Below are positions 1 to 64,000 of a DNA stretch of 64,000 nucleotides, in pieces. The DNA is from Devosia psychrophila (GTDB lineage: Bacteria > Pseudomonadota > Alphaproteobacteria > Rhizobiales > Devosiaceae), in assembly GCF_000971275.1 (NCBI RefSeq), contig NZ_LAPV01000141.1:1-64000 (forward strand). Reading direction: 5' to 3'. Positions within the stretch are counted from its first letter, which is position 1. The number at the start of each line of letters is the position of its first letter. The notes beneath the pieces are model-generated. The model worked only from the letters and a program-made list of their open reading frames with translations, was not told where the DNA came from and made no database searches. The translations under genes and the position numbers were made by a program.

Positions 1-66
1 CCCTCAAACCCCCTTGCCCACAATCCCTCTCCCCGTCACCATATCCTCCACCCCAAAGGAGACTGC

Positions 67-300
67 ATGGCCTATCAAATCATTGCCCAAGCCAAGAACG
101 CATCCATGGCGCGGGCGCTCGAAGTTGCCCTGCGGGCTTATGGATTTCATCCGCTCGAACAGGTCGATGGCGTGCTGCCCGGCGTGCCGAATCTGTTCGG
201 CATCGAGGGCGTTCCGGTGCAGGTGCCCGAAGAAGAGGCGGCTGATGCAACTGTTCTGGCGGTGGAGCTGTTGAAGGAAATGGCGGCAACCGATCAATAA
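67..300 (+). CDS. DUF2007-like small protein
   Basis: A 77-residue protein starting at ATG 67, with the ribosome binding site AAAGGAG six bases upstream. The sequence is compact and soluble, with no signal peptide or membrane segment. An N-terminal alpha/beta pattern is followed by a run of acidic residues and a C-terminal helix. It resembles the short DUF2007 'putative signal transducing protein' family (PII-like fold), which has no established function. The beginning of the window leaves little room to see its upstream partner. It probably stands alone, since 120 bases separate it from the next gene, which has its own ribosome binding site. Family assignment is from overall look and length, so it is moderate. 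Confidence 0.7.
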   Translation: MAYQIIAQAKNASMARALEVALRAYGFHPLEQVDGVLPGVPNLFGIEGVPVQVPEEEAADATVLAVELLKEMAATDQ

Positions 301-420
301 AAGGCCATATTGATATGGCTTTGGATTGTTGCGGACCGGGCGGTTGAACGCAGCGCGGCCTTTGGCTATAAGCCTGCCAAGCTGTTAACCTTTATTAAGC
401 CTTCGGGCAGGAGCGAACCC

Positions 421-1050
421 ATGACGGTTTGGAAGCGCGGATCGTCCGCATTAGGCGTGGCGGCAATCGCCGTTGTGCTGGCTGCGTGCCAGTCCACCGG
501 CTCCAACACGGCCGGTCTCAATAGAATCGGTGCACCGACGCAGTTGCAGCCGGTCCAGAATTCGACCGTACAGCAGGGCACTTTGCCTGCTATCGGCGCC
601 ACCGGCACTGTGGCACCGGGCCTTTCCGGCCAGCCAGTTCTCGGTGGCGTCCCTACCCAGACCGCGATGGCATCCCCCGGCATGATGACGCCGGGCCTCG
701 GCGCAACCACCACGGCAAATGCCAACGGCTCGTTCGTTACGCTGCCGACGTCACAGCCAGTCGCCGGCGGCGTGAGCGCTGGTCCTGAGGGTGTGTGGAA
801 TGTCGCTGCCGGTGCCGCGAGCTGCCGCATCAACCTGCCGATGACCGCCAAGACCGGCACCAGCTATTACCGCGCCTCGGCGCCGGGTTGCACCGTGCCG
901 CAGATCGCTTCGGTTACCGGGTGGCAGCAGGTCGGAAGCCAGCTGCAGCTTTATGATGACAACGGCAATATCGCCGCCTTCCTCGCCCCAAGCAGCGGCC
1001 GCTATATCGGCACGATCTCGGGTGGCCAGGCCATCTCAATGTCCCGCTAG
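421..1050 (+). CDS. AprI/Inh-domain outer-membrane lipoprotein (putative protease inhibitor)
   Basis: A 209-residue predicted lipoprotein. Residues 1-23 form a signal peptide with positive residues, a hydrophobic core and the lipobox LAAC, placing the lipidated cysteine at about residue 23. A long Pro/Gly/Thr/Gln-rich linker of low complexity (about residues 25-125) follows. The C-terminal ~80 residues look like the AprI/Inh metalloprotease inhibitor beta-barrel: a W near the domain start, two cysteines about 20 residues apart that would form the family disulfide, and the closing GRYxGxI motif. ATG 421 is chosen over an in-frame start further upstream because AGGAG lies seven bases before it and the lipobox then sits at the usual distance. 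The likely role is periplasmic protease inhibition or envelope structure; the target is unknown. Confidence 0.75.
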   Translation: MTVWKRGSSALGVAAIAVVLAACQSTGSNTAGLNRIGAPTQLQPVQNSTVQQGTLPAIGATGTVAPGLSGQPVLGGVPTQTAMASPGMMTPGLGATTTANANGSFVTLPTSQPVAGGVSAGPEGVWNVAAGAASCRINLPMTAKTGTSYYRASAPGCTVPQIASVTGWQQVGSQLQLYDDNGNIAAFLAPSSGRYIGTISGGQAISMSR

Positions 1051-1062
1051 GGGTTTTCGGTG

Positions 1063-1087
1063 AAGCCGGTCTGCAAATGACCGGCTT
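1063..1087 (+). terminator. Hairpin after the lipoprotein gene
   Basis: A perfect 9-bp inverted repeat (AAGCCGGTC / GACCGGCTT, 7-base loop) begins 12 bases after the lipoprotein stop codon. There is no T-tract, so this is a weak terminator or an mRNA 3'-end stabiliser rather than a classic intrinsic terminator. Confidence 0.45.
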
Positions 1088-1235
1088 CTGCGCTTCCGGT
1101 GCTCTCGTACGAGACATACGCTACGCTCCGGTTCTCGTTGCCGATCATTTTCGACTCGGCTTGACCGAAAACGCATCGAACTAGCCCATAAGCAGAAGAC
1201 GCTCTGCTAGCAGCCATCTTCACACCCTTTCTTTT

Positions 1236-1256
1236 CCCTCGGGCTTGACCCGAGGG
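1236..1256. repeat. Palindromic REP-like hairpin upstream of zapE
   Basis: CCCTCGGG and CCCGAGGG flank the loop CTTGA, giving a perfect 8-bp stem. A further CCCGAGGG occurs about 50 bases downstream, before zapE. The 1088-1324 gap otherwise shows no gene. An in-frame ATG at 1271 lies inside this repeated-looking DNA, one reason the later start at 1325 is preferred for zapE. Confidence 0.5.
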
Positions 1257-1324
1257 CCGCTCTCAACGCATTGGGTGCGGCAATGGGCCCATGGGTCGAA
1301 CCCGAGGGAAGCGTTGCTATCGTC

Positions 1325-2488
1325 ATGTCATCCATTTCCCCGGCCATAGCCGGCCCTGTCACCACGGCCTACGCCGATCTAGCCACAGGTGGCGTGCTGG
1401 TTGCTGATCCGGCGCAGCGCGTGGCGGCGGGTTTGCTCGACGACGTGCTCGCTGGCTTGGTAGCCGAGCAGCCCAAGGGTTTTTTGGGTAAGCTGTTCGA
1501 TAAGACAGAACCGGCGCGCGGGCTCTACCTCCACGGCGAGGTCGGGCGCGGCAAGACCATGCTGATGGACCTGTTCTTTGCCGCCGTGCCAATCAAGCAG
1601 AAGCGGCGCGTGCATTTCCATGAGTTCATGGACGAAGTCCATGCCGGCATGGCCACCTTCCGCAAAAGCCCCAAGGGTAAGGACGCCGACCCCGTGGAAG
1701 CCGTGGTGAAACCCATCGTCCGCTCGGACCTGCGCCTGCTTTGCCTCGACGAATTCCATGTGCATGACATCACCAATGCCATGCTGCTGTATCGACTGTT
1801 CGAAAAGCTGTTCGCCCATGGCGTCACGTTGGTGGCGACGTCAAACGTGGTCCCTGACGAGCTTTACAAGAATGGGCTCAACCGCCAGTTGTTCCTGCCC
1901 TTCATCGAACTGCTGAAACAACATTGCACCGTGGCGTCGCTGCATGCCGAACGCGATTATCGCCGCATGAAGTTTGCTGGCCAGCATGTCTATGCCTTCG
2001 GCATTGGCCCTGAAGTGCGCGCCGAGATGGACGCGCTCTGGCTGCGCATCACCGGCGGCGTCGCCGGGGCGCCGGGCGTCGTCGAAAGCATTGGGCGCGA
2101 AATCGCCGTGCCGGCCATGGCCATGGGCGCGGCGCGTTTCGGTTTTGCCGACTTGTGTGAAAAGCCGCTCGGATCGCGGGATTTCGTACGCATCGCTCAT
2201 CACTTCGATTCGATCCTGATCGACGACGTACCGCAGATGGACCGGACCAAGTCCGATGCCGCCAAGCGCTTCATCCTGTTAATCGATAATCTCTACGATC
2301 GCGGCGTCAAACTCGGCGCCAGCTTCGCCGCCCCGCTGGAGCACCTCGGCAAGGACGACCGCACCGCCTTCGAATTCCAGCGTACGATTTCGCGACTGGA
2401 TGAGATGCAGTCAGAGGAATATCTGGCAAAGGGGCTGCGGGATGCTGAGGTCGTGAAGGAAGAATACCCCCACCCAGCCTCCCCCTGA
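1325..2488 (+). CDS. zapE: Cell division protein ZapE / AFG1-like ATPase
   Basis: A 387-residue AAA-type ATPase of the AFG1/ZapE family. The Walker A motif GEVGRGKT lies at about residues 71-78 and the Walker B segment LLCLDEFHV about 70 residues later. The family-typical ATSN (sensor) and GLNR motifs follow. In Enterobacteria ZapE acts at the Z ring under stress; the mitochondrial relative Afg1 helps quality control of respiratory complexes. ATG 1325 was selected because the family normally begins shortly before the Walker A region and the 18 codons further upstream come from repeat-like DNA. The extreme C terminus (about the last eight residues, EYPHPASP) is encoded by a dispersed palindromic repeat and is probably not conserved. 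Placement just before mdh is common in rhizobia. Confidence 0.9.
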   Translation: MSSISPAIAGPVTTAYADLATGGVLVADPAQRVAAGLLDDVLAGLVAEQPKGFLGKLFDKTEPARGLYLHGEVGRGKTMLMDLFFAAVPIKQKRRVHFHEFMDEVHAGMATFRKSPKGKDADPVEAVVKPIVRSDLRLLCLDEFHVHDITNAMLLYRLFEKLFAHGVTLVATSNVVPDELYKNGLNRQLFLPFIELLKQHCTVASLHAERDYRRMKFAGQHVYAFGIGPEVRAEMDALWLRITGGVAGAPGVVESIGREIAVPAMAMGAARFGFADLCEKPLGSRDFVRIAHHFDSILIDDVPQMDRTKSDAAKRFILLIDNLYDRGVKLGASFAAPLEHLGKDDRTAFEFQRTISRLDEMQSEEYLAKGLRDAEVVKEEYPHPASP

Positions 2489-2583
2489 AAAGGGGGAGGG
2501 GCTTCATCGAGTTCGAGGCTCGATCCAGTCAAACACACCGGCCGAATTCCTCCCCCTCATCAGGGGGAGGCTAGGTGGGGGTA
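2465..2583. repeat. Large inverted repeat (dispersed C-rich/G-rich element)
   Basis: The outer arms 2465-2486 and 2562-2583 are reverse complements over 22 bases with one mismatch, and each arm has its own hairpin partner (CCTCCCCCT / AGGGGGAGG). The left arm contains the zapE stop codon. Related C-rich/G-rich elements occur near 6004-6114, 47670-47706, 50499-50593 and, in partial form, 61812-61842, always at gene boundaries. No coding gene is visible between here and mdh. Confidence 0.75.
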
Positions 2584-2706
2584 CCCAACAAAGGACACTT
2601 GACCCGGCCCCATTGCCCATCCGGCATCACCCCTTCGCCCATCAGCAAGGCTCAAAGCGGCTTTACGACGAAGGGTTCACTTGCCCCTTATGGCGGCTAG
2701 GGTTAA

Positions 2707-3708
<1,002 letters not shown>

Positions 3709-3719
3709 CCGATATGATG

Positions 3720-3743
3720 TCATCCCCGCACCAGCGGGGATGA
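3720..3743. repeat. Perfect palindromic hairpin between mdh and sucC
   Basis: TCATCCCCGC, loop ACCA, GCGGGGATGA: a perfect 10-bp stem beginning 11 bases after the mdh stop codon. It has no T-tract, so it is more like a REP-type palindrome or mRNA-stabilising stem than an intrinsic terminator. Confidence 0.6.
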
Positions 3744-3809
3744 CCGCTTCAGACCATACGGCGCATTGAGGTCATCCGGCGCCGTGCTACCCACCCAAGG
3801 GGAAATCAA

Positions 3810-5003
3810 ATGAACATCCACGAACATCAGGCCAAAGAGCTGCTGAAGTCGTATGGCGCACCAGTCGCTGCCGGCGTCGCGATCTTCTCGGTCGACGAAG
3901 CCGAGGCTGCTGCCAGGTCGCTGCCGGGCCCGCTTTATGTGGTCAAGAGCCAGATCCATGCCGGCGGCCGTGGCAAGGGCAAGTTCAAGGAACTCGGCCC
4001 CGATGCCAAGGGCGGCGTGCGTCTGGCCAAGACCATCGAAGACGTGGTCGCCTTCTCCAAGGAAATGCTGGGCAATACCCTGGTGACCAAGCAGACCGGC
4101 GATGCCGGCAAGCAGGTCAACCGGCTCTACATCGAAGATGGCGCCGATATCGCCCGCGAGCTCTACACCTCGCTGCTGGTCGATCGCACCACCGGCCGCG
4201 TCTCCTTCGTCATCTCGACCGAAGGCGGCATGGACATCGAGGCTGTGGCGCATGATACGCCCGAAAAGATCGTCGCCGTCGACATCGACCCGACCGCCGG
4301 CGTCACCGAAGCCAACATTGCCGAGATCGTCGCCACCCTCGAACTCGATGGCGATGCCAAGACCGATGCGGCCAAGCTGTTCCCGATTCTCTACAAGGCC
4401 TTCACCGAAACCGACATGAGCCTGTTGGAAGTGAACCCGCTGATCGTGATGACCGATGGTCACCTGCGTGTGCTCGATGCCAAGGTCAGCTTCGACAACA
4501 ATGCGGCCTTCCGTCACGAAGAGCTCAAGGCCCTGCGCGACCTGTCGGAAGAAGACGCCAAGGAAATTGAAGCCTCCAAGTTCGACCTCGCCTACGTTGC
4601 CCTCGACGGCAATATCGGCTGCATGGTCAATGGCGCGGGCCTTGCCATGTCCACCATGGACATCATCAAGCTCTATGGCGCCGAGCCTGCGAACTTCCTC
4701 GACGTTGGCGGCGGTGCATCCAAGGAGAAGGTGACGGCAGCGTTCAAGATCATCACCGCCGATCCGGCCGTGAAGGGCATTCTGGTCAACATCTTCGGCG
4801 GCATCATGCGCTGCGACGTCATTGCCGAGGGCGTCATCGCCGCGGTCAAGGAAGTCGGCCTGCAGGTGCCATTGGTGGTTCGCCTCGAAGGCACCAATGT
4901 CAAGGAAGGCAAAGCCATCCTGGAAAACTCGGGCCTCAACGTGATCTCAGCCGACGATCTCGATGACGCAGCCCAGAAGATCGTCAAGGCCGTGCAGGGC
5001 TGA
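3810..5003 (+). CDS. sucC: Succinyl-CoA synthetase beta subunit (ADP-forming)
   Basis: A 397-residue ATP-grasp subunit of succinyl-CoA ligase, which makes succinate plus ATP from succinyl-CoA in the TCA cycle. The N terminus [12 protein letters not shown] is diagnostic. The ATP-grasp nucleotide-binding domain occupies about residues 1-240 ([14 protein letters not shown], then LEVNPL with metal-binding residues). The CoA-ligase domain follows, with [10 protein letters not shown] and the [12 protein letters not shown] loop contacting the alpha subunit. The ATG has AAGGGG upstream. sucD follows after 84 bases, and the two products form the alpha/beta enzyme. Confidence 0.98.
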
Positions 5004-5087
5004 GCAGCAACAGCCCCGCCATTTTCATAGTCCGCGCTTCGGCGCAGGATACCGGCGCCAGCCGGAACAAAACGGAAGCACAAGTCG

Positions 5088-5996
5088 ATGTCGATCCTCG
5101 TCAATAGAGACACCAAGGTCCTCGTGCAGGGCCTGACCGGCAAGACCGGTACATTCCACACCGAACAGGCCCTGGCCTATTACGGCACCAAGATGGTGGG
5201 CGGCGTGAACCCCAAGAAGGCCGGCGAAACCTGGACTTCGGGCGTCGATGGCTCGGCCAGCCTGCCGGTTTACGCAACGGTTGCCGAAGGCAAGGAACGC
5301 ACGGGCGCCAATGCTTCGGTGATCTATGTGCCGCCTCCCGGTGCCGCCGCTGCCATCGAAGAAGCGATCGATGCGGAAATCCCACTCATCGTTTGCATCA
5401 CCGAAGGCGTGCCGGTTCTCGACATGGTTCGAGTCAAGGCCAAGCTGGTCGGCTCCAAGTCGCGGCTGATCGGGCCAAACTGCCCGGGCGTGCTGACACC
5501 AGAAGAATGCAAGATCGGCATCATGCCGGGTTCGATCTTCTCGAAGGGCTCGGTGGGCATTGTTTCCCGCTCGGGCACGTTGACCTATGAAGCTGTGTTC
5601 CAGACCACCAATGAAGGCCTGGGCCAGACCACTGCCGTCGGTATCGGTGGCGATCCGGTCAAGGGCACCGAGTTCATCGACATGCTCGAAATGTTCCTCG
5701 CCGATGAAGCCACCAAGTCGATCATCATGATCGGCGAAATCGGCGGTTCGGCTGAAGAAGACGCAGCGCAGTTCCTGATCGACGAAGCCAGACGCGGCCG
5801 TCGCAAGCCGATGGCTGGCTTCATCGCTGGCCTGACAGCTCCGGCCGGTCGCACCATGGGCCATGCTGGCGCCGTAATTTCGGGCGGTAAGGGCGGTGCC
5901 GAAGACAAGATCGCCGCGATGGAAGCCGCTGGCATCCGCGTGAGCAAGTCGCCGGCGCGGATTGGCCGGACGCTGGCTGAAGTTTTGAAGGGCTAG
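5088..5996 (+). CDS. sucD: Succinyl-CoA synthetase alpha subunit
   Basis: A 302-residue CoA-binding subunit of succinyl-CoA ligase. Visible motifs are the N-terminal CoA-binding Rossmann region ([16 protein letters not shown]), the [10 protein letters not shown] segment, and the active-site phosphohistidine in [17 protein letters not shown] near the C terminus. Full family length with no anomalies. It follows sucC in the same orientation and precedes a ~365-base gap with a dispersed repeat and the sucA leader. Confidence 0.98.
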
Positions 5997-6003
5997 AAAG
6001 AAA

Positions 6004-6114
6004 TCCCCCCTCCCAACCCTCCACTCAATACGGAGGGTGACACCGAGTTTGTGGCACTTGCTTGCCGCACGCACTGGGTTCACCTCCCCCCTTGAGGGGG
6101 AGGCAGGTGGGGGG
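6004..6114. repeat. Dispersed C-rich/G-rich repeat pair in the sucD-sucA gap
   Basis: A C-rich segment starting at 6004 and ending in GGAGGGTGA, then a second unit at about 6081-6114 with CCTCCCCCCTTGAGGGGGAGG and a following GGTGGGG. It resembles the element after zapE. The remainder of the gap (6115-6360) has no gene. It contains the hairpin GGCGCC-TTTTGG-GGCGCC at 6219-6236 and probably the sucA promoter and leader. Confidence 0.65.
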
Positions 6115-6360
6115 ACTTTCTGCAAAGTCGGATGCGACCAATGTCGGTCGCGCGAAGGACATAGAACGGTGCTAAGCCGTTTAGTGTCTTGGCAGCCGAT
6201 CACAATGCAATGAGCTGCGGCGCCTTTTGGGGCGCCGTAAGTCTTAACAAGATACAAAGGAAATGCGGTCAGTATTCGCGAAATTTCTGACCGCCCATTA
6301 TGCCAGCCGATGCTGGCCCGTTGAGAAGGATGGCGGGGCGTTGGCCTCGCAACAAAAGCG

Positions 6361-9300
6361 ATGACACGACAGGAAAAGAACGACACGTTCTTGCTGACTT
6401 CGTTCCTATATGGTGGGAACGCCAACTATATCGAGCAGCTGTATTCCCGCTACAAGACTGAGCCGGCCAGCGTGGATTCCACGTGGCAGAGCTTCTTTTC
6501 CAAGCTCGACGACGGCGAAGGTGTCGCCCAGCAAAATGCCGAAGGCCCAAGCTGGGGCCGCAAGGACTGGCCGCAGAGCGCCAATGGCGAACTGGTCAGT
6601 GCCTTGGACGGCAACTGGGGCGAGATCGCCATCAAGACCGAAAAGGCCATCGCCAAGAAGGCCGAGGCCATGGGTGTGGCCAAGTCATCCGTTGCCGATG
6701 TCATGCAGGCGACGCGCGATTCGATCCGCGCCATCATGATGATCCGGGCCTACCGCATGCGCGGCCACCTGCATGCCGATCTCGATCCGCTGAAGATGAA
6801 GGCCGATGAGCCGGCGCCGGAACTCGATCCAGGCAGCTACGGCTTTACCGAAGCAGACAACAGCCGCAAGATTTTCGTCGATGGCTATCTGGGCCTCGAA
6901 TATGCGACCATTCCCGAAATGCTGGCGATCCTCAACCGCACCTATTGCGGTACGCTGGGGATCGAGTTCATGCATATCTCCGATCCTGAAGCCAAGCAGT
7001 GGATCCAGGAGCGCATCGAAGGACCTGACAAGGAAATCACCTTCACCAAGGAAGGCAAGAAGGCCATCCTGTCCAAGCTGATCGAGGCCGAAGGCTTCGA
7101 AAAGTTCATCGACGTCAAATACACTGGCACCAAGCGCTTCGGCCTCGATGGCAGCGAATCGACGATCCCGGCGCTGGAGCAGATCATCAAGCGCGGCGGT
7201 GCCATGGGCATCAAGGATATCGTGTTGGGCATGGCCCATCGCGGTCGCCTCAACGTGCTGACGCAAGTCATGCAGAAGCCGCATCGCGCCCTATTCCACG
7301 AGTTCAAGGGGGGCGCCTTTTACCCCGACGACGTCGAGGGTTCGGGCGACGTGAAGTACCATCTGGGTGCATCTTCGGACCGTGAATTCGACGGCAACAA
7401 GGTTCATCTGTCACTGACAGCAAATCCATCCCATCTCGAGATCGTCGATCCCGTGGTGCTGGGCAAGGCGCGCGCCAAGCAGGACCAGCACATCTCTCCC
7501 GATGGCAAGCTGCTCAACATCGCGGTGGACGGCAAGCCCGACCGCTCGATGGTGCTGCCGCTGCTGATCCATGGCGATGCGGCGTTTGCGGGGCAGGGCG
7601 TCATCGCCGAATGCCTCGGCCTCTCGGGCCTCAAGGGTCACCGCACCGGCGGGTCGATCCATTTCGTCATCAACAACCAGATCGGCTTCACCACCAGCCC
7701 GATGTATTCGCGCTCGTCCCCATATCCGACCGATGTGGCCAAGATGATCGAAGCGCCGGTGCTGCATGTGAACGGCGATGATCCGGAAGCCGTGGTGTTC
7801 GCTGCCAAGGTCGCGGTCGAATATCGCCAGAAGTTCGGCAAGCCTGTCGTCATCGACATGTTCTGCTATCGCCGCTTTGGCCATAACGAGGGCGACGAGC
7901 CCAGCTTCACCCAGCCGCTGATGTACTCCAAGATCCGGAGCCTCAAGACCACGCTGGAAATCTATTCGGAAAAGCTGATCGGCGAAGGCCATTTGACGGC
8001 CGACGAGATCAACCAGATGAAGGCCGATTGGCGCGCCAAGCTGGAAGCCGAGTTCGAGGCCGGCCAGGATTATCGGCCCAACAAGGCCGATTGGCTGGAT
8101 GGCGCCTGGAAGGACTTCAAGCCGGCCGACCAGGAAGGCCCGCGTCGCGGCAATACCGGCGTCGAAATCGACCAACTGGTCAAGATCGGCACGGCGCTGA
8201 CGCGAGTTCCCGAAGACTTCAACGTCCACAAGACGGTCAAGCGATTCATGGACAATCGTCTGGCGGCTATTGAATCCGGCGAAGGCATCGATTGGTCCAC
8301 AGCCGAGGCTCTAGCTTTCGGTACGCTGGTGACCGATGGTCATCCGGTGCGTCTATCGGGCCAGGACGTCGAACGCGGCACATTCAGCCAGCGCCACTCG
8401 GTGCTGAACGATCAGCAGGTCGACAACAAGAGCTACACCCCGCTCAACAATCTCGCCGAAGACCAGAGCCGCTACGAGGTCATCAACTCGATGCTCTCAG
8501 AAGAGGCCGTGCTCGGTTTCGAATACGGCTATTCCCTCGCAGAGCCCAAGGCCCTGACCGTGTGGGAAGCCCAGTTCGGCGACTTCGTGAACGGCGCCCA
8601 GGTCGTGATCGACCAGTTCATCTCCTCGGGTGAACGCAAGTGGTTCCGCATGTCGGGCCTCGTGATGCTGCTGCCGCATGGCTATGAAGGCCAGGGCCCG
8701 GAACATTCTTCGGCCCGTCCCGAGCGCTTTCTGCAGCTTTGCGCCGAGGACAATATGCAGGTCGCCAACTGCACGACGCCGGCTAACTACTTCCATGCCC
8801 TGCGCCGCCAGGTGACCCGCGACTTCCGTAAGCCGCTGATCCTGATGACGCCCAAGAGCCTGCTGCGCCACAAGCGCGCCACCTCGGGTCTGGTCGAAAT
8901 GGGTCCCGATTCCTGCTTCCACCGTCTCCTCTGGGACGATGCCGAGGCACCCGGCGCGCCCAAGACCACGGTCAAGCTGGCTGCCGACGACAAGATCCGT
9001 CGCGTCGTGCTGTGCACCGGCAAGGTCTATTACGACCTGCTGGAAGATCGCGAAAAAAAGGGCATCGACGATGTCTATTTCCTGCGCATCGAGCAGCTTT
9101 ATCCGTTCCCGGCCAAGGCGCTGTTGGACGAACTCAGTCGCTTCAAGAACGCCGAGATCATCTGGTGCCAGGAAGAACCCAAAAATATGGGTGCCTGGGC
9201 CTTCATTCAGCCCTATGTTGAATGGGTGTTCGACCAGATGGGCCGCACCGGCCAGCGCGTCCGCTATACCGGCCGCCCAGCCTCCGCCTCTACTGCCACG

Positions 9301-9363
9301 GGTCTGATGCGGACCCATCTCGCTCAACTGCAGGCCTTCCTCGACGAAGCCCTCGGCAGCTAA
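6361..9363 (+). CDS. sucA: 2-oxoglutarate dehydrogenase E1 component
   Basis: A 1000-residue thiamine-diphosphate enzyme that decarboxylates 2-oxoglutarate and transfers the succinyl group to the lipoyl arm of SucB. The N-terminal segment (SFLYGGNANYIEQLY) is the conserved E1o peptide that binds the complex. The GMAHRGRLNVL motif, the HLGASSDRE region, the ThDP-binding segment starting GDAAFAGQGV, and the C-terminal transketolase-like domain with LLPHGYEGQGPEHSSAR are all present. Length is normal. The start ATG 6361 gives the family N terminus (MTRQEKND) although the ribosome binding site is weak. sucB follows after 12 bases, so the two are surely co-transcribed. Confidence 0.98.
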   Translation: MTRQEKNDTFLLTSFLYGGNANYIEQLYSRYKTEPASVDSTWQSFFSKLDDGEGVAQQNAEGPSWGRKDWPQSANGELVSALDGNWGEIAIKTEKAIAKKAEAMGVAKSSVADVMQATRDSIRAIMMIRAYRMRGHLHADLDPLKMKADEPAPELDPGSYGFTEADNSRKIFVDGYLGLEYATIPEMLAILNRTYCGTLGIEFMHISDPEAKQWIQERIEGPDKEITFTKEGKKAILSKLIEAEGFEKFIDVKYTGTKRFGLDGSESTIPALEQIIKRGGAMGIKDIVLGMAHRGRLNVLTQVMQKPHRALFHEFKGGAFYPDDVEGSGDVKYHLGASSDREFDGNKVHLSLTANPSHLEIVDPVVLGKARAKQDQHISPDGKLLNIAVDGKPDRSMVLPLLIHGDAAFAGQGVIAECLGLSGLKGHRTGGSIHFVINNQIGFTTSPMYSRSSPYPTDVAKMIEAPVLHVNGDDPEAVVFAAKVAVEYRQKFGKPVVIDMFCYRRFGHNEGDEPSFTQPLMYSKIRSLKTTLEIYSEKLIGEGHLTADEINQMKADWRAKLEAEFEAGQDYRPNKADWLDGAWKDFKPADQEGPRRGNTGVEIDQLVKIGTALTRVPEDFNVHKTVKRFMDNRLAAIESGEGIDWSTAEALAFGTLVTDGHPVRLSGQDVERGTFSQRHSVLNDQQVDNKSYTPLNNLAEDQSRYEVINSMLSEEAVLGFEYGYSLAEPKALTVWEAQFGDFVNGAQVVIDQFISSGERKWFRMSGLVMLLPHGYEGQGPEHSSARPERFLQLCAEDNMQVANCTTPANYFHALRRQVTRDFRKPLILMTPKSLLRHKRATSGLVEMGPDSCFHRLLWDDAEAPGAPKTTVKLAADDKIRRVVLCTGKVYYDLLEDREKKGIDDVYFLRIEQLYPFPAKALLDELSRFKNAEIIWCQEEPKNMGAWAFIQPYVEWVFDQMGRTGQRVRYTGRPASASTATGLMRTHLAQLQAFLDEALGS

Positions 9364-9375
9364 AAGGACAATACA

Positions 9376-10692
9376 ATGTCGACTGAAATCCGCGTCCCCA
9401 CCCTTGGCGAGAGCGTTACCGAGGCCACTATCGGCCAGTGGTTCAAGAAGGTCGGAGACACCGTTTCCGCCGATGAGCCCATCGTCGAGCTCGAAACCGA
9501 CAAAGTCACCATCGAAGTGCCAGCGCCGGCCAGCGGCGTGCTCGAAGCCATCGCCGCCCAGCCGGGCGAGACGGTGGATGTCGGCGCGTTGCTCGGCGCT
9601 ATCGGTGGGGCAGGGGCCATTGTCACGCCAAAGCCCGAAGCCAAGGCCGACGCTCCAGCCAACAATGCTGCCGGTCCCGAAGAGATCAAGCCGGAACCAG
9701 CGGCTCAGTCGGTGACGGCGACCGATCGGGCGCCCGCGCCGTCGGCCCAGAAGATGCTTGCCGAAAACGGCATGAACGGCAACGACATCAACGGCTCGGG
9801 CAAATCCGGCCAGGTGCTCAAGGAAGACGTGCTGGCAGCGCTCGGTCGTGGCAATGCTGCTGCGCCGGCCAACCAGTCGGTTTCCGAAGCGCCAAAGGTG
9901 CAGCAGGCGGCTCCCGCCTCGGCGCCTGCCGCCAAGGTTGAAGCGCCCAAGGTTGCAGCCGCCCCGCGTGCTCCGACCAGTGCCGACGATGCGAGCCGAG
10001 AAGAGCGGGTCAAGATGACCCGCCTGCGCCAGACCATTGCCCGCCGCCTCAAGGATGCACAGAACACCGCCGCCATGCTGACCACTTTCAACGAAGTGGA
10101 CATGAAGCCGGTGATGGACCTGCGCAATTCCTACAAGGAGTTGTTCGAGAAGAAGCATGGCGTCAAGCTGGGCTTCATGGGTTTCTTCACGCGCGCCGTG
10201 GTCCACGCACTCAAGGAAATACCCTCGCTCAACGCCGAAATCGATGGCGACGACCTGATCTACAAGCAGTACGCCCACATCGGCGTGGCGGTGGGCACCG
10301 ACAAGGGCCTCGTCGTGCCGGTGATCCGCAATGCCGACCAGATGTCGATTGCCGAGATCGAAAAGGGCATCAACGCCATGGGTAAGAAAGCCCGTGACGG
10401 TCAGCTCTCGATGGCGGACATGCAGGGCGGCACCTTCACCATCTCCAATGGTGGTGTTTATGGCTCGCTGATGTCGACGCCTATCCTCAACGCACCGCAG
10501 TCTGGTATTCTTGGCATGCACAAGATCCAGGAGCGTCCGATCGCCGTCGGCGGCCAGGTCGTCATTCGCCCGATGATGTATCTCGCCCTCAGCTACGATC
10601 ACCGCATCGTCGACGGCAAGGAAGCCGTGACCTTCCTGGTGCGCGTCAAGGAAAGCCTTGAAGCACCGGAGCGCCTGGTGCTTGACCTCTAA
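9376..10692 (+). CDS. sucB: Dihydrolipoamide succinyltransferase (E2 of 2-oxoglutarate dehydrogenase)
   Basis: A 438-residue E2 core. The single lipoyl domain (about residues 1-77) has the lipoylated lysine in [11 protein letters not shown] at about K43. An Ala/Pro-rich linker, a peripheral subunit-binding domain (about 118-155, [12 protein letters not shown]...), a second Ala/Pro linker and the catalytic acyltransferase domain follow. The active-site HxxxDG appears as [11 protein letters not shown] near the C terminus. It lies 12 bases after sucA. A hairpin terminator follows, so lpd must be expressed separately or by readthrough. Confidence 0.98.
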
Positions 10693-10717
10693 GCTGCCGC
10701 AATAAGACGTCATACGA

Positions 10718-10741
10718 GGGCTCGCCACCGGCGGGCCCTTT
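10718..10741 (+). terminator. Intrinsic terminator after sucB
   Basis: GGGCTCGCC, loop ACC, GGCGGGCCC, then TTT. A 9-bp stem with one T-G wobble and a short T-run, 26 bases after the sucB stop codon. Confidence 0.7.
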
Positions 10742-10855
10742 CGCGTTACAAAAGGGTGATGGTTTGCTGCGCTCGATGCTAACAGTCTGTTAGCAAATTC
10801 CGGGCTTATGCGGTGACTGACAAAGACAGCAGTGCTGACAAAATACGGAGTTCGA

Positions 10856-11308
10856 GTGCTGGTGCGTTTCCCTATTATTCTTGCCGCTGCATGGCTGGCT
10901 GCACTTATCCCCGCCAGCGCACAGGAAGTGTCCGACCCCGAGCTGATCGGCGAGTTGATGGCCTTCCACGGCTCGGAGGCCATCGTTTCGGCCATGAGCA
11001 CCCATTGCTACGAGACCACCGGGCTCGACGGCGCCTACAAAACTGCCAGCGATAACTGGTACTTACGCAATATCGGCTTCCTCGAACTGGCCGACCGGGT
11101 CATCGCCCGCCTTGGCGGCACATCCGAAGCCAAGCAGGCCGCAGCCGAGACCTATGGCGGCGCCCAGATCATGAGCGCCTATAACCAGGCCGCAGACAAG
11201 AATACCTTCTGCCGGGCCTTCGTCGAACAGGTCGAAAGCGGCGTCCTCGACATCGACAAGCAGTTGCCGGACGCCCTTGAAAAGGCCCAGGCCATCGCCT
11301 CGCAATAG
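10856..11308 (+). CDS. Secreted hypothetical protein
   Basis: A 150-residue protein with an N-terminal signal peptide (hydrophobic core LAAAWLAALI followed by PASAQ, likely cleaved after ASA). The mature part is helical and contains two cysteines (in HCYET and FCRAF) that could form a disulfide. No catalytic motif or family was recognised. The start chosen is GTG 10856 because GGAG lies five bases upstream and it gives a standard signal peptide; an in-frame GTG at 10832 would add eight residues without a visible ribosome binding site. It lies between sucB and lpd, but the terminator after sucB argues it is a separate unit. Confidence 0.7.
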   Translation: MLVRFPIILAAAWLAALIPASAQEVSDPELIGELMAFHGSEAIVSAMSTHCYETTGLDGAYKTASDNWYLRNIGFLELADRVIARLGGTSEAKQAAAETYGGAQIMSAYNQAADKNTFCRAFVEQVESGVLDIDKQLPDALEKAQAIASQ

Positions 11309-11410
11309 CCAAGTCATTGCCAGCGCATCATTTCAGCAAAAACGGGAATCTTCGTTTCGAACCCACCGTTAATCGGCTAAACAGGGATTCCGCGCCGCCG
11401 TGCGCAGTGG

Positions 11411-12061
11411 ATGAGCATCGCCATGAGTGTAGGTTTTCCCTGGCTTGAATTCGCCGGCCTGATGCTGGCCTTCGGTATCAATGCAGTTATCCCCGGCGCC
11501 GATTTCGCCATGGTGCTGCGCCAATCCATCGGCCATGACCGCCGTGCGGCGCTGTTCACCTCAGCCGGTATCGCCACATCAATCCTCGTCCACGGCAGCT
11601 ATACGCTGCTCGGGCTCGGGGTGATCGTCGGCAATTCACTGATGCTGTTCAATATTCTGAAGTGGGCCGGCGCCGCCTATCTGGTCTGGCTGGCCATTGC
11701 CGCCCTGCGCAGTCCGCCGCCGCAGCCGCCCGCCGAAAGCGATCTGGCCGGTGCCAAGCGCGGCGATTTCGCGGCTTTTGCATTGGGCTTTTTGACTAAT
11801 CTGCTCAACCCAAAGGCCGTGCTATTCTTTCTGGCGCTGTTCACCACGCTGGTTTCGGCTCGCACTGGCGGCGACATCAAGGTGATCTATGTGCTGTGCA
11901 TGAGCATCATGCTTTTTGCCTGGTTCGCATTGGTCTCGGTTTTCTTTACGACAGCCTCTGTACGGCAAGGGTTTTTCCGCTTCGGCCGGTGGTTTAATCG
12001 CGTAACCGGCATTACATTCATCCTGCTGGCAGTGCGTGTCGCACTGGCTCAGCAACACTAA
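11411..12061 (+). CDS. LysE/RhtB-family amino-acid exporter
   Basis: A 216-residue inner-membrane protein with about six hydrophobic segments and the LysE/RhtB signature: the early NAVIPGADFAMVLRQS motif in the first loop and LLNPKAVLFFLALFTT in the second half. Members export amino acids such as lysine, homoserine or threonine, or related small molecules; the substrate cannot be read from sequence. ATG 11411 is used; ATG 11423 is an alternative that would shorten it by four residues. Inserted between the TCA genes, with lpd beginning 18 bases after its stop codon, so the two may be co-transcribed. Confidence 0.85.
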   Translation: MSIAMSVGFPWLEFAGLMLAFGINAVIPGADFAMVLRQSIGHDRRAALFTSAGIATSILVHGSYTLLGLGVIVGNSLMLFNILKWAGAAYLVWLAIAALRSPPPQPPAESDLAGAKRGDFAAFALGFLTNLLNPKAVLFFLALFTTLVSARTGGDIKVIYVLCMSIMLFAWFALVSVFFTTASVRQGFFRFGRWFNRVTGITFILLAVRVALAQQH

Positions 12062-12079
12062 CAAGTTTCGGGGCACCAA

Positions 12080-13489
12080 ATGGCAGACGCGTACGATCTC
12101 ACCATCATCGGCTCGGGTCCGGGCGGCTACGTTGCCGCTATCCGCGCAGCACAGCTGGGGATGAAGGTGGCGGTCGTCGAGAAATGGGCGACCCATGGCG
12201 GTACCTGCCTGAACATCGGCTGCATCCCGTCCAAGGCGCTGCTGCACGCGACAGAGATGTTCGAAGAAGCCGGCCACAGTTTCAAGGCTCTGGGTATCGA
12301 TATTCCGGCGCCTGTCTTGAACTTGCCGCAGATGATGAACCACAAGAGTGAAGTGGTTGCCGGCAATGTCGGCGGCGTCGATTATCTGTTCAAAAAGAAT
12401 AAGATAACTCCGATCCGCGGCATCGGTACTATCGTCTCGGCTGGTAAGATTCTGGTCACCCCACCGACCGGCGCAGCCATTGAAATCGAGACTAAGAATA
12501 TCGTCATCGCCACCGGTTCGGTGTCGGCAAGCCTGCCGGGCATCGAGATCGATGAGAAGACTATCGTTACGTCAACCGGCGCGCTGAGCCTTGAAAAAGT
12601 GCCGGGCAAGCTGCTGGTGATCGGCGCCGGCGTGATCGGGCTTGAGCTTGGTTCGGTCTGGGCCCGGCTTGGCGCGCAGGTCACCGTGGTCGAATATCTC
12701 GACCGTATTCTCCCCGGCATGGACAGCGAGGTTGCCCGCCAGTTCCAGCGCATGCTGCAGAAGCAGGGCATGGAATTCAAGCTTTCCAGCAAAGTCGCCG
12801 GCATTGACAAGCAGGACGATGGCTCGCTCAAGATCCGTATTGAACCCGCCAAGGGCGGCGACATGGAAATCATCGATGCCGATGTGGCGCTGGTTTCCAT
12901 CGGCCGCAAGCCGTTCACCGAAGGCCTTGGCCTCGACATCGTTGGCGTGGCGCTCGATGAACGCGGCCGCGTGCGCGTCGACCAGCACTACAAGACCTCG
13001 GTCGACGGCATCTATGCCATCGGCGACGTGATTGCCGGCCCGATGCTGGCGCACAAGGCGGAAGACGAAGGCATTGCCGTCGCCGAAATCCTCAATGGCC
13101 AGGCCGGCCACGTCAATTATGCAGTTATGCCCGCTGTGGTTTACACCAATCCGGAAATCGCTTCGGTCGGCAAGACCGAGGACGAACTCAAGGCTGCCGG
13201 TATCGAGTACAAGATCGGCAAATTCCCCTTCACCGCCAATGGCCGTGCCAAGGCGGTGCTGGCGACGCAGGGCTTCGTCAAAATCCTCGCCGACGTCGAG
13301 ACTGATCGCGTGCTGGGCGCCCATATCGTTGGCAAGAATGCCGGCGAGATGATCCACGAACTCGTAGTGCTGATGGAATTCTCCGGCGCCGCAGAAGATC
13401 TGGCGCGTTCGACGCATGCCCATCCGACGCTGTCGGAAGCCGTGCGCGAAGCGGCGCTGTCGCTTGGCGATGGGGCGATCCACATCTAA
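12080..13489 (+). CDS. lpd: Dihydrolipoyl dehydrogenase (E3)
   Basis: A 469-residue flavoprotein disulfide reductase that reoxidises dihydrolipoyl groups using NAD and serves the 2-oxoglutarate dehydrogenase complex encoded upstream. The FAD motif [15 protein letters not shown] is at the N terminus. The redox-active pair is in [15 protein letters not shown] (C43 and C48). A second Rossmann motif ([13 protein letters not shown]) binds NAD, the [17 protein letters not shown] segment binds FAD, and the C-terminal His-Glu dyad is in HAHPTLSE. Full length, with an intrinsic terminator 28 bases after the stop codon. Confidence 0.97.
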
Positions 13490-13516
13490 CCAACTGTCAG
13501 TGTTGGATTTACTTAG

Positions 13517-13545
13517 GCACCGTTGGCCCTGTCAGCGGTGCTTTT
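13517..13545 (+). terminator. Intrinsic terminator after lpd
   Basis: GCACCG, 13-base loop, CGGTGC, then TTTT. The position directly after lpd makes it the end of the TCA block. Confidence 0.7.
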
Positions 13546-13574
13546 CTATGACCGATTCTGAATGGGATAGTCAT

Positions 13575-13599
13575 CATACAACATCCTCCCCATTGTATG
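13575..13599. promoter_or_regulatory. Candidate operator and promoter of the uronate operon
   Basis: A 7-bp inverted repeat, CATACAA and TTGTATG, separated by 11 bases, overlaps the start of TTGACT (13600-13605), which resembles a sigma-70 -35 box. The -10 box is not clear (the TACCAG at 13623 is a poor match). The site is the only palindrome in the promoter region of the TRAP/kdu operon, so it is a plausible binding site for the GntR-type regulator encoded at 16636. The rest of the 13490-13771 gap shows only the terminator and a good ribosome binding site (GGAGGA) before dctP. Confidence 0.4.
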
Positions 13600-13771
13600 T
13601 TGACTTGTCTTTTATTCTTCCATACCAGTTTCAATACCAAGTCGGCGACGAGTCTAGAGGACGGCGGGACGGGCTTGAGCGGCGGGAGGGAATACCCGGC
13701 GCGGATCAACGACATCGGTTGTAAGCGGCGCGGAGGACGGGCCGCACCGGTGTCACTTTGGGAGGACACCA

Positions 13772-14752
13772 ATGTTTCATCTGCCTAAACTGGCAGCGAC
13801 CGCGCTTGTCGCTGCATCCCTGATGGTTTCGACCGCCAGCGCCCAGACCGTGCTGCGCTCCTCGGATACCCATCCCGATGGCTATCCGACCGTCGAGGCC
13901 GTCAAGGCTTTCGGCGCGTTGCTGAGCACCAAGACGGACGGCCGCTATTCGGTCGAAGTGTTCCACTCCGCCCAGCTCGGCGAAGAAAAGGACACGATCG
14001 AACAGACCCAGTTCGGTGTGCTTGACCTGAACCGTATCTCGATTGGCGCCTTCGGGACCCAGGTGCCGGAAGCCACCGTCACGCAGTTGCCCTATATTTT
14101 CCGCTCGGCCGACCACTTCCATTCTGTGCTGGATGGCCCGATCGGCGAAGAAATCCTCGCGGCCTTCGACAAGGTCGATGTGGTGGCGCTCGCCTTCTAC
14201 GACGGCGGCGCGCGCTCGTTCTACAACAGCGGCAAGCCCATCAATTCCCCGGCCGATCTCGCAGGAATGAAGCTGCGCGTGATGCAGTCGGACATTTTCG
14301 TCGACATGGTCGCTGCACTCGGCGGTAACGCCACCCCCATGCCTTATGGCGAAGTCTATTCTGGCATCCAGACCGGCGTTATCGACGGCGCCGAGAACAA
14401 CTACCCGAGCTATGACACAGCCGGCCATGCCGAAGTTGCCAAGTTCTACTCGCTCGACGAGCACCTGATGGTGCCGGAAGTCCTGGTGATTTCCAAGGTC
14501 GTCTGGGATGGCCTGACGCCTGAAGACCAGGTGCTGTTCCGCGAAGCTGCCAAGGAATCCGTGGCCAAGCAGCGTGAATTCTGGGCCGCCAAGGAAGTGC
14601 AATCCAAGGCCGCCGTCGAAGCCCTCGGCGCGACCATCAACGAAGTCGACAAGAAGCCATTCATCGATGCCATGGGCCCGGTCTATGAAAAGTATGTCAC
14701 CGATCCGGCACTGAAGGATCTGGTTGCCCGCATCCAGGCCACCGAGGGCTAA
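13772..14752 (+). CDS. TRAP transporter solute-binding protein (DctP family)
   Basis: A 326-residue periplasmic binding protein with a clear signal peptide (cleavage likely after TASA). The DctP/TeaA family shape is visible: the early [16 protein letters not shown] segment, the [11 protein letters not shown] region carrying the conserved carboxylate-binding arginine, and [27 protein letters not shown]. DctP proteins bind organic acids and deliver them to the DctQM permease. With kduI, kduD and kdgF downstream, the ligand is most likely a uronate or an unsaturated uronate from pectin-like polymers; that substrate is inferred from context. GGAGGA precedes the ATG. First gene of the operon. Confidence 0.9.
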
Positions 14753-14816
14753 GCCCAAACCGCGGCGGGTCGGCACAGTTCGTGTCGGCCCGCTTTTGCT
14801 CGCCGGGAGAACTATC

Positions 14817-15344
14817 GTGAGAGACAGGCTTATGCCGATCAGCCGCGTGCTGGGGCAGCTTTCAAATGCCGTGCTTTACCTGGCAGGCATCGGCCTCGTG
14901 GTGATGACGGGTATCGTTGCCTATCAGGTGTTTATGCGCTTCGTGATCAATGCCTCGCCGGCCTGGACCGAGGCCGGTTCGATCATGCTCATGACCTGGT
15001 TCATCTTTCTCGGCGCCGCCGTTGGCGTGCGCGAGAATTTCCACATGGGCTTTGACGTGCTGCTCTATGTGCTGCCGCCCAGTGCCAAACCATGGCTGCG
15101 CGCCATCAGCGACCTCTGCGTCTTCGGCTTTGCCTTCGGCATGGTGTTTTTCGGCGGGGAGCTGGTCATTCGCTACTGGTCGACCCGCATCCCCGTGCTC
15201 GGATTGCCCACCGCCTTCACCTATTTCCCCATCGTGATTTCGGGGGTGCTGATGTGCCTGTTCTCGCTGGAGCGCCTGCTGATGCGGGCTGCCGGCGAGC
15301 CAGTCGATGACGTTCCCACCGACCCGACGATCACCGAGGCCTGA
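14817..15344 (+). CDS. TRAP transporter small permease (DctQ)
   Basis: A 175-residue protein with four hydrophobic segments, the DctQ small membrane subunit. The motif TEAGSIMLMTWFIFLGAAVGVRE (here split across the second and third helix) is family-typical. The start is taken as GTG 14817 because GGGAGA lies six bases upstream; ATG 14832 is a shorter alternative. It follows dctP by 64 bases and dctM begins five bases after its stop codon. Together they form the sodium-driven permease complex in the inner membrane. Confidence 0.88.
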   Translation: MRDRLMPISRVLGQLSNAVLYLAGIGLVVMTGIVAYQVFMRFVINASPAWTEAGSIMLMTWFIFLGAAVGVRENFHMGFDVLLYVLPPSAKPWLRAISDLCVFGFAFGMVFFGGELVIRYWSTRIPVLGLPTAFTYFPIVISGVLMCLFSLERLLMRAAGEPVDDVPTDPTITEA

Positions 15345-15349
15345 TATCA

Positions 15350-16633
15350 ATGGAATACTGGATCCTCTTCGGCGTCTTTACGGGCCTGATGGTCATCGGC
15401 ACGCCAATTGCCTTCTGTCTCGGCATAGCCAGCTTCGCCACCATCGTCTATCTGGGGCGCCCGGCCATCGTGGTGTTCCAGCAGCTCAATTCCGGCGTGT
15501 CCGCGTTCAGCCTGCTGGCGATACCATTCTTCATCTTTGCTGGCGACCTGATGATGCGCGGTGGCATCGCCGCGCGGATCATTTCCTTTGCAGGCTCGCT
15601 GATCGGCCATGTCCGCGGCGGCCTGGGTCAGGTCAACATCGCCGCATCGACGCTGTTCGGTGGCATTTCCGGCTCGGCCGTGGCGGAAGCTGCAGCGGTT
15701 GGCGGCATCATGATCCCGCAGATGAAAGCCCGTGGTTATGGCGCCGACTATGCGGTGAACGTGACCTCAATGGCGGCACTGATCGCCCTGCTGCTGCCGC
15801 CCAGCCACAACATGATCATCTATTCGCTCTCGGGCGGCGGCAATATTTCCATCGCCGATCTGTTCACCGCCGGAATCATTCCCGGCCTGCTGCTGGCCGC
15901 AGCACTCAGCGTCACGGCCTATATCGTGGCGGTAAGGCGCGGCTATCCGACCGAGCCCTTTCCGGGCTTCCGCAAGGCCGGCTACTTCTTCCTCGTTTCA
16001 ATTCCAGGCTTGATGCTGATCGTCATCATCTTCGGCGGTGTCCGATCGGGCATTTTCACTGCTACGGAATCGTCCTGTATCGCAGTGCTCTATGCGCTGC
16101 TGGTAACCTTGCTGGTTTACCGCTCGCTGGGTTGGGACGAGTTCATCCATTCGGTGCTCGGCGCCGTGCGGACCACGGCGATGGTGCTGTTCATTATTGG
16201 CGCGGCTGCCTCGTTTGGCTGGATCATGGCCTACCTCAAGGTCGCCACTATCCTGACCGCCGGCATGGCGGCGATTTCCAGCGATCCGCTGCTGGTGCTG
16301 CTGATGATCAACGTCGTGCTGCTGCTGCTCGGCACCTTCATGGACATGGGCCCGCTGATCATCATCACGACGCCGATCTTTTTGCCGATGGTGAAGACGT
16401 TCGGGGTCGATCCGGTGCATTTCGGCGTCATCATGATCCTCAACCTCGGCATCGGGCTCAACACGCCGCCGCTGGGACCGGTGCAGTTCGTTGCCGCTGC
16501 CGTGGGCAAGATCACGGTGATGGAAGCGATGAAAAGCATCTGGCCATTCTACGGTGCCGGGCTCGTCGTGCTGGGTCTGGTCACCTATATTCCGGCGCTG
16601 TCGCTTTGGCTGCCGGCACTGTTCCGGGGATAA
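15350..16633 (+). CDS. TRAP transporter large permease (DctM)
   Basis: A 427-residue membrane protein with about 12 hydrophobic segments, the transport-catalysing DctM subunit. Conserved features include GTPIAFCLGIAS near the N terminus, LFGGISGSAVAEAAAVGGIMIPQM, PPSHNMIIYS, and the C-terminal LNLGIGLNTPPLGP motif. Length is normal. Tightly spaced between dctQ and the GntR regulator (two bases), so translation is probably coupled. Substrate class is inferred as uronate from the neighbours. Confidence 0.92.
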   Translation: MEYWILFGVFTGLMVIGTPIAFCLGIASFATIVYLGRPAIVVFQQLNSGVSAFSLLAIPFFIFAGDLMMRGGIAARIISFAGSLIGHVRGGLGQVNIAASTLFGGISGSAVAEAAAVGGIMIPQMKARGYGADYAVNVTSMAALIALLLPPSHNMIIYSLSGGGNISIADLFTAGIIPGLLLAAALSVTAYIVAVRRGYPTEPFPGFRKAGYFFLVSIPGLMLIVIIFGGVRSGIFTATESSCIAVLYALLVTLLVYRSLGWDEFIHSVLGAVRTTAMVLFIIGAAASFGWIMAYLKVATILTAGMAAISSDPLLVLLMINVVLLLLGTFMDMGPLIIITTPIFLPMVKTFGVDPVHFGVIMILNLGIGLNTPPLGPVQFVAAAVGKITVMEAMKSIWPFYGAGLVVLGLVTYIPALSLWLPALFRG

Positions 16634-16635
16634 CC

Positions 16636-17385
16636 ATGAGCCTACACGACGAAGTCATGGCTGCGGGGCGCAAGCCCAAGCTAGCCGATCTGGTCATCGG
16701 CACTTTGCGCAAACGCATTCGTGCCGGTGAATACCGGGCGGGCGGCAAGCTGCCGACCGAGAGCCAGATGACCACCATCTTTGGTGTGAGCCGGACAGTG
16801 GTGCGCGAGGCTATTGCGGCCTTGGCAGCGGACGGGCTGGTGCAGTCGCGCCAAGGCGCAGGCGTCTTCGTCGTAGGCAATGCGGCGACGCCGTTCAATG
16901 CCATCGGGGCCGATAAATCCAACAAGATCTCAGTCGCCATCAATGTGCTCGAAGTGCGCATGGGCATCGAAATCGAGGCGGCAGGGCTTGCCGCGATGCG
17001 CCGCAGCGCCAGCCAGGAAGCCGCCGTTCAAGAGGCGTGGAACGAGTTCGAGCGCCTGCTCAAGCTCGGCACGCCGACCGGCAAGACGGACTTCGCTTTT
17101 CACCGTGCCATAGCCGCAGCCACCAACAATCCTTTCTATATCGAAGTGCTGGATGGGCTTGGCAGCCGCACCATCCCCTGCGACGTCGCATCGCCCTGGG
17201 GCACCGAAAGCGTGCTGACATTCGAGTACCAGACTGGCCTGCAGCACGAACACCAAAAGATACTCAAAGCCATTTCGGCACAAGACGCCGAAGCCGCGCG
17301 CGAGGCCATGCGACAGCATTTGTCGCTGAGCCAGGAGCGCTATCGCAACAGGTTGCGCGAGCAGCCCACTGCCAATCAGGACTAG
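16636..17385 (+). CDS. FadR-subfamily GntR regulator (FCD domain) of uronate genes
   Basis: A 249-residue regulator. The N-terminal winged helix (about residues 14-80) has the GntR pattern LRKRIRAGEYRAGGKLPTES, then FGVSRTVVREAIAAL. The C-terminal FCD ligand domain carries conserved histidines and acidic residues (DFAFHRAIAAATNN, EHQKILKAI, MRQHL) that usually bind a metal and an organic acid. Its position inside the TRAP-kdu operon suggests it senses a uronate intermediate and represses the operon. The ATG at 16636 lies two bases after dctM. The candidate operator is the inverted repeat at 13575-13599. Confidence 0.9.
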   Translation: MSLHDEVMAAGRKPKLADLVIGTLRKRIRAGEYRAGGKLPTESQMTTIFGVSRTVVREAIAALAADGLVQSRQGAGVFVVGNAATPFNAIGADKSNKISVAINVLEVRMGIEIEAAGLAAMRRSASQEAAVQEAWNEFERLLKLGTPTGKTDFAFHRAIAAATNNPFYIEVLDGLGSRTIPCDVASPWGTESVLTFEYQTGLQHEHQKILKAISAQDAEAAREAMRQHLSLSQERYRNRLREQPTANQD

Positions 17386-17388
17386 ACC

Positions 17389-18219
17389 ATGACCACAGAT
17401 TACGACATCCGCTTCGCCATCGATCCCGTTAGCACCTCGACGATGAACACGGCCGAACTGCGCGAGCAGTTCCTGATCGATGATCTGTTTATGCCCGGCG
17501 CAGTCAACTGGACCTATACTCACTACGATCGCATGGCCGTCGGCGGCGCAGTGCCCGGCGCCAAGGCGCTGGCTCTGGAAACCATCAAGCCGACTGGCAC
17601 AGCAAACTTTCTCGATCGGCGTGAGCTGATCGCAGCCAATATCGGCTCTGCGGGCACTATCACGGTTGATGGCAGGGACTATGCCGTGGGCGAGCGCGAC
17701 ATGCTCTATGTCGGTATGGGCGCCAAGGTTGTGTCGTTTGCCGGTGAAGGTGCCAAGTTCTACCTGCTGAGCGCACCGGCCCATGCCGGCCATCCGACCA
17801 CGCTGATCAAGCAGTCCGACGCCAAGCGCCTTGATCTTGGCAGCCAGGAGACGGCCAACGAGCGGAGTATCTTCCAGTTTGTCAATGCCGACAGCGTTAA
17901 GACCTGCCAGCTCGTGGTCGGTCTGACCAGCTTCGCTCCCGGCTCGGTGTGGAACACCATGCCGGCCCATCTTCATGACCGCCGCATGGAAGCCTATCTC
18001 TATTTCGACCTCAAGCCCGACGCCTTCGTGGTGCATCTGATGGGTGAGCCGGACGAGACGCGCCACATCATCATGCGCAATGAACAGGCCGTGATCTCGC
18101 CGCCGTGGTCGATCCATTCGGGTGCCGGCACCGGCGCCTACACCTTCATCTGGGCCATGGCCGGCGACAACGTCGACTACACCGATGCCGAAAAAATCGG
18201 GATGGACGAGCTGCTGTGA
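17389..18219 (+). CDS. kduI: 5-dehydro-4-deoxy-D-glucuronate isomerase
   Basis: A 276-residue cupin-type isomerase that converts 5-keto-4-deoxyuronate (DKI) to 2,5-diketo-3-deoxygluconate in the breakdown of pectin-type and other unsaturated uronates. The metal-site region MPAHLHDRRMEAYLYF, the EPDETRHIIMRNEQAVISPPWSIHSG stretch and the C-terminal WAMAGDNVDYTD are near-identical to KduI family members, and the length is typical. It starts three bases after the regulator stop codon; its own stop codon overlaps the GTG start of kduD. Confidence 0.96.
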   Translation: MTTDYDIRFAIDPVSTSTMNTAELREQFLIDDLFMPGAVNWTYTHYDRMAVGGAVPGAKALALETIKPTGTANFLDRRELIAANIGSAGTITVDGRDYAVGERDMLYVGMGAKVVSFAGEGAKFYLLSAPAHAGHPTTLIKQSDAKRLDLGSQETANERSIFQFVNADSVKTCQLVVGLTSFAPGSVWNTMPAHLHDRRMEAYLYFDLKPDAFVVHLMGEPDETRHIIMRNEQAVISPPWSIHSGAGTGAYTFIWAMAGDNVDYTDAEKIGMDELL

Positions 18220-18980
18220 CCGATCTCTCTGCATTTTCGCTGACCGGCAAGACCGTGATGGTCACCGGCGCCAATACCGGCATCGGGCAGGGCATTGCCC
18301 TGTCCATCGGCCGGGCCGGTGGCAAGGTGATCGGCGTCGGCCGCTCCAGCATGGAACATACTGCATCGCTGATGGCCGGGCAGGGCGCCGACTTCGTCGA
18401 AGTGCGCGCCGATCTCGGTTCGACGGCGGAAGCACAGGCGATGTTTGGCTCGGCCTGGGACCAGCATGGTCCGATCGACGGGCTGGTCAACAACGCCGGC
18501 ATCATCAAGCGGGTCGACGCGGTGGATTTCACCGAAGCCGACTGGGACGAGGTGATGGATATCAACCTCAAGACGATGTTCTTCCTGTGCCAGTCACTCG
18601 GCAAGCGGGCCATAGTGGCGGGACGGCCCGGCAAGGTGGTCAACATCGCATCGATGCTCAGCTTCCAGGGTGGCATTCGCGTTGCCAGCTATACGGCATC
18701 GAAGAGCGGCGTGCTTGGCATCACGAGGCTGCTGGCCAACGAGTGGGCGGCCAAGCGCATCAACGTCAATTCCATCGCGCCGGGCTATATCGAGACCAAC
18801 AATACCGAGGCTTTGCGGGCGGACCCCGATCGATCGGCCTCAATCCTCGGTCGCATTCCGGCGGGCCGCTGGGGCGCGCCGTCCGATATCGGCGATGCGG
18901 CGGTGTTCCTGCTGTCGCAGGCCTCAAACTACATGCATGGCGCCGTCATCCCCGTGGATGGCGGGTGGCTCGCGAGGTAA
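18216..18980 (+). CDS. kduD: 2-deoxy-D-gluconate 3-dehydrogenase (KduD, SDR family)
   Basis: A 254-residue short-chain dehydrogenase that reduces 2,5-diketo-3-deoxygluconate to 2-keto-3-deoxygluconate. SDR motifs: cofactor loop TGANTGIGQG, NNAGI, the catalytic Ser in VNIASMLSFQGG, YTASKSG for Tyr/Lys, and the C-terminal PVDGGWLAR. The GTG start at 18216 overlaps the kduI stop codon (GTGA), giving translational coupling, and reproduces the family N terminus with the Rossmann motif at residue ~17. No KDG kinase or aldolase is in the window, so the product must feed genes elsewhere. Confidence 0.93.
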   Translation: MTDLSAFSLTGKTVMVTGANTGIGQGIALSIGRAGGKVIGVGRSSMEHTASLMAGQGADFVEVRADLGSTAEAQAMFGSAWDQHGPIDGLVNNAGIIKRVDAVDFTEADWDEVMDINLKTMFFLCQSLGKRAIVAGRPGKVVNIASMLSFQGGIRVASYTASKSGVLGITRLLANEWAAKRINVNSIAPGYIETNNTEALRADPDRSASILGRIPAGRWGAPSDIGDAAVFLLSQASNYMHGAVIPVDGGWLAR

Positions 18981-18984
18981 TGAG

Positions 18985-19320
18985 ATGACTGAACAGAAAC
19001 TGTTTGCGCAGCCACACGAAACCGACTGGACCGAACTGGCACCCGGCAATACGCGCCGCGTGCTGATCCATACGCCGGATCTGATGCAGGTCGAATTCGG
19101 ATTCGAGCAAGGGGCGGTAGGCGCGTTGCACAGCCACCCGCATATCCAGGTCAGCTATGTCGCCGAAGGGCGGTTCGAGGTGACCATCGATGGAGAGACC
19201 GAGGTGGTGGAACAGGGCGGCAGCTTCATTGTGCCGTCAGGGTTGGAGCATGGCGTCGTGGCACTGACGCGCGGGCGGCTGGTGGACGTATTCACGCCGA
19301 TGCGGCTGGATTTTCTCTAG
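18985..19320 (+). CDS. kdgF: KdgF-type cupin for unsaturated uronates
   Basis: A 111-residue single-domain cupin. The metal-binding motif is ALHSHPHIQVSYVAEG, with the second motif around GLEHGVVALT, and the C terminus FTPMRLDFL closely matches KdgF proteins. KdgF catalyses the ring-opening step that turns 4,5-unsaturated uronate monomers into the linear keto form used by KduI, which fits its place directly after kduD (four bases). The ATG at 18985 has GAG just before it. Its last bases overlap the stop codon of the convergent gene on the minus strand. The name rests on family resemblance plus context. Confidence 0.85.
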   Translation: MTEQKLFAQPHETDWTELAPGNTRRVLIHTPDLMQVEFGFEQGAVGALHSHPHIQVSYVAEGRFEVTIDGETEVVEQGGSFIVPSGLEHGVVALTRGRLVDVFTPMRLDFL

Positions 19321-19937
19321 CCCATGTCCACCAGCATCGTCTCGTAGGCCCCATCATGCCGACCGGCCCAATTTTCCATACCCGGCTTGGTCAGCAAGCC
19401 TCGGCGGGGTGGGGTGTAACTACAGATGCGCCGGACCGGCTCCTCGCGCCATTGCAGGTTAAAAGCGGCCAGCTTGGGGAAAAATTCCATATCGGAATAG
19501 GGCAGGTGGTCATGCACCCACCAGGCCATGGCCTCCCAGTCGCCGGCGCGCTCGTAATAGGGCACGAAGCGGTTGACTACGACGCAGGCGGTGGCGCCCA
19601 TGCGCCCTTCTGCGTCGCGGCGGTCCCAGATATGGCCGGCATAATTGGCTTCGTTGCTGGCGCAGTTGAGCTTGTTGATATTGCCGAAATGGTTGACTGC
19701 GGCGGCCCGGAACGAGGACCGGATCGAGATGCGACCGAACCTGGCCTGCAATGGTTCGAGCAGGTTTTCGCAAAGAGCCGTTCCGGCCGCGATTGCCAGA
19801 TCGGGATCGTCCGGAACATTGATGATGCCATGGATGGCGGCGATCTCGGAATGGAGGAAATCGCGCATGAAAAAGCTGTCGGATAGACGCAGGCGCCCGA
19901 ATTCTTCAAGGGCTTTGACGGTTCTGGGCGATCGCAT
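19317..19937 (-). CDS. Conserved protein with peptidase M15-like features
   Basis: A 206-residue cytosolic-looking protein. The pattern FFMRDFLHSEIA near the N terminus, IRSSFRAAAVNHFGN in the middle and AWWVHDHLPYSDMEFF towards the C terminus loosely resembles the substrate- and metal-binding order of M15/hedgehog-type DD-peptidases, but the zinc ligands are not all obvious, so no activity is claimed. ATG 19937 follows AGAGG; an in-frame ATG at 19955 would add six residues. It is divergent from the TRIC gene, with about 60-75 bases between, and its stop codon overlaps the end of kdgF. Similar proteins are common, uncharacterised and short in Hyphomicrobiales. Confidence 0.65.
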   Translation of the reverse strand: MRSPRTVKALEEFGRLRLSDSFFMRDFLHSEIAAIHGIINVPDDPDLAIAAGTALCENLLEPLQARFGRISIRSSFRAAAVNHFGNINKLNCASNEANYAGHIWDRRDAEGRMGATACVVVNRFVPYYERAGDWEAMAWWVHDHLPYSDMEFFPKLAAFNLQWREEPVRRICSYTPPRRGLLTKPGMENWAGRHDGAYETMLVDMG

Positions 19938-20012
19938 GGCGCCTCTTTCAATCATTCCGGCATAATGTTCGTCTAACCTTGGACCCACAACCCGGTTTCG
20001 ACAGGACGCTCC

Positions 20013-20627
20013 ATGCTTGAGGTCATCTTCTACATCGCCATCACGGCTGAGGCGATGACCGCGGCACTGGCAGCAGGACGGCGGAACATGGACTGGTTCG
20101 GCGTGTGCCTGCTGGCCTGCGTCACCGCGCTGGGCGGCGGCACCATTCGCGACATTTTCCTCGATCACTACCCGCTATATTGGGTGGCCAATCCCTATGT
20201 GCTGCTGCTGATCTGCGGCGCTGCGCTGGTGACCATCGCGCTGGCCCGGGTGGTGGACCGGCTGCGCTGGCCTTTCCTGCTGCTCGATGGGCTGGGTCTG
20301 GTGGTCTTCACAATCATCGGCTGCAACATCGGCATGGAGGTCGGCGCCCATCCGCTGATCGTGCTGGTCGCCGGCATGGTGACAGGCATTTTCGGTGGCA
20401 TCCTGCGTGATGTGTTGTGCAATGACGTGCCGCTGGTATTCCGCGGCGAGCTATATGCCACCGTCTCGATCGTCACGGGCGCCATCTACTATTTCGGCCT
20501 TGCCGCCAATATCCAGTCGGATGTGGTGATCCTGGTCGCCATTGCGGTGGGCTTTCCGCTGCGTGTCTTTGCCATCATCAAAAAATGGGAAATGCCCAAG
20601 TTTGTGTATGACAAGGACCTTCGGTGA
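20013..20627 (+). CDS. TRIC/YadS (UPF0126) family membrane protein
   Basis: A 204-residue protein with about seven hydrophobic helices arranged as two repeats. The repeat signatures are ALGGGTIRDIFL in the first half and GIFGGILRDVLCND in the second, typical of prokaryotic trimeric intracellular cation (TRIC) channel homologues, formerly UPF0126/YicG/YadS. Bacterial members have been reported as cation channels or small-solute transporters; no specific role can be read here. The next gene overlaps its stop codon, so they are likely co-transcribed. Confidence 0.88.
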   Translation: MLEVIFYIAITAEAMTAALAAGRRNMDWFGVCLLACVTALGGGTIRDIFLDHYPLYWVANPYVLLLICGAALVTIALARVVDRLRWPFLLLDGLGLVVFTIIGCNIGMEVGAHPLIVLVAGMVTGIFGGILRDVLCNDVPLVFRGELYATVSIVTGAIYYFGLAANIQSDVVILVAIAVGFPLRVFAIIKKWEMPKFVYDKDLR

Positions 20628-20971
20628 ACCCGGCGCGCATTGTCCTGTCGCGTCGTGCCGGGTTTGATCTGCAGGGTGTGTCGCAAGCGCTGAACGGGTT
20701 GCCAGCGCAGTCAGTGGCGCGGCCCGGTCCCTGGGGAAATCCGTTCACCATTGACGACGTGGCGGCTGAACTGGGCATCGAACGGGACGCGGCGCAGGCG
20801 GAGGCAGTGGTGCGACACGGACGCTGGCTTCGCGGCGAACTTAGCGGACCAAGACCAGCGCCAGACCAAGCGAAAATTCGGGCCGAACTCGGCGGCAAGA
20901 ACCTAGCATGCTGGTGCCGCGCGGGCTCGCCCTGCCATGTCGATAATCTGCTGCAGCTCGCCAACGAATAG
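20624..20971 (+). CDS. DUF4326 domain protein
   Basis: A 115-residue soluble protein beginning at GTG 20624, overlapping the TRIC gene stop codon by four bases (GTGA). The signature VARPGPWGNPF, followed by a helical region and KNLACWCRAGSPCHVDNLLQLAN, is the DUF4326 pattern; the conserved cysteines and histidine at the end suggest a metal site or nucleotide-binding fold. Members are found in bacteria and phages without a proven function. Confidence 0.82.
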   Translation: MNPARIVLSRRAGFDLQGVSQALNGLPAQSVARPGPWGNPFTIDDVAAELGIERDAAQAEAVVRHGRWLRGELSGPRPAPDQAKIRAELGGKNLACWCRAGSPCHVDNLLQLANE

Positions 20972-21032
20972 GGCTTTTCGCGCCTGCCGCTCTGTGGCAA
21001 TTACTACCATACAAGAATGCGGAGTGCTTGAT

Positions 21033-22250
21033 TTGCGACAGACCTGGCGGTGGTTCGGACCCAAAGACCTGTGCAGCATCGACGATATCACCCAGGTTGG
21101 CGCCGAGGGCGTGGTCAGCGCGCTGCATCACGTGCCGAATGGCGTGGTGTGGTCGCCTGAGGAGATCGCCAAGCGGCATGCCGAGATCGCCACACGCAAG
21201 GATGGTACGCCGTCGGGACTGACGTGGGATGTGGTGGAAAGCCTGCCGGTCAGCGAGGACATCAAGAAACAGAAGAACGACTGGCGCGAGCATGTCGAGA
21301 ACTACAAAATTTCGATGCGGCATCTCGCGGAGAGCGGCATCGAGGTTATCTGCTACAATTTCATGCCGGTGCTGGACTGGACGCGCACCGATCTGCGCTG
21401 GATCGTCCCCAATGGCGGCTCATGCATGCGCTTCGACATCGATGATTTCGCCGCATTTGACATTCATGTGCTGGCGCGACAGGGTGCGGCCGCCGACTAT
21501 ACCAACGCCATTGCGGACGAGGCTGAGCGCCGGTTTTCAGCAATGGACGACGCGGCTCGCAAGCAGCTTGCCCGCAATGTGACCATGGGCCTGCCGGGCT
21601 CGACCGAGTCTATGACGCTGGACGACGTGCGGGCGCATCTGGCCGAATATGGCTCCATCACTCGCGATCGTTTGCGGGCCAATTTCGTCGATTTCCTCGA
21701 TGAGGTGGTACCGGTGGCGGAAGACCTCGGGCTCCGCCTGTGCTGCCATCCGGATGATCCTCCTTTCGCGCTGCTCGGCCTGCCGCGCGTTATGTCGACC
21801 GAGGCGGACTACAAGTACATCCTCGACGCCGTGGACAGCCGGGCCAATGGCATGACGCTGTGCACCGGCTCGCTCGGCGCCCGACCGGACAATGATCTGC
21901 CGGGCATGATGGAGCGACTGGGCGACAAGGTGCATTTCCTGCATTTGCGCAACGTCAAGCGTGACAATGACGACATTGTCGGCTCGTTCTACGAGGCCGA
22001 GCATCTGGCTGGCGATACCGACATGGTGGCGCTGATTGCAGCTGTCGTGCGCGAGGAAAGCAAGCGCAAGGCAGCCGGGCGCAAGGACCACACCATCCCG
22101 ATGCGACCCGACCATGGGCAGGACATTCTCGACGATCTTAGCCGGCGCTCGCAGCCGGGTTACCCGACCATTGGTCGTATGAAGGGGCTGGCTGAGCTGC
22201 GCGGCGTGATGATGGCGCTGGAGCATGCGCAATGGGGACTGGCGCGCTAG
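21033..22250 (+). CDS. uxuA: Mannonate dehydratase
   Basis: A 405-residue UxuA-type dehydratase that converts D-mannonate to 2-keto-3-deoxygluconate in glucuronate catabolism. Metal-site and active-site stretches are visible: NFMPVLDWTRTDL, CCHPDDPPF, FLHLRNVKRD and RPDHGQD. The family N terminus is M-RQTWRWFGP; TTG 21033 gives exactly that and has GGAG eight bases upstream, so this rare start is preferred over in-frame starts further upstream (GTG 21024 or earlier). Its product joins the KduI/KduD pathway at KDG, linking it to the uronate operon 2 kb upstream although they are not contiguous. The deacylase gene ends three bases away on the opposite strand. Confidence 0.95.
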   Translation: MRQTWRWFGPKDLCSIDDITQVGAEGVVSALHHVPNGVVWSPEEIAKRHAEIATRKDGTPSGLTWDVVESLPVSEDIKKQKNDWREHVENYKISMRHLAESGIEVICYNFMPVLDWTRTDLRWIVPNGGSCMRFDIDDFAAFDIHVLARQGAAADYTNAIADEAERRFSAMDDAARKQLARNVTMGLPGSTESMTLDDVRAHLAEYGSITRDRLRANFVDFLDEVVPVAEDLGLRLCCHPDDPPFALLGLPRVMSTEADYKYILDAVDSRANGMTLCTGSLGARPDNDLPGMMERLGDKVHFLHLRNVKRDNDDIVGSFYEAEHLAGDTDMVALIAAVVREESKRKAAGRKDHTIPMRPDHGQDILDDLSRRSQPGYPTIGRMKGLAELRGVMMALEHAQWGLAR

Positions 22251-22253
22251 GCG

Positions 22254-23396
22254 TCAATCCTCCAGTAAATATGCTCCAGCCCGAGCCTGCAGAACTTCGG
22301 TTCCGACGATCTTGGCAATGCTGGCGCCGCGGGTGACGTATTTGCCCATGACGCGGGACAGGATGAAGCCATCCGTACCGGCGAGGATGGGCCGGCGGGA
22401 CATGAAGGCTTCCGGGCCGTGCATGGCAATCAAGTCGGCGATGGGTTGGCCCTTGATGACCTTGTCGCCCAGTTCGACGCGATAGGCGAGGAGGCCTGGT
22501 GCGTCGGCGCGCAGAACCTCGGTGGCCTCAAAGGGCGTTGGAGCGGGCGCGGGAGCTGGCTTGGAGCCAGCTTCTGCGTCGATAAGCCCACGTCCCGCAA
22601 AGAAGCCGAACAGGCCTGCAGCGTCTTGCTGGCCGATATGATCGAAGCTGTCGGCGCGGCCGCGATATTCCAGAGTTGCTGTTTCGGCGCCATTGGGGAT
22701 CGGGTGGCTGGGATTGGCCAGTCGCATGTTACGATAGAGTGTTGGTAGCACCTCATCAAACGAGCCACCGCCGCTGTCTTCGGCGGTTAGCGTAGCCGCC
22801 AGGCCCATCCAGTCAGCCAGATCCTGCAGGCCGGGCATCAGTTCGGGAGAGGTGAAAATGTGCTTGAGGCTGTCGTCGTCGCAATGCAGGTCGAGCACGA
22901 TGTCGGCAGCCGCCGCCGAGCGCAGCACGTGCAGGCGCAACTGCTGGATCGCCGTGCGCGGCTGCTGGCTGTCGATCCAGTCGATAGCCGCGCGGCGGAT
23001 GGTAGCGATATTTTCGGCACCGTCGGCGGTCAGCTTCCCGGCAATGGCATCGGCGACCTGCGGGTAGAGATCCGGCCAGCGGCGATTGTAGTTCACCCCG
23101 GTCTCGATGTCGTAACGGCCGATATGATGGCGCATCGAAAAATTGGCGAGACCGAGCGGATTGACCGATGGGTAAATGGTGAAATGCGCCTTGAGCCGGT
23201 CGGCGACATCGGCATCGCGCAGGCGGGGCAGCAGGTGGTGCAGTGCCATTGTGCCGGGCTGCTCATCGGCATGGAGGGCCGCCTGCAGATGCACTCGGGT
23301 TGCCGCATCCTCGGGGCCGGCAGTGTACCAATAAAGCACAGTGGAGGCGCCGGGCGTATCGGCCGCGATTGTGGTGTGATGAAGCTGGAAGGTCAT
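22254..23396 (-). CDS. AstE/AspA-family zinc deacylase (M14-like)
   Basis: A 380-residue protein of the succinylglutamate desuccinylase/aspartoacylase superfamily. Zinc-ligand motifs are visible: ALHADEQPG (His and Glu) near the N terminus and DLHCDDD (His) around residue 170. The substrate-binding YPSVNPLG and NYNRRWPD segments fit the family. The C-terminal beta-rich region follows a low-complexity Pro/Ala linker. Such enzymes cleave N-acyl groups from amino acids or related compounds. As the last gene of a polar amino-acid ABC operon it probably processes the imported substrate, perhaps an N-acyl amino acid; that is inference. It is clearly distinct in sequence from classical AstE, which works in arginine catabolism. 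Confidence 0.85.
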   Translation of the reverse strand: MTFQLHHTTIAADTPGASTVLYWYTAGPEDAATRVHLQAALHADEQPGTMALHHLLPRLRDADVADRLKAHFTIYPSVNPLGLANFSMRHHIGRYDIETGVNYNRRWPDLYPQVADAIAGKLTADGAENIATIRRAAIDWIDSQQPRTAIQQLRLHVLRSAAAADIVLDLHCDDDSLKHIFTSPELMPGLQDLADWMGLAATLTAEDSGGGSFDEVLPTLYRNMRLANPSHPIPNGAETATLEYRGRADSFDHIGQQDAAGLFGFFAGRGLIDAEAGSKPAPAPAPTPFEATEVLRADAPGLLAYRVELGDKVIKGQPIADLIAMHGPEAFMSRRPILAGTDGFILSRVMGKYVTRGASIAKIVGTEVLQARAGAYLLED

Positions 23397-23405
23397 GGGT
23401 TATCC

Positions 23406-23693
23406 TCAGGCGAGGCTGGCGAGCTTGTCGGCCATGGTCTGGTGTTTATCGTTTCGGGTGGAGAAGCTCATGGTGCAGAAAATGCGCCCGACGCCCATGT
23501 CATGCAGTTTGGCACAGCAAGCTTCGACGGTTGCTGTGACCGCAGCCATTTCGCCTTCGATATTGGTGCCGTTGGGGTGCATCTCATAGGAGAGCCCGGA
23601 TGCGTCGATGATGTCGCGCACCTCGCGGATATAGCGCGAAACGGATGCGCCTACGCCCATGGGGACGATGCAGAGGTCGGCTATGATTTTCAT
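23406..23693 (-). CDS. MTH1187-family (thiamine-binding-like) protein
   Basis: A 95-residue protein with the MTH1187/YkoF-like ferredoxin fold pattern: an opening beta strand (IADLCIVPMGVGASVSRYI), an HPNGTNIEGEM core segment and a closing helix. Family members bind thiamine or related pyrimidines in the crystal structures I know of, but many are annotated only by domain. It sits nine bases after the second permease gene and nine bases before the deacylase, so it is part of the amino-acid ABC operon. Why such a protein accompanies an amino-acid importer is unclear. Confidence 0.8.
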   Translation of the reverse strand: MKIIADLCIVPMGVGASVSRYIREVRDIIDASGLSYEMHPNGTNIEGEMAAVTATVEACCAKLHDMGVGRIFCTMSFSTRNDKHQTMADKLASLA

Positions 23694-23702
23694 TCGAAAT
23701 CC

Positions 23703-24437
23703 TTAACGCCACCAGGTGGGCGCATAGCGCATGCGGGGGATAGCCGGCATATGGCGCATCAGGCGGCGGTAAACCAGCCCGAACAGGAAGAACACCACCA
23801 GAGAAACTGCAAGGAAATACAGCGCCGCGACCGAGAAATGCAGGAAGGCATTATAGTCGCGCTCGAACAATTCCTTGGCGGTGATCATCAGATCCTTCTG
23901 CTGGCCGATGACCGGTAGCGCCAGGTAAACGATGGCCGTGGCGTGGAACAGAAACACCACTTCATTGGTGTAGGCCGGCCAGGCGAGACGGATCAGGTTG
24001 GGCCAGATGACTTGGCGGAACTGCTGGACGCGGCTCATGCCATAGGCGCGGGCCGCTTCGATTTCGCCACGCGGCACGGCGCGCAGGGCGCCATAGAAAA
24101 TCTCGGCAGTATAGGCAGCGGTGTTCAAAACCAGCACCAGTGGGCCGATGAACAGCGGGTGCAGCACCCACCATGACATCCCCATTGGCTTCCACACAGC
24201 GACATTGAACGACAGGGCCAGCGAATAGATCATGAAGAACTGGATGAACAACGGCGAGCCGCGGAAGGCATAGATATAGCCGCGGCTGAGGCGGTTGATC
24301 AGCCGATTGTCGGATGCTTTGCCGAGCGCGAGGAATACGGCCAAGACGAAGCCAAGCGGGATCGAGGCTAGAGCAAAATAGATGTTGAACACCGCGGCCG
24401 GTGCGAACAGGCCGAGTTCTGCGATGAAGCGGTCCAT
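23703..24437 (-). CDS. Polar amino-acid ABC transporter permease (HisM-like)
   Basis: A 244-residue inner-membrane permease with about five hydrophobic helices and the coupling-helix motif EIEAARAYGMSRVQQFRQVIWPN, typical of the HisMQ class. It pairs with the other permease as a heterodimer. Its ATG overlaps the stop codon of the upstream permease by one base (TGATG), so translation is coupled. Substrate is probably a basic or acylated amino acid, inferred from the partner deacylase and the SBP family. Confidence 0.92.
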   Translation of the reverse strand: MDRFIAELGLFAPAAVFNIYFALASIPLGFVLAVFLALGKASDNRLINRLSRGYIYAFRGSPLFIQFFMIYSLALSFNVAVWKPMGMSWWVLHPLFIGPLVLVLNTAAYTAEIFYGALRAVPRGEIEAARAYGMSRVQQFRQVIWPNLIRLAWPAYTNEVVFLFHATAIVYLALPVIGQQKDLMITAKELFERDYNAFLHFSVAALYFLAVSLVVFFLFGLVYRRLMRHMPAIPRMRYAPTWWR

Positions 24438-25246
24438 CAGCGGGCCTCGCTCAGAATGCCGCGGCCGGCGCGTCGCATGATGGCGTCAAAGCTCTTTTCG
24501 GAGATCCAGGTAATGAGGATGTAGAACACGAAAAGCACGAGATAGTAGCGCCAGCGCCAATCAGCATGCACGAGGCCCACGGCGGGAAGGAAATTGGGCG
24601 CGCCAAGCCGGTCGGCCCAGAGCACGATATCGGCGATCTGCAATAGCGATAGCAAGGAGGTCGCCTTGATGATCAGCATCCAGACATTGGACAGGCCGGG
24701 CAGGGCATAGACCCACATCTGGCGGATTTGGACGCGCCACAGCACCTGATTGGCGCTCATTCCATAAGCGCGGGCGGCTTCTAGCTGGCCTTGGGGCACC
24801 GACCGCAGGGCGCCGTGTATGACATTGGTGGCGAAGGCGCCATAGACCAGGCCCAGCGAGACTGATGCCAGGACAAGATATTCGGGCGTGCCAAGAAACC
24901 AGTTGGCGTCCTTGCAGGGCGGCCAGGCGGCGGACTGGGCGGCGATCATCTCGGGCGAGCAGACCTGCGTTGCGATCAGCCATTCGACGCCTTGCTCGAA
25001 GGCCAGCGGGAAAAACAGGAAAAACAGCACGTCAGGCACGCCACGCACGATGGACGAATAGATGGTGCCGATCACGCGTAAAGTCAGAAAACGGGAGTTC
25101 TTGAGGGTGGCGCCGATCAGCCCGAAGATCACGGCCAGCGTGCCACCGAAGGCGGCGGCGAAAATGGTGAACTGGAAGCTGGCATACCAGGTCAGGTGCT
25201 TGCCATTGGTCAGATAGCTCAGCCAGAAGGCGAAATCGTCGCTCAT
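24437..25246 (-). CDS. Polar amino-acid ABC transporter permease (HisQ-like)
   Basis: A 269-residue permease of the HisMQ/GlnP class. The coupling motif reads QLEAARAYGMSANQVLWRVQIRQMW, and a periplasmic stretch with two cysteines (QVCSPE..., PPCKDAN) lies between helices two and three. It follows the binding-protein gene after a strong hairpin (25290-25315), which likely lowers permease expression relative to the binding protein. Confidence 0.92.
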   Translation of the reverse strand: MSDDFAFWLSYLTNGKHLTWYASFQFTIFAAAFGGTLAVIFGLIGATLKNSRFLTLRVIGTIYSSIVRGVPDVLFFLFFPLAFEQGVEWLIATQVCSPEMIAAQSAAWPPCKDANWFLGTPEYLVLASVSLGLVYGAFATNVIHGALRSVPQGQLEAARAYGMSANQVLWRVQIRQMWVYALPGLSNVWMLIIKATSLLSLLQIADIVLWADRLGAPNFLPAVGLVHADWRWRYYLVLFVFYILITWISEKSFDAIMRRAGRGILSEAR

Positions 25247-25289
25247 GAACTGGCTTTCGGAAGCATTGGCATCGGCGGGCTTTCAAAGC

Positions 25290-25315
25290 GCCGGGGCGGG
25301 CTGACCCACCCCGGC
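25290..25315 (-). terminator. Partial terminator / stabilising hairpin after the SBP gene
   Basis: GCCGGGGCGGG, loop CTGA, CCCACCCCGGC: an 11-bp stem with one mismatch in the short gap between the binding-protein stop codon and the permease start. This is the usual position for attenuation in ABC operons that make more binding protein than permease. Confidence 0.5.
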
Positions 25316-25322
25316 AATATGG

Positions 25323-26075
25323 TTATTCAGCGAAATATGGGCCGCGGCCTTCGAACCACTGAGCGATCAGCTTGTCGACGGTGCCGTCTGCCTTGAGGGC
25401 GGTCAGGGCGTCGTCGAACTTGGTCTTGAGTTCGGCTTCGTCCTTGCGCAGGCCGGCGCCGACGCCGTTGCCGATCATGACCTCTTCACCAACGAATTCC
25501 AGCGCGCCGCTCGATGCAGCAACGACGGGTTCGAGATAGGCGCCATCGGCGATGATGGTGTCGAGGTTGCCGGCGGCGAGGTCGGCCATTGCCTGGTCGG
25601 CAGTGCCAAAGGAGACGACGGTGTTCTTGGCAGCGAGGTTCTCCTCGGCATAGGCCGCCTGGATGGTACCACCCTGGACGCCGACCCGCTTGCCTTCAAG
25701 GGCAGTCGGATCGATGCCGGCGCCGGCAGCCGCGACGAACAGCGAGGGATCGGGCGGGAAGTAGTTCTGGGTGAAGTCGATTGTCTCGAGGCGCTCGTCG
25801 GTGATCGACATGCCGGCCATGATGACGTCGTAGTTGCCGGCGAGCAGGTTGGGGATGATCGAATCCCAGTCGTTGATGATAAACTCGCAGGTGATGGCAG
25901 CCTTGGCGCAGATGGCGTTGCCGAGATCGATCTCGAAGCCTGCCGGCTCGCCCGCGTCATTGAGGAAGTTCCACGGGGCATAGGCACCCTCGGTAGCGAT
26001 GCGCACGGTTTCCTGCGCCTGGGTTGCGGAACCGAGGGCCAGCAGGGCCGCCGCAGTCAGGATGAGCTTCTTCAT
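25323..26075 (-). CDS. Amino-acid ABC transporter substrate-binding protein (HisJ/ArgT-like)
   Basis: A 250-residue periplasmic binding protein (family 3). A signal peptide with a hydrophobic core ends at SATQAQE. The motifs EGAYAPWNFLNDAGEPAGFEIDLGNAI and FTQNYFPP are typical of lysine/arginine/ornithine and histidine binders. GGAG precedes the ATG by six bases. Context with the ATPase upstream and the permeases downstream makes the role firm; the ligand is not certain. Confidence 0.93.
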   Translation of the reverse strand: MKKLILTAAALLALGSATQAQETVRIATEGAYAPWNFLNDAGEPAGFEIDLGNAICAKAAITCEFIINDWDSIIPNLLAGNYDVIMAGMSITDERLETIDFTQNYFPPDPSLFVAAAGAGIDPTALEGKRVGVQGGTIQAAYAEENLAAKNTVVSFGTADQAMADLAAGNLDTIIADGAYLEPVVAASSGALEFVGEEVMIGNGVGAGLRKDEAELKTKFDDALTALKADGTVDKLIAQWFEGRGPYFAE

Positions 26076-26134
26076 CTATATCTCCGTTAGTTATTCTTGT
26101 CGTTGTGCCCGGCGAGCCGGGTAGGCCGTCAGCG

Positions 26135-26935
26135 CTACTGATGATGGGCGGCGTTGAGGAATTGCTTGAGGCGGGTCGATTTGGTGGCGCCGAAAACTTC
26201 GTCCGGCGTGCCCTCTTCCTCGATCAGCCCCTGATGCAGGAAAATGATGCGGTCGCTGACCGAGCGGGCAAATTCCATGTCGTGGGTCACGAGAATCATG
26301 GTGCGACCCTCATCGGCCAGTACCTTGATGACGCGCAGGACTTCCACTTCAAGCTCGGGATCGAGTGCCGATGTGGGTTCGTCAAACAGCATGACACGCG
26401 GGTTGATGCAAAGTGCGCGCGCGATGGCAGCGCGCTGCTGCTGGCCGCCGGAAAGCTGGGCTGGGTAGCTGTTTGCCTTTTCGCTAATGCCCACCTTGTC
26501 GAGCATGGCAAGCGCCTCTTCATGCACTTCGCCCCGCGGGCGACGCTGCACGACCAGGGGCGCTTCCATGACGTTTTCGAGGATTGTCAGGTGCGCCCAG
26601 AGGTTGAAGCTCTGGAATACCATGCCGAGTTCGGAGCGGATGCGGCGGATCTGGTTTTCATCGGCGATCTGGCGACGGGGCTTGGTCCCGCGCAGCTCGA
26701 TCTCCTCGCCGTCGATGGTGACGGTGCCGCCATCGGGCACTTCCAGCATGTTGATGCAGCGCAGCAAGGTCGATTTGCCCGAGCCGGACGAGCCGATCAG
26801 CGAAACGACTTCGCCTTCGCGCGCAGAAAAGCTGATCCCCTTAAGGACGTCGAGGTTGCCGAATGACTTGTGCAAGTCGCGGATCGCCACGACAGGCCAT
26901 TTTTCCGCAGCGGCGGCAGCTTGCGCCATATTCAC
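26135..26935 (-). CDS. Amino-acid ABC transporter ATP-binding protein (HisP-like)
   Basis: A 266-residue ATPase. Walker A GSSGSGKS is near residue 53, Q-loop [16 protein letters not shown], signature LSGGQQQR, Walker [13 protein letters not shown] and H-loop LVTHDMEFA. It is the first gene of the operon, 59 bases ahead of the binding-protein gene. The upstream 26936-27112 gap shows no gene but holds a perfect 10-bp inverted repeat. Confidence 0.95.
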
Positions 26936-27003
26936 CTTTGACCCGCAACAGCGGACATCTTCCTGAAGTGGTGGCTGCCTTTTTTTGAGGCTGGCGGCCT
27001 TGA

Positions 27004-27044
27004 CCGCTTGCTAGAAAAGCAAAAGCTGGCGAGATAGCAAGCGG
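27004..27044. promoter_or_regulatory. 10-bp inverted repeat upstream of the amino-acid ABC operon
   Basis: CCGCTTGCTA and TAGCAAGCGG are perfect reverse complements separated by 21 bases. The site lies between two divergent genes (the ABC ATPase and the YdcF-like gene), about 70 bases from each start. It could be a split operator or an RNA stem in a leader; no regulator gene lies next to it to decide. Confidence 0.4.
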
Positions 27045-27112
27045 AAATAACTCTTTTGGGCTATGTCGCACAGGATGTGACGATCTGACGAGCGATATCG
27101 GCACGCGATCGC

Positions 27113-27922
27113 GTGGAGTGGCAATTGTTCTACTTTCTGGCCAAGATTTTCTGGGTGGTCGTCCAACCGCTAAGCATGGTCACGCTTCTGGTGCTGGCGG
27201 GAATCGTCTTGCTAGCTTTGGGGCGGAAACGGCTTGGGCTCGCGGCCAATGGCGCGGCGCTATTCGTGTTGGTGCTGTGCGGATTCACGACGTTTGGTGC
27301 GCTGATCATCGGTCCGTTGGAGAACCGCTTTACGCGCCCGGTGACCATGCCATCCAGGGTGGACGCGATTATAGTGCTGGGCGGGGCTACGCTGGCGCGC
27401 GTCAGCACAGCGCGCGGCGTTGCCGAACTTAACGAAGCCGGTGATCGGCTGACCGAAGCCGTGGTGCTGGCCCGGCGTTATCCGGAAGCGCGGATTGTGT
27501 TTTCTGGTGGCGCAGGCATGCTTGACCCTGGCGAGGCGGAGGCTGCGACCGCGGAGCGGTTCTTTCTGGCGATGGGCATTGCCCCCGAGCGTATGGTGCT
27601 CGAAGACCAGTCCCGCAACACCGATGAGAATGCCGACCTGACGGCGTCACTGCTAGGCGATACGGGTGGCACTGCAATGTTGGTCACTTCCGCCTTTCAC
27701 ATGCCGCGCTCAGTGGGCCTGTTCCGCCGCGTTGGTCTCGACGTAGTGCCATGGCCAACCGATTATCGCAGCGCCGGTCAGGAGGGGTTCGGTATGGATT
27801 TCGCGAACCCGATAAATAGTCTCGATATCAGCAGCATCGCGCTGAAAGAATGGATCGGGCTTGCGGTTTATCACTGGACCGGACGGATTGATTCCATGCT
27901 GCCGGCTCAGATTTCGAACTGA
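27113..27922 (+). CDS. YdcF/SanA-family (DUF218) envelope protein
   Basis: A 269-residue membrane-anchored protein. Two hydrophobic segments lie at about residues 5-30 and 35-65; the periplasmic DUF218 domain follows with the core VDAIIVLGGAT, SGGAGM, LEDQSRNTDENA and TSAFHMPRS motifs. DUF218 proteins are linked to envelope or peptidoglycan functions and bind nucleotide-like ligands, without a settled activity. The start is GTG 27113; no good ribosome binding site was seen, so the exact N terminus is uncertain. The end overlaps the convergent kinase gene by 16 bases. Confidence 0.82.
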   Translation: MEWQLFYFLAKIFWVVVQPLSMVTLLVLAGIVLLALGRKRLGLAANGAALFVLVLCGFTTFGALIIGPLENRFTRPVTMPSRVDAIIVLGGATLARVSTARGVAELNEAGDRLTEAVVLARRYPEARIVFSGGAGMLDPGEAEAATAERFFLAMGIAPERMVLEDQSRNTDENADLTASLLGDTGGTAMLVTSAFHMPRSVGLFRRVGLDVVPWPTDYRSAGQEGFGMDFANPINSLDISSIALKEWIGLAVYHWTGRIDSMLPAQISN

Positions 27923-28881
27923 TCGGCCGGCACCACCAGGCGGTAGCGCACGCTGTCGGGCTCGATGAGAAACTGGGCACTGCCGCCAACCGACAGCGGC
28001 ACGATGCGTTCCAGCACTAAAGTACCGAAGTGCGGCTGTCGCAGCGCATCGCCACTTTCGATGCCAGCCTCCTGCCACTCGATCACCAGATCGGCTTCCT
28101 GCCCTGAATGATCGACCAGCGTGGCATCGACCCAGACGTGCCCCGGCGCATTGTCCGCCAAGGCGCCATGTAGCACGGCATTGGCGCCCAGTTCGTGAAT
28201 GGCCAAGCCGATGTGCAGGGAGGCGTTCGGCCCCAACAGCGGGTTTTCGCCAGTGATGCGCACTTGGGCCAGCCGGTTGGAGCCGACCCGGGTGAGCTGC
28301 GCCGTTATCAGCGTGTGGAGATAAGTGCCGCGCCAGTTACTCTCGGTGACGAGATCCTGCGTGCTCGACAGAGCGTGCAGCCGACCGCGAAACTTGTCGA
28401 GAAAGCCTTTGATTGTTGAGCTGTGATGAGCTGTCTGCATTGCGACGGACTGCACGATGGCGAGAAGGTTTTTCGAGCGGTGGCTGACTTCGCGCAGCAA
28501 GGCCGACATAGCCTGTTCGCGAGCTCGGCTTTCTGTGACGTCGGCTATGATACCCAGGACGCCGTCCACGTCAGGCTGCAGGCGCACCTCGAATACCCGT
28601 CGCCGGAGCCCTTCGCCAATATCGAAATGAAAATTCTGCTCGGCGCCACTGCGGCGCGCCTGCTCGGTGTTCGCGCGGTAGGTGCTGGCAATGTCGGGAG
28701 GGAAAGCGGCTGACTCGGCTAAGCCCAGTATGTCTTGCGGCCAGCTCTCGGGAAGGTTCTCGGCTAGATCGAAGTGGTAATGGCGATCCTGGTGCAGGAT
28801 GCAGATGCCTTGTTCGCGCAAACCAGCTGACAAGGCGCGCAACCTCATGTTCGACTGTTGATTGAGCGCTGGGGGCGGCAT
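27907..28881 (-). CDS. HWE-family sensor histidine kinase
   Basis: A 324-residue soluble kinase. A degenerate PAS-like region (about residues 10-118, ending GIIADVTESR) precedes the HWE dimerisation/phosphotransfer helix LLREVSHRSKNLLAIVQSV with the phosphoryl His at about residue 134. The ATP-binding domain has the N-box IHELGANAVLHGAL and GTLVLERIVPLSVGG. HWE kinases in Alphaproteobacteria commonly phosphorylate PhyR or single-domain response regulators, which fits the adjacent stress locus. There are no membrane segments. The only promoter-like site upstream is the sigma EcfG-type box about 260 bases away, giving a long leader. Confidence 0.9.
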   Translation of the reverse strand: MPPPALNQQSNMRLRALSAGLREQGICILHQDRHYHFDLAENLPESWPQDILGLAESAAFPPDIASTYRANTEQARRSGAEQNFHFDIGEGLRRRVFEVRLQPDVDGVLGIIADVTESRAREQAMSALLREVSHRSKNLLAIVQSVAMQTAHHSSTIKGFLDKFRGRLHALSSTQDLVTESNWRGTYLHTLITAQLTRVGSNRLAQVRITGENPLLGPNASLHIGLAIHELGANAVLHGALADNAPGHVWVDATLVDHSGQEADLVIEWQEAGIESGDALRQPHFGTLVLERIVPLSVGGSAQFLIEPDSVRYRLVVPADQFEI

Positions 28882-29051
28882 AGCGGGAACTCACAAATGT
28901 CGCCAGGCTGGACGGCTTCGCCTATGACGAAGCCACGATGCTATCCGGCTAGGAGAGAAAAATTTTCATGTGCGCCGGAAGAAACCGGCAAGTAGTGAAA
29001 TGACAACAAAGCCAGAAACAGGACAACGAGACCTGTGCAATATCAGCCGAG

Positions 29052-29103
29052 GCGCCTGTTATTCCATGACACTCCCGCTAGGAGAGTTATGAGGAACAGG
29101 CGC
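29052..29103 (-). ncRNA. Structured leader or candidate small RNA under a stress promoter
   Basis: GCGCCTGTT and AACAGGCGC close a long imperfect hairpin of 52 bases whose inner arms also pair (GGAG with CTCC and flanking bases). The 10-mer GCTAGGAGAG occurs both here (29077-29086) and at 28948-28957; on the transcribed minus strand it reads CUCUCCUAGC, a sequence complementary to Shine-Dalgarno regions. An exact stress promoter lies just upstream. The 28882-29143 stretch has no credible gene. It may be a 5' leader of the kinase gene or a separate transcript; no clear terminator was found between them. Confidence 0.4.
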
Positions 29104-29143
29104 TAGTAGAGCATGTCTCTCCCTCGTATAACGATGGATACGC

Positions 29144-29168
29144 AACGGGCCGCGAGGGTGCCAGTTCC
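29144..29168 (-). promoter_or_regulatory. Sigma EcfG-type promoter without an adjacent gene
   Basis: On the minus strand GGAAC (29168-29164), 16 bases, CGTT (29147-29144): an exact match to the EcfG consensus. The next minus-strand gene, the HWE kinase, starts 263 bases further on. The predicted transcript begins around 29137. Confidence 0.7.
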
Positions 29169-29183
29169 TGTAAGGCAAGAAAA

Positions 29184-29206
29184 AAGGCCGGGAAAACCCC
29201 GGCCTT
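29184..29206 (-). terminator. Intrinsic terminator of phyR
   Basis: AAGGCCGGG, loop, CCCGGCCTT: a 9-bp GC-rich stem followed on the minus strand by a T-run (TTTTTT with the stem end). It lies 28 bases after the phyR stop codon. Confidence 0.85.
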
Positions 29207-29233
29207 GTCGGCAGTTCGAATGCATTGGCGAAA

Positions 29234-30028
29234 TCAGGCAGCGGCGCGGGAGCCTTCGTCGAAGAACAACGCCTGGCTGATCAGCGCCTTTACCATGTCG
29301 GGGTTGAACGGCTTGGTTACGAGGAAAGTGGGCTCGGGACGCTCGCCGGTCAGCAGGCGTTCCGGGAACGCGGTGATGAAAATCACCGGCACCGAATGGT
29401 GGTTCAGGATGTCGTTTACCGCGTCGATGCCAGAGCTGCCATCGGCAAGTTGGATATCGGCCAGAATCATCCGTGGATTGGTCTGGTTAAACAGGTTGAC
29501 GGCTTCCTTGTGCGTCCGTGCAACGCTGACGACCTTATGGCCGAGGCTTTCCACAAGCTGCTCGATATCCATGGCGATCAGGGGCTCGTCTTCGATAATC
29601 ATGATCTCTGTCGCCACCTGACGCGAGATTTCAATCGACGCTTCATCGAGCAGGGAGGCGAATTCGCTATCGGACACCGATAGGATCTCAGCGGCCTGCG
29701 GATGGGTAAAACCTTCTACAGCAACAAGCAGGAACGCCTGGCGGGGGCGTGGCGCCAGATTGGCAAGATTGCTCGACGCCCGCTTCTCCCAAGCAAAGGT
29801 TGAAGTCGGCTCAGGGACTTTGACGGCCGAGGACGAGAACAGCGCTGAGAACAGCTTGTACAGCGCAATGCGATCGTTGGACGCTTCGGGGAACAGAGAA
29901 ATGTCCGCAATGAGGGCTTCCAAAGTGGCGGCCACATACGCGTCGCCAGATGTCTGCGACCCCGTGACGGCGCGCGAAAACCGCCGTAGATACGGCAGGT
30001 GCGGAGCAATCCGCGTGGACAAAGTCAT
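29234..30028 (-). CDS. phyR: Anti-anti-sigma response regulator PhyR
   Basis: A 264-residue PhyR. The N-terminal sigma-like domain (about residues 1-135: RFSRAVTGSQTSGDAYVAATL, then LAPRPRQAFLLVAVEGFTHPQAAEILSVS) mimics EcfG regions 2 and 4 and binds NepR. The C-terminal receiver has IEDEP at about 145, the phosphoacceptor Asp in ILADIQL (about D191), TAF and the conserved Lys in TKP (about K239). When phosphorylated PhyR sequesters NepR and frees EcfG. ATG 30028 is used; longer in-frame starts run into the promoter region. An exact EcfG promoter lies upstream, so phyR is in its own regulon. Divergent from nepR-ecfG, the classic arrangement. Confidence 0.97.
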   Translation of the reverse strand: MTLSTRIAPHLPYLRRFSRAVTGSQTSGDAYVAATLEALIADISLFPEASNDRIALYKLFSALFSSSAVKVPEPTSTFAWEKRASSNLANLAPRPRQAFLLVAVEGFTHPQAAEILSVSDSEFASLLDEASIEISRQVATEIMIIEDEPLIAMDIEQLVESLGHKVVSVARTHKEAVNLFNQTNPRMILADIQLADGSSGIDAVNDILNHHSVPVIFITAFPERLLTGERPEPTFLVTKPFNPDMVKALISQALFFDEGSRAAA

Positions 30029-30079
30029 TAGTCTGAACTCCCAGTGACGCTTAAGGCTCGTGATAGCACGAACCTCGGA

Positions 30080-30105
30080 AACGGTCGCTGGTGAAAGAAA
30101 GTTCC
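30080..30105 (-). promoter_or_regulatory. Sigma EcfG promoter of phyR
   Basis: Minus strand: GGAAC (30105-30101), 17 bases, CGTT (30083-30080), an exact consensus match. About 50 bases to the phyR start. Its -35 box is one arm of the palindrome 30101-30119. Confidence 0.88.
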
Positions 30106-30119
30106 TGACGGTCAGGAAC
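30101..30119. repeat. Perfect palindrome joining the two -35 boxes
   Basis: GTTCCTGAC, G, GTCAGGAAC: 9-bp arms with a single central base. The two ends are the back-to-back -35 boxes (GGAAC) of the divergent phyR and nepR promoters. Confidence 0.85.
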
Positions 30120-30139
30120 TTTTTTTGACAGTGTGCATT
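30115..30139 (+). promoter_or_regulatory. Sigma EcfG-type promoter of nepR-ecfG
   Basis: GGAAC (30115-30119), 16 bases, CATT (30136-30139), one mismatch from CGTT in the -10 box. It is 47 bases upstream of nepR. The weaker -10 may lower autoregulation of the sigma operon relative to phyR. Confidence 0.65.
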
Positions 30140-30185
30140 ATGTCCACGAATGTGGGCAATCTCAATTTCGACGGCAAATAGCGTC

Positions 30186-30404
30186 ATGAAGGACAAACTG
30201 GTGACCCAGCAACGTATGCGTACGCAGGCGGGGCGGGCGGAAGATGGGCTCGGTCCGAATACGGATATCGGCAATCGACTGCGCGCACTCTACGGAGCCG
30301 TGCAAGACGAAGGTGTGCCGGAGCAGTTGCTCGACCTGCTGGAAAAGCTGGATAGTGCCGAGCAGGCGCACAAATCCAAGAATTCCCCTCGTGATGGGGA
30401 GTAA
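30186..30404 (+). CDS. nepR: Anti-sigma factor NepR
   Basis: A 72-residue NepR. The conserved core NTDIGNRLRALYGAVQDEGVPEQLLDLLEKLD gives the two helices that clamp EcfG and, alternatively, the PhyR sigma-like domain. ATG 30186 gives a typical short N-terminal extension; the in-frame GTG at 30150 would add 12 residues and lies nearly on the predicted transcription start, so it is unlikely. Its end (GGGGAG) provides the ribosome binding site for ecfG, four bases downstream, giving equal, coupled production. Confidence 0.95.
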   Translation: MKDKLVTQQRMRTQAGRAEDGLGPNTDIGNRLRALYGAVQDEGVPEQLLDLLEKLDSAEQAHKSKNSPRDGE

Positions 30405-30408
30405 ACAC

Positions 30409-30963
30409 ATGAGTGGCGAACCCCCCACCTTCAAGCGCGAGATGCTTGCAACGCTTCCCAGCCTGCGCGCTTTTGCGGTCTCCCTGACCGGCAAGCACGA
30501 CAAGGCAGATGACTTGGTACAAGACACCGTCATGAAAGCCTGGGCTAAGCAGACCAGCTTCGAAATGGGTACCAATATCAAGGCGTGGCTTTTCACTATC
30601 CTGCGCAACGAATTCTACAGCCAGATGCGCAAGCGGGGCCGCGAGGTGCAGGACAGCGATGGCGCATTTACCGAGCGTCTTTCAGTGCATCCGGCCCAGT
30701 ATGGCTCGATGGATATGCAGGATTTCAAGAAGGCGCTGTCGCAACTGCCGGATGATCAGCGTGAAGCCGTCATCCTTATTGGAGCCTCCGGCTTTTCCTA
30801 TGAGGAAGCTGCGGCGATATGCGATTGTGCAGTCGGTACGATGAAGAGTCGCGTCAGCCGGGCACGCACTCGCCTTCAGGATATTCTCAAGATCACGGGT
30901 GAGGCTGACTATGGTCCCGACGCTGTTTCGGCCCAGGTGACCACGTCCAATCACAGCTTTTAG
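30409..30963 (+). CDS. ecfG: General stress response sigma factor EcfG
   Basis: A 184-residue ECF sigma factor of the EcfG class (ECF15). Region 2 spans about residues 15-85 (LRAFAVSLTGKHDKADDLVQDTVMKAWA, then KAWLFTILRNEFYSQMRKRGRE). Region 4 spans about 105-160 (LSQLPDDQREAVILIGASGFSYEEAAAICDCAVGTMKSRVSRAR). No C-terminal extension. ATG 30409 is placed seven bases after GGGGAG at the end of nepR; a longer in-frame start would lie inside nepR. It would recognise the GGAAC/CGTT boxes found around it. Its stop codon overlaps the convergent receiver gene. Confidence 0.96.
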   Translation: MSGEPPTFKREMLATLPSLRAFAVSLTGKHDKADDLVQDTVMKAWAKQTSFEMGTNIKAWLFTILRNEFYSQMRKRGREVQDSDGAFTERLSVHPAQYGSMDMQDFKKALSQLPDDQREAVILIGASGFSYEEAAAICDCAVGTMKSRVSRARTRLQDILKITGEADYGPDAVSAQVTTSNHSF

Positions 30964-31322
30964 GGATTAATGGCAAGCGCCCGTGCTATGGCGCTTGCCA
31001 TTGTCTCCTCTGGGATTGGTTTGACGAGGATCGGCACAGCGCTGGTTATGTTGCGCGATAGGCCGATATCGCCAGTGGTAATTACCAGCGGAACACCGGC
31101 GGCACTTAGTTCTGTTGGCAATTGCTGATTGTGGGAATGATCTAGTCTTAGCTCTATGATCGCTAATGCCAGATCAGGCCAATGCTGACGCAGTTGCCGG
31201 GCCTCGCTCGCATTACGCGCAAACAGGGTCTGCCCCACGCCGAGAGCCTCCAGCATCTGCTGAATGTCTAGAGCGATTAAAAATTCTTCCTCGACAATGA
31301 GGACTGGACTACCTCTGAGCAT
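30960..31322 (-). CDS. Receiver-domain protein with Glu at the phosphoacceptor site
   Basis: A 120-residue stand-alone receiver domain. The acidic cluster VEEEFL (E11-E13), ITTGD (T82/T83) and the conserved Lys in VKPIP (K101) are present, but the phosphoacceptor region reads LAIIELRL, placing Glu57 where PhyR has Asp (ILADIQL). Glu at this site often mimics phosphorylation, so the protein could be locked in an on-like state or work without a kinase. ATG 31322 follows GGGAAG; ATG 31379 would add 19 residues without a visible ribosome binding site. It is convergent with ecfG (four-base overlap), next to three HWE-type kinases. Confidence 0.82.
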   Translation of the reverse strand: MLRGSPVLIVEEEFLIALDIQQMLEALGVGQTLFARNASEARQLRQHWPDLALAIIELRLDHSHNQQLPTELSAAGVPLVITTGDIGLSRNITSAVPILVKPIPEETMASAIARALAINP

Positions 31323-31397
31323 GGTTCTTCCCGAGCGCGTTGTTAAGTCCCTGATGGACCCGGTGGCCGAAGTTGTCATTTAAGTTTGACATGTGCG

Positions 31398-31422
31398 GGA
31401 ACGGCGGCGAAACCACTGCGTT
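31398..31422 (+). promoter_or_regulatory. Sigma EcfG promoter of the Crp/Fnr gene
   Basis: GGAAC (31398-31402), 16 bases, CGTT (31419-31422), exact. It lies about 36 bases before the TTG start of the Crp/Fnr gene and could also drive the kinase and lipid kinase genes downstream, which follow with small gaps. Confidence 0.82.
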
Positions 31423-31457
31423 TGGCTGTTGCCTGTTTTAGCGTCTTATGGTGATCC

Positions 31458-32213
31458 TTGAGCCTTGTGCTGCCAAGTTCTGGACGAAGGGTGCCATGCG
31501 AGCAGTGTCCTCTGCGGGCCATGCCGAGCTTCAGGGCCTTTGAAAGCCAGGAACTTCGATTTGTTTCGTCGTTCAAAACAGGCGAGCTGGTGGCCGAGAC
31601 CGGTACAACGCTTCTGGCAGAAGGCAATAACAGCGTACACCTCTATACGCTGCTGTCAGGCTGGGCCTTTCGCTACAAGACGTTGCCGGATGGACGTCGT
31701 CAAATTCTCAATTACATGCTGCCCGGCGATCTTGTCGGCCTCCAGGGCTCCATAATTGGCGAGATGCAACACTCGGTTGAGGCTTTGTCTCCCTTGGTCC
31801 TTTGCGTGTTCCAGCGAAATCGGCTGACTGAACTTTTCAGTAACCATCCAGGGCTGGCCTTCGACATTACCTGGCTGGCAGCTCAGGAAGAGCGGATGCT
31901 TGACGACCATCTATTGAGCCTTGGGCGGCGCAATGCCGTCGAACGGGCTGCCTATCTCATTGCGTTTCTCTACCAGCGAGCAGCGTCCGTTGGGCTTAGT
32001 GGGGCAAACGCTCTGTATCTGCCGATCACGCAAATGCATGTAGCCGACACGCTGGGCCTGTCGATCGTCCATACAAACAAGACATTGCGTAAACTGGCAG
32101 ATCGAAAACTCATTCGCTGGCTAGATCGCTCCTGCGAGGTCCTCGATGTCGAGGGGCTGATGCAGGCCGCGGAGTGGGAAGGCCCGTTGGAGCGGAAGCG
32201 GCCTTTGATATGA
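31458..32213 (+). CDS. Crp/Fnr-family transcriptional regulator
   Basis: A 251-residue regulator. Near the N terminus CEQCPLR gives a CxxC pair typical of rhizobial Fnr-like proteins, but a full iron-sulfur cysteine set is not seen. The cyclic-nucleotide-binding-like beta roll spans about residues 30-150 (LYTLLSGWAFRYKTLPDGRRQILNYMLPGDLVGLQG). A C-terminal winged helix (about 160-235) has LPITQMHVADTLGLSIVHTNKTLRKL as recognition region. Start codon choice is uncertain: TTG 31458 is used, GTG 31467 is possible, and no strong ribosome binding site was seen. The exact EcfG promoter upstream puts it in the stress regulon. Confidence 0.88.
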   Translation: MSLVLPSSGRRVPCEQCPLRAMPSFRAFESQELRFVSSFKTGELVAETGTTLLAEGNNSVHLYTLLSGWAFRYKTLPDGRRQILNYMLPGDLVGLQGSIIGEMQHSVEALSPLVLCVFQRNRLTELFSNHPGLAFDITWLAAQEERMLDDHLLSLGRRNAVERAAYLIAFLYQRAASVGLSGANALYLPITQMHVADTLGLSIVHTNKTLRKLADRKLIRWLDRSCEVLDVEGLMQAAEWEGPLERKRPLI

Positions 32214-32289
32214 TTGGGTGCCGGGCCTCAAATATGCCATTGCGCACAGGCAGACCGGACCCGTGTGGTGAAACGCGGCCCGCATCTGG

Positions 32290-33708
32290 ATGACGACGAT
32301 GAACATTATGGATGGGATCGGCAGGCTAAAGGGGATGACACAGGCCGAGTGGCGCGTGGCGCACAATGCCGCAGTGCTGATGTCCTTGGGCCTAGTGCTG
32401 CTGGCAGCCGTGGCGGCGCTGATCCTGGTGCAGGGCATCGACCGGCAGATCGGCGACGTCCTGCATACCTATGACGTACGAAATCAGGCGCGCGAACTCA
32501 CGATCACCCTGACCGGCGCCGAGAGCGCCCAACGCGGCTACGTGCTGACGCGCGACGATAGCTACCTCGAAGACTACCATCAGTCGTCATCCTCAATCGG
32601 CACCCGATTGCTTGCTTTGACTGGTCTTACCACGGATGACCCGCTGCAGGCCGCGCGTATCCGCGCTATCGCTGTGGAAACCGTCGACAAGTCGGACGAG
32701 ATGGAGCGCAGTGTAAAACTGGTGCAGGACGATCGAACGGCAGACGCGCGCCGACTTATTGCAGCCGGCGTCGGCGAACGGCTGATGGGTAGCCTGCAGG
32801 TTGCGCTCCAGCAGTTCATCGACGAGGAAAACGCTAAGCTTTTCGATCGCAACGAGCAAATTGATCAATCCCGGCGCTGGTTGGTGGGCGCAATCATCAC
32901 GGCTTTGGCGAGCGCGGTAATTCTCGCCTACGCGCTGTTTGCGCGGACGCAGAGGCAAGTCAGCGCACTGGTACTCAGCAAGGACCAACTGCACAGCGAA
33001 AACGAGATGCTGGAGGCTCATGTGATCGAACGCACGCAGGCGTTGGACGAGGCCCGAATTCACGCTGAGCAAGAGCGACAGCGTGTCGAGGCGTTGCTGC
33101 AGGATGCCAGTCACCGCATCGGCAATTCCCTCGCAACAGTATCGTCACTGCTCGGGCTGCAATTGCTCCGAACCAAGTCGGAGGAAGTGCGCGTGGCGCT
33201 TGAATCGGCACGGTCGCGGGTTCACGCGGTTGCCTCCGCGCACCGCCGGCTCAGGCTTGGTCACGACCTCGAAACCGCAAGTGCAGATGAGTTTTTAGAG
33301 GCCGTGTTGGAAGATATCGCCAAGACTGCCGGCGACCCCACAGCGGTCAACATTACGGGCGAATTCGATCCGATAGTGGTCGGCGCGCGCGATGCCACGA
33401 CGATCGGCATCCTGGCGGCCGAACTGGTTACCAATGCGCTCAAGCACGGTTTTCCCGATGGCCGCGCCGGCGCAATCGCGGTCTCACTCAAGCCCGATCC
33501 CAACGGCGTGCCGGTGCTCAGAGTCGTCGATGACGGCGTTGGACCGCCAGACGGGCAATCACTGGGCGAGGGCGGTCTTGGGTCGGTCATTATTGCCCAA
33601 CTGGCCAACCAGTTCGGGGGCGCCCCGTACTATGAGCGACGGCCTGAAGGCGGCCTGAGTGTCAGCGTACCTATGCCGAACATCGAAACCGTTTCAACCG
33701 CCAGCTGA
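32290..33708 (+). CDS. CHASE3-HisKA_2 sensor histidine kinase
   Basis: A 472-residue membrane kinase. A first TM helix (about residues 28-49) and second TM helix (about 197-219) flank a CHASE3-like periplasmic domain (TLTGAESAQRGYVLTRDDSYLEDY). A coiled-coil segment (about 225-270) leads to the HisKA_2 helix LLQDASHRIGNSLATVSSL (phosphoryl His about 275). The ATP-binding domain has AAELVTNALKHGF, VVDDGVG and GLGSVIIAQL. CHASE3 domains sense unknown signals across the membrane. It follows the Crp/Fnr gene by 76 bases without a visible promoter of its own. Confidence 0.9.
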   Translation: MTTMNIMDGIGRLKGMTQAEWRVAHNAAVLMSLGLVLLAAVAALILVQGIDRQIGDVLHTYDVRNQARELTITLTGAESAQRGYVLTRDDSYLEDYHQSSSSIGTRLLALTGLTTDDPLQAARIRAIAVETVDKSDEMERSVKLVQDDRTADARRLIAAGVGERLMGSLQVALQQFIDEENAKLFDRNEQIDQSRRWLVGAIITALASAVILAYALFARTQRQVSALVLSKDQLHSENEMLEAHVIERTQALDEARIHAEQERQRVEALLQDASHRIGNSLATVSSLLGLQLLRTKSEEVRVALESARSRVHAVASAHRRLRLGHDLETASADEFLEAVLEDIAKTAGDPTAVNITGEFDPIVVGARDATTIGILAAELVTNALKHGFPDGRAGAIAVSLKPDPNGVPVLRVVDDGVGPPDGQSLGEGGLGSVIIAQLANQFGGAPYYERRPEGGLSVSVPMPNIETVSTAS

Positions 33709-33730
33709 CACTAAACATCGAGGGGCACGA

Positions 33731-34639
33731 ATGCGCTTCATTGCGATACTGAATAGCGATGGTGGCACGCTGCGAACCATGGACCTGGGCGGGTTCTGCG
33801 TCACGGCGCGCGGGATATTTGAGCGGCACGGGCACGAACTCGATTGCCGAATTGTTGCTGGCAGCGACGTGGGAACCGCTCTGCGCAAGGCCGCGCAGGA
33901 GGAGGGCGTGCATGCGGTGTTAGCCGGCGGCGGGGACGGCACCATCTCGACCGCCGCAGGTATTTCGTTTGAGACGGGGAGACCGTTGGCAGTGTTGCCG
34001 GCCGGCACGATGAACCTCTTTGCGCGGGCGCTGAAGGTGCCGCTGGAATTAACGGAAGCACTTGAGCGAATTGCCGACGGCGGGGTTAACGCCGTAGATA
34101 TTGCAACTGCAAACCAGCGGACATTCGTGCATCAGTTCAGCGTGGGCATCCATGCGCGGCTGGTCCGCATTCGCGAGAACATGACCTATGGCAGCCGGAT
34201 CGGCAAAATGCTGGCAAGTTTGCGTGCCATCGGGGCCGCTGCACTCAATCCGCCCCAGTTCGAGGCGGAACTGCACACTAGCAATGGAATCGAGCGGAGG
34301 CGGGTCTCGGGCATCACCATTTCCAACAATCCATTGGGCGATCGACAAATTCATGCCGACGGCCTGCATGCGGGCATTCTCGGCGTCTATGTCGCCGCTC
34401 CGCTTTCGACGACGGCCCTGCTGAGGCTGGCCATAGATGTTCTCCTCGGTAGCTGGCGCGACAGTCCGATGGTTTCGGAGGAGGAGGTAGCGGAAGTTAC
34501 CCTACATTTTCCAAAGCGAAAGCACGGCGCACAGGCGGTGATCGACGGCGAGTTGATCAACCTCGATCGTTCGGTTGTGCTGAAGGTGCATCCGGGCGGC
34601 TTGAAGGTCGTGCTGCCAAAAAGCTCGGAGAATGCATAG
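33731..34639 (+). CDS. Diacylglycerol/lipid kinase family protein
   Basis: A 302-residue protein of the DAGK-catalytic family. The nucleotide site AVLAGGGDGTISTAAG lies at about residues 60-75, the PAGTMNLFARAL motif near 90-105, and a C-terminal beta-sandwich with AVIDGELINLDRS. Members phosphorylate diacylglycerol, sphingoid or related lipids; the substrate is not determinable. ATG 33731 is used, with GAGGGG nine bases upstream. It follows the CHASE3 kinase by 22 bases, so the two are probably co-transcribed, suggesting an envelope-lipid response in the stress island. Confidence 0.87.
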   Translation: MRFIAILNSDGGTLRTMDLGGFCVTARGIFERHGHELDCRIVAGSDVGTALRKAAQEEGVHAVLAGGGDGTISTAAGISFETGRPLAVLPAGTMNLFARALKVPLELTEALERIADGGVNAVDIATANQRTFVHQFSVGIHARLVRIRENMTYGSRIGKMLASLRAIGAAALNPPQFEAELHTSNGIERRRVSGITISNNPLGDRQIHADGLHAGILGVYVAAPLSTTALLRLAIDVLLGSWRDSPMVSEEEVAEVTLHFPKRKHGAQAVIDGELINLDRSVVLKVHPGGLKVVLPKSSENA

Positions 34640-34652
34640 AGATAGAATTTTT

Positions 34653-34677
34653 GGAACCGAATATAACCTCTGGCGTT
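34653..34677 (+). promoter_or_regulatory. Sigma EcfG promoter of the GAF-PAS-HWE kinase
   Basis: GGAAC (34653-34657), 16 bases, CGTT (34674-34677), exact match; 58 bases to the kinase start codon. Confidence 0.85.
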
Positions 34678-34735
34678 AGACACAACCAGTCGGCAGGTTG
34701 AATGCCGCCCGTGCAGTGTAGCGTTAGGACCAGAA

Positions 34736-36256
34736 GTGAGCGATTCAGGCCTTCCCCTTCCAGCAGATGTGCGGAAGGTTTTGGACGATCCGGCGCGGCT
34801 GGCGGCTATTGCTGCACTTGAGACCCTGGACAGCGGGCCCGATGCCGACTTCGACCGCCTTGGTCGCATCGCTGCCCATATATTCGGCTCAGAAGTATCC
34901 TTGATATCGTTGGTCGGTAACGATCGGCAGTGGTTCCGCGCCCGCTACGGCGTAGATATGACTGAAACCGCTACCGACATGTCCTTCTGCGCATATACTC
35001 TGGCTTTAGAAAGCGATGATGACACCCTGGTGGTGCTCGATGCGGAGAAGGATTCCCGCTTCTTTAACCACGCCTTTGTAACGGGTTGGCCGCATATCCG
35101 CTTTTATGCTGGTGCCAGTATCAAGGTTGCCGGACAAAAGGTCGGGTCCGTCTGCGTCATCGATACCAAGCCTCGAGCAGCGCTTACGAATGAGGCGCGC
35201 GAACAATTGATCGATCTGGCGGCGCTAGCCTCCAGTCTGTTCGAACTGAAGAATGAAGCCCGAGTGAGAGCACGCACGGCGGCGGCTTTGCTACGGGAAG
35301 AGTGGCGCCACGCCCTGACGCTGGAAGCAGGCAAGGTTGGCAGCTGGGTCTGGGATGTCCAAACCGGCGAGGTAACCTGCAACGACATGTTCCGTCGCAT
35401 GTACGACCTGCCAGAGGTAGACACGATCCGTATCGCCGACGTGTTGGCAGCAACCCATGAGAGTGATCGCTCTACAGTGCAGGCGGGCATTGATGCCAGC
35501 TTTAGCGATGGCGTCGATTTCAGTACCGAGACGCGAGCGGCCAATACCGGGCGTTGGCTGACCATGCGCGGCCGGGTTTATCAGCGCGATGCCGACGGAA
35601 AGGCGCTGGTGATGATGGGCGCCAGTATCGACATTTCGGAGAGCAAACAGACGGCGGAGCATACCCGGCTGCTGTTGCGCGAGCTCAATCACCGGGTGAA
35701 AAATACTCTGGCGATGATCCAGTCAGTGGCCCGCCAAACCATCCGGCAAAACCCGGATCCGAAAGACTTCATCGAGGCTTTTTCGGGCAGGTTGCGCACG
35801 ATTTCAGATGCACATGTACTGCTGGCCGATCGAGATTGGACTGGCGTGCAACTGTTCGAAGTAATTGGCTCGCAACTCGGACCCCAGTTCCGTACCACGC
35901 CAGACCGGGCCGAGGTTAGCGGCGATGATGTCATGCTGCCGGCCGATCATGCAGTAGGTCTTGGCCTGATCTTGCACGAGCTGACCACCAACGCGCATCG
36001 ATTCGGCGCTTGGTCGAGCGATCGGGGCATCGTAAACATTGACTGGGAAATCAGGGACACCCCCGTGCGTGGCTTGTCGCTGACCTGGCGCGAAAAAGGC
36101 GGCCCACTGGTGCAAAAGCCGGATGAGTATGGATTGGGAACGCGCCTGATCCAGCGTAGCCTCGCGAAGGTGTTGGATAGCGAAGTGCAGCTCAATTTCG
36201 AGCCGGATGGCGTGGTGGCGAGTGTGTGGATGCCGTTACCGGCGGAACAGATTTAA
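34736..36256 (+). CDS. GAF-PAS-HWE sensor histidine kinase
   Basis: A 506-residue soluble kinase. An N-terminal GAF domain (about residues 25-170: DFDRLGRIAAHIFGSEVSLISLV, SFCAYTL) is followed by a PAS domain (about 195-305: LEAGKVGSWVWDVQTGEVTCNDMFRRMY, ending MGASIDISESK). The HWE helix LLLRELNHRVKNTLAMIQSV has the phosphoryl His at about 319. The kinase ATP domain contains LILHELTTNAHRFGAWS and GLGTRLIQRSL. GTG 34736 has AGGA upstream. The GAF-PAS input suggests a small-molecule or redox signal, as in HWE kinases that feed PhyR. An exact EcfG promoter precedes it, forming a potential positive loop. Confidence 0.93.
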   Translation: MSDSGLPLPADVRKVLDDPARLAAIAALETLDSGPDADFDRLGRIAAHIFGSEVSLISLVGNDRQWFRARYGVDMTETATDMSFCAYTLALESDDDTLVVLDAEKDSRFFNHAFVTGWPHIRFYAGASIKVAGQKVGSVCVIDTKPRAALTNEAREQLIDLAALASSLFELKNEARVRARTAAALLREEWRHALTLEAGKVGSWVWDVQTGEVTCNDMFRRMYDLPEVDTIRIADVLAATHESDRSTVQAGIDASFSDGVDFSTETRAANTGRWLTMRGRVYQRDADGKALVMMGASIDISESKQTAEHTRLLLRELNHRVKNTLAMIQSVARQTIRQNPDPKDFIEAFSGRLRTISDAHVLLADRDWTGVQLFEVIGSQLGPQFRTTPDRAEVSGDDVMLPADHAVGLGLILHELTTNAHRFGAWSSDRGIVNIDWEIRDTPVRGLSLTWREKGGPLVQKPDEYGLGTRLIQRSLAKVLDSEVQLNFEPDGVVASVWMPLPAEQI

Positions 36257-36278
36257 GGCCGCCTTTCGGCGGCCTTTT
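36255..36278 (+). terminator. Intrinsic terminator after the GAF-PAS-HWE kinase
   Basis: AAGGCCGCC, loop TTTC, GGCGGCCTT, then TT. It overlaps the kinase stop codon region and sits just before the end of the convergent membrane-protein gene, so it may serve both strands. Confidence 0.85.
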
Positions 36279-36280
36279 CG

Positions 36281-36718
36281 CTATTGTTCGGTCTTGTCGC
36301 TGCCACCACGGACCAGCAGGAAAGCAGCCAAGGCCGCCGCCGGAATACCCAGCGTTCGCAGCAGTGGAGACCTGAGCAGCACGGGCAGCGCGGTAATTGC
36401 TGCCGTCGTCACGAAAGCGCTGGTCTCGCTGGACCTACGCTTTTCAGCAACTTCTCGCTTGTGCCGCCCCTTGCCGATCAGGCTGCCAAGATAGACGGCC
36501 AGCGCTAGCACAAGAAACCCAGCGGCAAAGATCAACGCAGCATAAATGACCCCAAGCACATCGGATAATGCGAAAAAGCCCGCTGCGACGAGGAAAAACG
36601 CTCCAACCGCTGCGAAAGCAACGATCACCGCATTGAGGATTACGGCATTGCGCACCCGCTCGGTTATTGAGTCGAACTCAATGCCGAGCAGGGCTGCTAA
36701 TGGAACCAGAAGGTTCAT
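36281..36718 (-). CDS. Phage-holin-like membrane protein
   Basis: A 145-residue inner-membrane protein with hydrophobic segments at about residues 27-52, 57-80 and a shorter one at 120-135. A basic cluster (KGRHKREVAEKRR) lies in a cytoplasmic loop. The first half resembles the YqjE/DUF1469 holin-superfamily-like proteins that accompany YqjD/ElaB-type proteins, consistent with the neighbour upstream by five bases. No function is established. It should be co-transcribed from the stress promoter at 37114-37138. Confidence 0.7.
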   Translation of the reverse strand: MNLLVPLAALLGIEFDSITERVRNAVILNAVIVAFAAVGAFFLVAAGFFALSDVLGVIYAALIFAAGFLVLALAVYLGSLIGKGRHKREVAEKRRSSETSAFVTTAAITALPVLLRSPLLRTLGIPAAALAAFLLVRGGSDKTEQ

Positions 36719-36723
36719 GGCAC

Positions 36724-37086
36724 TTAGTGTCGCGACAGAAGGGCGAGTACGAAGCCGATGCCGATTGCGCTGGCGACCGCCGTCAGAGGCTTTTCCCTGA
36801 TGGTGGCCTTGAGCTGCTGCTCGATGTCGCTGGCCTTTTCTTGTACGTCTTCTACGACGTGCTCGGCCTGCCGCTGCAAGTGACTGGCCTCGCTCTTGGC
36901 AACAGCCTTGACCTCGTTGACCTTGTCATTGCTCAAGCGGGCCAGGGTTGCGGCGATGGCCTTGAGATCGCTCTGCAGCTGGGAAACTTGATCTTCGAGC
37001 TGGGCCTCGCGAACCTTGGCGCTCGCCCGGCTTGCGCGGGCAGCAGCTGGTTTACGTTCTGGTGCCAGATCGGAAGTGGTTGCCAT
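36724..37086 (-). CDS. YqjD/ElaB-like (DUF883-type) membrane-anchored protein
   Basis: A 120-residue protein with a long predicted coiled coil (about residues 25-90, LEDQVSQLQSDLKAIAATLARL onward) and a C-terminal hydrophobic anchor (PLTAVASAIGIGFVLALLS) after the KP motif, the layout of DUF883/ElaB/YqjD proteins, which in E. coli anchor ribosomes or respond to stationary phase. AGGAG lies six bases before ATG 37086. The exact EcfG promoter 28 bases upstream is a strong argument for stress control. Confidence 0.85.
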   Translation of the reverse strand: MATTSDLAPERKPAAARASRASAKVREAQLEDQVSQLQSDLKAIAATLARLSNDKVNEVKAVAKSEASHLQRQAEHVVEDVQEKASDIEQQLKATIREKPLTAVASAIGIGFVLALLSRH

Positions 37087-37113
37087 GTGACGCTCCTGTT
37101 GTTGTAGGGATGG

Positions 37114-37138
37114 AACGCCCTGAAAACCAAGGGGTTCC
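37114..37138 (-). promoter_or_regulatory. Sigma EcfG promoter of the YqjD-like gene
   Basis: Minus strand: GGAAC (37138-37134), 16 bases, CGTT (37117-37114), exact. Distance to the start codon is 27 bases. Confidence 0.85.
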
Positions 37139-37284
37139 GTTCGCGGAAAAGAAGACACCCCAATGCACACGAAGCGCATCGGGGTGGCAAGGGGCGGGTG
37201 AAAGGGGGGCGACTTTCGACCCGCGGGCGCTTCTCATGAAGTGAGAACCAGAGACTGGCTGCGCCTGTTTTATTTACTGGGTAT

Positions 37285-37443
37285 CTAGATGCGTCCCATC
37301 AAGACGAGGATTAGGATAATCACCAGAACAACACCTAGGATTCCGGAAGGACCGTAGCCGAAGCCGCGCGAATAGCCCCAACTGGGTAGAGCGCCGACTA
37401 GCAGAAGAATGAGAACGATAACGAGAATTGTACCCAAGCCCAT
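37285..37443 (-). CDS. DUF3309 small membrane protein
   Basis: A 52-residue protein almost entirely composed of two hydrophobic segments: an opening ILVIVLILLLVGALP, a central SWGYSRGFGYGPSG turn, and a closing VVLVIILILVLMGRI. This is the DUF3309 pattern, widespread in Alphaproteobacteria and usually annotated as hypothetical. AGGAGA lies six bases before the ATG. It follows the other tiny gene by about 40 bases and probably shares its EcfG promoter. Confidence 0.85.
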   Translation of the reverse strand: MGLGTILVIVLILLLVGALPSWGYSRGFGYGPSGILGVVLVIILILVLMGRI

Positions 37444-37482
37444 GGTAGCTCTCCTATTGTTTTTGTGACGCTTTGAAGGTTT

Positions 37483-37647
37483 CTAGAGAACAGCGAGTAG
37501 AAGTCCGGCGACAATTGTCAGGATCAAGAAAGCAGGGGCAAGAGCCTTGAACATGGTGCTGTAATGGGTTTCCTCATCATAGCCTTCGGTCCATACCATG
37601 GTGTCACGACCCGCATTCTCTAGTGCCTTGATCTCCATGGTGCTCAT
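37483..37647 (-). CDS. Small membrane protein in the stress regulon
   Basis: A 54-residue protein: an acidic/polar N-terminal half (EIKALENAGRDTMVWTEGYDEE) and a C-terminal hydrophobic segment (FLILTIVAGLLLAVL) that should anchor it in the membrane. No family was recognised. Two in-frame ATGs exist, 37653 and 37647; 37647 is chosen because GGAGGAG then lies six bases upstream, whereas 37653 directly abuts the site. An exact EcfG promoter lies about 40 bases upstream. Confidence 0.7.
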   Translation of the reverse strand: MSTMEIKALENAGRDTMVWTEGYDEETHYSTMFKALAPAFLILTIVAGLLLAVL

Positions 37648-37686
37648 AACCATCTCCTCCCCCGCAAATATTGCGCGTGGCCGAGT

Positions 37687-37712
37687 AACGGGGGGCGATC
37701 AATATTGGTTCC
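37687..37712 (-). promoter_or_regulatory. Sigma EcfG promoter of the small membrane-protein genes
   Basis: Minus strand: GGAAC (37712-37708), 17 bases, CGTT (37690-37687), exact. It is squeezed between the end of the transglutaminase operon (37741) and the small gene. Confidence 0.82.
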
Positions 37713-37740
37713 GCGAGCCGATTGAATCAGATCGATGGAG

Positions 37741-38628
37741 CTACTCGACCCGAATTACGTCTACCGACTGGGTGGTTTCGTGCGAGCCGTGCGTCTTGAG
37801 CACGCCGACGATGGGCGATATGTCGGCATAGTCGCGACCATGCCCGATTGAGATATGATCGGGTCCAGCAATCATCGCGTTGGTCGGGTCGAATTCGATC
37901 CAGCCGACATGCTGGCCGCACCAAGCGCGGACCCAGGCATGCATGGCATCGGCGCCTTCAAGCCGCGGCTTACCCGCGGGAGGCGTAGTGCGCAGGAAGC
38001 CCGATACGTATCCGGCCGGAATGCCGATGCCGCGGAGCCCTGCGATCATCACGTGAGCAAAATCCTGGCAGACCCCCTTGCGCAAGGCAAAAGCCTCGGC
38101 CGGCTTGGTCTCGACATCGGTGGCCTTGGAGTCATAGGCAAAATCGCGATGGATGGCCATGCAGAGTGCGGTTGCCGCCGCCATGACCGAGGGCGTTCCG
38201 GCGGTGACATCTTCCCCGTATTGGGTGATTGCCGCCACCAGTCGCACGCGCGGCGAAGAGGAGAGGAAATGATGCGGGCTATCGGGCTCGACCGACCAGT
38301 GGCGCGATATTTCCTGGCGCAGGACCTCGCGGGATGGCGACAGGTCGGCCGGTGGAATGTTGTCTTCTACCTGGACGCGCGCGGTCAGGCGAATATCGAG
38401 ATGGTCATGCGGCATCACATAGGTAAGCGTGGTGACCGAGTTGCCGAAGAAATCGGTAAAGGTGCTTTCGCGCTGCGGGCGTGGCTCAAAGGAAAGACCG
38501 GAGGCTACGACGCGCTGTACGCCAGGCACGCTGATCGGCGCCACGCGAATGAGGTGGCGGCCGCCATGCACGGTAGCATCGTAGTCATAGTGCAGCGCGA
38601 GGCGTACATCATAGAGCATGGTCGTCAC
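37741..38628 (-). CDS. Transglutaminase-like cysteine protein
   Basis: A 295-residue protein with the N-terminal bacterial transglutaminase beta domain (LALHYDYDATVHGGRHLIRVAP) and a C-terminal transglutaminase core carrying the Cys-His-Asp triad: GVCQDFAHVM, MHAWVRAWC and IEFDPTNAM. In bacteria this fold often acts as a protease or peptide ligase rather than a crosslinker. The GTG start at 38628 overlaps the stop codon of the ATP-grasp gene (GTGA), so translation is coupled. It is the last gene of a three-gene operon. Confidence 0.92.
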   Translation of the reverse strand: MTTMLYDVRLALHYDYDATVHGGRHLIRVAPISVPGVQRVVASGLSFEPRPQRESTFTDFFGNSVTTLTYVMPHDHLDIRLTARVQVEDNIPPADLSPSREVLRQEISRHWSVEPDSPHHFLSSSPRVRLVAAITQYGEDVTAGTPSVMAAATALCMAIHRDFAYDSKATDVETKPAEAFALRKGVCQDFAHVMIAGLRGIGIPAGYVSGFLRTTPPAGKPRLEGADAMHAWVRAWCGQHVGWIEFDPTNAMIAGPDHISIGHGRDYADISPIVGVLKTHGSHETTQSVDVIRVE

Positions 38629-41036
38629 ACGAAGTAGGCCGCGGCAACGAGGCTGGCCAGCATGCCGATGTCGGCGGCCATTTTGTCGAGACGTTGGGGG
38701 GTCATGTCGGCCGGATCGGCGATCCGCAAGTCGGTCTCGATCTGCAAGGCGGCCTTGGCGGCTGATGAGAGTTGTCCGTCATCGATGCCCCCCGGAAGCA
38801 TCTCGATCTGCGCACGTAGTTCGGCTATCTGGAACAGCACCGAGCGCGGATTGAGGGGGTCGAGCGCCAGCAGGTCGATGGCGCTTTGCGTGCCGGCGCT
38901 CACCGAATAACGGCGCCGGTGCGACATGACGCTATCGCCAATTTCGAGCAGCATTTCGAGCGAGCCGTCCGGTGCGTCCTTGCCGGTCAGGTGGCTCAGA
39001 ATCCGGGCAATCTGGATGGCGCGCTCAAGGCGACGACCGAGTTCGAGAAACCGCCAGCCGGCAAAGCGATACATGTTTTCATGCACGAGGCCGGAAAAGC
39101 CGGCCAGTTTGCGCAGCAGCACGGTCATCGAGCGGGTGGCGTCGTCGCCCGACCGCACCTTGGTCGCAAAACGCTGGGCGGTCTTTTGCAGGTCGTTTAG
39201 CGCCAGCCAGCCATCGGGCGAAAAGCGGTCGCGGATCTGGCCGGCGCTGTGCACGGCGCTGTCGATGGAGGCGAGCAGGCCCTGCGGCATGGGCTCACTG
39301 GCATCGACATCGATGCTGTCGAGGAACGCCGCGCAGTGCGTGAGAATGGGCAGGTCGGCTTTGCTGAGCTCTGCCAGGCGGGCGTTGTAGGCGCGCAGGA
39401 TGCGAACCGTCGCCTCGCAGCGTTCGGCGTAACGCCCGAGCCAGATCAGGTTATCGGCGGCGCGGCTGGGCAGGCTTCCCGGTGCATTGCGCACCAGCTT
39501 CTGGCCATCCTGCGGCAGCAGCGAGACGCGCTCGACCGGCTTGGATGACAGCACCCAGACGTCTGCCGCCTGACCGCCGCGCTGCATGGCGATGGCGCTG
39601 GTATCCTGGCTGGAGCCGACGCGGGCAAAGCCGCCGGGCATGATAGTCCAGCCCTGGGCGGTGCGCGCAGCATAAACGCGCAGCGTGATGGGGCGCGGCT
39701 GCAGCTTGCCATCGACATAGACCGGCGCAGTGGACAGGCGCACCGGCTCTTGGCCGACATAGTCGGCGCCACTGGCCCGAATGCGGTCGAGCAAGGCGGC
39801 TTTCTGGTCGGACGGAATAGACGAGCCCAGCGCCGTGCCGCGCAAATCATCGAATGGCAGGCTGGTCGAAAAGGCCGGGCCGATCAGCAGGTTATCGAAG
39901 TTATCGAGCACATGTTTTTGCTCGCCAGCCTGGCCGCACCACCACGTGGCGATTTCCGGCAGCAGTAGTTTGCCCCCAAGCAATTTCTGGGCAAGGCGCG
40001 GCATGAAGGCGGCAAGGGCACGGGTTTCGAGGATGCCGGTGCCGAGCGCGTTAATCATCGAGATCGAGCCGTGACGCAGTGCTTCGACCATGCCGGGCGT
40101 CCCGATGCGACTATCGTAACGCAGTTCGAGCGGATCGACGAAGCTGGCATCGACACGACGCCACAGCACGCTGACCGGTTTGGGACCAGCGACGGTACGC
40201 ACCATGACCTTGCCGTCTTCGACGATCAGGTCTTCGCCCTCAAGCAGCATCAGGCCAAGATAACGGGCAATATAGGCGTGTTCAAAATAGGTTTCGTTGA
40301 GCTGGCCGGGCGTCAAAATGCCGACGCGGCCGCCATCGCGCTTGGCGTCATCGAACAGCTTATCGCGGAAATCGCGGAAGAAACCGGCGAGGCGCTGGAC
40401 GTTCATGTCCGAGTAGATATCGCTGAGCGCACGCGTGGTAGCGACGCGGTTTTCCAGCGCGAAGCCGGCGCCGGAGGGGGCTTGGGCACGGTCGCCCAGT
40501 ACCCACCAGGCGCCATCGGGGCCGCGGCCCAGTTCGAAAGCGCAAAAATGCAAATAATGGCCGCTAACGGGTTTGACGCCAACCAGCGGACGCAGGAATT
40601 CGCCGTTGCGCGCGACGAGTTCGGGGGGCAGCAGGCCCTGCTGAACCAGTGTATTGTCGCCGTAAATATCGGCGATCACGGTTTCGAGCAGCTCGGACCG
40701 TTGAACCAGCCCGGCGCTGATGCGGGACCAGTCGGCCTCTTCGATCAGCAGCGGCACATGGGCAAGTGGCCAGGCCCGCTCCTTGCCTTCAGCGCCGTCA
40801 TATTTGCGGTAGAACACACCGGCATCGCGCAGGTACTGGTCGGCCCGCTCGAAGCGGGCTGCCAGTTCGGCTGGGCCGAGCTTGTCGAATGCGGCCATGA
40901 GCTGAGACCAGCCCGGGCGGATGTTCCCGTCCGGGTCGATCATCTCATCGGGGACACCAGGCTGCAGCCGGTAGTCAGCAATAATGCTGGGGCCGGCCGG
41001 AGGCTTGCCGCGAGACTTTTGATTCCGCATTTCCAT
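38625..41036 (-). CDS. Circularly permuted ATP-grasp / alpha-E fusion protein
   Basis: An 803-residue fusion. The N-terminal circularly permuted ATP-grasp (DUF404/407 type, about residues 60-480) includes the segment AYIARYLGLMLLEGEDLIVEDGKVMVRT and the NALGTGILETRAL motif. The C-terminal alpha-E domain (DUF403, about 490-800) is a helical bundle with the opening NLIWLGRYAERCEATVRILRAYN. In many genomes these are separate neighbouring proteins. Such ATP-grasp proteins are predicted amide ligases that may build or attach peptides, but no substrate is known. Coupled to both flanking transglutaminase genes (three-base gap upstream, overlap downstream). Confidence 0.93.
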   Translation of the reverse strand: MEMRNQKSRGKPPAGPSIIADYRLQPGVPDEMIDPDGNIRPGWSQLMAAFDKLGPAELAARFERADQYLRDAGVFYRKYDGAEGKERAWPLAHVPLLIEEADWSRISAGLVQRSELLETVIADIYGDNTLVQQGLLPPELVARNGEFLRPLVGVKPVSGHYLHFCAFELGRGPDGAWWVLGDRAQAPSGAGFALENRVATTRALSDIYSDMNVQRLAGFFRDFRDKLFDDAKRDGGRVGILTPGQLNETYFEHAYIARYLGLMLLEGEDLIVEDGKVMVRTVAGPKPVSVLWRRVDASFVDPLELRYDSRIGTPGMVEALRHGSISMINALGTGILETRALAAFMPRLAQKLLGGKLLLPEIATWWCGQAGEQKHVLDNFDNLLIGPAFSTSLPFDDLRGTALGSSIPSDQKAALLDRIRASGADYVGQEPVRLSTAPVYVDGKLQPRPITLRVYAARTAQGWTIMPGGFARVGSSQDTSAIAMQRGGQAADVWVLSSKPVERVSLLPQDGQKLVRNAPGSLPSRAADNLIWLGRYAERCEATVRILRAYNARLAELSKADLPILTHCAAFLDSIDVDASEPMPQGLLASIDSAVHSAGQIRDRFSPDGWLALNDLQKTAQRFATKVRSGDDATRSMTVLLRKLAGFSGLVHENMYRFAGWRFLELGRRLERAIQIARILSHLTGKDAPDGSLEMLLEIGDSVMSHRRRYSVSAGTQSAIDLLALDPLNPRSVLFQIAELRAQIEMLPGGIDDGQLSSAAKAALQIETDLRIADPADMTPQRLDKMAADIGMLASLVAAAYFV

Positions 41037-41039
41037 GCG

Positions 41040-44000
41040 CTACCAGAAGCGTGGCGGCCGTCGCAGGTCAAGCGTTAGCGGGAATTCGTCCGCAGGCTTT
41101 TCCTCGCGCAGGGCATAACCACCGGTCGTGTAATTCTGCGGCACGAAACGCGCAAGGCGGCGTGCCTCGGCCTCATTGCCATTGACGGGGAAAGTATCGT
41201 AGCTGCGGCCGCCCGGATGGGCGACGTGATAGACGCAACCGCCGACCGGGCGCTGGGTCCAGCGATCATAGATATCGAACACCAGCGGCGTGTTGACTGG
41301 CAGCGTTGGGTGCAGGCCCGAGGCGGGTTGCCAAGCCTTGTAACGGACGCCTGCAACCGCGGTGCCGGCCGTATCGGTCTTGCGCAAAGGCACCGGGCGC
41401 TGGTTGCAGGTGAGGGCGTAGCGCTCGGGATTGATGCCTTCGAGCTTGACCTGCAGGCGTTCGACCGAACTGTCGACGAAGCGGACCGTGCCGCCGATGG
41501 CACCCTGTTCGCCCATGACATGCCAGGGCTCGAGCGCCTGGCGCAGTTCGAGGTGGACGCCCTCGTATTCGACTTCGCCGCAAAACGGGAAGCGGAATTC
41601 GAGCTGAGCGGCAAACCAGGCCGGATCGAGCTTGAAACCGTGCCGATCGAGGTCGGCGATGATATCGAGGAAATCCTGCCAGACGTAGTGAGGCAGCATG
41701 AAGCGATCATGCAGCGTGGTGCCCCAGCGGGCGAACGAGCCATCGGCCGGGTCGGCCCAGTAGCGGGCGATCAGCGCGCGGATCAGCACCTGCTGGGCCA
41801 GCGACATGCGGGCATTTGGCGGCATTTCGAAGCCGCGGAATTCGACAAGGCCAAGCCGGCCGGTAGGGCCATCGGGCGAAAACATTTTGTCGATGCAGAT
41901 TTCCGAGCGATGCGTATTGCCGGTGACATCGACGAGCAGATTACGGAACAGGCGATCGACCAGCCAAGGCGATGGCGCTGGCTCGCCCGAGGCGGGGTTG
42001 GGCACCTGCGCCATGGCGATTTCGAGTTCGTAGAGGCTGTCGTGACGGGCCTCGTCGAAGCGTGGCGCCTGGCTGGTGGGTCCGATGAAAAGGCCCGAGA
42101 ACAGGTAGCTCATCGACGGATGACGCTGCCAATGCAGCACCAAAGACTTGAGCAAATCCGGCCTGCGCAGGAAGGGACTGTCATGTGGCGTGGCGCCACC
42201 AACTACGACGTGGTTGCCGCCGCCGGTGCCGGTGTGACGGCCGTCGATCATGAATTTGTCGGCGCCGAGACGGCTCTGGCGGGCCTCTTCATAGATGGCG
42301 CTGGTGGTGGCGACGCAGTCGTCCCAGCTCGATGCCGGATGGATATTGACCTCGATGACCCCGGGATCTGGCGCAACGCGGATAACGTTGAGGCGCGGAT
42401 CGTGCGGCGGCGAATAACCTTCCAGATGCACCGGCTGGCCGATTTCCCTGGCAGCGGCTTCTGTGGCGGCGACGAGTTCGAGATAGTCTTCGAGTTTTTC
42501 GACCGGCGGCAGGAAAATGCACAGGCGATGGTCGCGGATTTCGGCGGTAACGGCGGTGCGGACTTCGCCTTCGATCTCGCTGATTTCCTGCTCGGTGCGG
42601 TCTTGCTGCTCGCTGGCGGCGGTGAAAGACGAGGTAGTTTGAGCGCGCGGATCGGCCTCAAGCCCGGTTTTCTGGCGCGACAGGATTTCCACCGGATCGG
42701 GCAGGGGGCCGCGCGGGGCGCCTGGGTCCTGCGCCACGACGTGGGGATATTCGTTTGGCTTGAGATGTTTAAGCGAGCTGAGCGGCAAGCGATAACCGGC
42801 CGGGCTGTCGCCGGGGGCGAGGAACAGCTTGCCGCGGCGGGTCTTCCACGTCTCGGTCAGCCACGGGCTTGACGCAGCGGCGTTCCATCGCTGCACGGGC
42901 AAAACATAGCCGGTGGGATTGGTGAGGCCGCGCTCGAACACCTTGGCGATGCGGGAGCGGGCTTCGGGATCGGCCAGTTCGGAATTGGCGGGATCGACGT
43001 TTTCCGGCAGGTTGGCTTCCTTGAGCAGCCACTCGCCGGGGTCCTCATAGGCTTCGGCAATGGTCTCGCCGGTTAGGCCAAGATTGCGCGCGAAGCTAGC
43101 GAGGAATTTGCGGGCATCCTCGTGGGTTGCGGTAGTCTTGACGCCTTCTCGGGCGATGAGCTTTTCGTCGCTCCACACCGGCTTGCCGTCGAGGCGCCAG
43201 AACAGCGAGAAAGTCCAGCGCGGCAGGCTTTCGCCGGGGTACCACTTCCCCTGACCATAATGCAGCATGCCGTTGGGTGCGAAGCGGGTGCGCAGGCGGC
43301 GGATCAGGTCATCGGCCAAGACGCGCTTGGTGGGTCCGACTGCGCCGGTGTTCCACTCGTCGGCTTCGAAGTCGTCGATGGAAACGAAGGTCGGCTCGCC
43401 GCCCATGGTGAGGCGGACGTCGTTGTCGACAAGGACTTTGTCGACCTGTTTGCCGAGAGCGTTGAGTTCGTCCCAGCTGGCGTCGGAGAACGGTTTGGTG
43501 ATGCGGGGGTGTTCGGCAACGCGGGTGACGCGCATGTCGAAGGCGAACTCGACTTCGGCGAAAGACGCGAAGCCGGAAATTGGCGAGGCGTTACGAAAGT
43601 GCGGCGTTGCAGCTAACGGAACGTGACTTTCGCCGGTCAGCAGGCCAGAGGTCGGATCAAGGCCAACCCAGCCGGCTCCGGGAAGGTAGACTTCGCACCA
43701 GGCGTGCAGATCGGTAAAATCATGATCGGTGCCTGCGGGGCCGTCGAGCGACACCAGATCGGGCTTGAGCTGGATCAGGTAGCCGGACACAAAACGCGCG
43801 GCGAGGCCGAGATTGCGCAGGGTCTGGACCAGCAGCCAGCTTGAATCGCGGCACGAACCGCGTGCATTGCCTAAGGTTTCTTCGGGTGTCCAGACGCCGG
43901 TTTCCATGCGCACGATATAGGCGATGTGCTGCTGGATCGAGGCGTTGATGGCGCTGACGAAGTTGACCGTGTTGGTCGGGCGCTTGTCGATGCCATCGAG

Positions 44001-44390
44001 GAAGCGCTGCAGCAGCGGTCCGACCGGTTCGGGCTGGCGATAGATCGACAGATCGGGGCGAATATCCTCGGGATACTCGAACGGCCAGGTCTCGGCGCTC
44101 TCTTCGACGAAGAAATCGAAGGGATTGTATATCGTCATATCGGCGATGAGGTCGACTTCGATCTTGAGCTGGGTCACCGGCTCGGGAAAGACGAAGCGCG
44201 TCAGAAAATTGCCATAGGCATCCTGCTGCACGTTGACGAAATGCAGCGACGGCGAAACCTTGAGCGAATAGCTCAGCACCTTGGTCTTGGAGTGCGGCGC
44301 CGGTTGCAGCCGGATGATCTGGGGCTGCAGATAGACCGGACGGTCATACTTATAGTGCGTCAGATGATAGACGGCAGCTTTGATCGACAT
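41040..44390 (-). CDS. Transglutaminase-DUF2126 protein
   Basis: A 1116-residue protein. The N-terminal transglutaminase part (about residues 1-290) has the beta domain and the Cys-His-Asp triad in GSCRDSSWLLVQTLR, DLHAWCEVYLPGAG and GLDPTSGLL. The large C-terminal DUF2126 domain (about 310-1110) contains LTMGGEPTFVSIDDFEADEWNTG and GTGGGNHVVVGGATP. DUF2126 is distantly related to amidoligase-type (glutamine-synthetase-fold) enzymes by published domain analysis. First gene of the operon; the 44391-44484 gap has no clear promoter or palindrome. Confidence 0.93.
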   Translation of the reverse strand: MSIKAAVYHLTHYKYDRPVYLQPQIIRLQPAPHSKTKVLSYSLKVSPSLHFVNVQQDAYGNFLTRFVFPEPVTQLKIEVDLIADMTIYNPFDFFVEESAETWPFEYPEDIRPDLSIYRQPEPVGPLLQRFLDGIDKRPTNTVNFVSAINASIQQHIAYIVRMETGVWTPEETLGNARGSCRDSSWLLVQTLRNLGLAARFVSGYLIQLKPDLVSLDGPAGTDHDFTDLHAWCEVYLPGAGWVGLDPTSGLLTGESHVPLAATPHFRNASPISGFASFAEVEFAFDMRVTRVAEHPRITKPFSDASWDELNALGKQVDKVLVDNDVRLTMGGEPTFVSIDDFEADEWNTGAVGPTKRVLADDLIRRLRTRFAPNGMLHYGQGKWYPGESLPRWTFSLFWRLDGKPVWSDEKLIAREGVKTTATHEDARKFLASFARNLGLTGETIAEAYEDPGEWLLKEANLPENVDPANSELADPEARSRIAKVFERGLTNPTGYVLPVQRWNAAASSPWLTETWKTRRGKLFLAPGDSPAGYRLPLSSLKHLKPNEYPHVVAQDPGAPRGPLPDPVEILSRQKTGLEADPRAQTTSSFTAASEQQDRTEQEISEIEGEVRTAVTAEIRDHRLCIFLPPVEKLEDYLELVAATEAAAREIGQPVHLEGYSPPHDPRLNVIRVAPDPGVIEVNIHPASSWDDCVATTSAIYEEARQSRLGADKFMIDGRHTGTGGGNHVVVGGATPHDSPFLRRPDLLKSLVLHWQRHPSMSYLFSGLFIGPTSQAPRFDEARHDSLYELEIAMAQVPNPASGEPAPSPWLVDRLFRNLLVDVTGNTHRSEICIDKMFSPDGPTGRLGLVEFRGFEMPPNARMSLAQQVLIRALIARYWADPADGSFARWGTTLHDRFMLPHYVWQDFLDIIADLDRHGFKLDPAWFAAQLEFRFPFCGEVEYEGVHLELRQALEPWHVMGEQGAIGGTVRFVDSSVERLQVKLEGINPERYALTCNQRPVPLRKTDTAGTAVAGVRYKAWQPASGLHPTLPVNTPLVFDIYDRWTQRPVGGCVYHVAHPGGRSYDTFPVNGNEAEARRLARFVPQNYTTGGYALREEKPADEFPLTLDLRRPPRFW

Positions 44391-44484
44391 GCGTTGTTGT
44401 CGCTCGCTTCAGGCCACGAATTTTGACTTCCCGGATAGAAGCTTAGCGAGTGTCGCGCCTCCCGGCTAGGGCACATCTGACAGT

Positions 44485-46071
44485 TCACACCATCGCGTCG
44501 ATCACCTGACGTTGACGCAGCATCTCTATGAAGATGGCATAATCCTTGTCGAACTGGGCCCGGGCGGCCGGGTCTGGAGCGCGTTCGGTGCCGCCTTGCT
44601 GCATGGCGACACAGGCGGCGTCGAGGCTTGGATAGAGGCCGGCGGCCGTGGCGGCGACCATGGCCATGCCGAGCAGGGTCGCGTCTTTGGCCGAGGATTC
44701 GACGACGGTGCAACCGGTGGCGTCGGCGTAAAGCTCCATCAGCACGGCATTTTTGGTGTGACCGCCGGTGACATGCAGTGTGTCGATGGCATAGCCGCGA
44801 GTGTTGAGCGTTTCGAGGATGTGGCGGACGCCGAGGGCGATGGAAACCGAAGTGCGCCAGTACAGGCGGCACAGGCTGTCGAAGTCGCTGTCCAGCGTCA
44901 GGCCGGAGATGACGCCGAGGGCAAACGGGTCGCCCAGGGGCGAACGGTTGCCGTGGAAGTCGGGCAGGACGTGGAGGCGATTGGCGAGAGCGAGACCCTC
45001 AGCCTGACGCAGTTTCATGATGCGGGTGGCAATGCGGTGGTGCATGTCGGTCGAGGGTTCGCCGCCCGCGCCATGCCAGCGGATGATGTGATCGAGCAGG
45101 GCACCGGTGGCGGATTGGCCGCCTTCGTTCAGCCAGACGCCGGGCAGGACGGCGCCAAAATATGGGCCCCAAACGCCGTTGGTGGGGCGGTCTTCGGCCG
45201 AGAGCGCCATGACGCAGCTGGAGGTGCCGGCGATCAGCGCGAGGTGGCGGTCGATGGTATTGACGTCATGGGTGAAGGCGCCAAGCACGCCCAGTGCGCC
45301 GGCGTGGGCGTCGATCAGCCCGGCGCCAACGTGGCAGGCAGTGGTGAGGCCGAGATCTGCAGCGGCAATGGGGTTGAGCGGGCCAAGATCGGCGCCGACC
45401 GGGCTGGCTTCGGCGGGCAGGGAGGCCTTGGTCAGCAGGTCTTCGAGGCCGACCTGGGCCAGGAAATCATGCCGCCATTTTTGCTCTTCGTGGGCCAGAT
45501 AGGTCCATTTGCAGGTGAGGGTGGACTGGCTGCGGGCTTGGGAACCGGTGGCTTTCCATGAGAGGAAATCGGCGAGGTCGAACATCATGCCGGCGCGGGC
45601 CCAGCTCTGCGGCATGTGCCGCTTGAGCCACATCAGCTTGGGCGCTTCCATCTCGGGCGACATGACGCCGCCGGCATATTTCAGCACTTCGTGGCCGGTG
45701 AAGGTGCATTCCTCGGCTTCGGCGAGGGCGCGGTGGTCGAGCCAGACAATGGTGTCCCAGCGGTCCTGGCCATTGGTCGAGACGGTGACGGGCTGGCCGT
45801 GGGTGTCTCGGACGACGAGGGAGCAGGTGGCGTCGAAACTGAGGCCGACGACATGGTGGGGATCGGCGCCGGCCTTGGTCATGGCTTCACGGACGGCGAT
45901 GCAGACGGCCAGCCAAATCTGCGCGCTGTCATGCTCGGCATGATTGGCGTCGGTGCGATTCATGACGATGGGATGCTCGGCGCGGGCGAGCAAGGCTCCC
46001 TGCGCCGTCAGCACGCCGGCCCGGGCACTCCCCGTACCCACATCCACTGCCACCAGGAGGCTTTGCGTCAC
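44485..46071 (-). CDS. FGGY-family carbohydrate kinase (ribulokinase-like)
   Basis: A 528-residue sugar kinase with the two-domain FGGY layout. The N-terminal phosphate motif is VAVDVGTGSARAGVL, the substrate-side segment QDRWDTIVWLDHRAL, the ATP-side motif LNEGGQSATGALLDHIIRWH, and the C-terminal VTGGHTKNAVLMELYAD. Closest in look to the D-ribulokinase (FGGY/YDR109C-type) branch rather than xylulokinase. In this polyol operon it would phosphorylate the ketose made by the adjacent dehydrogenase; the exact ketose is inference. The start is GTG 46071, with AGGAGG about nine bases upstream. Confidence 0.88.
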   Translation of the reverse strand: MTQSLLVAVDVGTGSARAGVLTAQGALLARAEHPIVMNRTDANHAEHDSAQIWLAVCIAVREAMTKAGADPHHVVGLSFDATCSLVVRDTHGQPVTVSTNGQDRWDTIVWLDHRALAEAEECTFTGHEVLKYAGGVMSPEMEAPKLMWLKRHMPQSWARAGMMFDLADFLSWKATGSQARSQSTLTCKWTYLAHEEQKWRHDFLAQVGLEDLLTKASLPAEASPVGADLGPLNPIAAADLGLTTACHVGAGLIDAHAGALGVLGAFTHDVNTIDRHLALIAGTSSCVMALSAEDRPTNGVWGPYFGAVLPGVWLNEGGQSATGALLDHIIRWHGAGGEPSTDMHHRIATRIMKLRQAEGLALANRLHVLPDFHGNRSPLGDPFALGVISGLTLDSDFDSLCRLYWRTSVSIALGVRHILETLNTRGYAIDTLHVTGGHTKNAVLMELYADATGCTVVESSAKDATLLGMAMVAATAAGLYPSLDAACVAMQQGGTERAPDPAARAQFDKDYAIFIEMLRQRQVIDAMV

Positions 46072-46136
46072 GCCAGAGCGCCTTCTTCTCGGTTCGGGCG
46101 GGAAGGTAGCGGAAGGTGAGGGCGTTGGCTACGGGG

Positions 46137-47615
46137 CTAAAGCTGGTCGGCGAGATAGCGCTCCAGGGTTGCCTTGGTGCCGATGTCCCACAGGGTGGTG
46201 AGGGCGTTGGTGAAGGCTGCGATGAAGGCTGGGTTGGCGGCGAGGTCGCCGTAGATTTCGGTCATGGCGAGCCAGGCTTTGGGGTCGGACTTGGCGAGTT
46301 TGGCCTGGGCGGTGAGGCGAGCCCAGCTTGGATCGTTGGGCTCGATGACGGCGCCTGAGTCGGTTTCGCCGTAGCAATAGCGACACCAAAGGGCACTTAC
46401 GAGTGACAATCCGTTGACAGACTGTTGACGTTGAACGCGGTCCAGAGCCGACGGAATGATAAATTTGGGCTGCCGATTGGAGCCGTCGAGGGCCAATCGG
46501 CGGATGGTATCGCCGATTTTTGGATTGGCAAAACGACGCTGGCAGAGAGCGAAGTAATCGCCGAGGTCAGTTTCGGGCACTGGGGGCACCACGGGGATAA
46601 TTTCGTCCTGTTCGACCTTGGTCAGAAAGGCCGAGACCAGTTCATTTTCCATCGCCTCGTGGACGAAGTGGATGTCCATCAGGCCTGCTGGGTAGGCGAT
46701 GGTGGCGTGGCCGCCGTTGAGAATGCGGATCTTCATGTGCTCGTAGGGGGCGACGTCGTCGACGAACTGGACGCCGACTTTTTCGAGCGCTGGGCGGCCG
46801 GCGGGGAAATTGTCCTCGAGCACCCATTGTTTGAAATTTTCGCAGAACACCGGCCAGGCGTCGTCGATGCCGAAGTTGTCGGCGAGGAGGCCGATTTCGC
46901 GCGGTGAGGTGGCGGGGGTGATGCGGTCGACCATGCCATTGGGGAAGGCGACGGTGTCCTTGACCCAGGTGGCAAGGGATGGGTCGACGAGCTTCGCAAG
47001 GCCGACGATGGCGTTCTGGGTGACGTGGCCGTTGCCGGGAATGTTGTCGCAGCTCATTACGGTGAAAGGCTGGGTGCCTTCGGCGCGGCGACGGATCAGG
47101 CCGGCGAGGATCAGGCCGAAGGTGGTTTTGGGCGCGTCGATGTGGGCGGCGTCATAGGCGATATCTGGGTGGGCCGGATCGAACTTCTGGCTGGCAGGGT
47201 CGATGTAGTAACCGCCCTCGGTGATGGTCAGCGAGACGATGCGGATGGCGGGGTCGGCGAGCTTGTCGATGATGGCCGACGCCTCGCCGGGCCTGAGATA
47301 ATCCACCATGGCGCCGGTGATGCGGGCGGCGCTGCTGTCGTCTTCCTGCTCGACCACGGTGGTCAGCCAATCCTGCGCCTTGAGCTTTTGGCGCATGGCT
47401 TCGTCGGCGTCGCGCACGCCGGCGCCGACCAGCGCCCAATCATGATCGGAGCCGGTGGCGAACAGGTCGTCGAGATAGACGGCCTGATGCGCGCGGTGGA
47501 AATTGCCGACACCGAAATGCACGATGCCTGCGGTAAGGGTGGCTCGATCATAGGCCGGGGTGGCGGCGGTGGTGATGGTGGGTAGGGCGGCGGCGGAAAG
47601 TTTGGTGGTCATCAT
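46137..47615 (-). CDS. Long-chain polyol (mannitol-type) dehydrogenase
   Basis: A 492-residue NAD-dependent polyol-specific long-chain dehydrogenase. The Rossmann region IVHFGVGNFHRAHQAVYLDDL and the catalytic Lys-Asn-His signature KIRILNGGHATIAYPAG are clear. The family includes mannitol 2-dehydrogenase, D-arabinitol 4-dehydrogenase and fructuronate/tagaturonate reductases; the polyol transporter alongside favours mannitol, sorbitol or arabinitol. Two starts (47615, 47612) are adjacent ATGs. The kinase gene follows with a 65-base gap. Confidence 0.92.
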   Translation of the reverse strand: MMTTKLSAAALPTITTAATPAYDRATLTAGIVHFGVGNFHRAHQAVYLDDLFATGSDHDWALVGAGVRDADEAMRQKLKAQDWLTTVVEQEDDSSAARITGAMVDYLRPGEASAIIDKLADPAIRIVSLTITEGGYYIDPASQKFDPAHPDIAYDAAHIDAPKTTFGLILAGLIRRRAEGTQPFTVMSCDNIPGNGHVTQNAIVGLAKLVDPSLATWVKDTVAFPNGMVDRITPATSPREIGLLADNFGIDDAWPVFCENFKQWVLEDNFPAGRPALEKVGVQFVDDVAPYEHMKIRILNGGHATIAYPAGLMDIHFVHEAMENELVSAFLTKVEQDEIIPVVPPVPETDLGDYFALCQRRFANPKIGDTIRRLALDGSNRQPKFIIPSALDRVQRQQSVNGLSLVSALWCRYCYGETDSGAVIEPNDPSWARLTAQAKLAKSDPKAWLAMTEIYGDLAANPAFIAAFTNALTTLWDIGTKATLERYLADQL

Positions 47616-47669
47616 GGCCCCCCGGATATGACTAGGTTGCGGTGTTTTAGGGCGAGAGATCGTGGCTCT

Positions 47670-47706
47670 CCTCCCCCACCCTTGATCCCTCCCCGCAAGG
47701 GGGAGG
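47670..47706. repeat. C-rich/G-rich dispersed palindrome
   Basis: CCTCCCCC and GGGGGAGG flank a 21-base interior; a copy of the element described after zapE. It lies between the ABC ATPase gene and the polyol dehydrogenase gene. Confidence 0.65.
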
Positions 47707-47728
47707 TGTCGACTGCGAATCTGGCTGG

Positions 47729-48733
<1,005 letters not shown>

Positions 48734-48745
48734 TTTCAGTAGTCC

Positions 48746-49576
48746 TTACTTTACAGCGCCGAAGGTGAGGCCGCGGACGAGTTGTTTTTGGCTGAACCAG
48801 CCCATGAGCAGGATCGGCGCGATGGCCAGCAGGGATGCCGCCGAGAGCTTGGCGAGGAACAGACCCTGGGGAGATGAGAAAGACGAGATGAAGGCGGTCA
48901 GCGTGCCGGCGCGGCCCGAGGTCAGCGTGATGGTCCAGAAGGCCTCGTTCCAGGCCAGGATGACGTTGAGCAGCAGCGTCGAGGCGATGCCGGGCAGCGC
49001 CATCGGGATCAGGACATGGACGATCTCGTTATAGAGTTCGGCGCCATCCATGCGGGCGGCTTCGAGGATGTCGATCGGGATTTCCTTGAAGTAGGTGTAG
49101 AGCATCCAGATGATGATCGGCAGGTTGATCAGCGTCATGATGATGGTCAGGCCCTGCAGGGTATCGAGCAGGCGCAGGTCTCGGAAGATCAGGTAAATCG
49201 GGATCAGCACGCCAACGGCGGGCATCATCTTGGTGGAAAGCATCCACATCAAGACGTCCTTGGTGCGCTTGGTCGGTGCGAAGGCCATGGCCCAGGCGGC
49301 GGGAATCCCGATCAGCAGGCCCAGCAGAGTCGAGCCGACCGAGACCACGATGGAATTGAACGCGTGCTTGAAATAATCCGAGCGGTCCTGCACGGCGCCA
49401 AAGTTTTCGAGGGTGAAATTCTGCGGCAAGAAGGTCGGCGTATTGGCGATGGCTTCGGCTTCGGTTTTGAAAGCGGTGAGAACCACCCAGAGGATGGGCG
49501 AGAACAGCAGGAGAGCAATGGCCCATGCGGCGATGGTGAAGCCAATCTTGGTCTGGACGGAGACGTTGCGTGCCAT
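48746..49576 (-). CDS. Polyol ABC transporter permease (SmoG-like)
   Basis: A 276-residue permease with six hydrophobic segments and the MalG-type coupling motif EAARMDGAELYNEIVHVLIPMALPG. Tightly packed (nine bases) after the other permease gene and before the ATPase. Confidence 0.93.
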   Translation of the reverse strand: MARNVSVQTKIGFTIAAWAIALLLFSPILWVVLTAFKTEAEAIANTPTFLPQNFTLENFGAVQDRSDYFKHAFNSIVVSVGSTLLGLLIGIPAAWAMAFAPTKRTKDVLMWMLSTKMMPAVGVLIPIYLIFRDLRLLDTLQGLTIIMTLINLPIIIWMLYTYFKEIPIDILEAARMDGAELYNEIVHVLIPMALPGIASTLLLNVILAWNEAFWTITLTSGRAGTLTAFISSFSSPQGLFLAKLSAASLLAIAPILLMGWFSQKQLVRGLTFGAVK

Positions 49577-49585
49577 GATGGTTCC

Positions 49586-50458
49586 TCAAGCGTCCAAGTT
49601 CTTGCCGACGGCGCGCATCAAGAAGAATGCGACCACGTTGGCGATGACGACAGCCACCATGCCACCGGCGGAACCGGCGCCGATGTCGTTGGACAGGATG
49701 CCGGTGCGGAACACCAGGAAGGCGATGTTGGTCGAGGCATAGCCCGGACCGCCGCCGGTGGTGACGCGGATTTCAGCGAAGATGCCGAGCAGGAAGATGG
49801 TCTGGATCAGGATCACGATGGTGATCGAGCGGGCCATGTGCGGCAGGATTATATAGTAGAAACGGTTGATGGCGTTGGCGCCATCCATCTCGGCGGCCTC
49901 GCGCTGCTCCTCGGAGAGCGACTGCAGGGCGGTCAGCAGGATCAGTGTTGCGAACGGCAACCACTGCCAGGCGACGATGACGATGACCGAGAACAGCGGA
50001 TACTGGTTGAACCAGTCGACCGGCTGCAGGCCAAAGAATTTCCACAGGTGCCCCAGCATGCCGTAACCGGGGTGCATGAAGCCGTTCTTCCAGATCAGCG
50101 CGGCCACCGGCGGCATGACGAAAAAGGGCGAGATGACGATGATGCGCAGGATGCCTTGACCCCATAGCGGCTGATCGAGCAGTAGCGCGAGGAATGTGCC
50201 GCCCACCACGGTGATGATCAGCACGCCACCGACGAGGATCAGCGTATTGACCAGCGACTGCGTGAAGCTGGGGTCGCCAATGACGTAGAGGTAATTGGCC
50301 CAACCGGCAAAGCCGGTCATCATCGGGTTGATCAGGCTGTAGTTCTGGAAGGAGAACCACAGGGTCATGACCAGTGGCACGATCATCCAGATCAGAAGCA
50401 CGATGACGGCGGGGGCCATCATGATGCGCGAGAGCGTACGGGTCTGTGCGGTGGCCAT
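49586..50458 (-). CDS. Polyol ABC transporter permease (SmoF-like)
   Basis: A 290-residue permease with six hydrophobic segments and the MalF-type coupling motif EAAEMDGANAINRFYYIILPHMA. ATG 50458 follows GAGGA and gives the family N terminus; a longer in-frame start would read through the dispersed repeat upstream (proline/glycine-rich residues) and is rejected. Confidence 0.92.
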   Translation of the reverse strand: MATAQTRTLSRIMMAPAVIVLLIWMIVPLVMTLWFSFQNYSLINPMMTGFAGWANYLYVIGDPSFTQSLVNTLILVGGVLIITVVGGTFLALLLDQPLWGQGILRIIVISPFFVMPPVAALIWKNGFMHPGYGMLGHLWKFFGLQPVDWFNQYPLFSVIVIVAWQWLPFATLILLTALQSLSEEQREAAEMDGANAINRFYYIILPHMARSITIVILIQTIFLLGIFAEIRVTTGGGPGYASTNIAFLVFRTGILSNDIGAGSAGGMVAVVIANVVAFFLMRAVGKNLDA

Positions 50459-50498
50459 GGGTGGTCCTCGGTGCCGGCTAAGGTCTTTCGGACTATCG

Positions 50499-50593
50499 CC
50501 CCCTCCCCCTTGAGGGGAGGGCCGGGGAGGGGGTGGTTCAGTGTCCCACTGATGGACCCCCTCCCTCATTCCCACCGCTCAAGGGGGAGGGAG
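50499..50593. repeat. C-rich/G-rich dispersed repeat pair between SBP and permease genes
   Basis: Two C-rich/G-rich units (CCTCCCCCTTGAGGGGAGG at the left; CTCAAGGGGGAGGGAGG at the right) lie inside the polyol operon between the binding-protein gene and the first permease. The same family as 2465-2583. Confidence 0.65.
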
Positions 50594-50636
50594 GCGAAAG
50601 TACGATGCGTCCCGTTTTATCTGGCAGGCATAGAAA

Positions 50637-50671
50637 CCGCCCGGTCTCCAGAGGGGACTTTGACCGGGCGG
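50637..50671 (-). terminator. Partial terminator / stabilising hairpin after the polyol SBP gene
   Basis: CCGCCCGGTC and GACCGGGCGG form a perfect 10-bp stem with a 15-base loop, 18 bases after the SBP stop codon, followed on the minus strand by TTTCTAT. This likely attenuates downstream permease expression. Confidence 0.6.
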
Positions 50672-50689
50672 CTCGTCTTCGGGAGAGGA

Positions 50690-51997
50690 CTACTTGATGT
50701 AGCCGGCGCGGGTCATGTCGCGGGTGACTGCGTCCTGGGCCTGGGCCAGGGCGTCGTCAGCCGACATCTGGCCGGCAAGGGCTGCCGAGAACAGTTGGCC
50801 GACATTGGTGCCCATGCCGGCAAATTCCGGGATGGCGACGAACTGCACGCCAACATAGGGCACTGGCTTGACGGTCGGCTTGGCGGGATCGGCCGAGTTG
50901 ATGGAGTCCAGCGTCATCTTGGCGAAGGGTGCTGCAGCCTGGTAGTCCGCATTCTCATAGAGCGAAGTGCGGGTGCCGGGCGGAACGTTAGCCCAGCCTT
51001 CAGCTGCGGCCACGGTTGCCAGATAGTCCTTGTTGGTTGCCCAATCGATGAACTTCTCGGCGGCTTCGGCATTCTGCGAGCTTGCTGGAATGGCCAGCGA
51101 CCATGCCCAGAGCCAGTTGCCGCGCTTGCCCAGACCATTGTCGGGAGCCAGGGCGAAACCGACCTTGTCGGCAACGGTGGAGTCGGTGGGGTTGGTCACG
51201 AAGGATGCGGCGACGGTAGCGTCGATCCACATGCCACATTTGCCCTGCTGGAACAGCGTGAGGTTTTCGTTGAAGCCATTGGACGAAGCACCGGCCGGGC
51301 CAGCGTCAGCCATCAGCGACAGGTAGGTGTCCAGGGTGTTCTTCCACTCTGGGGTGTTGAACTGGGGTTTCCAGTTTTCGTCGAACCAGCGGGCACCGAA
51401 GGAGTTGGACATGGCGGTCAGGAAGGCCATGTTCTCGCCCCAACCGGCCTTGCCGCGCAGGCAGATGCCGTTGATGTCGGCGGTGCGGTCGGTCATGGCG
51501 CGGGCGGCTTCTCCGATGAATTCCCAGGTCGGGGCTTCCGGCATGGTCAGGCCAGCCTTTTCCATCAGGTCCTTGCGGTACATGATAAACGAGCTTTCGC
51601 CGTAGAACGGGGCTGCATAGAGCTTGCCGTCGAGCGAAAGGCCCGAACGGATGGCAGGCAGAATGTCGTCGACGTCATAAGAGGCATCGGCGGTGAGAGC
51701 GTCGAGCGGAGCCAGCCAGCCCTGCTTTGCCCAGATTGGCGCTTCATAGGTGCCGATGGTCATCACGTCATACTGGCCGCCATTGGTGGCGATGTCGGTG
51801 GTGACGTTCTGGCGCAGGGTGTTTTCTTCGAGCACGACCCAGTTGAGTTCGATGCCGGTCTCTTCGGTGAAAGCCGAGGACAGGCCCTGCATGCGGACCA
51901 TGTCGCCATTGTTGACGGTTGCGATGGTGAGCGTCTGCGCCGAGGCGGAAGCCGCCAGCGCAAGGGTGAACGCGCCCACGAGGGTTAACAGTTTCAT
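50690..51997 (-). CDS. Polyol ABC transporter substrate-binding protein (SmoE-like)
   Basis: A 435-residue family-1 binding protein with a signal peptide (KLLTLVGAFTLALAASASAQ, cleavage after ASA). The body has the extended MalE-like look with RKDLMEKAGLTMPEAPTW and GKCGMWIDATVAASF. ATG 51997 follows GGAGG by six bases; upstream in-frame codons lack a signal. It leads the transport part of the operon. The ligand is probably a polyol such as sorbitol or mannitol, from context. Confidence 0.92.
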   Translation of the reverse strand: MKLLTLVGAFTLALAASASAQTLTIATVNNGDMVRMQGLSSAFTEETGIELNWVVLEENTLRQNVTTDIATNGGQYDVMTIGTYEAPIWAKQGWLAPLDALTADASYDVDDILPAIRSGLSLDGKLYAAPFYGESSFIMYRKDLMEKAGLTMPEAPTWEFIGEAARAMTDRTADINGICLRGKAGWGENMAFLTAMSNSFGARWFDENWKPQFNTPEWKNTLDTYLSLMADAGPAGASSNGFNENLTLFQQGKCGMWIDATVAASFVTNPTDSTVADKVGFALAPDNGLGKRGNWLWAWSLAIPASSQNAEAAEKFIDWATNKDYLATVAAAEGWANVPPGTRTSLYENADYQAAAPFAKMTLDSINSADPAKPTVKPVPYVGVQFVAIPEFAGMGTNVGQLFSAALAGQMSADDALAQAQDAVTRDMTRAGYIK

Positions 51998-52157
51998 AGA
52001 ATTCCTCCCAGTTATCGATACGGGCATTTGTCCCGGCGATGGGCAAATACTCACAACATATGCGGCAGAGTCAAGCGTGCCATGCGTCCATCACCTGACG
52101 TACGTAAGCCAAAATGCGGAGCTAAACGCAATTTAGTATTGCTGTATCAGTGGCTTA

Positions 52158-53114
52158 TTACAGATCGAGCAGGCCTGCGGCCGTGCGCTCGTCAGTTATC
52201 AAACCGTTCACCAAGCGACGGTTGAGGGTCGCGCGGATGCCGGGCAATTTGCGCTTGCCCATGGCGATTGCCACTACAAGCGAGTTCTCGCGAGAGGGCA
52301 GCGGGGCAGAAGCAACGCGGTCGTTGATGATGCCGTCGATCAGCCTGCCATCGGCATCAAAGCTCCAGCCACAGATTTCGCCAACGGCGCCAGCCTTTTG
52401 CAGGGCCTTGAGTTCGGCGTCGGTGATGAAGCCGTCGAGATAGAGCGGTGCGTCGGCGCCAATATGTCCGACACCGACGAAGGTCACGTCGGCCTTGGCG
52501 GCAAGCTTCAACGTTTCGCGAATCATGGGCTGGGCATGCAGCAGTTCGCGCTCGCGAGCCGACGAGGCGATGACCGGCAGGGGCATCGGAAAGCTGCGGG
52601 CTTTCACAGTGTCAGCCATGTTGAAGATGACGTTGTAGTAGGCAGCCGAGCCATCCGGGGCGATATTGCCGGTGAGTGACACGACCTTGTGGTGCGCGGC
52701 CTCCATCGGCGTCAGCTGCTCGACGGCGGCCTTGAGCGTGCGGCCGGTGCCGACGGCCATGACGATGGGGTCGGGGCGCTTGAGCCAGCGCTCGATCTCG
52801 GCGGCGGTGGCTTCGGCAAGGCCGATGGTGGTCGAATCACTGGAAGGATCAGATGGAACGATCTCGACCAGATCGAGCGCGAAACGGGTCTTGAGGCGGC
52901 CGGCTAAATCCATGCAGCGGCCGATTGGATGATCGAGACGAACCTTGATCAGGCCTTCACTGACCGACAGCGAAACGAGGCGCTGGGCGGACTGGCGCGA
53001 AATGCCCAGTTTGGTGGCGATTTCTTCCTGGGTATTGCCGGCGACATAGTAGAGCCAGCCGGCGCGAGCGGCATCGTCCAGACGATTGATCGACGTGTCT
53101 ATTCGCTGCGCCAT
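52158..53114 (-). CDS. SorC-family sugar-binding transcriptional regulator
   Basis: A 318-residue regulator with an N-terminal helix-turn-helix (about residues 15-60: AARAGWLYYVAGNTQEEIATKLGISRQSAQRLVSLS) and a C-terminal sugar-phosphate-binding domain of the SorC/DeoR-like type (VMAVGTGRTLKAAVEQL, VGVGHIGADAPLYLDGF). It precedes the polyol ABC operon on the same strand by 160 bases and most likely controls it. The gap holds a palindrome ACGTACGT but no clear operator. Confidence 0.92.
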   Translation of the reverse strand: MAQRIDTSINRLDDAARAGWLYYVAGNTQEEIATKLGISRQSAQRLVSLSVSEGLIKVRLDHPIGRCMDLAGRLKTRFALDLVEIVPSDPSSDSTTIGLAEATAAEIERWLKRPDPIVMAVGTGRTLKAAVEQLTPMEAAHHKVVSLTGNIAPDGSAAYYNVIFNMADTVKARSFPMPLPVIASSARERELLHAQPMIRETLKLAAKADVTFVGVGHIGADAPLYLDGFITDAELKALQKAGAVGEICGWSFDADGRLIDGIINDRVASAPLPSRENSLVVAIAMGKRKLPGIRATLNRRLVNGLITDERTAAGLLDL

Positions 53115-53178
53115 GGCCCGCCCTGCAATTTGGCGGGATTATTCGGCCATGCGGCGACGGGCCGCAAGCGTTTATGTC

Positions 53179-53952
53179 TCAGCCGGTAGAGCTTGGTCGC
53201 AGCGCCAACTGGCTGAGGGCGGCGCGGATGTCGCGTTCGGTATCCTTAAGGTGGGTGCGCATGGCATCGGCCGCCGAGCGGCTATTGCCGTCCTTGATGC
53301 AGTCAAGAATGCGCTGATGGGCTAGGACGGTGTCGTGCAGGGTATGACCGCGCTGTTCATGGCCCCGGCGGCTAATGAAGAAGCCCTCGCGCAGGGGAAC
53401 GGACATGGCCTCGAACAAGAAGCCGAGCACGCGATTGCCGCTGGCGAGCGCGACGGCTTCGTGGAAGCCAACGTCGTGGGTGTGGAAACTCAGCTCTTGG
53501 TCATGGGACATAGGCGCGCCTGGCTCGCCGACAGTGTCGCGCATGCCTTGTAATTCGCTTTCGACCGCTGCAATGCCGGCTCGGGTGGCGCGCTTTGCCG
53601 CGAGGGTGGCCGACTGTACCTCGAGGGATAGGCGGACCTCGATCAGGTCGAACAGGCCCTTGGGATCGTATCGGATAATCGAGGTGAGGAAGTCGGCGAA
53701 GGCGGCGCCGTCAGGTTCGCGCACCACGGCCTTGCGGCCGCGGGCAATGGCGAGCAGGCCGCGGCCCTCAAGCAGCTTGACCGCTTCGCGAATGGTCAGG
53801 CGGCTCACGTCATAGCGCGTTGCCAGTTCAGCCTCGCTGGGGAGACTGATACCCGGGCTCATCTCGGTTAGAATAATACGCGCCAAAGCCTCGGCCACAG
53901 CCATGGCGGCGGTGGGTTGGTCGGGGCGCAGGTCCCCCGCAGATATAGTCAC
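53179..53952 (-). CDS. FCD-type GntR regulator of the ChvE-GguAB operon
   Basis: A 257-residue FadR-subfamily regulator: winged helix (about residues 20-85, ISLPSEAELATRYDVSRLTIREAVKLLEGRG) and a C-terminal FCD domain with the conserved metal-binding pattern (FHTHDVGFHEAV..., HQRILDCI, MRTHL). A perfect 6+1+6 palindrome lies 12 bases upstream of its start, and a related site precedes the divergent sugar transporter, pointing to autoregulation and control of that operon. Confidence 0.9.
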   Translation of the reverse strand: MTISAGDLRPDQPTAAMAVAEALARIILTEMSPGISLPSEAELATRYDVSRLTIREAVKLLEGRGLLAIARGRKAVVREPDGAAFADFLTSIIRYDPKGLFDLIEVRLSLEVQSATLAAKRATRAGIAAVESELQGMRDTVGEPGAPMSHDQELSFHTHDVGFHEAVALASGNRVLGFLFEAMSVPLREGFFISRRGHEQRGHTLHDTVLAHQRILDCIKDGNSRSAADAMRTHLKDTERDIRAALSQLALRPSSTG

Positions 53953-53963
53953 GCATCCTCCAA

Positions 53964-53976
53964 GGTATCTGATACC
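53964..53976. promoter_or_regulatory. GntR operator (perfect palindrome GGTATC-T-GATACC)
   Basis: GGTATC, T, GATACC: perfect 6-bp arms around a single base, between the GntR start codon and the sugar operon. GGTAT...ATACC is a typical core for FCD-GntR operators. Confidence 0.65.
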
Positions 53977-54143
53977 TTTGCCGTGCCAGCGTCGCTTCGC
54001 GATCGTTACCGGGCACGTACCTCAATCGGCAGTTACATGTTATCGAGCGATTGGGTAGGTCGCAATCGCCCGGAAACTGGCGTTATCGTTAATATTCGAT
54101 CATCGAAAAAAATCAAGTGGCGGAGAGAATGGGCTTTACAGAT

Positions 54144-54156
54144 CGTATCTGATTAT
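54144..54156. promoter_or_regulatory. Second, imperfect GntR-like operator
   Basis: CGTATCTGATTAT shares GTATCTGAT with the perfect palindrome at 53964-53976 but has a degraded right arm. It lies 65 bases before the leader ORF of the ChvE operon. The rest of the 53953-54341 gap contains that leader ORF and no other gene. Confidence 0.5.
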
Positions 54157-54221
54157 CCTAGGTTCCGGCCCGTGGGCTTGGGAGGGCCCGGGCGGCAGCA
54201 GCCGTCAAGCAGGAGGACTTC

Positions 54222-54305
54222 ATGCAAGACAGACTAGCCCTACGCCTTCGGGTGTTCGCTGGAACGCGCATGTTCACCCAGGCTTCTCCCCTGAAGACCA
54301 TCTAA
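54222..54305 (+). CDS. 27-codon leader peptide upstream of chvE
   Basis: ATG 54222 follows AGGAGG with a five-base spacer, one of the strongest ribosome binding sites in the window, and reads 27 residues (starting [12 protein letters not shown], ending SPLKTI) before TAA. The peptide is basic and slightly hydrophobic. Its stop codon is 35 bases before the binding-protein start. It may be a regulatory leader or a small protein. No runs of a single amino acid suggest classic attenuation. Confidence 0.5.
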
Positions 54306-54340
54306 AGCTTCTGAACTCGAATACAAAAGGGAGTCGAGAC

Positions 54341-55414
54341 GTGAAGATTATCAAGACGCTTGCCACCGTGCTGGCCGTTGGCGCAATGGCGCTGACCGCT
54401 TCGACCGCGGTGTTTGCCCAGGACAAGGGTGCTATCGGCATTGCAATGCCGACACAGTCGTCGCTGCGTTGGATTTCGGACGGCAATGAGCTGAAGTCGG
54501 CTCTCGAAGCCAAGGGCTACACCGTCGATCTGCAGTTCGCAGAAGATGACGTGCCGAACCAGCTCGCTCAGATCGAAAACATGGTCACCAAGGGCGTCAA
54601 GGCTCTCGTGATCGGTTCGATCGACGGCACCACGCTGTCGAGCGTGCTGCAGCAGGCGGCCGATGCCGGCATCAAGGTTGTCGCTTATGACCGCCTGATC
54701 CGCGAGACTGCAAACGTCGACCTCTACACCACTTTCGACAACTTCCAGGTCGGCGTGCTGCAGGCCAACTCGATCCTCAAGGGTCTCGGCTATCCTGAGA
54801 AGGCTGGCCCGTTCAATATCGAACTGTTCGGCGGTTCGCCGGATGATAACAACGCTTTCTTCTTCTACGATGGCGCAATGAGCGTGTTCCAGCCGCTGAT
54901 CGACAAGGGTGACCTGGTCGTGAAGTCCGGCCAGGTTGGCATGGATACCGTTGGTACCCTGCGTTGGGACGGTGCTGTTGCTCAGGCCCGCATGGACAAC
55001 ATCCTGTCCGCCAACTACTCGGACGGTTCGCGTGTTGACGCCGTTCTCTCGCCATATGATGGCCTGAGCCGTGGTATCATCTCGTCGCTCCGCGGCGTTG
55101 GTTACGGTGCGGCCGATCTGGCTTGGCCCGTGATCTCGGGCCAGGATGCCGAAGCACCGTCCGTCAAGGCAATCATTGCCGGCGAACAGTATTCGACCAT
55201 CTACAAGGACACTCGCGAACTGGCCAAGACCACTGCCGACCTCGTCGACACGCTGGTTTCGGGCGGCACGCCAGAAGGCCTCGACACCACCACGTATGAC
55301 AATGGTGTCAAGGTTGTGCCTTCGATCCTGCTGACCCCGTATGAAGTCGATGCTTCGAACTACCAGGCCCTGGTCATCGACTCGGGTTACCTGAAGCCAG
55401 AAGACATCCAGTAA
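54341..55414 (+). CDS. chvE: Multiple-sugar ABC transporter binding protein (ChvE-like)
   Basis: A 357-residue periplasmic binding protein of the xylose/ChvE type. The signal peptide ends at VFAQD. Motifs include [44 protein letters not shown] and the C-terminal [10 protein letters not shown]. ChvE-like proteins bind glucose, galactose, arabinose, xylose and related aldoses. The gene order with gguA and gguB is the classic multiple monosaccharide transporter. An intrinsic terminator after it keeps permease levels lower. Confidence 0.92.
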
Positions 55415-55437
55415 ATACTGGTAACTCAACTGATTGG

Positions 55438-55464
55438 GGCTCCGCGGCAACGCGGGGCCTTTTT
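55438..55464 (+). terminator. Intrinsic terminator between chvE and gguA
   Basis: GGCTCCGCG, loop GCAA, CGCGGGGCC, then TTTTT. A 9-bp stem with a T-G wobble, 23 bases after the chvE stop codon. Confidence 0.8.
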
Positions 55465-55478
55465 CTAAATTAATCGTG

Positions 55479-55584
55479 AGACCTCACGGTGAGCTTGTAG
55501 ACCGGGGCTGTCTGGCTCATAGAGCCCGACATCCGACCTCGTGGTTCGTGCTTGGACGAGCGCTGCAGGCTCACCATGAGGTCT
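55479..55584 (+). promoter_or_regulatory. Long inverted repeat ahead of gguA
   Basis: AGACCTCACGGTGAGC (55479-55494) and GCTCACCATGAGGTCT (55569-55584) pair over 15 of 16 bases, with a 74-base interior containing its own hairpin GGCTC-ATA-GAGCC (55514-55526). The right arm ends 19 bases before the gguA start and includes the ATG of a five-codon ORF (55576-55593). This looks like a structured leader able to affect gguA translation. Confidence 0.5.
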
Positions 55585-55603
55585 ACCCAATGACAGGGCC
55601 AGC

Positions 55604-57136
55604 ATGAGCAACACCATTCTGGAGATGCGCAGCATCACCAAGACCTTCCCCGGCGTGAAAGCGCTGTCGGACGTCAATCTCGACGTGCGGGAAGCCGAAA
55701 TCCACGCCATCGTGGGTGAGAACGGCGCCGGCAAGTCTACTCTTATGAAGGTGCTGAGCGGGGTCTATCCCTCCGGCACCTATGATGGCGAAATCGTCTA
55801 CAAGGGCGAAGTCCAGCAGTTCAAGTCGATCCGCGACAGCGAGCACAAGGGTATCGTCATCATCCACCAGGAGTTGGCACTGGTGCCGCTGCTGTCGATT
55901 GCCGAGAATATCTTCCTGGGCAATGAGCAGGCCAAGAACGGCGTAATCGACTGGGACGAGACCCGTGACGGCGCTCGCAAGCTGCTCGGCATGGTTGGTC
56001 TAACCGAAGATCCCGATACGCTGGTGACCAATATCGGCGTTGGCAAGCAGCAGCTTGTGGAAATCGCCAAGGCCCTGTCCAAGGAAGTGAAGCTGCTCAT
56101 CCTCGACGAGCCGACCGCATCGCTGTCTGAAAAAGACAGCGCGGCCCTGCTCGACCTGCTGATGGAATTTCGCAGCCAAGGCATTACCTCGATCCTGATC
56201 AGCCACAAGCTGAACGAGATTTCCAAGGTTGCAGATCGCATTACGGTGATCCGTGACGGGCGCAGCATCGAGACGCTGAACAAGGAAGACATTACCGAAG
56301 ACCGCATCATCACGCTGATGGTGGGCCGGTCGCTGGATGACCGTTATCCGTCACGTGAGCCGCACATCGGCGAAGTGGTGTTCGAGGTCAAGGACTGGTC
56401 GGTGTATCACCAGCTTCACCGCGACCGTCAGGTGATCAAGAATATCGGCATCAATATCCGCAAGGGCGAAGTGGTCGGCATTGCCGGGCTGATGGGCTCG
56501 GGCCGCACAGAATTTGCCATGAGCGTGTTCGGCAAATCCTATGGCCAGCGCATTTCCGGCGAAGTGTTCATGAATGGCAAGAAGGTCGATACATCGACCG
56601 TCGAAAAGGCCGTGGCGAATGGCATTGCCTATGCCACCGAGGATCGCAAGACCTATGGCCTGAACCTGATCGACCACATCAAGCACAATACGACGCTGGC
56701 CAATCTGAACGGTATATCGCGTATTGGCGTGATCGACGACATGACGGAAATGGACGTCGCCAACGAGTATCGCCGCAAGACCAATATCCGCTCGTCGAGC
56801 GTTTATCAGATCACCGGCAACCTCTCTGGCGGCAACCAGCAGAAGGTCGTGCTGAGCAAGTGGCTGTTCGCCAATCCGGACGTGCTGATCCTCGATGAGC
56901 CGACGCGCGGCATCGACGTCGGCGCCAAATACGAAATCTACACGATCATCAATCAACTCGCGGCACAGGGCAAAGCCGTGCTCGTCATCTCTTCGGAGAT
57001 GCCCGAGCTGCTCGGCATCACTGACCGCATCTATGTAATGAACGAAGGCCGCATCGTTGGCGAAATGCCGACCAGCGAAGCCAGCCAGGAAAAGATCATG
57101 CGCGCAATCGTTCGCGCTGAAGGGAAGGCATCATGA
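55604..57136 (+). CDS. gguA: Multiple-sugar ABC transporter ATP-binding protein (GguA/MmsA)
   Basis: A 510-residue protein with two ATPase domains fused in tandem, as in RbsA/XylG. The first has Walker A GENGAGKS and Walker [14 protein letters not shown] with a divergent signature ([13 protein letters not shown]); the second has the [12 protein letters not shown]-loop variant, the signature LSGGNQQK and [18 protein letters not shown]. It energises the GguB permease. AGGG lies five bases before the ATG. gguB overlaps its stop codon. Confidence 0.95.
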
Positions 57137-58434
57137 CCACCGAAACCGCTCCAACGAGCACGCCAGCACAGAACCAGGAACTCACCGTCCTGGGCGCGCT
57201 CAAGGCCAATATGCGGGACTATGGCCTGCTGCTTGCGCTGATCCTGATCATGCTGTTCTTCCAGTGGTCCACTGGTGGCGTGCTGTTCAAGCCGGTCAAT
57301 CTGACCAATATCATCCTGCAGAACAGCTACATCATCGTGATGGCGCTGGGCATGCTGCTGGTGATCGTCGCCGGCCATATCGACCTTTCGGTCGGCTCGG
57401 TTTCGGGCTTCATCGGTGCGCTTGCAGCGATGCTGATGGTCGGCTGGCGGTTTCCGCCGGAATTTGCCTTCCTGGCCAATCCATTCGTGGCCGGCGCTAT
57501 CTGCATCGTGGTCGGCGCGGCGATCGGCGCGGCGCAGGGCTACCTGATCGCCTATCACCGGATCCCGTCGTTCATCGTTACGCTGGCCGGCATGCTGATC
57601 TTCAAGGGCCTGTCGCTGGCACTGCTGGCCGGCAAGTCCGTTGGTCCGTTCCCGGCTGAATTCCAGCTGCTGTCGGCCGGCTTCATCCCGGACTTCATCG
57701 GGCCCACCACGCTGGTGCCCGCTGTCGCAGCCGTGCCCGCAAGTGACGGCGTGGCCGCAATCGCTGCCGTGCAGCCACTGGTGCTGCATACCACCACCCT
57801 GGTTATCGCCATCGTCGGCATCGTCGCCATGATGTTCTTCGCCATTCGTGGCCGCCAGCGTCGCAAGGCGCGCGGTTACGAGAGCGAGCCCTTCGTGCTG
57901 TTCGTCGCCAAGAACCTGGTGATCGCCGTATTGGTGCTGTTCTTCGTCTACATGCTGGCGTCGTATCGCGGCCTGCCGAACGTGCTGGTGGTGATGGGCC
58001 TGCTGATTGCAGCCTTCGTGTTCATCACCAAGCGCATGACCTTTGGCCGTCGCATCTATGCACTGGGCGGCAACCTCAAGGCGGCGGCGCTCTCGGGCAT
58101 CAAGACCGAGCGGATGACCTTCTATGTGTTCGCCATCATGGGCGCGCTGGCGGCTCTCGCCGGCATGATCTATGCGGCCCGCCTCAATTCGGCGACGCCG
58201 AAAGCCGGCCAGGGCCTTGAGCTCGACGTTATCGCGGCCGTGTTCATCGGCGGCGCTTCGGCGCTGGGCGGCGTCGGCGCGGTTGCCGGTGCGGTGATCG
58301 GCGCCTTCATCCTCGGCGTGATGAACAACGGCATGTCGATCATGGGCATCAACATCGACCTGCAACAGATGATCAAGGGCGTCGTGCTGCTGGCAGCCGT
58401 GTTCTTCGATCTCTACAACAAGAACCGCGCCTGA
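57133..58434 (+). CDS. gguB: Multiple-sugar ABC transporter permease (GguB/MmsB)
   Basis: A 433-residue permease with about ten hydrophobic segments and the XylH-like motif [19 protein letters not shown], plus [31 protein letters not shown] near the C terminus. A large cytoplasmic/periplasmic insertion with basic residues lies around 190-260 ([13 protein letters not shown]). ATG 57133 overlaps the gguA stop codon (ATGA), so translation is coupled. Confidence 0.94.
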
Positions 58435-58457
58435 GTTTATCAGGGCCGGAATGACGA

Positions 58458-58486
58458 GGCCGTCGGAGCGATCCGGCGGCCTTTTT
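58458..58486 (+). terminator. Intrinsic terminator after gguB
   Basis: GGCCGTCGGA, loop GCGA, TCCGGCGGCC, then TTTTT: a 10-bp stem with one T-G wobble and a T-run. Confidence 0.85.
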
Positions 58487-58518
58487 GTTTGTCGGGGAGG
58501 TTGGAGAGGGTGCCCGCA

Positions 58519-58953
58519 TTAGTTGACCTTGGCTTCCACCCGCTTCTTGAGGGCCTGGTTGAAGGATGCATATCCGCCGCCATCGCTGCCCTTTCCGTGC
58601 TTGAAAAAACCCTCGAACGGCCGCAGCAGCCAACCGGAAAATGTCTCGGTATTGGTGAGACGCGTCGTGCCATCCGGGTTGGAGGTGAGGGTGAAGGTGT
58701 GTGCGCCATTGAAGACGCCTGCATTGAACAGCTGGGCGGACCATTCCAGTTCCTCATTGGGCCGTACCGTGGTGACCGTGGAGCCAAAGTTAAAGCCCGG
58801 CATGCGCATGGCCAGCTTGCTGCCCATGGTGGCGATGCCGTCGACTTTTGAAAAAGTGCTCCACTCGCCATAAGTGGGGAAGTCGGTGAGCACGGCCCAC
58901 ACGTCGCTGGCGGGAGCTTGGATATCGATCGCAGTGCTGAGGATAACGCTCAT
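58519..58953 (-). CDS. SRPBCC (START-like) domain protein
   Basis: A 144-residue protein with the SRPBCC fold pattern: opening strand IDIQAPASDVWAVLTDFPTYGEWS, a beta-rich middle (LEWSAQLFNAGVFNGAHTFTLT), and a C-terminal helix (FNQALKKRVEAK). These domains bind hydrophobic ligands. AAAGGA precedes the start. It follows the alpha/beta hydrolase gene on the same strand with a 51-base gap and may share its control. Confidence 0.85.
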   Translation of the reverse strand: MSVILSTAIDIQAPASDVWAVLTDFPTYGEWSTFSKVDGIATMGSKLAMRMPGFNFGSTVTTVRPNEELEWSAQLFNAGVFNGAHTFTLTSNPDGTTRLTNTETFSGWLLRPFEGFFKHGKGSDGGGYASFNQALKKRVEAKVN

Positions 58954-59004
58954 GATTCAATCCTTTGAATGGTGGGTGGTGGGCGAGTGGGGACGTGCTT
59001 TGAA

Positions 59005-59856
59005 TTAGGGCGCTGCGGCCAGCTTGATGCTGGGGCCATTGCCGGCCAGTTCGCCGAGGAATGACAGGATGCGCGGCGACACCAGGTCGGGCATTTCGGT
59101 GTGAGGATAATGGCCTGCGCCATCGACGATCAGGGTTTCGGCGTTGAGCTTGCCGGCCAGCATGCGGGCTTCTTCGACGGCATCGGTGAAGTCGGGATCC
59201 CTAGTGCCCATGACGATCAGGGCAGGCACCTTGGTCTGGTCGAGAATGGCGGCAGTATCAGCCTTGGACAGGCCGAGCATGGCGATCAGGGCGTCCATGC
59301 GGCCGGGCTCGCGCAGGTTCTCGGTGATGGCGGCCTCTACCTGCGCATGATCCGCAGGCTTTTTGGTGGGAAACAGGGTATCCCAATAGATGGTCCAGAA
59401 GCCGACGCGCCAAGGGCCGGCAAAGCCGATTTTCAGCGAGAGCTTCTGCACGAAAGTCGGTTCGAGATCGCGGACGATGGGTCCAAGCAGCACCACGCCA
59501 TTGACCTGTTCGGGTGCATCCTGCGCTGCCCACAGGGCAGAGCCGGCGGCGAATGAATTGCCCATGATGGTGGCCGGACCGGCGCCAAGGTGCTTGAGCA
59601 CGGCGACAGCGTCACGGCCGACTGCACGGGCCGAGTAGTCGTTCCAGGTCGCGCTGGTTTCGCCATAACCGCGGGCATCCATGGTGATGACGCGATAGCC
59701 GGCCTGCTGCAAAGCGGGGCGCAAGTAGCGGTATTCCGAGCGCAGGTCGCCCATGCCGGGGATGGCGAGGATTGCTGGACCATTGCCGCCCGTGTCCTCA
59801 AAAGCGATCTGGCCGCCCTCAGTGGTGATGAACTGCGTCTGGTTGGTGATGTTCAT
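59005..59856 (-). CDS. Alpha/beta hydrolase
   Basis: A 283-residue alpha/beta hydrolase. The oxyanion region AIPGMGDLRSEYRYL, nucleophile elbow MGNSFAAGSALW (Ser), acidic residue in VMGTRDPDFTDA, and catalytic His in GAGHYPHTEMP are visible. No signal peptide. The substrate is unknown. It is divergent from a LysR-type regulator (125-base gap), which is the usual sign that the regulator controls it. Confidence 0.9.
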   Translation of the reverse strand: MNITNQTQFITTEGGQIAFEDTGGNGPAILAIPGMGDLRSEYRYLRPALQQAGYRVITMDARGYGETSATWNDYSARAVGRDAVAVLKHLGAGPATIMGNSFAAGSALWAAQDAPEQVNGVVLLGPIVRDLEPTFVQKLSLKIGFAGPWRVGFWTIYWDTLFPTKKPADHAQVEAAITENLREPGRMDALIAMLGLSKADTAAILDQTKVPALIVMGTRDPDFTDAVEEARMLAGKLNAETLIVDGAGHYPHTEMPDLVSPRILSFLGELAGNGPSIKLAAAP

Positions 59857-59980
59857 GATGCTACCCTTGGTTTGCTGTTCACGTCGCTGGTCTGGGCCGC
59901 GATCTGTGGTTGACGCTCACAAGGTAGCTGTCTTAATTTCGAATGGTAATTGAGCAAGAAACGATAACGTCGTTCCAAAA

Positions 59981-60868
59981 ATGAATAACCTCGACTGGAC
60001 GCTGGTTCGATCCTTTTTGGCCGTCGTTGAGGGCGGCTCTCTGTCTACAGCGGCTAAAAACATTGGCGCGACGCAGCCGACGTTGAGCCGGCACATTCGG
60101 GAACTGGAAACCGCGCTCGGGGTCATCCTGTTCACGCGTTCGGCACGAGGGCTGGAGCCGACCAGCCCGGCGCTCGGCCTGATCGAGGATGCGCGGGCCA
60201 TGGGTGCCGCAGCCGAGGCGCTCAACCTCAAGGCTCAGGGACGCTCGCAGCAACTGCTCGGCAGTGTGCGGATCACCGCATCGGTCATCGTCGCCAACCT
60301 CATGCTGCCCCCGATTGTAGCGGCCTTGCGGCAGGCGGAACCGAGCATACAGTTCGAGATCGTGGCTTCGGACACCAACCAGAACCTGTTGCGCCGCGAC
60401 GCCGACATCGCCATTCGCATGGCAGATCCGACGCAGAACGCCCTGATTGCCCGAAAGCTCGGGGAGACGCCGATCGGCCTGTTTGCCACCAAGGCCTATT
60501 TCGATCGCCGGGGGCGCGTGGCGTCAAAAGCTGATCTGCAGCGGCACGACCTGATCGGGCTCGATCGCGGCGATTTCCTGATCCGCGCTTTTTCAGCCTA
60601 TGACATCGACCTGGCCCGCGAGCAGTTTGCCTTCCGGACCGATGATGGAATGCTGACCTGGAACCTGCTGCTGGCAGGCGCAGGCATCGGCGTCGGCCAG
60701 GTTATCCTGGCAAGACGTCATCCGGAACTCGAGCAGGTGGATAGCGGGATTGCCCTTAATCCACTGCCGGTCTGGCTGGTGATGAGCGAGGAAGTCCGCA
60801 CCAACGCGCGCATTCGGCGGGTTGCAGATTTTCTGACGACGGCCCTCGGCGAGGTCCTGCGGGGCTAG
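59981..60868 (+). CDS. LysR-family transcriptional regulator
   Basis: A 295-residue LysR protein: N-terminal winged helix (about residues 3-62, NNLDWTLVRSFLAVVEGGSLSTAAKNIGATQPTLSRHIRELE) and a C-terminal effector domain (about 90-290) starting VRITASVIVANLMLP. It likely regulates the divergent hydrolase and SRPBCC genes. The effector is unknown. Confidence 0.92.
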   Translation: MNNLDWTLVRSFLAVVEGGSLSTAAKNIGATQPTLSRHIRELETALGVILFTRSARGLEPTSPALGLIEDARAMGAAAEALNLKAQGRSQQLLGSVRITASVIVANLMLPPIVAALRQAEPSIQFEIVASDTNQNLLRRDADIAIRMADPTQNALIARKLGETPIGLFATKAYFDRRGRVASKADLQRHDLIGLDRGDFLIRAFSAYDIDLAREQFAFRTDDGMLTWNLLLAGAGIGVGQVILARRHPELEQVDSGIALNPLPVWLVMSEEVRTNARIRRVADFLTTALGEVLRG

Positions 60869-60881
60869 GGTATCAGACCGA

Positions 60882-61715
60882 TCAGGTCTCGATATCGGCG
60901 TCCTTGCGGCTGCCCCATTCGGTCCAGGAGCCGTCATAGACGGCGACGTCTTTGGCACCGGCAAGCCCGAGCGCCAGCGCCAGCGTCGAGGCGGTGATGC
61001 CCGAGCCGCAGGAGGTAATGATGGGCTGGGCGAGATCGAGGCCGCGGTCGGTGAACAGTTGCTGCAGCTCGGCAGCGGGCTTGATCTGGCCGGCTTCGGT
61101 GAGAAGGCTGACCGGAACGTTGAGGCTATTGGGGATGTGACCGCTCCGCAGGCCAGCGCGTGGTTCGGAGACCTCGCCGTGAAATCGCGGTGCGGGCCGG
61201 GCATCGGCTATCTGGGCCTGGCCGTCGCGGCTGCGGGCCCGGACTATTTCGAAATCCGCGACGCGCGCCGGATCGAAACTGGTTTCGAATATCTGGCGCG
61301 AGCGAGTGACCAGACCCGGCTCGGTGGCGCGGCGTTCGGCACGCCATTTGGGACCGCCGCCGGAGAGGATGCGGACGTCGGCGGCGCCCATGGCCTTAAA
61401 AGTCCACCACACGCGCGGCGCGGAAAACAGGCCGAGCTCATCATAGACCACGATGGTCATGCCGTCGGAAATGCCCAAGGCGCCGACCATGCGGGCGAAA
61501 TCGCTGGGCGCGGGCAGCATATGGGGCAGCTCGGAAGTGTTGTCGGCCACCCCGTCGATGTCGAAAAACACTGCGCCGGGTATGTGGCCGTCGAGATATT
61601 CGGCCTGGGCGTTGCGCGCGGCATTGGGCATGTGCCAGCTGCCATCCAGCACGACCACATTGGGGTCGCTGAGATGGGCTGCAAGCCACTCGGTGGTGAC
61701 GAAGGGGGATTCCAT
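60882..61715 (-). CDS. sseA: 3-mercaptopyruvate sulfurtransferase
   Basis: A 277-residue tandem rhodanese protein. The inactive N-terminal domain (about residues 1-125) precedes the catalytic domain with the active-site Cys236 in ITSCGSGITAS, the CGSG[VI]T pattern of mercaptopyruvate sulfurtransferases. ATG 61715 gives MESPFVTTEWL, the family start; a longer in-frame frame extends into the C-rich repeat region upstream and is rejected. Role: sulfur transfer from 3-mercaptopyruvate, e.g. to cyanide or thiols. Confidence 0.93.
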   Translation of the reverse strand: MESPFVTTEWLAAHLSDPNVVVLDGSWHMPNAARNAQAEYLDGHIPGAVFFDIDGVADNTSELPHMLPAPSDFARMVGALGISDGMTIVVYDELGLFSAPRVWWTFKAMGAADVRILSGGGPKWRAERRATEPGLVTRSRQIFETSFDPARVADFEIVRARSRDGQAQIADARPAPRFHGEVSEPRAGLRSGHIPNSLNVPVSLLTEAGQIKPAAELQQLFTDRGLDLAQPIITSCGSGITASTLALALGLAGAKDVAVYDGSWTEWGSRKDADIET

Positions 61716-61811
61716 CGGGCGTCGACTCCTTCGGTGGGTCGTCAGTGGTAACGGCCTTTCGCCGTCTGCCGCAAGGGGGAGTGTGGTCCACACCACGTCC
61801 CTCCCTAAACT

Positions 61812-61842
61812 ACCCCCACCCTTGTCCCCTCCCCACAAGGCG
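61812..61842. repeat. Partial C-rich dispersed repeat
   Basis: A C-rich segment (CTACCCCCACCC, then CCCCTCCCC) like the left half of the dispersed element, ending in AAGG without the full G-rich arm. It lies between sseA and the ABC ATPase gene. Confidence 0.5.
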
Positions 61843-61850
61843 CGAAGCGA

Positions 61851-62909
61851 TCAGAGAACCAGCAGGTCCTTGCTGGCGAGGCTGATGGTAATGGGTTCGT
61901 TGCGGGCGGGCGGGGCGGTGCGCTGGTCGTTGAAGGTGTCGAGGCTGATGATGTTGCGGCCGAGGGCGACGCGGAGGCGGATGACCGAGCCGAGGAAGGT
62001 GACGTCGGAAATGGTGCCGGTCAGCGTGATGTCATTGCCATCACGCGGGCCGACGGCCAGCACTTCTGGACGGAGGGTCAAGGAGATCGGGGCAGCGCTG
62101 GCTGCAGATGCCGGGAGGGCGCTGACGGTGACTGTCTGGCCATCGATCGCGACGGTGCGCGCGGCGGCATCGAGCACGGTGGCCTCGATGGTGTTGAGGT
62201 GACCGACGAAGGTGGCGACAAAGCGGGTGGCGGGCTTGTTGTAGATTTCGTGTGGGGCGCCGAGCTGTTCGATATTGCCGTTATTCATGACCACGATGCG
62301 ATCGGAAATCGACAACGCCTCTTCCTGGTCGTGGGTGACGAAGACGGTGGTGATGCCCAGCTCAAGCTGGATGGCGCGGATTTCTTCGCGCAGTGAGACA
62401 CGGATCTTGGCGTCGAGAGCAGAAAGTGGCTCATCGAGCAGGAGCATGCGGGGACGCGGTGCGATGGCGCGGGCGAGGGCGACGCGCTGCTGTTGGCCGC
62501 CAGACATTTCGTAGGGGTAGCGTTTTTCGAAGCCGGGCAGGCCGATCAGCTTGAGCATTTCATCGACGCGGGCACGGCGCTGTTCGGCGGGCATGCCGGC
62601 AATCTTGAGGCCGAAGCCGATATTGTCGCCGACGTTGAGATTGGGGAACAGGGCATAGGCCTGGAACACCATGCCCAGCTGGCGCTGGTTTGGCTTGAGG
62701 CCGGTGATGTCCTGGCCATCGACTTTGATCGATCCCGAGGTGGGGTGTTCGAAGCCGGCGATCATGCGCAGGATGGTAGTCTTGCCGCAGCCGGAAGGTC
62801 CGAGCAGGGAAATGAACTCGCCCTTGTCGAAGGCGAAGTTGACCGACTTGACCACGGTGGTGGTGCCGAAAGTCTTGGTGAGATTGTTGACTTCGAGAAA
62901 GGCGGCCAT
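61851..62909 (-). CDS. PotA-like ABC transporter ATP-binding protein
   Basis: A 352-residue ATPase: Walker A GPSGCGKT, signature MSGGQQQR, Walker B MLLLDEPLSALD, H-loop VTHDQEEAL, and a C-terminal TOBE domain (about residues 275-350). Of the PotA/FbpC class, which imports polyamines, iron or phosphonates. ATG 62909 is preferred over a TTG two codons upstream. It follows the permease gene by 17 bases. Confidence 0.92.
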   Translation of the reverse strand: MAAFLEVNNLTKTFGTTTVVKSVNFAFDKGEFISLLGPSGCGKTTILRMIAGFEHPTSGSIKVDGQDITGLKPNQRQLGMVFQAYALFPNLNVGDNIGFGLKIAGMPAEQRRARVDEMLKLIGLPGFEKRYPYEMSGGQQQRVALARAIAPRPRMLLLDEPLSALDAKIRVSLREEIRAIQLELGITTVFVTHDQEEALSISDRIVVMNNGNIEQLGAPHEIYNKPATRFVATFVGHLNTIEATVLDAAARTVAIDGQTVTVSALPASAASAAPISLTLRPEVLAVGPRDGNDITLTGTISDVTFLGSVIRLRVALGRNIISLDTFNDQRTAPPARNEPITISLASKDLLVL

Positions 62910-62926
62910 GATCAATCGGTACTCTC

Positions 62927-63718
62927 TCAGTCGGTTCTGGCAGAAGTGCGGGGGGCGAAGCGGCCGAGCACGTTGATCATGCCCATGGCGCCCCAGGTGA
63001 TGATGAAGGAAATGATGGCAAGCGCCGCCGGCTCATAAGCCTTGTTGGTGCCGATGCCCACGAGATACGGGCCGAAAGCCGGCCGGTTGAGCAGCGACGC
63101 GATGGTGAATTCGCCGATCACGATGGCGAAGGTCAGGAAGGCGCCGGAGAGGATGGCGACCAAGATATTGGGCAGGATGATCTGGCCGATGATCTGGAGC
63201 TGGTTGGCGCCGGCGATCTGGGCCGCTTCAGTGAGCGTACCGATGTCGATGGTGCGCATGCCGTTGTCGACGGCGCGATACATATAGGGCAGCGCCAGCG
63301 TCACATAGGCGCCGGTGAGCAGGATGTCGGTGCCAAAAGCGCTGCTGGTGAAGGGGATGATCGAGCTGGAATTGTACAGGCGGATATAGCCGTAGACCAG
63401 AACCAGCGCCGGAATGATCAGCGGCAGCAGGGTGACGAATTCCATGACGGGGCGCAGCCAGGGCATGCGCAGGCGGACGAAATACACCGCCGGCACGACG
63501 ACAAGGACCCCGACCACGATGGTGACGGCGCCGATGGCCAGCGAATAGCCGAAAGTGCCGTAAAAGCGCGGGTCGGAGAATACTGAGACGTAGGCGTCAA
63601 AGCTCAGCTCATTGCGGCGCATGCGCAGCGAGAAGATGAAGGTGGCGAGCAGCGGCACCAGGAAGTAGGCCGCGCCAAGGGCAAAAACCAGCCAGGCCCA
63701 GAACTTGTTGGGCTTCAT
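62927..63718 (-). CDS. PotC-like ABC transporter permease
   Basis: A 263-residue permease with six hydrophobic segments and the coupling motif TLTEAAQIAGANQLQIIGQIILPNI. ATG 63718 overlaps the stop codon of the upstream permease (ATGA), giving coupled translation and the typical MKPNKFW start. Substrate unknown; the binding protein is outside the window. Confidence 0.92.
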   Translation of the reverse strand: MKPNKFWAWLVFALGAAYFLVPLLATFIFSLRMRRNELSFDAYVSVFSDPRFYGTFGYSLAIGAVTIVVGVLVVVPAVYFVRLRMPWLRPVMEFVTLLPLIIPALVLVYGYIRLYNSSSIIPFTSSAFGTDILLTGAYVTLALPYMYRAVDNGMRTIDIGTLTEAAQIAGANQLQIIGQIILPNILVAILSGAFLTFAIVIGEFTIASLLNRPAFGPYLVGIGTNKAYEPAALAIISFIITWGAMGMINVLGRFAPRTSARTD

Positions 63719-64000
63719 TTCATCCACCTCTCGGCGCGTTTGGCGACAATCAGATAGATGACATTGGCCAGCGAGGTGATGACGATCATGCCAAGCGCCA
63801 GCGCGGCGCCGAGGCCAGGATTCTGCAGCGCATCGCCGCGGATCTGGTTGTAGAGCAGCACGGTAACGATGTTGAGGTTGGAGCCGGTGAGGGCCCAGGC
63901 GGTGGCGATTGCGCCGAAGGCATTGGCAAACAGCAGGCTGAGCGTGCCGAGGAAGCTGGGCCACAGGATGGGTAGGCCGACATAGCGCCAGAACTGCCAC
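63715..64000 (-). CDS. PotB-like ABC transporter permease, C-terminal part
   Basis: The last 94 codons of a permease, cut by the window edge (its start lies beyond 64000). The fragment reads WQFWRYVGLPILWPS, then LFANAFGAIATAWALTG, and ends VAKRAERWMK. These match the C-terminal coupling region and last helices of PotB/CysT-type permeases. It is the upstream partner of the PotC-like permease. Confidence 0.85.
   Translation of the reverse strand, partial: WQFWRYVGLPILWPSFLGTLSLLFANAFGAIATAWALTGSNLNIVTVLLYNQIRGDALQNPGLGAALALGMIVITSLANVIYLIVAKRAERWMK

Follow-up and report, generated by a model that had tools for sequence, protein, structure and literature searches.

An 8.6-kb island in the 64-kb window (the whole stretch of DNA analyzed here) very probably holds the core genes of the general stress response in a soil-dwelling Devosia species, driven by the sigma factor EcfG; its promoter at 29144–29168 most likely now serves the histidine kinase gene hk1. 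EcfG-containing RNA polymerase transcribes from promoters of the form GGAAC-N16/17-CGTT, as established for this family elsewhere. PhyR combines sigma-like and receiver domains, the gene for the anti-sigma factor NepR adjoins that for the ECF sigma factor, and three HWE/HisKA_2 kinase genes are linked to phyR within the island (Table 1). The phyR promoter follows the consensus, and nepR-ecfG carries CATT in place of CGTT. By its sequence, the island belongs to the well conserved and already known PhyR–NepR–EcfG kind.

Table 1. Genes and promoters of the stress-response island, with positions in the 64-kb window
Feature	Position	Strand	Evidence
hk1, HWE histidine kinase, weak PAS match	27907..28881	-	PF07536 6.3e-23; PF08448 (PAS_4) below cut-off
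Relic of DUF1328-like small membrane protein gene	28966..29114	-	Three-frame reading and alignment with L032
EcfG-type promoter GGAAC-N16-CGTT, 3' of phyR, upstream of hk1	29144..29168	-	Exact in 51/58 readable loci, window included
phyR, anti-anti-sigma response regulator	29234..30028	-	PF22029, PF22233, PF00072
EcfG promoter of phyR, N17	30080..30105	-	Exact site in 51/60 relatives
EcfG-type promoter of nepR-ecfG, GGAAC-N16-CATT	30115..30139	+	Top dyad in 51/62 relatives
nepR, anti-sigma factor	30150..30404	+	PF18557 1.6e-13
ecfG, ECF sigma factor	30409..30963	+	PF04542, PF08281; 82–99% identical in L031–L093
Receiver-like gene, phospho-Asp missing	30960..31379	-	Not preceded by an exact EcfG site
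EcfG promoter of crp/fnr	31398..31422	+	Exact in 22/46 relatives, one mismatch in 6 more
Crp/Fnr-family regulator	31458..32213	+	PF00027, PF13545
CHASE3-HisKA_2 kinase	32290..33708	+	PF05227, PF07568; own site in 1/50 relatives
Diacylglycerol kinase-like gene	33731..34639	+	PF00781; own site in 10/52 relatives, not here
EcfG promoter of GAF-HWE kinase	34653..34677	+	Exact in 15/27 relatives, one mismatch in 8 more
GAF-HWE histidine kinase (gafhk), weak PAS match	34736..36256	+	PF01590, PF07536; PF08447 (PAS_3) below cut-off
Membrane protein, 145 aa, downstream of DUF883 gene	36281..36718	-	No Pfam match
DUF883 (YqjD-like) gene	36724..37086	-	PF19029 1.3e-5, below curated cut-off
EcfG promoter of DUF883 gene	37114..37138	-	Exact in 45/54 relatives
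DUF3309 small membrane protein	37285..37443	-	PF11752 8.3e-22
sm56, conserved 56-aa membrane protein	37483..37653	-	No Pfam match
EcfG promoter of sm56, probably also of DUF3309 gene	37687..37712	-	Exact in 36/39 relatives

Clustering of the promoter motif

A sequence-only reading of the window had claimed six exact GGAAC-N16/17-CGTT sites. All six are present with correct coordinates and strands and lie within 8.6 kb; the 64 kb contain no further exact match. Dinucleotide shuffles of the window (n = 100) contained 0.85 exact sites on average and 4 at most, and six or more occurred in 0/100. The same reading had proposed a genome-wide count as a measure of whether this density exceeds chance, which holds for the local cluster but not for the genome total. 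In the whole genome (4.52 Mb) we found 67 exact matches, compared with ∼60 predicted from the scaled-up window shuffles and 105 matches to the reversed pattern, so that the raw genome-wide count is not above chance.

The closeness of 67 to the shuffled expectation is what one would see if the island were a chance run of a frequent word. However, an 8.57-kb stretch is expected to contain 0.13 exact sites instead of the six observed, and uniform random placement of the sites over the genome put six into such a stretch in 0/20,000 trials. Together with the conservation of the sites before orthologous genes and the near absence of control words there (see below), this clustering refutes a chance run, to which we assign virtually no probability. 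The clustering of the island sites is not due to chance.

Conservation of the sites in relatives

The closest named relatives are Devosia, and the "Devosiaceae" relatives compared here are loci L031–L093 (EcfG 82–99% identical), mostly from Devosia. Five of the six exact sites precede the same genes in these relatives, namely phyR, crp/fnr, gafhk, the DUF883 gene, and sm56. Before each of the five, GGAAC–CGTT is the top gapped word in up to 63 related loci (counts in Table 1), whereas ten control patterns gave 0–4 matches each. Orthologs were dropped when they lay on the wrong strand, showed <38% identity, or had too little upstream DNA, and also at under half coverage, except for nepR, rr, and sm56. 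Three neighbors that lack a site showed no exact site in relatives either (tgl, 0/45; alphaE, 0/30; mem145, 0/51). Across 64 loci, 249 of the 275 exact sites precede an island gene or a DUF1328-like gene. The 17 more distant loci have exact sites at gafhk in 12/12, at duf883 in 3/5, at phyR in 4/17, and at crp in 1/12.

Among the gafhk relatives whose site is not exact, 8/12 differ by one mismatch, and seven of these carry GCAAC as the −35 box; six control words at this position gave 0–2 exact and 0–2 one-mismatch matches. In the Sphingopyxis regulon, the two −35 boxes that occur most often include GCAAC, according to an excerpt of the study (PMC7083833). These comparisons lend support to the earlier proposal that crp/fnr, the GAF-HWE kinase, the YqjD-like gene, and the small membrane protein genes are likely direct targets of EcfG-type promoters.

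The phyR and nepR-ecfG promoters

The site before nepR-ecfG had been described as a one-mismatch copy of the consensus. It is present, but it should not be taken for a decayed CGTT, since CATT is the usual form in relatives: the −10 box is CATT in 51 of 61 related loci (in 6 of these the spacer is longer by one), AATT in 7, and different in 3. A strict back-to-back promoter pattern, for which a position at phyR/nepR was not required, matched at least 116 of 397 genomes of the order. Among the matches listed, 6/12 genomes of the window's genus show this arrangement, all six with CATT, and in g4, a second genus of the same family, six genomes carry CGTT in it. CATT as an order-wide rule was rejected, as that genus has CGTT and other families vary. 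At phyR, the −10 box of more distant loci is mostly TGTT (12/16). The nepR spacer of the window contains TTGACA, a candidate for an overlapping housekeeping promoter; this reading was set aside, as the feature recurs in only 1/60 relatives (L031). The position of the promoter and the later beginning of many relatives' matches suggest that nepR may instead start at the ATG at 30186.

An excerpt on a Sphingopyxis promoter reports CATT to be weaker than CGTT in vitro, and its authors also describe some off-consensus promoters as stronger than consensus ones (PMC7083833). By analogy with this other genus, the CATT promoter of nepR-ecfG is probably weaker than a CGTT promoter would be here. The usual presence of CATT on the sigma factor's own operon in relatives raises the question of whether a low level of autoregulation results.

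The crp/fnr block

The island had been called largely self-regulated, which is a fair description of its operons but not of the receiver-like, CHASE3 kinase, and diacylglycerol kinase genes, none of which has an exact site of its own. For the receiver-like gene, an exact upstream site is also absent from relatives (0/25). The genes for the CHASE3 kinase and the diacylglycerol kinase lack own sites here and could come under EcfG control only via co-transcription; the CHASE3 kinase gene is possibly read through from crp. The CHASE3 kinase scores 82 bits against the PhyK model, below the cut-off of 750.

Fewer than half of the relatives have an exact site before crp/fnr, so control of crp is not universal. 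The encoded protein scores 91 bits against the FnrL model and 81 bits against the FixK model (cut-off 300 for either), and still lies within the Crp/Fnr superfamily. By analogy, it is possible that Crp/Fnr carries a second regulatory tier; a Crp-like gene (#0072) is EcfG-dependent in Sphingomonas melonis Fr1, as an excerpt of PMC6599016 reports. Another genome site precedes an RpoH-type sigma gene, and Crp/Fnr is therefore not the sole candidate for such a tier.

The promoter at 29144–29168 and the DUF1328 relic

The sequence-only reading had listed the site at 29144–29168 without a target. The site is real; the DUF1328-like gene that it usually serves is dead here, and hk1 is the first intact gene downstream. 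Of 64 loci surveyed, 58 were readable (exceptions: L044, L055, L065, L072, L087, and L093), and 44 of these have an intact DUF1328-like ORF, called by length and a sequence motif, directly after the equivalent site. In the window, no intact frame exists at 28966–29114: the relic is broken by frameshifts and, already at codon 4, by an in-frame stop, and it measures 149 nt versus 165 nt in L032. A genome-wide profile search with PF07043 gave no match at E ≤ 0.001, so that no other DUF1328 copy was found at this threshold. Because the DUF1328-like gene is a frameshifted relic, the promoter leads into hk1 here. We infer that transcription from this promoter most likely continues across the relic to hk1, whose start lies 263 nt from the site; the leader would be ∼256 nt long and cross the dead gene.

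Among the 14 loci without an intact DUF1328-like gene, the site is kept in 5/5 with hk1 versus 2/9 without hk1 (Fisher p 0.02, kinship ignored), a contrast that is weakened if loss of the site together with DUF1328 and hk1 was one deletion event, as it may have been. The five loci are the window, L031, L068, L069, and L071, and on the tree they look like about four separate DUF1328 losses. The two others, L085 and L088, retain the site though DUF1328 and hk1 are both absent. In L031, which lacks the relic stretch, 38 nt separate the exact site from the hk1 start downstream. We tentatively propose that, in about four separate related lineages, the EcfG promoter outlived the DUF1328-like gene and passed to hk1, which thereby joined the feedback of the stress switch. 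With a promoter handed on in this manner, hk1, formerly the second gene behind it, would now be its first intact product.

A dead client gene, an hk1 start 263 nt away, and an exact site 15–110 nt before the start in just 1/20 hk1 relatives would also fit a functionless leftover, with hk1 transcribed from its own promoter. This is rather unlikely in view of the exact site in all five loci that have hk1 but no intact DUF1328, after about four separate losses, and of its proximity to hk1 in L031. It is highly improbable that transcription from the site yields a GsrN/ReC64-like small RNA next to phyR and serves no protein gene. Such an RNA would agree with the lack of an intact ORF after the site in the window and with retention of the site even in loci without hk1. 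Excerpts also describe, for Rhizobium etli, an EcfG-dependent ReC64 downstream of phyR-tcrY (PMC3892343) and place putative GsrN homologs near core genes in other Alphaproteobacteria (PMC5869019). The likeness is that of an EcfG site near phyR, but the Devosia-related sites mostly precede a DUF1328-like protein gene (44/58 readable loci) and not a small RNA, and DUF1328 remains are recognizable in three frames in the window. An Rfam search of 26500–39000 gave five matches, none at the gathering score. A GsrN-like RNA was dropped on the basis of the relatives' downstream ORF, the L032 alignment, and this Rfam result.

Other motif sites in the genome

The position of the other 61 genome sites suggests that many of them are real promoters. 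Scoring codon usage with 13 window genes as the training set showed no coding signal at 54/61, compared with 10/30 for the reversed motif (places 1–30 of 105), and 29/61 lie 12–100 nt before a good ORF, compared with 3/30. Stop-to-stop ORF length, which classed 8/61 as intergenic, is strongly at odds with the codon score (54/61). It was trusted less because it had no control, and the codon score was substituted because spurious frames of great length appeared to be frequent. A Pfam scan covered 39 of the 44 candidate ORFs downstream of these sites, and 33/39 matched a family at E ≤ 0.001. Genes preceded by these sites include those for Ku, LigD, Mn-catalase, CsbD, and RpoH, all typical of stress responses, as well as DUF892 and TreY-like genes.

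Proposed mechanism and comparison with known systems

Stress-sensing HWE/HisKA_2 kinases would bring about phosphorylation of PhyR, and phosphorylated PhyR would pull NepR off EcfG. Freed EcfG would most likely drive phyR, crp/fnr, the GAF-HWE kinase gene, and the DUF883–145-aa and 56-aa–DUF3309 genes, as well as nepR-ecfG itself from its probably weaker CATT promoter. From 29144–29168, once the promoter of the DUF1328-like gene, transcription would most likely pass through the relic to hk1. Thereby hk1, the GAF-HWE kinase, and phyR would close positive loops from sigma factor to kinase to PhyR and back to sigma factor, which NepR, predicted to be co-operonic with EcfG, would restrain.

The PhyR–NepR–EcfG systems of S. 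melonis Fr1, Sphingopyxis granuli TFA, and R. etli resemble the island in having phyR near nepR-ecfG, the GGAAC-N16/17-CGTT motif, and HWE/HisKA_2 kinases. In an excerpt on Fr1 (PMC6599016), the targets include Ku, trehalose synthesis, and PRC-barrel proteins, which resemble the target types here, and one gene for a hybrid histidine kinase (#1746) depends on EcfG. In contrast to the known systems, the Devosia island packs six exact sites into 8.6 kb, and the DUF1328 client has decayed in the window genome. The nepR2 gene of Sphingopyxis has CGTT (excerpt of PMC7083833), whereas nepR-ecfG here has a CATT −10 box. An excerpt of PMC5437024 includes YtjA (DUF1328) of Salmonella in its list of small genes that sigma-S controls, so that another general-stress system has the same type of client; in the window genome the gene is a relic, with no other copy found at E ≤ 0.001.

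Within the literature searched, no paper combined Devosia and EcfG, and the two that mention Devosia and PhyR bear unrelated titles. For Devosia, the analysis maps the general stress response at the level of its promoters. If the proposed transfer is true, inheritance of a promoter from a dead client gene by a kinase would change the feedback of the stress switch, and the promoter of a membrane protein client would have become one of its feedback arms.

Clustering of EcfG-type sites

The six exact GGAAC-N16/17-CGTT sites of the sequence-only reading were correctly located, and the 64-kb window holds no further exact match. Shuffled windows contained a mean of 0.85 sites and reached six in 0/100 shuffles. 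That reading had proposed a genome-wide count as a check on whether the density exceeds chance: the total does not, but the density in the 8.6-kb island does. Exact matches number 67 in the whole genome (4.52 Mb in 239 contigs), a bare count that is uninformative because the reversed pattern gives 105 and the window shuffles, scaled up, predict ∼60. In the 8,569-base stretch, 0.13 sites are expected, and six were found there in 0/20,000 uniform random placements of the 67 sites.

Features of the island, from left to right
Feature	Coordinates	Strand	Remark
hk1, HWE kinase	27907-28881	-	leftmost gene; weak PAS match
DUF1328-like relic	28966-29114		
Exact site	29144-29168	-	3' of phyR
phyR		-	next gene right of hk1
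GGAAC-N16-CATT site	30115-30139		nepR-ecfG promoter
nepR, then ecfG		+	
Receiver-like gene	30960-31379	-	
Crp/Fnr regulator (crp)		+	
CHASE3-HisKA_2 kinase		+	
Diacylglycerol kinase-like gene		+	
GAF-HWE kinase		+	weak PAS match
145-aa membrane protein		-	
DUF883 protein		-	match under its cut-off
DUF3309		-	
56-aa membrane protein		-	rightmost gene

Conservation of the promoters

Among named relatives, Devosia are the closest (EcfG identity 99% in locus L031 and 98% in L032). We scanned 300 nt upstream of each orthologue in 63 related loci (EcfG identity 82-99%, most titled Devosia), here termed Devosiaceae. Exact sites precede phyR in 51/60 relatives, crp in 22/46, the GAF kinase in 15/27, DUF883 in 45/54, and the 56-aa gene in 36/39. 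GGAAC-CGTT is the top-ranked 5+4 gapped word in all five sets, and ten control words gave 0-4 matches per set. Allowing one mismatch at 15-110 nt raises the GAF kinase to 23/27 and crp to 28/46 (six control words: 0-2 exact, 0-2 one-mismatch); 11 of the 14 extra sites carry GCAAC, which passages on the Sphingopyxis regulon name with GGAAC as its two commonest -35 boxes (PMC7083833).

Genes that lack a site in the window mostly lack one in relatives too. No exact site precedes tgl (0/45), alphaE (0/30), the 145-aa gene (0/51), or the receiver-like gene (0/25) in relatives, and the CHASE3 kinase has one in 1/50. The diacylglycerol kinase, without a site in the window, has its own in 10/52. The window and the 63 loci together have 275 exact sites, of which 249 lie upstream of an island gene or DUF1328. 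Judged from ORF starts, the remaining 26 comprise nine at a CsbD-like ORF, eight at a second small conserved ORF, three at a diverged 56-aa-like gene, and six others, including the site at 29144.

The picture is mixed in 17 more distant loci, where exact sites precede the GAF kinase in 12/12, DUF883 in 3/5, phyR in 4/17, and crp in 1/12; the phyR promoter mostly has TGTT (12/16). In 10 of these 17 loci (mostly Phyllobacterium), a (-) and a (+) exact site with starts 31 nt apart lie upstream of a GAF-kinase-like gene, a second predicted back-to-back promoter arrangement.

The receiver-like gene is far less conserved than its neighbors. Its column aligned to the PhyR phospho-Asp holds Ile, Val, Leu, or Phe, with Asp in 0/40 orthologues (window included), and the Lys and Thr/Ser columns are retained. 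In ten rows inspected, an acidic residue stands two positions further on, so that the alignment may be slightly shifted. The gene likely encodes a phosphorylation-dead receiver adjoining the stress switch.

The promoter of nepR-ecfG

The seventh site had been noted as a one-mismatch copy of the consensus. The site is present, but it is no degenerate form of CGTT: at nepR-ecfG, GGAAC-CATT ranks first among gapped words with 51/62 relatives, and CGTT occurs there in 0/62. In 61/63 loci, phyR and nepR have back-to-back promoters whose -35 boxes face each other (GTTCC-N7..10-GGAAC); TTTT follows the nepR -35 box in 52 of these 61. Given where the promoter lies and that the match begins later in many relatives, nepR probably starts at the ATG at 30186 (+) rather than at 30150.

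Among the matches listed from a pattern-only scan of 397 genomes, whether at phyR/nepR or elsewhere, the six from this genus have CATT and six genomes of a sister genus have CGTT. Because the two genera differ in this way, CATT is best read as a lineage trait rather than an order-wide one. Changing CGTT to CATT in a Sphingopyxis promoter cut in vitro transcription, according to passages of PMC7083833. The sigma factor's own operon may thus have a weaker promoter, although the same paper has some off-consensus promoters that outperform consensus ones in strength. In literature passages on related systems, gathered for other questions, CATT at nepR-ecfG across relatives did not come up.

A promoter that outlived its gene

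An exact site lies 3' of phyR in 51/58 readable loci including the window, irrespective of hk1. Behind this site, 44/58 have a DUF1328-like ORF that is intact and 54-65 codons long. In the window, the relic retains the correct first codons, a stop at codon 4, and recognizable pieces across all three frames. In L031, the DUF1328 stretch is absent and the promoter lies directly upstream of hk1. PF07043 has no match in the window genome at E <= 0.001; it was found in 67/75 genomes of the genus (the window genome counted among the 75) and in 64/68 good ones.

Among loci without intact DUF1328, the site is retained in 5/5 with hk1 downstream vs. 2/9 without it (Fisher p 0.02, kinship ignored). The five represent about four losses on a phyR-ecfG FastTree tree, support values disregarded. 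The promoter at 29144 would, as we infer, now serve hk1. The two exceptions (L085:8675 (-) and L088:8693 (-)) are alike just downstream of the site, with an ORF ∼195 nt on that by eye resembles an ABC transporter ATPase. A DUF1328 relic with a surviving promoter had no match in the literature passages on related systems.

Sites elsewhere and a possible second tier

Of the other 61 exact sites in the genome, 54 fall where there is no coding signal and 29 stand 12-100 nt upstream of a good ORF; for the reversed motif, the counts are 10 and 3 among the first 30 of its 105 places. By a cruder ORF-length test, only 8/61 are intergenic. Genes behind the 61 sites include those for two Ku proteins, LigD, Mn-catalase, CsbD, DUF892, PRC-barrel, an RpoH-type sigma factor (stretch L123, contig C192), and a TreY-like protein (under its cut-off, gene cut by the stretch end). 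Within 2.7 kb, three exact sites precede a YidB-like gene and both Ku genes (L029 and L030, contig C80), and ligD (L122) has one too. Because the Ku genes and LigD lie behind exact sites, the end-joining repair set looks to be under EcfG control.

Either the RpoH-type sigma factor or the Crp/Fnr regulator, or both, could form a second tier. According to passages of PMC6599016, EcfG-dependent genes in Sphingomonas melonis Fr1 include one that is Crp-like (#0072) and one for a hybrid kinase (#1746). The regulon drawn here is predicted from sequence. The island is a real, conserved, and densely packed general-stress locus of Devosia, of the same kind as the known PhyR-NepR-EcfG system.
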